IMG/VR virus record: IMGVR_UViG_3300010291_000124
Coordinates: 1-20,951 of that record
Source of the DNA: a virus
Direction: 5' to 3' (one strand)
Length of the DNA stretch: 20,951 nucleotides
In this document: positions 1-20,951 of the stretch, piece by piece
How the letters are laid out: every line of letters starts with the position of its first letter
How positions within the stretch are numbered: position 1 is the stretch's first letter
Program-made: the position numbers and the translations under genes
Notes under the pieces: model-generated
Told to the model about the DNA's origin: nothing
What the model saw: only the letters and a program-made list of their open reading frames with translations
The model's database searches: none

Positions 1-205
1 CCAGCTTCACGGCGGGCTTGTCCGCCGTGCTCGAGCAGTGCCGGTTGGCCTCGTAAGCCTCGACATCCTCGAGCCGGTACACGACCCGGCCGCCGATCTT
101 GATGAAAGCGGGGCCCTCACCGGTCCAGCGCCAGCGCTCCAGCGTGCGCGGGCTGATCTTCCATCGAGCCGCAAGCTCGACCTGGTTGAGGTGTGTGACT
201 GACAT
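1..205 (-). CDS. AlpA/MerR-like helix-turn-helix regulator (3' end off window)
   Basis: Reading the minus strand from the ATG whose A is at 205 gives 68 codons before the window edge. The start is supported by an AAGGAG ribosome site about 7 nt upstream on the minus strand. The N-terminal half reads as a small winged-helix module of the AlpA/excisionase type: LNQVELAARW, then ISPRTLERWR, then a beta-hairpin with IGGRVVYRLEDVEAY. Proteins of this family bind DNA and act as excisionases or as activators of integrase and phage genes (family knowledge). The gene is divergent from the AbiE-like operon, with about 160 nt between them. The C-terminus is missing, so no fuller domain structure can be given. 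It suggests that another mobile element or its remnant continues to the left (inference). Confidence 0.75.
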   Translation of the reverse strand, partial: MSVTHLNQVELAARWKISPRTLERWRWTGEGPAFIKIGGRVVYRLEDVEAYEANRHCSSTADKPAVKL

Positions 206-302
206 CGTCGTCTCCTTCGCGATTGGCCGAATGCCTGCGAACGAGACTGCGGTGTGCGAGGGGAGGAGATGGGGAGGCAGAAGGGGAGCGTGCGGGGAGG
301 AA

Positions 303-331
303 TTGATTTCGTCAGAAAAACTCTCTATATT
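303..331 (+). promoter_or_regulatory. Sigma70-type promoter of the AbiE-like operon
   Basis: A -35 box TTGATT at 303-308 and a -10 box TATATT at 326-331 are separated by exactly 17 bp. The next gene starts at 365 with a GAAGGA ribosome site, so transcription would begin about 25 nt before the start codon. The spacing and near-consensus boxes make this the best-looking promoter in the window. The -10 box lies inside the inverted repeat at 311-337. Confidence 0.6.
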
Positions 332-337
332 TCTGAC
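311..337. promoter_or_regulatory. Inverted-repeat operator over the AbiE-like promoter
   Basis: GTCAGAAA (311-318) and TTTCTGAC (330-337) are perfect 8-bp arms separated by 11 nt. They cover the promoter spacer and the -10 box, the position expected for a repressor. AbiEi-type antitoxins are known to repress their own operon by binding inverted repeats near the promoter. That the neighbouring antitoxin binds here is an inference. Confidence 0.55.
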
Positions 338-364
338 ACGATAGAGCCCTGAAGGACCACCCAG

Positions 365-988
365 ATGACTGGCATTGCTGATCGAATCATGAAGCGCGTG
401 CGCGCAAAGGGTCGTGGCCGCTGGGTGTGCACTCCCAAGGACTTCCTTGACCTCGGCAGCCGTGCGGCGGTCGACCAGGCGCTGTCACGTCTGGCGAAGA
501 GCGGGGATCTCCGCCGCGTTGGGCGCGGGCTCTACGATATGCCCCGCACCAGTGGCGTCCTGAAGCGGCCAGCGCCGGTGGACATGGACAAAGCGGTCGC
601 TGCCCTCGCGCGGCGCGACAGCATCCGCATCATGCCTGACGGCATTGCCGCGGCGAACCAGCTGGGCCTGACGAACGCGGTCCCGGCGAAGACAAGCTAT
701 GTGACGGACGGAGCGACGCGGGACGTGAAGATCGGTAACCGGACCGTTCGCCTGCGGCATGCAGGTCCGAGCGTGATGGTTTGGGCCGGAAAATCCTCTG
801 CGCCCGTGGCGCAGGCGCTGCGCTGGCTTGGCCCGCAGGCTGCTTCGGATGTGCGGGTCGCAACCACACTCAAACGGAAACTACCGGATGCCGTGAAGAA
901 GGATCTCGTCCGCAACAGCGGCAGCCTGCCAAGCTGGGCTGCGCCTCTAGCGCATAGTCTTGTCGAGCCGCAAACCGCTGCGCGATGA
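365..988 (+). CDS. AbiEi-like antitoxin / DUF6088 transcriptional regulator
   Basis: 207 aa. The N-terminal part (about residues 1-60) reads as a winged helix: a helix-turn-helix around DFLDLGSRAAVDQALSRL followed by a wing with RVGRGLYDMPR. The remainder resembles the C-terminal domain of AbiEi/DUF6088 antitoxins. The start follows GAAGGA with 8 nt spacing and lies just behind a good promoter. The stop overlaps the next start (ATGA, 985-988), so the downstream AbiEii-like nucleotidyltransferase is translationally coupled. In type IV toxin-antitoxin systems this protein neutralises the partner and represses the operon through upstream inverted repeats (family knowledge). The order antitoxin-then-toxin and the overlap fit that system. 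Some DUF6088 proteins are annotated only as hypothetical, but the partner makes the assignment firm. Confidence 0.85.
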   Translation: MTGIADRIMKRVRAKGRGRWVCTPKDFLDLGSRAAVDQALSRLAKSGDLRRVGRGLYDMPRTSGVLKRPAPVDMDKAVAALARRDSIRIMPDGIAAANQLGLTNAVPAKTSYVTDGATRDVKIGNRTVRLRHAGPSVMVWAGKSSAPVAQALRWLGPQAASDVRVATTLKRKLPDAVKKDLVRNSGSLPSWAAPLAHSLVEPQTAAR

Positions 989-2049
989 GCGAGAGCTACG
1001 CGCGGTTTCTCGCGCTTTCGGATCAGGACAGAAAGGACGTGTTCGAGGCGGCGGCCGACCGTCTCGACACGTTGCCCAGCTACGTCGAGAAGGACTTCTG
1101 GGTCTGCTTCGTGCTCGACGCGCTCTACAACCGCCTGCCGGACAGCCACCCGCAACTCCTGTTCAAGGGCGGCACGGCGCTGTCCAAGGCGTTTGGGCTT
1201 ATCCGCCGCTTCTCGGAGGACATCGATCTAGTCGTCTGTCGCGACGGACTGGGCTTCGGGGCCGAACGCGACCCGACAAACCCCGAAGGCATCTCCGGAA
1301 AGAAGCGCAAAGCGCTGTTCGACGAGCTGAAAGAGGCCTGCAGCGCCTATATCCGCGGCGATCTCGCTGCGGCTCTGGGGTCGCTTCTCGACGAGCGCTG
1401 CGAGATCGTCCCCGACGACGAGGATGCGGATCAACAGACACTGCTGATCGAGTACCCCACGCTCTACCCGAGCGCCGATCTTCCCTACGTCTTGCCGCGC
1501 GTTAAGCTCGAAGCGGGCGCGCGCTCGGCGCTGGATCCGAATGTGAGGGCAAGCGTGACCCCCTATATCACAGGGGACCTCGCGGAAGATTGGTCGTTCG
1601 AGGTCGGCAACATCCATGTCATCTCCCCGGCGCGGACCTACCTGGAAAAACTTCTGATCCTCCACGGCGCATTCTGCGGACATCGCGACGAAGGTCGGGT
1701 GCCTGCGGACAAGGACAGGATATCGCGCCACTATTACGACGTCGCGATGATCACTGGCACCGACATCGGCGGGGCGGCTTTGGCCGACGAGGCGTTGCTC
1801 ACGGCAGTGCGTGAGCACAACCTCATCGCGTTCAAGCAGGCCTGGAAGAAGTTCGATGAAGCCATTCCCGGGTCGCTCCGCGTGGTGCCTTCTGACGAAC
1901 TGCGCGCGGCGATCGAGAAGGACTACGGGGCCATGCAGGGCATGATGCTCGGCGACGCTCCACCCTTCGACTGGGTTATGGAACAACTTCAATTGGCTGA
2001 GGACACCATCAATCGGCGCGAGCCCGCTGCTGCTCCAGGAGCTCCCTGA
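985..2049 (+). CDS. AbiEii/AbiGii-type nucleotidyltransferase toxin
   Basis: 354 aa. The nucleotidyltransferase signature is clear: KGGTALSK at residues 61-68, then SEDIDL at 77-82, whose two aspartates would bind metal. A conserved basic segment PARTYLEKLLILH (215-227) and an SRHYYD motif (about 247-252) also match the AbiEii/DUF1814 family. Family toxins are cytoplasmic nucleotidyltransferases that transfer nucleotides to RNA targets and halt growth, giving abortive infection; the target here is unknown. The ATG lies inside the stop region of the antitoxin gene with no separate ribosome site, so expression depends on coupling. Its last 41 nt overlap the convergent minus-strand gene at 2009-2995, leaving no room for a terminator between them. 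Confidence 0.88.
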   Translation: MSESYARFLALSDQDRKDVFEAAADRLDTLPSYVEKDFWVCFVLDALYNRLPDSHPQLLFKGGTALSKAFGLIRRFSEDIDLVVCRDGLGFGAERDPTNPEGISGKKRKALFDELKEACSAYIRGDLAAALGSLLDERCEIVPDDEDADQQTLLIEYPTLYPSADLPYVLPRVKLEAGARSALDPNVRASVTPYITGDLAEDWSFEVGNIHVISPARTYLEKLLILHGAFCGHRDEGRVPADKDRISRHYYDVAMITGTDIGGAALADEALLTAVREHNLIAFKQAWKKFDEAIPGSLRVVPSDELRAAIEKDYGAMQGMMLGDAPPFDWVMEQLQLAEDTINRREPAAAPGAP

Positions 2050-2995
2050 CGCGAAGCCTGCAGGACCCGCCCGTCGCCTCGATCAGGTCCCGCCAATCCT
2101 CGTGATCCTTGAAGATATCTCTCATCCGGCTCGACGACTTGAACTCCAAGTCGGCGAACATCACCTCGGTGCTGACGCTTTCCACGCCATTTTCCCATGC
2201 ATTGAAAAGGTACTCGACGATCTGGCGCCGCTTGTCGCCGCTGAACTTGAACTCCCTGTCGCCGACCCAGAAATGCCGGAACCCAGCCGCGTGGCGCACG
2301 GGATCGGCCGCTCGGGAAACCGGGCCGGTCTTCAATTGCGCCGCGAGGTAGGTAGGCTCAATGATGAGCCCCGCGCTATGGTTCACGAGGTCATCCAGCG
2401 CGATGATCTGGTGCCGTGACAGCTCAGCTTCGGCGAGACCGGGGGTCGATGAAGTAGTCACCACGACCCTGAAATCCGCGGGAGGGCGGCCACCGAGATA
2501 AGCGACGACCTGCCGCCAGACATCCCGATCGGTCAGCCTCCGCGCGAACCAGACCGGGACCCGCCCCCCGCGTCCAGGCAATCGGACATCGCCGATCTCC
2601 CATAAGGTGCCGGAAATGCGTTCAGCCGGCCGAGCCTTAACCGGCAGATCAAGCCGAGCCGCAAGCCGCTGAAGCAAGGCCAGAGGGTCGATCCGATAGA
2701 CCTGGAGGCGCTTCTCTTCGACGGTTACCCATCCCGCCGCAGGACTGAAATATCCGTAGGCTTGATGCTCGGGCGACCATTCGAGGCTCACAGGTTCATC
2801 GTCATGGTCGGTCAGCGATGTAGCGGCCGGAACGGGCCCATCCGGCACCAGGAGACCAGCGCCGATCAAAGGAGCGGCGCTGGTGGCATGATAGTCGCTC
2901 AGGATGGCGCCGGCGATCCGCGCCTCCTCTGTCTCGACGATGCTGACGAAAAGCCTCGCGGCGCGCTCATCAATCTTCGACAACGACCGGGTCAT
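2009..2995 (-). CDS. Unrecognised 328-aa protein, third gene of the minus-strand operon
   Basis: I do not recognise the family. The protein is soluble-looking, with no membrane segment or signal peptide. Residues from about 250 to the end (after DREFKFSGDKRRQIVEYL) look like a compact winged-helix-type domain, with an LxxL-rich helix followed by basic stretches. The middle is beta-rich, with several tryptophans (VPVWFARR, DVWRQVVAYLGGRP). It starts 26 nt inside the end of the 395-aa gene and has only a weak ribosome site, so the two are probably translationally coupled and act together. Its 3' end overlaps the AbiEii-like gene antisense by 41 nt. The C-terminal domain suggests DNA binding, but that is a weak inference. 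Confidence 0.8.
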   Translation of the reverse strand: MTRSLSKIDERAARLFVSIVETEEARIAGAILSDYHATSAAPLIGAGLLVPDGPVPAATSLTDHDDEPVSLEWSPEHQAYGYFSPAAGWVTVEEKRLQVYRIDPLALLQRLAARLDLPVKARPAERISGTLWEIGDVRLPGRGGRVPVWFARRLTDRDVWRQVVAYLGGRPPADFRVVVTTSSTPGLAEAELSRHQIIALDDLVNHSAGLIIEPTYLAAQLKTGPVSRAADPVRHAAGFRHFWVGDREFKFSGDKRRQIVEYLFNAWENGVESVSTEVMFADLEFKSSSRMRDIFKDHEDWRDLIEATGGSCRLRVRELLEQQRARAD

Positions 2996-4157
2996 CGACC
3001 AGAATTCCCCAACGCCGCAGGTACTTCTCTCCGATCACCTGCTCTTCCTCGGTCTGATCCTTGAGGTTGCAGCCGTGCGGCATGGTGATCGTCAGCGGCA
3101 GCGTGCGGCCACGCCGAGCGCCCGGTTTCCGGTGGAACTTGATCGCCAGCTTCGCTTGCGTCGCCACCCAGCCGCCGCTGAGCGGATTGCCGGGGCCAAG
3201 CCGAGCCTCAGCCATCGTCCAGATGTTGCGGTCAGCCTTGCTGAGGCATTCCAGAGTAACGCGTTCCCCGACGGCGTCGATCGGCATCAGCCTCAGCTGG
3301 CGAACCTCGACCCGCTCGATCCCGTCCTCGACATCGGTCGGGAAGGAATGCGGCGCCAAGAGCACCGCGAGATCGTAGTGCCGCATCGGCACCTTCTCGT
3401 CCCTGAACTCCACGCCGAGAAGATCCCGCGCGAGAAACTGCGCCATCTCGGACCGGCTTTCGCGATCGCTGGCGACGACCTCGATCACCCCGGTCGCGGG
3501 CTCATAGGTCATGGCAGCCTCAAAGACGGGCCGATAAGGCTGGCGCACCAACTCTCCGTCGTCATCAAAGGCGAACTGATCGTCCGGCAAGCCCTCCCTG
3601 TATACCGTGATCTGTACGAGCTCGCAGTCGTCGCCGTCGAAGGTGGGCCGTACCCGCTCGAAGATATCAACATGGACGTTCTTCGACGCGAACCTCTTCC
3701 GCAGCGCCGCCTTGAACGCATCCAGAGCATGCGCGTCGCGACGGACGTTAAGGTTCGCATCGCAGAGGAAGCCATCCCAGCTCCGCCCGCGACGGCGCTC
3801 GTCGGTGAAGCGGACCTCTTCTGCATGCCGGAACCGGTCCCGGTCGCTGAGGAAAAGCCACAGCGACCGGGCGTGGCCATTCTCGAGTTCGTCGAGAACT
3901 TCCCGATCGTCGATGACACTGTAGAGCGCCGTCTGGCCCGCATCGTCGGCCATCGCGCTGACGCGCTCGCCGTCGTTGATGATGCGGCCCCGTGCTTCGT
4001 CGTCCATTTCGTCGACCGCCTGAAGCAAGGGCTTCACGACCTCCGGTTCGGACGCGTCCCAATCCACAGGCGTCGGCAACACGATCCCTGTCTTGGTGAA
4101 ATAGTCTCGCAGCCAGGCCGGAGGGGTGTTGCGGATAAAGTTCGTCACCGACGCCAT
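2970..4157 (-). CDS. Unrecognised 395-aa protein, second gene of the minus-strand operon
   Basis: I do not recognise the family. The start ATG (A at 4157) follows a good GGAGG ribosome site and lies 13 nt after the stop of the DUF2188 gene. The sequence is acidic, with many Asp/Glu runs (VDEMDDEARG, FAFDDDGELV), and has no transmembrane segment. The N-terminal half has a helical segment (TNFIRNTPPAWLRDYF), and the centre is mixed alpha/beta (NVHVDIFERV, DCELVQITVYREG). A basic C-terminal part (KFHRKPGARRGRTLPL) precedes a final acidic tail. No catalytic motif I can name is visible. Tight packing and overlap with the next gene indicate one operon with 2009-2995 and 4171-4410. A role in defence or element maintenance is a guess from location. 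Confidence 0.8.
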   Translation of the reverse strand: MASVTNFIRNTPPAWLRDYFTKTGIVLPTPVDWDASEPEVVKPLLQAVDEMDDEARGRIINDGERVSAMADDAGQTALYSVIDDREVLDELENGHARSLWLFLSDRDRFRHAEEVRFTDERRRGRSWDGFLCDANLNVRRDAHALDAFKAALRKRFASKNVHVDIFERVRPTFDGDDCELVQITVYREGLPDDQFAFDDDGELVRQPYRPVFEAAMTYEPATGVIEVVASDRESRSEMAQFLARDLLGVEFRDEKVPMRHYDLAVLLAPHSFPTDVEDGIERVEVRQLRLMPIDAVGERVTLECLSKADRNIWTMAEARLGPGNPLSGGWVATQAKLAIKFHRKPGARRGRTLPLTITMPHGCNLKDQTEEEQVIGEKYLRRWGILVDDPVVVED

Positions 4158-4170
4158 GCCCTAAACCTCC

Positions 4171-4410
4171 TCAGCCCTTGATGTTGCGGGGATCGTTGCC
4201 GTGCGAGTCCGACTGCGCGATCCGCCCATCACGGTTGTGGATCTTCAGCTCGGTCTCGGCATTGCGGCTGATTTCGCGGGCGCGCTGAACCGCCTCCTGC
4301 TTGGTGTCGAAGTGCCCGCTGGAACGCGACGCTCCGCCACGACGGACATCCCATCCACCTTCCGCGTTCGGCACGACGTGATGCGTGCCCGGTTTCTTGC
4401 CTTCAGCCAT
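4171..4410 (-). CDS. DUF2188 domain small protein, first gene of the minus-strand operon
   Basis: 79 aa from the ATG whose A is at 4410. A longer reading frame begins at 4437, but only the 4410 ATG has a strong ribosome site (AAGGAGG, about 6 nt upstream), so the shorter form is preferred. The layout is typical of DUF2188 proteins: HHVVPNAEGGWDVRRGG, then a HFDTKQEAVQRAREI helix, then ELKIHNRDGRIAQSDSHGNDP. These are small, highly charged proteins of unknown biochemical role, common in bacterial accessory DNA and often annotated only by domain name. It leads the operon, is divergent from the XRE gene, and precedes the two unrecognised proteins closely. Confidence 0.85.
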   Translation of the reverse strand: MAEGKKPGTHHVVPNAEGGWDVRRGGASRSSGHFDTKQEAVQRAREISRNAETELKIHNRDGRIAQSDSHGNDPRNIKG

Positions 4411-4445
4411 TCTGGCCTCCTTGTCTGGTTTCTGCATGAATCTAA

Positions 4446-4461
4446 GTTCGGACTAACGAAC
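4446..4461. promoter_or_regulatory. Candidate XRE operator (short inverted repeat)
   Basis: GTTCG (4446-4450) and CGAAC (4457-4461) form a perfect 5-bp inverted repeat with a 6-nt spacer, midway between the divergent DUF2188 and XRE genes. XRE repressors usually bind short symmetric sites in exactly this setting. The arms are short enough to arise by chance, so this is tentative. Confidence 0.25.
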
Positions 4462-4547
4462 CTGCGCGGAAGATAGGGATTGCGCGTATGGCGTGTCAAG
4501 AACTAGAGGTATGGCAAAAACGAACCGCCGATGGAGAGGAGTTCACC

Positions 4548-4868
4548 GTGCCAACACCACTGGGGGAGCGCGTTCGCGAGCTACGGCGAAAGCGCGGCCT
4601 CACCCTGGAAGGACTCGCTGAGCGGGTCGGCTCCAGCAAAAGCTACATGTGGGAGATAGAGAACAAGGAAGTCGCGCGACCCTCGGCCGAAAAGCTGGCC
4701 CTGATCGCCACCGCACTCGGCACCACCGTCGAGTTCCTGCTGGTTGGCGATGGAGAACAGGAGGAGGAAAATGCTGAAGACGTTGCCTTCTTCCGAAAAT
4801 ACAAGAAACTCGACGCGCCAGTGAAAGAGCGCCTTCGCAAGATGCTGGATATCCTGGACGACGACTGA
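4548..4868 (+). CDS. XRE-family helix-turn-helix transcriptional regulator
   Basis: 106 aa from a GTG start at 4548. A longer frame begins at 4488, but the GTG has a GGAGAGGAG ribosome site 5-8 nt upstream and the protein then begins with the family-typical PTPLGERVRELRRKRG. The cro/cI-like HTH spans about residues 5-60 (LTLEGLAERVGSSKSY, then EIENKEVARPSAEKLALIA). The acidic C-terminal part (AFFRKYKKLDAPVKERL) is a short helical tail. The stop overlaps the start of the metalloprotease gene by one base (TGATG, 4866-4870). XRE/ImmA pairs are known switches of mobile elements, in which the protease inactivates the repressor. It probably represses its own promoter and possibly the divergent operon (inference). 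Confidence 0.9.
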   Translation: MPTPLGERVRELRRKRGLTLEGLAERVGSSKSYMWEIENKEVARPSAEKLALIATALGTTVEFLLVGDGEQEEENAEDVAFFRKYKKLDAPVKERLRKMLDILDDD

Positions 4869-5800
4869 TGACTGACGGAAAGCGCAAATCTCCGCAGAAG
4901 GAGGCTAATCGGCTCTCGAACCTCCTTCGTCAGGTTCTCGGAGAGGACCGTTTCCCGGTCGATATCGAAGCTCTTGCTCGCGAGGTGTCGAGGAATAACG
5001 AGGACCCGATCGGCAAGATCGTCGGTGGGGAGTTACCAGGCTTCGAGGGGATGCTCCGGCCACATCGAAGGCGTCCGGAATGGCACATTGTTTACAACGA
5101 CGATCCCCGTTATCGCGGCCGTGTACGGTTCACCATCGCGCATGAATTCGGCCACTATCAGCTGCATCGGCCGCCCCTCTCCGGCCAGGACTATGTGAGC
5201 GGCACCCTCGAGCGCGATTGCGACTTCCAGTGTAAGCCGCTGCGACCCAGCGCGTGGCAAGATGCCGAAAGGCAGCGTGAGGAGGAGGCCGACACGTTCG
5301 CGTCCTTCCTTCTGATGCCGCTCGATGACTACCGCGCACAGGTGGACGGCGAGGAGATGACCGTCGACCTCCTGAATCACGTCACGGACCGCTACGGCGT
5401 TTCGCTCACGGCCGCCTGCCGAAAGTGGATCGACTTCACCGACAAGCGGGCGGCCATGGTCGTCGCGCGCGACGGCTACGCGACATGGGGACGTGCAAGC
5501 AGGGCCGCCCTCAAGAGTGGGATCTTCGTTCGATCGGGGATGCAAATCCCTGAAAACGCACTGGCAGCCATCGGCGCCGACGAAAAAGGGTTCGTCTCGA
5601 GTCAACCCGTTTCGCGGCCGGCCGGAGTAAGGAACTTCAGCCGGGGACCCGAACCTGTGCGAGAGTTGGCGATGGTATCTGAGTTCCTCGATCTGTCCTT
5701 AACCATCCTGCAGTTCGACGACACCGTCGATGTCAGAGAAATTGAGGAGGACGAGCCTTGGGACACTTACGACCAGTTTCAGTTAGGTCGCGGATCATGA
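4868..5800 (+). CDS. ImmA/IrrE-family metallo-endopeptidase
   Basis: 310 aa. The zinc-binding HEFGH motif is at residues 92-96, with the third ligand expected in the EEADTFASFLLMP segment (about 139-151). This is the standard COG2856/ImmA arrangement. The C-terminal region (about 200-310) is less conserved and may sense a signal or bind the partner. Family members are cytoplasmic proteases that cleave or inactivate a partner XRE repressor (ImmA-ImmR of ICEBs1, IrrE-DdrO). The one-base overlap with the XRE gene indicates translational coupling and matched stoichiometry. It probably relieves XRE repression on stress or infection; which promoter this frees is not shown by the sequence. Confidence 0.9.
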   Translation: MTDGKRKSPQKEANRLSNLLRQVLGEDRFPVDIEALAREVSRNNEDPIGKIVGGELPGFEGMLRPHRRRPEWHIVYNDDPRYRGRVRFTIAHEFGHYQLHRPPLSGQDYVSGTLERDCDFQCKPLRPSAWQDAERQREEEADTFASFLLMPLDDYRAQVDGEEMTVDLLNHVTDRYGVSLTAACRKWIDFTDKRAAMVVARDGYATWGRASRAALKSGIFVRSGMQIPENALAAIGADEKGFVSSQPVSRPAGVRNFSRGPEPVRELAMVSEFLDLSLTILQFDDTVDVREIEEDEPWDTYDQFQLGRGS

Positions 5801-5952
5801 GTTCGATATTCATGCAAACTCTCATGTTCACGGAATTCTTGCCGCCTCACAGCTTCCCAGACGTAGGAAATCGACACACTCGATGCTGCAAAGCACCCAA
5901 CTCATGATACGAAGGACAACGAAATAAGATACAGTTAGAGAAAAGGAGCACC
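5801..5952. other. Intergenic leader before the SIR2-APAZ/Ago operon
   Basis: This 152-nt gap is clearly more A+T-rich than its surroundings, consistent with a promoter region for the following two genes. CATGAG (5796-5801) and CTCATG (5821-5826) form a 6-bp inverted repeat just after the protease stop, and CTCATG recurs near 5900. I could not identify a convincing -35/-10 pair, and no small gene is evident. Confidence 0.4.
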
Positions 5953-7839
5953 GTGCACAGCTCTATCTCCACCATCTCTGCAATGGAGTTCGCCACAGCA
6001 CTGGCGTTAAGGCCAAATCTAGTCGCTTGGTTTCTAGGCGCCGGAGCATCGGCATCCTCAGGGATCCCCACTGGCTATGCAATGATTCGGGATTTCAAGG
6101 CACAGATATTTTGTCGGGAGAACAACCTATCGAAACGCGAGATCGACACTGGCGACCAAGTATGGATTGATCGGATTGAGGATTTTTTCCGCCGGACTTC
6201 GATCCTTCCGCCGGATGGGGATCCTGCTGAGTACGCGGCTGCGTTTGAGGCGGTGTACCCACAGCCCCGGCACCGGAGACAATACATCAGCGACGCCATC
6301 ACAAAGGGCAAGCCATGTTTCGGACATCGGGTGCTTGGCAGCCTTTTGACCGCGCGAAAGATCGACTGCGTATTCACGACAAACTTCGACCCGCTTGTTG
6401 AGGAAGCTGCATACGCGGCCAATTCGTTACTGCCAACCGGACAGCAGGCTCGGCCAACTGTGGCCGCGATCGACTCCGCTGAACGCGCATTGCGATGCCT
6501 CAATGAGTCCGACTGGCCTTTGGTTGCAAAGCTCCACGGGGACTACCAATCCGCATCGATCAAGAACACTGGCTCAGAGCTGGAACGACAAGACGAAAGG
6601 ATGCGGCACGTATTGATTGAAGTCAGCAAGCGCTACGGCTTGGTGTTTGTCGGCTATAGCGGTCGCGACGCATCAATAATGGAGGCCTTGAATTCAGTTC
6701 TTCAAGAGAGCGCCCCATTCCCCAACGGCCTCTATTGGGTGACTTCTTCGGCGTCGCGCCTCTTGCCGGCCGTAGCTCAGTTCCTCAAGAGCGCCCAATC
6801 CGCTGGAGTGGATGTGGCCGTGGTTGAGTGCAAGACTTTCGATGAACTCGCAGCCGATGTCATCAAACACATTGACCTGCCGCAGGTGCTCCTCGAGCAC
6901 GTGATGCAGGGACGCCCCGCTCCTCGGGCTGTGCCTGTCAAACTGCCCGACGCGACGCCGCGTTCGTTTCCAGTGCTCAGGTACTCGTCACTCCTCATAG
7001 AGTCGATGCCAACTAATGCACGACGAATTACGTTGGCGCGGCCTGTGACCTCTCCAGAGGTAAGAGCCTTGCTGAAAGAGAGGCGTAGCAGGGCAGTTGT
7101 AGCTGCGAATGGTCGCGAACTCGCAGTCTTCGGCAAAGACGAGGAGCTATTGGCGGCACTTGCTCCTCTTGGCGCACAGGTGGCGGGGAACATTGAACTA
7201 GATGCTGTCAAGGATAGCTGGGCACTTGGGCTTCTCTACGATGCGCTAGTCACAGCCCTGTCGAGGAATCGGCCTCTCATCCCACGTTTCAGGCGTTCAG
7301 GCCACTCGCTCGTTGTCGCAGCACCTCGTGTGCACGAGGACCAGGAACGATGCCGTAGGCGCGCTCAGGAGCTGAATAAGCTCCGCTCCGCATATGGTAG
7401 TGAACTGACCGGCAAAGTGCCGGACCTCATGCTCCCCTACCAAGAAGGCGTTTCATTGAAGCTAGAAAAAATTGAGGAACGCTGGTGGTGTGGATTTGAG
7501 CCATACACTTTTGTGGATATTCCCAGAATAGATCGTCTGCCGGCAGGCGAGACTGAATCGGTAGAATTAACTCATGACATCATTTCGGCACCACCTGATC
7601 GTCGTGGCGGCGATCCAGCGGGCGACTGGCGCAGAGAACGCTGGGCCCGTAAGTACAACAGGCAATGGGCCGAGATCATCGATGCGTGGGCACAGATTCT
7701 TACGGCGACCAATGACAGAAAGGTGCGAGCTTTCGGACTGAATGCCGGCACTGGGATAGACGCCGTGTTCGCCATCTCGCACGTCACCGGATGGAGCCGC
7801 CCAGGCCATCATCACCCGTACTTTGATAGGAGCAAGTGA
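5953..7839 (+). CDS. SIR2-APAZ effector subunit of a short-Argonaute defence system (SPARSA)
   Basis: 628 aa from GTG at 5953, after an AAGGAG site with short spacing; the next in-frame ATG (5983) has none. Residues about 20-290 form a SIR2 NADase domain: GAGAS (29-33) in the nucleotide loop, TTNFDPLVE with catalytic-position Asn144, KLHGD with His195, and GYSGRD (234-239). From about 320 to the end is an APAZ-type region, ending in the typical ERWARKYNRQW and IDAVFAISHVTGWSR segments. In characterised SIR2-APAZ/Ago systems the APAZ part binds short Ago; guide RNA pairing with invader DNA activates NAD+ hydrolysis and kills the infected cell. The downstream Ago gene overlaps by one base. The lower G+C suggests recent transfer. 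Confidence in the domain call is high; activity is inferred. Confidence 0.92.
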   Translation: MHSSISTISAMEFATALALRPNLVAWFLGAGASASSGIPTGYAMIRDFKAQIFCRENNLSKREIDTGDQVWIDRIEDFFRRTSILPPDGDPAEYAAAFEAVYPQPRHRRQYISDAITKGKPCFGHRVLGSLLTARKIDCVFTTNFDPLVEEAAYAANSLLPTGQQARPTVAAIDSAERALRCLNESDWPLVAKLHGDYQSASIKNTGSELERQDERMRHVLIEVSKRYGLVFVGYSGRDASIMEALNSVLQESAPFPNGLYWVTSSASRLLPAVAQFLKSAQSAGVDVAVVECKTFDELAADVIKHIDLPQVLLEHVMQGRPAPRAVPVKLPDATPRSFPVLRYSSLLIESMPTNARRITLARPVTSPEVRALLKERRSRAVVAANGRELAVFGKDEELLAALAPLGAQVAGNIELDAVKDSWALGLLYDALVTALSRNRPLIPRFRRSGHSLVVAAPRVHEDQERCRRRAQELNKLRSAYGSELTGKVPDLMLPYQEGVSLKLEKIEERWWCGFEPYTFVDIPRIDRLPAGETESVELTHDIISAPPDRRGGDPAGDWRRERWARKYNRQWAEIIDAWAQILTATNDRKVRAFGLNAGTGIDAVFAISHVTGWSRPGHHHPYFDRSK

Positions 7840-9290
7840 TGGCAAGTTCCGCCATTGCATCGCGACTCCCGCCGTTCACCTTGCTGGACGAGCCGTTGCT
7901 TTCCTTTTCTCCCTCAGATCCTGCACAGGTAGATGTGCATCCACTGCGGGGGCTCGTCAATTATGGCCCGTATTCCAAGGGCTCTTTCGGCGAATACATC
8001 TCACGGGTGCGGATCGCTACGGTTGGGCCAGAAAGTGCGTTCAAGCGTCGAGGCGAACTGATGGCCTCCCTTCGCGCCGCGCACCAACCCAGTGATCGCT
8101 CTGAATACGTACCTCCTTATCCAGGCTTTGAGCAACTGTTCCAGGTTAAGCTCGAGTCTGCCCCGCGCGAAGCTCATATCAAATGGCCAGACACTCTGAA
8201 CGCGCTTCAAGGAGAGGGCGATCCGCAGTCGCGATTGTTCTTGGCCATGGAAGCTGCGTTCCGGCAACTTTCCCTAATGAGAGATCAATTCGATGTCGTA
8301 CTAGTTCACTTCCCTGATTCATGGGCCCCGGTTACACGGACCAAGTCCTTCGACGCACATGACGCGCTCAAGGCACTCGGTGCCAATTACAACATTCCTA
8401 GCCAAGTGCTAAACGACCGCGTCTTCACTTTTAATCACACGGCATCGCTCGCGTGGCGCCTAGCGTTGGCACTATATGTCAAAGCCACGGGCACGCCCTG
8501 GAAACTGGCACCATTGAAGGGTGTGCCGGACGACACCGCGTACATCGGCTTAGCATATGCACTGCGCGGTGATCAGCGCGACGCCCACTATGTGACCTGC
8601 TGCTCACAGGTCTTCGACATGGATGGCGGTGGAATGCAGTTCGTAGCATTTGAGGCTCGCGATCCGGTTGCAGATGTTGCGGAAGCCCGACGCAATCCGT
8701 TCCTCAGTCGAGACGACATGCGTGCGGTACTCGCTAGAAGTCTGGCGCTCTATCAGGCTCGAAACGGCGGAAGCCTGCCAAAACGGTTGGTCATTCACAA
8801 AACAACTGGATTCAAGGAAGAAGAAATCGAAGGCGCTTTCGATGCTCTTTCGGGCGTGCCAGAAATCGAGTGTATCGAAGTCGGCGCGGCGTCTTGCTGG
8901 CGCGGCGTATGGCTGATTAAGTCTGAGCGAAGAGATCCGCCGAGCAAACCCTCTGCCTTTCCGGTCCCGCGTGGAACAATGGTCATCCGCTCGGGTAACT
9001 CGGCCCTCGTATGGGTAGCCGGAAATGCTCCGACGGCTTCCACCAAGAGTGACTACTATCAGGGGGGCAAGAGCATTCCCAAGCCACTGCAGCTCATCCG
9101 GCATGCCGGAAGAGGGCCACTCGAACTCTCTGCCCATGAAGCGCTCGCATTGACTAAGATGGACTGGAACAATGATGCCCTTTACGATCCAGTACCTGTT
9201 AGTATTCGGTACTCTCAAAGACTGGCACGTACCATTGCTAACGTGCCTGAACTTCCTGGTAGCGTGTACCCGTATCGCCTCTTCATGTAG
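7839..9290 (+). CDS. Short prokaryotic Argonaute (MID-PIWI), partner of SIR2-APAZ
   Basis: 483 aa from ATG 7839, with AGGAG about 6 nt upstream; a GTG at 7836 would add one residue. The length and lack of N and PAZ domains fit short pAgos. The MID region spans roughly residues 130-260 and PIWI 260-483, with family-like landmarks: YIGLAYALRGD, RLVIHKTTGF, and a C-terminal KMDWNND ... PVPVSIRYSQRLA. The positions where active Argonautes carry the catalytic aspartates (near YIGLAYAL and VIHKTTGF) lack them, so slicing is not expected. Family members load a guide RNA and recognise complementary DNA, switching on the bound SIR2-APAZ NADase. One-base overlap with the SIR2-APAZ gene (TGATG) indicates co-production of a heterodimer. 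The lower G+C matches its partner. Confidence 0.9.
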   Translation: MASSAIASRLPPFTLLDEPLLSFSPSDPAQVDVHPLRGLVNYGPYSKGSFGEYISRVRIATVGPESAFKRRGELMASLRAAHQPSDRSEYVPPYPGFEQLFQVKLESAPREAHIKWPDTLNALQGEGDPQSRLFLAMEAAFRQLSLMRDQFDVVLVHFPDSWAPVTRTKSFDAHDALKALGANYNIPSQVLNDRVFTFNHTASLAWRLALALYVKATGTPWKLAPLKGVPDDTAYIGLAYALRGDQRDAHYVTCCSQVFDMDGGGMQFVAFEARDPVADVAEARRNPFLSRDDMRAVLARSLALYQARNGGSLPKRLVIHKTTGFKEEEIEGAFDALSGVPEIECIEVGAASCWRGVWLIKSERRDPPSKPSAFPVPRGTMVIRSGNSALVWVAGNAPTASTKSDYYQGGKSIPKPLQLIRHAGRGPLELSAHEALALTKMDWNNDALYDPVPVSIRYSQRLARTIANVPELPGSVYPYRLFM

Positions 9291-9420
9291 CGCGATGGCA
9301 GATGTGATCCGTTCGGGAAACCCCGACCCTCCACGCCAGATAACCAAGCCCGTGCGCTCGATTGCGCTAAACTTGTCGCCCTCTTGCTTCCACAGTGCTT
9401 CCACGAGGGCTGGAAACGCA
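9291..9420. other. Non-coding spacer after the Ago gene (part of the 397-nt gap 9291-9687)
   Basis: No gene is supported here. GCCCTC (9378-9383) and GAGGGC (9405-9410) could form a hairpin enclosing a direct repeat TGCTTCCAC (9385-9393 and 9396-9404). This may help end transcription of the Ago operon, but there is no T-run. The rest of the gap holds the terminator, attachment core and integrase leader listed separately. Confidence 0.4.
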
Positions 9421-9444
9421 AACGCCGCCCCGGAGGGCGGCGTT
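9421..9444 (-). terminator. Hairpin terminator, probably the original tRNA-fMet terminator
   Basis: AACGCCGCCC (9421-9430) and GGGCGGCGTT (9435-9444) form a perfect 10-bp stem with a 4-nt loop. On the minus strand it is followed by a moderately T-rich stretch (TGCGTTTCC). It lies 27 nt beyond the encoded CCA end of the tRNA fragment, where a tRNA terminator would be. That it belonged to the intact tRNA gene before integration is an inference. It could also serve the plus-strand Ago operon. Confidence 0.6.
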
Positions 9445-9470
9445 CAAGCGTTTGAAAACGCGAAAGGATT

Positions 9471-9517
9471 TGGTTGCGGGGGTAGGATTTGAACCTACGA
9501 CCTTCAGGTTATGAGCC
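9471..9517 (-). other. Attachment core (attL/attR): 3' 47 nt of an initiator tRNA-fMet(CAU) gene
   Basis: On the minus strand this segment holds the 3' side of the anticodon stem-loop with CAU (GGCTCATAACC), the variable loop GAAGGTC, a complete T-arm (GTAGGTTCAAATCCTAC), and the acceptor 3' strand CCCCGCAACCA. It matches the 3' part of bacterial initiator tRNAs, whose acceptor pairs CGCGGGG with CCCCGCA. To the right of 9517 the sequence is not tRNA 5' half, so the gene is incomplete. This is the usual footprint of tyrosine-integrase insertion into the 3' end of a tRNA gene. Since the missing 5' half would lie to the right, the inserted element should extend rightwards from here, with the intact tRNA at its far end. 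Confidence 0.85.
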
Positions 9518-9654
9518 AGATTTGCCACTACATCTAGAGCCTTGATTGTTGACGCATTTTCCGGCTTAGTCTCTCAAGATGCTGTTTTATCGAAGCTATT
9601 CGGCGAGACCGCCTGTTACTCGCCGCCAGCGAACGACAAAAACAGCCATATGGT

Positions 9655-9675
9655 GTGTTGACACAGTGTTGACAC
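9655..9675 (+). repeat. Tandem GTGTTGACAC repeats in front of the integrase gene
   Basis: GTGTTGACAC occurs at 9655-9664 and 9666-9675, an 11-bp period, ending directly against the GGGGAGG ribosome site of the integrase. A related TGTTGAC lies at 9547-9553 nearer the attachment core. They could be arm-type integrase sites or an operator. Each also contains the hexamer TTGACA typical of a -35 box, but there is no room for a promoter before the start codon. Confidence 0.5.
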
Positions 9676-9687
9676 GGGGAGGCTGGA

Positions 9688-10980
9688 ATGACCGAGAAAC
9701 TGACCGAAGCCGCCGCCCGGAAGGCCCTGCCGCCGGTGCGCGGGCAGAGCATGCTGTGGGACGCGGAGGTGAAGGGGTTCGCGCTGCGCATCACGCCCGG
9801 CGGGGCCAAGTCCTTCATCCTGGACTATCGTGCCGAGGGGCGGCAGCGCCGCATCACCATCGGCGCATGGCCCGACTGGACGGTGGCCGCCGCGCGCCAG
9901 ACCGCGAAGGACATGAAGCGAGAGGTCGATCTCGGCCACGACCCGATGGGCGAGCGGCAGGCGCAGCGCGAGGCGCCGACGGTGCAAGATTTGTGGGATC
10001 GCTACGCCCGCGAGCACCTGCCCAAGAAGGCCGAGCGCAGTCAGGCCGACGAGCGCATGATGTGGGAAAAGATCATCCTGCCGCGCTTCGGCAAGATGAA
10101 GGTCGCGCAGATCAGCCATGACGATGTGGACGCGCTCCACCGTGACATCACCGAGATCCGTGGCACGCCGGTCCGCGCCAACCGGACTGTCGAGGTGCTG
10201 CGCAAGGCGTTCAACCTGTCGATCCGCTGGAAATGGCGCGATGACAATCCGGCCTCGGGCGTGCGCCGCAATCAGGAGGAGAAACGGAACCGCTATCTGA
10301 ACCGCACCGAGATCGCAGCACTTGCGCAGGCGCTGAACGAACATTCCGAGCCCATGTCCGCGAACGCGATCAAGCTGCTGATGCTGACCGGCGCGCGACG
10401 CGGCGAGGTGCTGGGAGCGACATGGGAGATGTTCGACCTCGAGAACGGCGTCTGGACCAAGCCCTCTGCGCACACCAAGCAGCGCAAGCTGCACCGCGTG
10501 CCGCTCTCGGGCCCGGCCGTGCAGCTGCTGGGCGAGATGAAGGCCGCCGCCAAGGCGAAGGCAGAGGCCAAGGGCACGCCGCCCAGCCCCTACGTCTTCC
10601 CCGGCCCGACAGGAAAGCCCCTCACCGAGATCAAGCGCACATGGGTCTCGGTCTGCCGCAGGGCTGGGCTCGGCGCGGAAGTGCCGTTGCTGGACGCAAA
10701 GGGCAAGCCGGTCCTCGACCGCAAGGGCAAGCCCAAAACCCAGTTCAAGCCGAATGTCCGGATCCACGACATCCGCCATTCCTTTGCCAGCATCCTCGTA
10801 TCGGCGGGCGCTTCGCTGCCCTTGATCGGCCAGATGCTCGGCCATACACAGGTCCAGACCACCCAGCGATACGCCCATCTGTTCGACGACCCGCTGCGCA
10901 AAGCTGCCGAGACGGTGGGGGCCTTCGTGCTGCAGCGCTCGCCAGAGAAGTTCAGCGCAAACGAGGCAGAGCAGAAATGA
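9688..10980 (+). CDS. int: Tyrosine-type site-specific integrase (P4-integrase-like)
   Basis: 430 aa. The N-terminal arm-binding domain (about 1-90, DUF4102-like, with FALRITPGGAKSFILDYR) is followed by a SAM-like core-binding domain (about 95-185) and the catalytic domain (about 205-410). Catalytic residues are visible: Arg237 in TGARRGE, His360 and Arg363 in HDIRHSF, His386 in LGHTQ, and nucleophile Tyr395 in TTQRYAH. The length fits the family. The start follows GGGGAGG by 5 nt, and the gene lies 170 nt from the tRNA-fMet core it is expected to recognise. It catalyses integration and, with an excisionase such as the AlpA-like proteins nearby, excision. Its stop overlaps the next start (ATGA), so downstream genes are coupled to it. 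Confidence 0.95.
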   Translation: MTEKLTEAAARKALPPVRGQSMLWDAEVKGFALRITPGGAKSFILDYRAEGRQRRITIGAWPDWTVAAARQTAKDMKREVDLGHDPMGERQAQREAPTVQDLWDRYAREHLPKKAERSQADERMMWEKIILPRFGKMKVAQISHDDVDALHRDITEIRGTPVRANRTVEVLRKAFNLSIRWKWRDDNPASGVRRNQEEKRNRYLNRTEIAALAQALNEHSEPMSANAIKLLMLTGARRGEVLGATWEMFDLENGVWTKPSAHTKQRKLHRVPLSGPAVQLLGEMKAAAKAKAEAKGTPPSPYVFPGPTGKPLTEIKRTWVSVCRRAGLGAEVPLLDAKGKPVLDRKGKPKTQFKPNVRIHDIRHSFASILVSAGASLPLIGQMLGHTQVQTTQRYAHLFDDPLRKAAETVGAFVLQRSPEKFSANEAEQK

Positions 10981-11654
10981 CCGATCAGAAGCCTTACGGA
11001 CCACCGCCCGACGCCATCCCGCTGTCCGACGCTATGAAGGAATACCTGCCCGCCGAGATGTGGGAGGAGCACGCGCGCGCGACCGAGGCCCGCAAGAACG
11101 CGCCGAAGCGGCCAAGCTACCTCAGCATGTCCGTGCGGGAATGGGAGGCCGCGAACGCCTCCTACGAAGCCGCCAACCGGACGCGCTCGGCGCGGGCCGA
11201 TCTGCACCGCGTCTGGAACGGCATGCTCGCCGCGATGAAGGCGAAGCTGGAGGCGGGCGAACTGACAGCCTTCGGGCAGGAGAACCCACCTTTCGGCCCA
11301 TGGCATGCGATCCCGGCGCCCGCGTGGCGCCAGCTGCGCATCACCAATGTCCGCAAGGGCGAGGCCACCGTCGGCGCGAACATCGTGCACGATATTCACA
11401 TCCTGCCGCCAGATGCCGACGACCACATGCCGACCGGGACGCCGGGACGTCCGAAGAAGGGAATCGACATCATCCGGATCGAGTTTCAGCGCCGCGTCGA
11501 TGCGGGCGAACTCGCGGACAGTCTCGCCGCCGAAGCCCGCACGCTTCAGGCATGGTATCGCGAGACCTGGCCGCGGCGGGACTGTCCCACGACCAAGACC
11601 ATCGAGAACAACCTTCGCGAGGCTTGGCGCGCAGTCCGGCTAAGGACTGCGTAA
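10977..11654 (+). CDS. Conserved-looking phage-associated hypothetical protein (225 aa)
   Basis: The start is the ATG overlapping the integrase stop (ATGA, 10977-10980). The same frame stays open far upstream, but that part is antisense-free read-through inside the integrase gene and has no ribosome site. The protein is soluble, with an N-terminal charged region (AMKEYLPAEMWEEHARATEA), a middle with PPFGPWHAIPAPAWRQL, and a C-terminal helical part (IEFQRRVDAGELADSLAAEA, then TIENNLREAWR). The C-terminal part is reminiscent of a short helical DNA-binding or regulatory module, but I cannot assign a family. Its coupling to the integrase suggests a role in element control. A probable terminator follows it at 11669-11698. 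Confidence 0.8.
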   Translation: MTDQKPYGPPPDAIPLSDAMKEYLPAEMWEEHARATEARKNAPKRPSYLSMSVREWEAANASYEAANRTRSARADLHRVWNGMLAAMKAKLEAGELTAFGQENPPFGPWHAIPAPAWRQLRITNVRKGEATVGANIVHDIHILPPDADDHMPTGTPGRPKKGIDIIRIEFQRRVDAGELADSLAAEARTLQAWYRETWPRRDCPTTKTIENNLREAWRAVRLRTA

Positions 11655-11668
11655 TCCCCTGAAATTAT

Positions 11669-11698
11669 CGCTCCAGGGGCATTTTCGGAGCGGTTTTT
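11669..11698 (+). terminator. Rho-independent-type terminator after the int operon
   Basis: CGCTCC (11669-11674) pairs with GGAGCG (11687-11692), followed by GTTTTT ending at 11698. A second hairpin, CCCCTG (11656-11661) with CAGGGG (11674-11679), overlaps the left arm by one base and interleaves with it, so the two are alternatives. This resembles an attenuator layout, although the loops (12 nt each) are longer than ideal. Confidence 0.5.
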
Positions 11699-11769
11699 CG
11701 GGGGGCTGAACGTCGGCATCTTTCGGGCATTGGCGGCGCGTTGCGTCGCCTGGCACGAAGGAGACACCG

Positions 11770-12051
11770 ATGACCCAACCCATTGCATCCAGAGGCGCAG
11801 AAAGGGCCACCACTGTCGCCCCGCCCACCGATTTCCTCGACGGTTTCATCTCGGAAGAAGAATACGCCGCCCGCCGCGGGGTCAGCTTGCGCACCTGTCA
11901 GCGCGACCGCCAACTGCGTCAGTCCCCACCCTTCGTTGTGATCGGTCGGCGCGTCTATTACCGCATCGAGGCGGTCCGAGACTGGCTTCTGGCCCGCGAA
12001 CAGCAAGCCTCCCGGAAACCGAGCGCCCCGCGTGCCGGGAGGGGCCGATGA
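11770..12051 (+). CDS. AlpA-like helix-turn-helix DNA-binding protein
   Basis: 93 aa, with a clear AAGGAG ribosome site 7-8 nt before the ATG. Residues about 25-75 form an excisionase/AlpA-type winged helix: ISEEEYAARRGVSLRTCQRD, then the wing PPFVVIGRRVYYRIEAVRDWL. The C-terminus is basic (SRKPSAPRAGRGR). In P4-like elements AlpA activates int or acts as a directionality factor; in other satellites it activates the replication operon. Its stop overlaps the next start (ATGA, 12048-12051). It stands first in the gene run leading to the primase and follows a terminator, so a new transcript probably starts in the 115-nt gap before it. Confidence 0.85.
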   Translation: MTQPIASRGAERATTVAPPTDFLDGFISEEEYAARRGVSLRTCQRDRQLRQSPPFVVIGRRVYYRIEAVRDWLLAREQQASRKPSAPRAGRGR

Positions 12052-12272
12052 CCGCGCCCGCCACGCTCGCGCCCGACCTGATGATCGGTGCCGCCGAGAT
12101 CGCCCACTTCCTTTTCGACTCCGACGAGTTCCGGTTCCAGCGCCGCGTCTACTACCTCTGCACACGCTCGAAGCGCCCACTGCCGCATTTCCGGCTGGGC
12201 AACCGCATCGCCACACGTCGCTCCACGCTGATGGACTGGATCGCCCTGCAGGAGGGCTTCGCCAATGCCTGA
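12048..12272 (+). CDS. Second small winged-helix (AlpA/excisionase-like) protein
   Basis: 74 aa from the ATG in the ATGA overlap with the preceding gene; GGGAGGGG lies 4-5 nt upstream. The sequence has IGAAEIAHFLF, a tyrosine-rich helix RRVYYLCTRS, then a wing with PHFRLGNRIATRRSTLMDWI. This is the same overall pattern as the preceding HTH protein, but it is divergent in sequence, so the two are probably not a recent duplication. A function as excisionase or regulator of the primase operon is inferred from family and position. It overlaps the next gene by 8 nt. Confidence 0.75.
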   Translation: MTAPATLAPDLMIGAAEIAHFLFDSDEFRFQRRVYYLCTRSKRPLPHFRLGNRIATRRSTLMDWIALQEGFANA

Positions 12273-12732
12273 TATTCCCATCCAGTTCACCGGCTCGATT
12301 CTCGACCGAATGGAGGAAAAGGTGGCCGCAGAGGCCCCGCACCTGCTGCCCATCGTCCACGCGATCCGCGATCACGGTGTCGGCTTCCTGGTGATCCCCC
12401 AGCGCGCGACCGGCCTCAAACGCGGCCTCAAGCTGCTGAAACGGCCCTTTATCGTCATGGTGGGCGATGACACCGACTGCGCGCTCGGCCCCGATCAGTA
12501 TGACAGCAGCGCGCTCGACCGATTGATCGGCATGGCGGATGGCGTCGCCATCATCTCCTGCACCCCTCCGCCCGAGGCCTATTCGAGCATCGCCTTGATG
12601 GCCATGGCGCAGCGCAACGGTCTCATCATCGAGACCCGCCCCGAGCAGGAGATCGCCTGGACCAACCGCGTGCAGGCGGTCTGTCCCGAAATGCCGATCC
12701 TGCTCTGCACCGTGAAGGGGCAGCTGCAATGA
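12265..12732 (+). CDS. Unrecognised 155-aa protein upstream of the primase
   Basis: The ATG follows an AGGAGGG ribosome site about 9 nt upstream, overlaps the previous gene by 8 nt, and its stop overlaps the primase start (ATGA). I do not recognise the family. The sequence shows alternating hydrophobic strands and helices (HGVGFLVIP, KRPFIVMVGDD, DGVAIISCTPPPEAYSSIAL, NGLIIETRP), suggesting a small Rossmann-like alpha/beta fold. There is no signal peptide or membrane segment. Its fixed place in a fully coupled run ending with the primase suggests a role in replication or its control, but the sequence shows no catalytic motif. Confidence 0.8.
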   Translation: MPDIPIQFTGSILDRMEEKVAAEAPHLLPIVHAIRDHGVGFLVIPQRATGLKRGLKLLKRPFIVMVGDDTDCALGPDQYDSSALDRLIGMADGVAIISCTPPPEAYSSIALMAMAQRNGLIIETRPEQEIAWTNRVQAVCPEMPILLCTVKGQLQ

Positions 12733-15182
12733 CAGTGCAAGATGACCCTCTCGACTTCAACGACACGCCACCCAACTCGCGCGCCCAAACCGCCACCCGC
12801 ATGTCCGTCGCCCAGCTGGCCAACATGCTGCAAGACCGCATCGCGGACCTGGCCCGCGATCTGCTGGGCGAGCCGAATCGGGAGCTTTCCAGCGCGCAGC
12901 AGCTGCGCTTCGGCACCAAGGGCAGCGTCGCCGTGGAAATCGACGGCGCGAACAAGGGCCGCTGGTACGACCATGAACATGGCGCCGGGGGCGCAGCGCT
13001 GGAACTGATCGGCTATCGCCTGCGCCTCGACGACAAGGCGGCGTGGGACTGGGCACGGAGCTGGCTTGGCGAACCTGACACCGGTCCGCTCCGGACGGCG
13101 ACGCCGCATGCGTCGCCCGCATGTTCTGCCTCGGGCTCGGCCAGAGCGAAAGAACCTACACCCGAGGAACGCGCTGAAAAGGTGGCCGAGATCGTGCGTC
13201 GCAGCGAAAGCCTCGTCTCGACGCCGGTGCTCGCCTACCTGCGCCATCGCGGGATCACCGCCACGCCACCAGACTGCATCCGCTATCGCCGGTATGCCTA
13301 TGGCAAGTTCAGCGCCATGGTCGCGCTCGCCACAGACGAGTCGGGTGAGGTGCTGGCGATCCAGCAGGTCTACCTGACGGCCGAAGGGCGGAAAGCCCCG
13401 GTCAAGGTGGTCAAGCGCACCAACAAGGCCGTCGATGACTGGACCAAGCGCGCCGCCATGCGCCTCCCCGGTCGCGAACCGCTGGTGCTCTGCGAGGGTG
13501 TCGAGACCGCGCTGTCGGTCTGGCAGGCCACCGGACAGGAGACTTGGGCCTGCCTCGGCATTTCGAACATCGGCCGCGCGCCCGTGCCCGAAAACGCCAC
13601 AGTGATCATCGCCCGCGATGGCGACCTGCCCGGCAGCAAGGCCGAGGGCCAAATGGCCCGCGCCGCGAGCCAGCTCGCACGCCGCGGCATGACGGTGATG
13701 CTCGCCACCCCGCCCGAGGAACAGGACTTCAACGATGTCCTCGTCCGCGAGGGCGAGGCGGCCGTGCGCGACCGCATCGCGGCGGCCGAACGCTTCCGTG
13801 CCGAGAAGGCCGACACCGAACGGAAGCGCCTCTTCATCGGCTCGGACGTGGAGATCGCGAAGCGGGTTCGAGAGGATCTGACCAAACGCCACGGCCGCAT
13901 CGTCCATGCCGATGGGGAGTTCTGGCGCTATGGCGGCACCCATTGGGAAGCGATCCCCGACCACGAGCTGCGCCTGCCGGTCCATGCCTATGACGGCGCC
14001 GGGTTCGAGACCCCGGCGGGCGAGCCCTCGAACGTGAAGCTGACAAAGACCCGCGTCAATTCCGTCCTCAACGAATGCGCCGCGCTCTGCGCCGAGCCGG
14101 GATACTTCGACGCGCCGCCACCTGGGATCAACTGCGCCTCGGGCTTCATCCGCTTCGATGCGGAGGGGGTGCCGCACCTCGAGGCGCACCACCGCCAGCA
14201 TCGCTGCCGCCACACGCTGCCCGGCCATTGGCAGCCCGGCACCTCGGGCACGCCGCCCGTAGGCTCGCTGCTGGCCCGGCTGCTCGGCGGCAGCTTCAAG
14301 GGCGATCCCGAGGCCGGGCCAAAATGCGCGCTCCTGGCAGAAGTCTGCGGCGCGGCGGCGCTGGGCTACGCTACCCGGCTGATGCAGCCCCGCGCAGTGG
14401 TGCTGCACGGCAAGACCGCCGAGAACGGCAAGAGCCAGGTGCTCGAACTGGCCCGCGGCCTCCTGCCCGCCAGCGCCATCTGCTCGGTCCCCGCCTCAAA
14501 GATGGGCGACGAGCGGCATGTCATCGGTCTCGTTGGCAAGCTGCTGAACGCCTCCGACGAGCTCTCACCCGAAGCCATCGCGTCCGACACCTTCAAGGCG
14601 GTCGTCACCGGCGATCCCATCGAGGGGCGCGACGTCTACAAGAGCCGGGTCGAGTTCCGCTCGGTCGCGCAGAACCTCTTCGCCGCGAACCAGCTGCCGA
14701 GCTTCAAGGGCGGCGTGGACCGGGGCGTGCAGCGGCGCCTGCTCCTGATCCCCTTCACCCGCTCGATCCCGCTGGACGAGCGCATCGAGGATATCGGCAA
14801 GCGTATCGCCGCCGAGGAACCGGACCTGCTGCTGGCATGGGCCGTGGAGGGCGCGGCGCGGCTGATCCGCCAGCGCAACTTCGCGATCCCGCAGGGCTGC
14901 CACGACGCCCTCCTCGAATGGGTGCTGAGCGAGGATCCCATCGCCGCCTGGATCGACGCCTGCGTGTCGGTCGTACCGATCGTGAACGGCGGGCCGATGC
15001 TGGCCACGCGCGACGCCCACCTGCGCTTCCAAAACTGGGCGCTGGCCGAGGGCTACAAGCCCGAGAAGCTGCCCGCCATCAACGGCTTCGTCCAGCGCGT
15101 GCAGGCCCGCGTGGCCGGGATCCAGCACAAGCGCACGAAGGCGGGGCGGTTCTTCATCGGTCTCGCGGTGACGCACTGGTGA
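12729..15182 (+). CDS. P4-type DNA primase-helicase (Toprim plus SF3/D5-like ATPase)
   Basis: 817 aa. The N-terminal region (about 60-115, with GRWYDHEHGAGG) resembles the zinc-finger-like CHC2/DUF7146 primase part. A Toprim domain follows, with CEGVET (255-260) and DGD (297-299). The helicase domain has a P-loop GKTAENGKS (561-569), a Walker B-like LLNASDEL (605-612), and arginine-rich GGVDRGVQRRL (661-671), as in the P4 alpha/D5 family. Such enzymes prime and unwind DNA, and in P4 also bind the origin, giving self-sufficient replication. The start overlaps the previous stop (ATGA). The last codons run into the first of the iteron-like repeats, so the origin may be directly adjacent to the initiator gene. 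Confidence 0.92.
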   Translation: MTVQDDPLDFNDTPPNSRAQTATRMSVAQLANMLQDRIADLARDLLGEPNRELSSAQQLRFGTKGSVAVEIDGANKGRWYDHEHGAGGAALELIGYRLRLDDKAAWDWARSWLGEPDTGPLRTATPHASPACSASGSARAKEPTPEERAEKVAEIVRRSESLVSTPVLAYLRHRGITATPPDCIRYRRYAYGKFSAMVALATDESGEVLAIQQVYLTAEGRKAPVKVVKRTNKAVDDWTKRAAMRLPGREPLVLCEGVETALSVWQATGQETWACLGISNIGRAPVPENATVIIARDGDLPGSKAEGQMARAASQLARRGMTVMLATPPEEQDFNDVLVREGEAAVRDRIAAAERFRAEKADTERKRLFIGSDVEIAKRVREDLTKRHGRIVHADGEFWRYGGTHWEAIPDHELRLPVHAYDGAGFETPAGEPSNVKLTKTRVNSVLNECAALCAEPGYFDAPPPGINCASGFIRFDAEGVPHLEAHHRQHRCRHTLPGHWQPGTSGTPPVGSLLARLLGGSFKGDPEAGPKCALLAEVCGAAALGYATRLMQPRAVVLHGKTAENGKSQVLELARGLLPASAICSVPASKMGDERHVIGLVGKLLNASDELSPEAIASDTFKAVVTGDPIEGRDVYKSRVEFRSVAQNLFAANQLPSFKGGVDRGVQRRLLLIPFTRSIPLDERIEDIGKRIAAEEPDLLLAWAVEGAARLIRQRNFAIPQGCHDALLEWVLSEDPIAAWIDACVSVVPIVNGGPMLATRDAHLRFQNWALAEGYKPEKLPAINGFVQRVQARVAGIQHKRTKAGRFFIGLAVTHW

Positions 15183-15392
15183 CGCACCAAACCGGCTTTT
15201 TGGCCCCTAACCCATTGAGAGTGTTGAGATGACGCACTTCGGCTCAGATATTTCGATAGGGGGAGAAATTATCTCCCCAACCATCATCCCGTTCCCCTAT
15301 ATGAAAAGGTTGCCGGGGCAAGTGCGTCATCTCAACACTTTCAACGGCTTACACCCGAAATCGCGTCATCCTTGCGTCACCGGTGCGTCACC
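15167..15392. repeat. Symmetric iteron-like array downstream of the primase: candidate replication origin
   Basis: A TGACGCA core (or its complement TGCGTCA) occurs in two opposed groups. Forward copies are GGTGACGCAC at 15167-15176 and 15178-15187 (11-bp period) and GATGACGCAC at 15228-15237. Reverse copies are GTGCGTCA at 15322-15329, and GCGTCA cores at 15363, 15374 and 15385 (again 11 bp). Between the groups is less GC-rich sequence with a GGGGAGA/TCTCCCC hairpin (15260-15278). The first two copies lie over the primase stop. Repeats at helical-turn spacing next to a P4-type primase are how P4 and PICI origins are organised (family knowledge). Origin function is an inference; an operator for the packaging genes is the alternative. 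Confidence 0.65.
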
Positions 15393-15520
15393 CGAGGCGC
15401 CGAGCGCGCCCGCCCGAGGCGGGGTCAAGCCGGAAGGATCGGGAAAGCGGCGGTTCCTCCTGCGCCGATCCGTATGTGGGGACGCGCAGCGCATAAGCCC
15501 ACCAACGTCAGGGGGACGAT
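15183..15520. other. 338-nt non-coding region between primase and small terminase
   Basis: The left two thirds hold the iteron-like repeats and inverted repeat listed separately. The right part (15393-15520) contains one more potential hairpin, GGATCGG (15436-15442) with CCGATCC (15465-15471), and the GGGGGA ribosome site of the small terminase. An open frame from 15229 is judged non-coding because it is built over the repeats. I see no clear promoter for the packaging genes. Confidence 0.6.
15220..15339. repeat. Perfect 20-bp inverted repeat with an 80-nt centre
   Basis: The arm 15220-15239 (beginning AGTGTTGAGATGACG) is exactly complementary in reverse to 15320-15339. Partial symmetry extends about 8-9 nt further outward with a few mismatches. 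Each arm contains one iteron-like core. The centre has a smaller 7-bp hairpin (15260-15266 with 15272-15278). Confidence 0.85.
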
Positions 15521-16030
15521 ATGCCTAAACTAAACAGTTTGGAGTCCAAATCCGACTTCGCCGCTCGCGTCGGGCTGACCAAGGGGCGCATCTCGCAGCT
15601 GGTAGCCGAGGGGCTGCCGGTGCGCAGCGATGGCCGGATCGACGTGGCGGTGGGGCTCGCCTGGATCGAGAACAATCTCGACCCGGCCCGGCGCAACAAG
15701 GGCGGTGCTGCCAGCCAAGCCCGCAATCCGACCACGCTGGCCGAGGCGAAGCGGCTGCATGAGATTGTCAAGGTCCAGCGCGCCAAGCTGGCCTATGAGC
15801 GCGAGCGAGGGGAGTTGGTCGAGACCGCCGCCGCCACGCGCACGGTGTTCGCGCGTGCCCGCGCCGAACGCGACGCGCATATGGCGTGGGTGCAGCGCAC
15901 CGCCCCTCTGCTGGCCGCCGAGCTCGGGGCCGATCCTCGCGCCACCTTTGCCGCGCTCGACCGGATGATGCGTGAGCATCTCGAACATCTAGCCGACCTA
16001 CCTCTGGGGAGTATTGGCGATGGTACCTGA
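15521..16030 (+). CDS. Phage terminase small subunit (Nu1-like)
   Basis: 169 aa; the ATG follows a GGGGGA ribosome site. The N-terminal part is a winged-helix DNA-binding domain (SDFAARVGLTKGRISQLVAE, then GLPVRSDGRIDVAVGLAWI) as in lambda gpNu1. A long central helix (AEAKRLHEIVKVQRAKLAYE, then RERGELVETAAATR) is typical of the oligomerisation segment. The protein recognises the packaging site on phage DNA and hands it to the large subunit. Its end overlaps the large-subunit start by 11 nt. In satellites, the small terminase decides which genome is packaged, so this gene would be the key redirecting factor if the element is a satellite (inference). Confidence 0.88.
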   Translation: MPKLNSLESKSDFAARVGLTKGRISQLVAEGLPVRSDGRIDVAVGLAWIENNLDPARRNKGGAASQARNPTTLAEAKRLHEIVKVQRAKLAYERERGELVETAAATRTVFARARAERDAHMAWVQRTAPLLAAELGADPRATFAALDRMMREHLEHLADLPLGSIGDGT

Positions 16031-17831
16031 CATCGATCTCGCATGGCGGCGCGGCATCCGCCCCGAGCCGCCGATCCCGGTCTCGGATTGGGCCGACCGG
16101 CACCGCATACTGCCACCGACCTCCGCCGAGCCGGGCCGCTGGCGCACGGACCGCACGCCCTATCTGCGCGCGGTGATGGATGCGCTGTCCACCTCCAGCC
16201 CCTATGAACGCGTCGTGCTGATGAAAGGCGCGCAGACGGGCGGTTCGGAGGCGGGGCTGAACTGGCTGGGCTACATCATCCAGAACGCGCCCGGCATCGC
16301 CATGCTGGTGATGCCCTCCCTCGACATGGTGCGGCGGAACACCACCGTGCGGATCGACCCGCTCATCGAGGCGACACCCGCCCTGCGCGAACTGGTCGCC
16401 GCGCCCCGCTCCCGCGACGCCGGAAACAGCCTGTTCCGCAAGTCCTTCCCCGGCGGCCAGTTGGTGATGACCGGCGCCAATTCCGCCGTCGGCCTGCGGT
16501 CCACGCCCGTGCGCTATTTGTTCCTGGACGAGGTGGACGGCTATCCCGGCGACGCAGATGGCGAGGGCGATCCCGTCGATCTGGCAATCCAGCGCACCGC
16601 CACCTTCCGCGGGCGGCGCAAGATCTACATGGTCTCCACGCCGACCCTCAAAGGCCATTCCCGCATCGAGGCCGCCTTCGAGCACAGCGACCGGCGCTTC
16701 TACCACGTCCCCTGCCTGCATTGCGGCGACATGGCCCCGATCACCTGGGCGCGCATCCGCTGGCCCGAGGGGCGGCGCGATCAGGCGCATCTTGTCTGCG
16801 AGGCCTGCGGTGGTATCCATCACGAGCACGAGAAACCGCGCCTGCTGGCCGCAGGGGAATGGCGCGCGACGGCCCAAGGCGATGGCCGCACCGCAGGCTT
16901 CCACCTCTCCGCGCTCTATTCCCCATGGGAGACATGGGCCGAGATCGCCGCCGAGCATGGCCGGGTGCGCAAGGACCCCGCGCGCCTGCAGGTCTGGGTC
17001 AACACCAAGCTGGGCGAGTCGTGGGAGGACCAGGCGGGCGACACCGTTCCGGCTGATCCGCTGATGGCGCGACGCGAGGATTGGGGCGAGGCGCTGCCCG
17101 CCTCCGTCGCCGTGCTGACCGCAGGCGTCGACGTGCAGGGCGACCGGATCGAGGTGCAGATCCTCGGCTGGGGCCGCGACGAGGAGGCTTGGGTCATCGA
17201 CTACCGCGTGCTATGGGGTGACCCGTCCGGGCCGCGCCTCTGGTCCGATCTCGACATGGTCCTGCAGGCAACCTTCCCGCATCCCGCCGGGCTCGACCTG
17301 CCGGTGCGCGCGGCGGCCATCGACACTGGTGGCCACCACACCAAGATGGCCTACGAGTTCTGCCGCACCCGCCTCGCCCGCCGCATCTGGGCGATCAAGG
17401 GCCGAGGCGGACCCGGCATCCCAGTCTGGCCGCGCCGCCCGACGCGCACGAACAAGGGCAAGATCCCGCTGTTCATCGTGGGCGTCGATGCGGTGAAGGA
17501 CGCGGTCTATGCCCGCCTGCGCCTGACCGAGCCCGGCCCCGGCGCAATCCACTTTCCCCGCCGCCTCGACACCGACTATTTCCGCCAGCTCACCGCCGAG
17601 CGCGTCGTCACCCGCTTCGAGCGCGGACGCCCGATCCGCTCTTGGCAGCCCAAGCGCGAAGGCGAACGCAACGAGGCCCTCGACACCTTCGTCTACGCCC
17701 ACGCCGCTCTGCACGGCCTCATCAGCATGGGGCTCCGGCTGAACGAGGAGGTGGAGGGGGTGGCAGGGCAGGCAGCGGCGCGGTCAGGCGTCGTAACTGG
17801 GCTTGTGATCCGGTCGGCGTGGATGCGTTGA
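16020..17831 (+). CDS. Phage terminase large subunit (GpA-like)
   Basis: 603 aa from the ATG at 16020; a TTG at 16014 is nearer the ribosome site GGGGAG than is usual, so the ATG is preferred. The ATPase domain has a Walker A-like KGAQTGGSE (about 69-77) and Walker B LFLDEVDG (about 167-174). A zinc-binding insertion has CLHC (about 232-235) and CEAC (about 260-263). The nuclease domain follows, with GVDVQGDRIE (about 369-378) and a later AIDTGGHHTK. It powers DNA translocation into the prohead and cuts the concatemer. The end (VIRSAWMR) looks like a natural C-terminus although length is slightly short for the family. Packaging genes continue only after the inserted restriction-modification pair. 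Confidence 0.93.
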   Translation: MVPDIDLAWRRGIRPEPPIPVSDWADRHRILPPTSAEPGRWRTDRTPYLRAVMDALSTSSPYERVVLMKGAQTGGSEAGLNWLGYIIQNAPGIAMLVMPSLDMVRRNTTVRIDPLIEATPALRELVAAPRSRDAGNSLFRKSFPGGQLVMTGANSAVGLRSTPVRYLFLDEVDGYPGDADGEGDPVDLAIQRTATFRGRRKIYMVSTPTLKGHSRIEAAFEHSDRRFYHVPCLHCGDMAPITWARIRWPEGRRDQAHLVCEACGGIHHEHEKPRLLAAGEWRATAQGDGRTAGFHLSALYSPWETWAEIAAEHGRVRKDPARLQVWVNTKLGESWEDQAGDTVPADPLMARREDWGEALPASVAVLTAGVDVQGDRIEVQILGWGRDEEAWVIDYRVLWGDPSGPRLWSDLDMVLQATFPHPAGLDLPVRAAAIDTGGHHTKMAYEFCRTRLARRIWAIKGRGGPGIPVWPRRPTRTNKGKIPLFIVGVDAVKDAVYARLRLTEPGPGAIHFPRRLDTDYFRQLTAERVVTRFERGRPIRSWQPKREGERNEALDTFVYAHAALHGLISMGLRLNEEVEGVAGQAAARSGVVTGLVIRSAWMR

Positions 17832-17952
17832 TCCTACCGACAAATCGTCCGTTACTGCGGAGCTCGCCTATCTTCTGAAATCTGCGAAAATGAGGTTTCG
17901 CGATCAGTTTCGTGGATTATCAGAGCCTTCGCCAGGATTTCTGCGCCAGTGC
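17832..17952. other. Junction between terminase gene and the restriction-modification insert
   Basis: Base composition drops here compared with the terminase gene. GCGAAA (17884-17889) and TTTCGC (17896-17901) form a short hairpin between the convergent terminase and endonuclease genes; it could weakly terminate either. No small gene is evident. Confidence 0.4.
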
Positions 17953-18831
17953 TTACCTTTCATCGAGTTCCGCAGTGACGCCGCCCTTCGCCCGAACAAG
18001 CGCGACAAGTTCGGCCATGATGCGAGGCATCTCTTCGATTACTTCGTATCCGAAAAGAATCTCGTCCACGTAGCCCATGTGCAACATGTCCACCATGCGA
18101 CAGAGGTAAGAGCGTCCGCAATCCCACCAAGTATAATGAGCGTCAACGATGAGGTAATGCCGGACATCAATGCCCTCGTGCTCCCGAAGCTCCTCAAGCT
18201 CCATCCCGTCAAGCAACGTTTCATAGACACCGTCGGCGACGCGGCTGCCGAACGTTGTCGTGTAATAGTACTCCTTGATCTCCCAAACGGCGACTGGGTT
18301 TACGGCAGAGGGAAATGCTCCATCGACACGCCGCGCCAGCGTCCGTACAGGTACGCCATCTCGGGTGACAGTCGTCAGTTCGTGAGGGTCGTAATCGCAA
18401 GGGAGTCCCTCGGCGTGAGCCTCAACCATCATGTTGACCAAGCCCGTAAGGAACGCCTCGGCCTTCATCTCTCCCTTCTGCTTGTTCATCGGAATCGGGC
18501 AGGTGGGGTTCAGGCGTGCCTTGAGGGCATCGAATTCCGCCTTGGCCCTTGCCGCATCCATCAGACGCGGCTCCACGTATTCGTTCAGCACCTCAGCCCT
18601 GTAGCTAAAATACTCTTGCAAACCCCTCGCCAGCGGGGTCGGCGTGCCGTCACGCTCTCGCAGCACGGCATCGCTTAGGCCAAGTTCCCGAAATGCCTTC
18701 CGCATCGCGGGAAGGTCTGGAACTTTGATCCGACCAGTCCCCCGCTGCGTGTAGCCAACCGCTTGGCTGATGGTCCTAACACTTGCCCAGAATGTCTTGG
18801 GCTTCTGAAGAAAACGATGGTCCGGCCGCAC
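17953..18831 (-). CDS. Probable type II restriction endonuclease (PD-(D/E)XK-like)
   Basis: 292 aa from a GTG whose first base is at 18831, preceded by a GC-rich GCGGGGG ribosome-like site. The frame is open up to 18951, but that start would leave only 3 nt to the divergent methyltransferase, with no room for promoters, so the shorter form is preferred with moderate confidence. A nuclease-like core is visible: RVDGAFPSAV followed by VAVWEIKEYYYTT, giving Asp170 and Glu184-x-Lys186 in the short numbering. The segment MNKQKGEMKAEAFLTGLV precedes it. The pairing with a divergent D12-class adenine methyltransferase makes a restriction role likely. The exact family and recognition site cannot be read from the sequence. 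Lower G+C suggests acquisition as a cassette. Confidence 0.7.
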   Translation of the reverse strand: MRPDHRFLQKPKTFWASVRTISQAVGYTQRGTGRIKVPDLPAMRKAFRELGLSDAVLRERDGTPTPLARGLQEYFSYRAEVLNEYVEPRLMDAARAKAEFDALKARLNPTCPIPMNKQKGEMKAEAFLTGLVNMMVEAHAEGLPCDYDPHELTTVTRDGVPVRTLARRVDGAFPSAVNPVAVWEIKEYYYTTTFGSRVADGVYETLLDGMELEELREHEGIDVRHYLIVDAHYTWWDCGRSYLCRMVDMLHMGYVDEILFGYEVIEEMPRIMAELVALVRAKGGVTAELDER

Positions 18832-18915
18832 TGTGCCCCCGCGTGATGAGCTTGTTCGACGACCAGCCACGCGAATCCAAACTATGAACTTGGTTTCGGG
18901 CGCGCTGGGTGGTAT

Positions 18916-18953
18916 TTGGTAAGAATGGTATGACGCGAGGATAAAGAACACAA
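18916..18953. promoter_or_regulatory. Candidate overlapping divergent promoters of the R-M pair
   Basis: On the minus strand, TTGTGT (complement of 18948-18953) and TACCAT (complement of 18925-18930) are 17 bp apart, pointing to the endonuclease. On the plus strand, TTGGTA (18916-18921) and GATAAA (18940-18945) are 18 bp apart, pointing to the methyltransferase. The matches are partial. If real, the two promoters exclude each other and the methyltransferase message would be almost leaderless. Confidence 0.3.
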
Positions 18954-18954
18954 T

Positions 18955-19869
18955 ATGCAGTATGCCTTATTTGCCGAGGAGAGCGGGGATGTCGAGATCC
19001 GGTCAGATGGCTGGGTGCGGCGGAAAAAGGTCGCTCCGTTTAAGACACAGCTGCTCAAATGGATCGGCAACAAGCAGAAGTTCGCCCACGAGATCATTGG
19101 AACATTCCCTGAGGACTACGGCACCTACCATGAGCCTTTCATCGGGGCTGGTGGGGTCATGGCTGCGCTCTCGCCCAAAAGAGCCATCGGCTCAGATGTC
19201 TTCGGACCGCTCGTCGAGATATGGCAGACGCTTTCTTCCGACCCGGAACGCCTGAAGTCTTGGTACGCAACTCGATGGGCGATTTACAAGGACGGCGACC
19301 GCGTCGAGCAGTATGAGAAGATCAAGGCTTCATACAACGCAGAGCCCAACGGAGCTGACCTGCTCTTTCTCTGCCGTTCCTGCTATGGTGGTGTTGTCCG
19401 GTTTCGGAAACGCGACGGCTACATGTCCACGCCCTGCGGCGCGCACGAACCAATTCATCCCGCGTCTTTCTCCCAACGCGTCGATATCTGGCACAAGCGG
19501 ATGAAAGGTGCCCAGTTCGAGCGAATGGATTACGCAGAGGCGATGTCGCGGGCTCAACCCGGAGATTTGGTCTACTGCGATCCCCCCTACTCCTATTCGC
19601 AGGCGATACTTTACGGCGCGCAAGACTTCAAGCTTGAGGAGCTATTCACGGCGGTTGCGGACTGCAAAGAACGTGGCGTGCATGTCGCTCTCAGTATTGA
19701 TGGGACCAAAAAATCAGGGGAATTGTACTGTGACATTAAGATCCCTGAGGGCCTTTTCGAGAACGAACTGCTTGTGAACATTGGACGCTCAATGCTTCGG
19801 CGCTTTCAGATGGGTGGAAAAACGCTTGAAGCAGAAGAGGTGCGCGACCGCTTACTTCTGACCTACTGA
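18955..19869 (+). CDS. D12-class N6-adenine DNA methyltransferase
   Basis: 304 aa. Family motifs in the usual order: KWIGNK (35-40, motif X), EPFIGAGG (60-67, the S-adenosylmethionine loop), SD at 80-81, and the catalytic DPPY at 209-212. The MTase transfers a methyl group to N6 of adenine in a short recognition sequence (Dam/DpnM/EcoRV-M class); the specificity is not readable. The ATG has only a distant GAGGA ribosome-like site (about 13 nt), so translation may be near-leaderless. It is divergent from the endonuclease gene and probably protects element and host DNA from it. It is not a typical host Dam, as it is tied to a nuclease and has lower G+C than the phage genes around it. Confidence 0.92.
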   Translation: MQYALFAEESGDVEIRSDGWVRRKKVAPFKTQLLKWIGNKQKFAHEIIGTFPEDYGTYHEPFIGAGGVMAALSPKRAIGSDVFGPLVEIWQTLSSDPERLKSWYATRWAIYKDGDRVEQYEKIKASYNAEPNGADLLFLCRSCYGGVVRFRKRDGYMSTPCGAHEPIHPASFSQRVDIWHKRMKGAQFERMDYAEAMSRAQPGDLVYCDPPYSYSQAILYGAQDFKLEELFTAVADCKERGVHVALSIDGTKKSGELYCDIKIPEGLFENELLVNIGRSMLRRFQMGGKTLEAEEVRDRLLLTY

Positions 19870-20013
19870 AGTTCGGCCTGCAGCAGTTGCCTCGGCTTGT
19901 AGGCAAGAGGGCCTATCGGGAACCGCTGCATCAGCGCTGAGGAGCCGCTGCCCTTCGCGATTCCCAAACATTCCCAATAGCTTGACGGCCCGCTTTGTGC
20001 GATTCTGCCGCCC
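19870..20013. other. Junction between the R-M insert and the portal gene
   Basis: No gene with a ribosome site is visible in this 144-nt gap. In related phages a small head-tail connector gene (gpW-like) commonly lies between large terminase and portal; I find no such frame here. The portal ATG also lacks a good ribosome site, which fits an insertion that disturbed the original coupling (inference). Confidence 0.4.
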
Positions 20014-20951
20014 ATGCGGACCTTCCTCCATCGCCTTCTCGGCTTCGCGCGCGCTCGCGGTTTCGACGCTGCGGGTGGCGGGCGGCGTTGGGAGGGGGCG
20101 CGGACGGTCGACGGGCTGAACGCGGCGATCCTGGCGGGCGCGACCACGGCGGCGCGGCGGGCCGGGTGGTATGCGCGCAACAATCCGTGGGTCGCGGCGG
20201 CGGTGGACAGCCTGGTCGGCAATGTCGTCGGTGCCGGGATCAAACCGCAATCCACCCATCCCGAGCGCGCGGTGCGCGAACGGCTGCAGTTGCTGTGGCT
20301 GCGCTGGACCGATCATGCAGATCCTGGTGGGCTGGCCGACTTCTACGGGCTGCAGGCCATGGCCGTGCGCGCGATGATCGAGAGCGGGGAGAGCTTTGGC
20401 AGGCTCCGCGTCGCCATTGAGACCAGCGACCTTCCTCTTCACATCGAGCTTCTTGATCGCGAGCAGGTTCCCATGGACCTGCACCGCGAGATCGGCGGCG
20501 GGGCGCGGATCCGCGCGGGCATCGAGTTTGATGCCGCCGGTCGCCGGGTCGCCTATCGGGTCTTGTCCTCCCGCCCGGGCGATCCGCTGGGGTCTTCCCG
20601 CATTGACCCGCTCCGCGTTCCCGCCGCCGATTGCCTGCACTTATTCAAGCCGCTCGCGGCGGGGCAGCTGCGCGGGATCACCTGGCTCGCGCCGGTGCTG
20701 TTGCGGCTGCATGAGCTCGACCAGTTCGAGGACGCCGCGCTGGTGAAGGCCAAGGTCGCAGCGCTCTTCACCGGTTTCATCACCGATCCCGATGGGACGG
20801 CAGGCGGGCTCTCGGGCACGAACACCGGCGGCGCGCTGACCGTGGGCATGGAGCCCGGCAGCCTGATCCCGCTGCCGCCCGGCACCGACATCCGCTTCTC
20901 AAACCCGACCGAACACGATGCCTATGCGCCCTTCGTCAAGAACCACCTGCG
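20014..20951 (+). CDS. Phage portal protein, lambda gpB family (3' end off window)
   Basis: 312 codons are open from the ATG at 20014 to the window edge; the rest lies outside. The sequence matches the lambda-type portal family: ARRAGWYARNNPWVAAAVDS, then LVGNVVGAGIKPQ, IESGESFGRLRV, LLDREQVPMD, and LHLFKPLAAGQLRGITWLAP. Portals form the dodecameric channel at one capsid vertex through which the terminase packs DNA. No ribosome site is seen before the ATG, unlike most genes here. The gene resumes the high G+C and packaging function interrupted by the R-M pair. A usual family length of about 480-530 aa means that roughly 60 percent is visible. Confidence 0.9.
   Translation, partial: MRTFLHRLLGFARARGFDAAGGGRRWEGARTVDGLNAAILAGATTAARRAGWYARNNPWVAAAVDSLVGNVVGAGIKPQSTHPERAVRERLQLLWLRWTDHADPGGLADFYGLQAMAVRAMIESGESFGRLRVAIETSDLPLHIELLDREQVPMDLHREIGGGARIRAGIEFDAAGRRVAYRVLSSRPGDPLGSSRIDPLRVPAADCLHLFKPLAAGQLRGITWLAPVLLRLHELDQFEDAALVKAKVAALFTGFITDPDGTAGGLSGTNTGGALTVGMEPGSLIPLPPGTDIRFSNPTEHDAYAPFVKNHL

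Follow-up and report, generated by a model that had tools for sequence, protein, structure and literature searches.

We read the right-hand part of the DNA analysed here, a contig of 20951 b that constitutes a complete IMG/VR record (hereafter the window), as the left two-thirds of an integrated phage satellite of Rhodobacterales bacteria, about 17 kb long, that encodes its own capsid. We give this reading a probability of roughly 0.87; it rests on sequence, and there are no particle, induction or transfer data. The satellite portion (window positions 9474–20951) comprises 11.5 kb from the left end of the element. Because the portal gene is cut by the contig end, the verdict depends on relatives; because the window is the whole record, its own right end cannot be read, and the missing 5–6 kb of this copy are inferred from synteny. 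The attL core of the window also occurs at both ends of 28 complete relatives, and relatives have the intact tRNA-Met at the right end. The attL is an integration leftover, with the intact tRNA expected rightwards, beyond the contig. All element genes of the window point right, the restriction enzyme gene excepted (Table 1).

Table 1 Features of the satellite portion of the window, with the evidence for each assignment
Feature	Position	Strand	Evidence
attL, 3' part of tRNA-Met(CAT)	9474..9517	-	Rfam tRNA match, 25.8 bits
Tyrosine integrase (int), 430 aa	9688..10980	+	Pfam PF00589 6e-24 and PF13356
Conserved hypothetical, overlaps int stop	10977..11654	+	Present in part of relatives
Small AlpA/excisionase-like regulator 1	11770..12051	+	PHROG 66, excisionase and transcriptional regulator, E 5e-6
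Small winged-helix excisionase-like protein 2	12048..12272	+	In almost all clade I relatives; 26-row alignment
Small conserved protein, 155 aa	12265..12732	+	Kept in relatives with the same integrase type
Primase-helicase (Toprim_3, D5_N, DUF5906), P4-like	12729..15182	+	Pfam; PHROG 2249 DNA primase 2e-104
Candidate replication origin, repeat region	15160..15400		TGACGCA iterons inverted about a central spacer; 32-nt inverted repeat
Terminase small subunit (TerS)	15521..16030	+	PHROG 57, 1e-33
Terminase large subunit (TerL), lambda gpA type	16020..17831	+	PF05876 3e-92, PF20454 9e-100
Cargo: type II restriction enzyme (DUF7690 + DUF7687)	17953..18951	-	PADLOC REase_II 3e-60; Pfam
Cargo: Dam-type N6-adenine methyltransferase	18955..19869	+	PF02086 3e-28; TIGR00571 above cut-off; PADLOC MTase_II 9e-74
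Portal, lambda family, 312 of about 470 aa	20014..20951	+	Up to 95% identity to full-length relatives, which match PF05136 1e-101

The initial annotation had described a gene order running from int through a hypothetical gene, two AlpA-like HTH genes, a small protein, a primase and repeats to TerS, TerL and the portal, with 5.8 kb between the int start and TerS. Every gene was found in this order, the distance was correct, and the stretch from int to portal held no recognisable repressor, recombination or lysis gene, as had also been claimed. The AlpA label for the two HTH genes is less secure. Both are present and of a small DNA-binding type, but regulator 1 has only its PHROG 66 match and none to Pfam AlpA, and no named family was matched by protein 2. 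The predicted structure of protein 2 is winged-helix-like (pLDDT 85), and the best PDB match of the model, the excisionase RdfS, is non-significant (E 1.1). The conserved hypothetical gene product had no family match in Pfam and other family scans, nor did the 155-aa protein in Pfam, PHROG and further family scans. The repeat region fared well as a candidate origin, the repeats exceeding chance: six of the eight TGACGCA copies in the window fall in 15169–15390, and almost all of the roughly 60 relatives have the motif, in both orientations, at the corresponding position in the primase–TerS gap (~340–350 b). This conserved arrangement has the build expected of an origin for the adjacent primase-helicase, and we treat it as a candidate.

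The restriction-modification (R-M) cargo that had been proposed is present between TerL and the portal. The Dam-type methyltransferase is, as predicted from its gene, the partner of the neighbouring restriction enzyme, the pair spanning 17953–19869. The corresponding TerL–portal slot measures 2.2–5.2 kb in each complete element, and its ORFs (n = 65) include N6_N4 methylases (9), N6 methylases (6), C5 methylases (4) and D12 methylases (3), as well as EcoRI-, EcoRII-, MamI- and MmeI-like enzymes; one relative (L065) carries an IetA-like protein. Only part of the cargo was individually scanned against PHROGs. Judged by these annotations, the slot is a site of exchangeable, mainly R-M cargo, and the R-M system of an element could protect its host against other phages.

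To read the right end that the window lacks, we turned to relatives, which were retrieved by scans with the primase and TerL and which numbered more than 100 with the same order, mainly from Rhodobacterales. Genes were called by codon usage with a home-made program. When each end had to carry the tRNA-Met core as an att repeat, 28 distinct complete elements of 15.6–18.2 kb remained, among them the Ruegeria intermedia and Zavarzinia copies and the tandem pair described below. Each opens with int, followed by excisionase-like gene(s) and the primase, then TerS, TerL and the cargo; the portal comes next, ahead of the fused protease-capsid, the gpW-like adaptor and, in most, cement, with att last. 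The fused S78 protease-capsid protein that follows the portal (PHROG 4523, 1e-233) is found in all 28; the head-tail adaptor Ad1 (gpW-like, about 70 aa) comes after the capsid gene, and a DUF2190 cement protein is present in 26 of the 28 (one split). In relatives with longer contigs, optional cargo and then the intact tRNA-Met follow the cement gene; in the 28 complete elements, att lies about 0.4–2.8 kb past the capsid gene. When every predicted gene was compared by BLAST with the families of the element and with tail proteins from related phages, no tail or lysis gene emerged in any of the 28, and PHROG/Pfam scans of representatives likewise gave none. Thus, the check that had been suggested for the right end, that capsid, protease and connector genes run directly into att, was passed by 28 of 28 relatives, and the tail and lysis set that would have refuted the satellite reading was absent from them, the window itself being truncated. 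A homologue of the head-closure protein Hc1 was not found in the satellites, and no Stl-like or Rpp-like induction or interference genes were recognised.

Copies are found in isolate or type-strain genomes of Ruegeria intermedia, Zavarzinia marina and Pseudooceanicola nanhaiensis, one of them next to a candidate helper prophage. The Ruegeria intermedia copy (L209) is complete, 17.4 kb in length, and lies beside a full prophage; the Zavarzinia copy (L210) is outside Rhodobacterales, and one annotated copy is carried by plasmid NZ_CP102353. Several arrangements were observed in single genomes. Two different satellites of the window's kind (clade I, below) stand in tandem at one att with three tRNA-Met cores (L136–L137 in G003), and one contig contains three clade I satellites that differ in cargo, each inserted at a tRNA-Met site of its own (L212–L214 in G019). 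A 10993-b contig (L103/G001) has a permuted order, running from portal to TerL via a short int remnant, and is without cargo; a terminal repeat was not found, and therefore no excised circle is claimed.

The total length of the complete elements is 17.1 ± 0.6 kb despite varying cargo. The standard deviation of 0.62 kb compares with 1.15 kb expected if three variable parts were independent (0 of 20000 shuffles were as low), and the size of the cargo slot is inversely related to that of the rest of the element (Spearman −0.64). Related copies are not fully independent, and removing five left the length result no weaker. A length held at 17.1 kb while cargo varies is as expected for a fixed small head, and is most simply explained by a limit on how much DNA the element's own head can package. 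When L209 was compared with the window and L065, dN/dS values were about 0.08–0.16 in int, primase, TerL, portal and capsid (integrase about 0.1 for the window versus L209), with 0.14 for the cement gene and 0.3 for the 69-aa adaptor. By these ratios, the head genes are under purifying selection.

In a capsid tree of 48 rows, the tail-less elements formed one group (100/100) apart from all tailed phages sampled. This group consists of clade I, the window's kind (~17 kb, tRNA-Met), and clade II, tail-less elements of 10–13 kb (L174–L179, L194–L203) located at Thr, Trp, Cys, Pro, Met, Ser and other tRNA genes and ordered TerS-TerL-cargo-200 aa gene-portal-protMCP-Ad1-cement-int. Capsids of 40–58% identity had been candidates for tailed relatives, an assignment rejected for the many that form this second tail-less clade, and capsids of Rhodobacter, Pseudomonas, Shewanella and Bordetella phages were rejected as members, since every one sampled came from a tailed phage and fell outside the satellite group. 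Siphophages with a fused protease-capsid, exemplified by Rhodobacter phage RcKemmy and the Ruegeria intermedia prophage in G002, which belongs to a Rhodobacterales prophage family, encode TerS, TerL, Ad1, portal, protease-capsid and cement proteins homologous to those of the satellites, but they have full tail and lysis modules that the satellites lack, and their capsids fall outside the satellite clade. Their order is TerS-TerL-Ad1-portal-MCP-cement-Hc1-tail, whereas in satellites Ad1 follows the capsid gene and the element ends before Hc1. The siphophage capsid proteins also have 60–75 extra residues between the protease and capsid domains compared to the satellites, which, by inference, go with a larger siphophage head. 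The tree was rooted by midpoint only, so that capture from a phage, as the direction in which evolution went, is an inference.

The homology to siphophage head modules, in which the tails follow MCP, bears on whether the window could be an ordinary temperate tailed phage with its tail and lysis genes past the contig end. The window is cut within the portal and its core genes all occur in prophages too; however, the 28 complete relatives reach att shortly after the capsid gene without tails, and the window showed no Ad1 between TerL and portal, where the tailed relatives place it. We consider an ordinary phage very improbable on these grounds. Marginally less credible still is a decaying, immobile prophage remnant that has lost its tail genes. 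Some copies are indeed broken, with capsid fragments in L169 and L171 and a stop codon in the G022 capsid gene, but dozens of divergent copies keep their boundaries, order and size, and the integrases differ between copies, one of which resides outside the order (Zavarzinia). The dN/dS of about 0.1 and the length compensation between cargo sites are also not what a remnant would be expected to display.

Rhodobacterales are rich in GTAs, and host-useful R-M cargo is prominent in these elements, which could point to a domesticated, GTA-like or otherwise host-serving capsid element that packages DNA and is not a satellite. The element has its own integrase, att, excisionase-like genes, primase and origin, though, and its patchy distribution (27/393 genomes) and tandem insertions are typical of a mobile element; we regard this as the least plausible of the alternatives. 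The capsid-encoding satellite remains the preferred reading and, as it has its own head and packaging genes without tail or lysis genes, its tails very probably come from a helper phage.

The initial annotation likened the element to capsid-forming PICIs (cf-PICIs), and we compared it with one prototype, an annotated island of E. coli EDL933 that, by gene content, we take to be EcCIEDL933. The EDL933 stretch overlapped neighbouring prophage genes and the satellite coordinates alone were used. The prototype shares an integrase, an AlpA-like gene and a primase-type replication gene with this family; both encode TerS, TerL, portal, prohead protease, capsid protein and connector, neither has tail or lysis genes, and its size of 14.4 kb is similar. 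BLASTP against the capsid, portal and TerL of EcCIEDL933, the only prototype compared, gave no similarity (E 0.36, 0.46 and 0.73 among the three). The protein families differ as well: the capsid is PF25209/gpT-like and fused to S78 in this family but PF05065 with a separate S78 in EcCIEDL933, the portals are PF05136 and PF04860, and TerL is of gpA type as opposed to TerL_ATPase/nuclease. The terminase genes stand before the head genes in this family and after them in EcCIEDL933, and, unlike the prototype, this family carries cargo within the head operon and has neither an HNH gene beside the terminase nor a head-closure gene. An HNH endonuclease was absent as a constant part of the packaging module, HNH proteins occurring only as variable cargo. 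Of the functional traits of a cf-PICI, the family has TerS, TerL and portal in the window and the protease-capsid fusion in the 28 complete relatives, together with an integrase, an AlpA-type regulator (its identity weakly supported) and a primase; of the connector and head-closure genes, relatives have Ad1, but no Hc1 homologue was found, unlike in EcCIEDL933. The mark of the lineage, a PF05065 capsid, portal and TerL homologous to cf-PICI prototypes, was not seen. The likeness holds for lifestyle, which the 28 tail-less and lysis-less relatives support, and does not extend to detectable homology: with no similarity to the prototype by BLAST and a different order, the family works like a cf-PICI and looks like an independent alphaproteobacterial lineage, although its prior listing in published satellite collections is not excluded. 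The average size of cf-PICIs is 14 kb (PMC10803314), and the published cf-PICI capsids compared in one study had been collected with PF05065 (PMC13230959).

Other satellites share parts of this design. P4-like satellites have an integrase, an AlpA-type regulator, a Toprim/D5-type primase-helicase and an iteron-type origin in common with this family. P4 itself is without capsid, portal and terminase genes and remodels helper heads (PMC10690885), and the window, which encodes TerS, TerL and portal, does not fit a P4-like group without its own capsid and terminase. The cf-PISP/PISP satellite-plasmids of Vibrio and the MulchRoom/MiniFlayer satellites of Streptomyces phages also have their own head and packaging genes and are tail-less (PMC13230959, PMC10690885), but these have other hosts and are plasmid-maintained or parasites of virulent phages, and the Vibrio cf-PISP/PISP capsids belong to other families, PF05065 and PF03864.

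A candidate helper was sought by co-occurrence in 393 Rhodobacterales genomes, among which 27 were positive for the capsid gene of clade I. Of the 393, 91 have the siphophage family's tape-measure gene, as do 21 of the 27 clade I genomes versus 6.3 expected (odds ratio 14.8; p 6e-10). A control contractile sheath displayed no association with the 27 clade I genomes (3 versus 2.3 expected), nor did clade II with the same tail (6/23 versus 5.3 expected). No correction for host phylogeny was applied to the co-occurrence, and just 2–3 candidates per genome were scored in the search; the candidate helper tail was not seen in 6 of the 27 satellite-bearing genomes, and helpers can come from outside. 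The candidate helper prophage carries the parts that satellites miss, namely head closure Hc1, tube, chaperone, tape measure, fibre and endolysin. Its tape-measure gene is far commoner than expected in satellite-bearing genomes, which makes this family the candidate helper. We consider it slightly better than an even bet that the helper is this siphophage family with a homologous head module in the same genomes; the evidence is a correlation, and helper dependence is inferred. A further gene, F9 (examples at L065:17585–17851 and L133:4560–4832), is common to satellites and candidate helper prophages (65–77% identity); the phage has it next to TerS, and the satellite has it at its right end. 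F9 encodes a small helical protein with no function assigned and a poor predicted model (pLDDT 65). In one locus (L220, G163), satellite portal and capsid genes adjoin fragments of the candidate helper tail tube and chaperone, apparently a satellite/helper hybrid, recombinant or decayed.

From these data a cycle may be inferred in which infection or induction by a tailed siphophage triggers excision of the satellite, which would then replicate from its iterons and fill a small head of its own with its genome. The helper would supply head closure, tail and lysis, and the R-M cargo would defend the host against other phages. Guardedly, and as somewhat more likely than not, we favor an undescribed alphaproteobacterial radiation (clades I and II) that arose from one siphophage head-module capture independent of cf-PICIs, in which clade I parasitises one siphophage family that keeps the homologous head module and carries exchangeable R-M systems in its head operon under a strict length limit.

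The DNA to the left of the satellite is also rich in defence genes. Just left of attL (5953–9290), a SIR2 gene (PADLOC Aga_SIR2-PNTD1-PNTD2, 2e-224) precedes one for a short Argonaute (pAgo_I, 1e-210); together they are a defence pair of SPARSA type. The stretch 365–5800 holds an AbiEi/AbiEii pair, an HTH gene and an ImmA/IrrE-type peptidase matching capP, together with two minus-strand genes of no assigned function (2009–4157), and is a defence island that flanks the satellite at the same tRNA-Met. An HTH/excisionase-like ORF on the minus strand (2–205) is truncated by the end of the contig, and the left flank could be part of a different mobile element.

In the literature examined, capsid-forming satellites have so far come mainly from Enterobacteriaceae and Firmicutes. 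Clade I alone, in about 7% of 393 Rhodobacterales genomes, is common, and as its head genes are unrelated to the prototype by BLAST, the combination of an own head with stolen tails probably evolved independently. Since copies exist in isolate and type-strain genomes, with a candidate helper prophage next to one of them, tail piracy can be tested directly, as can limits on genome size and the defence borne by cargo, and the TerL–portal slot is a place to seek R-M and other defence systems.
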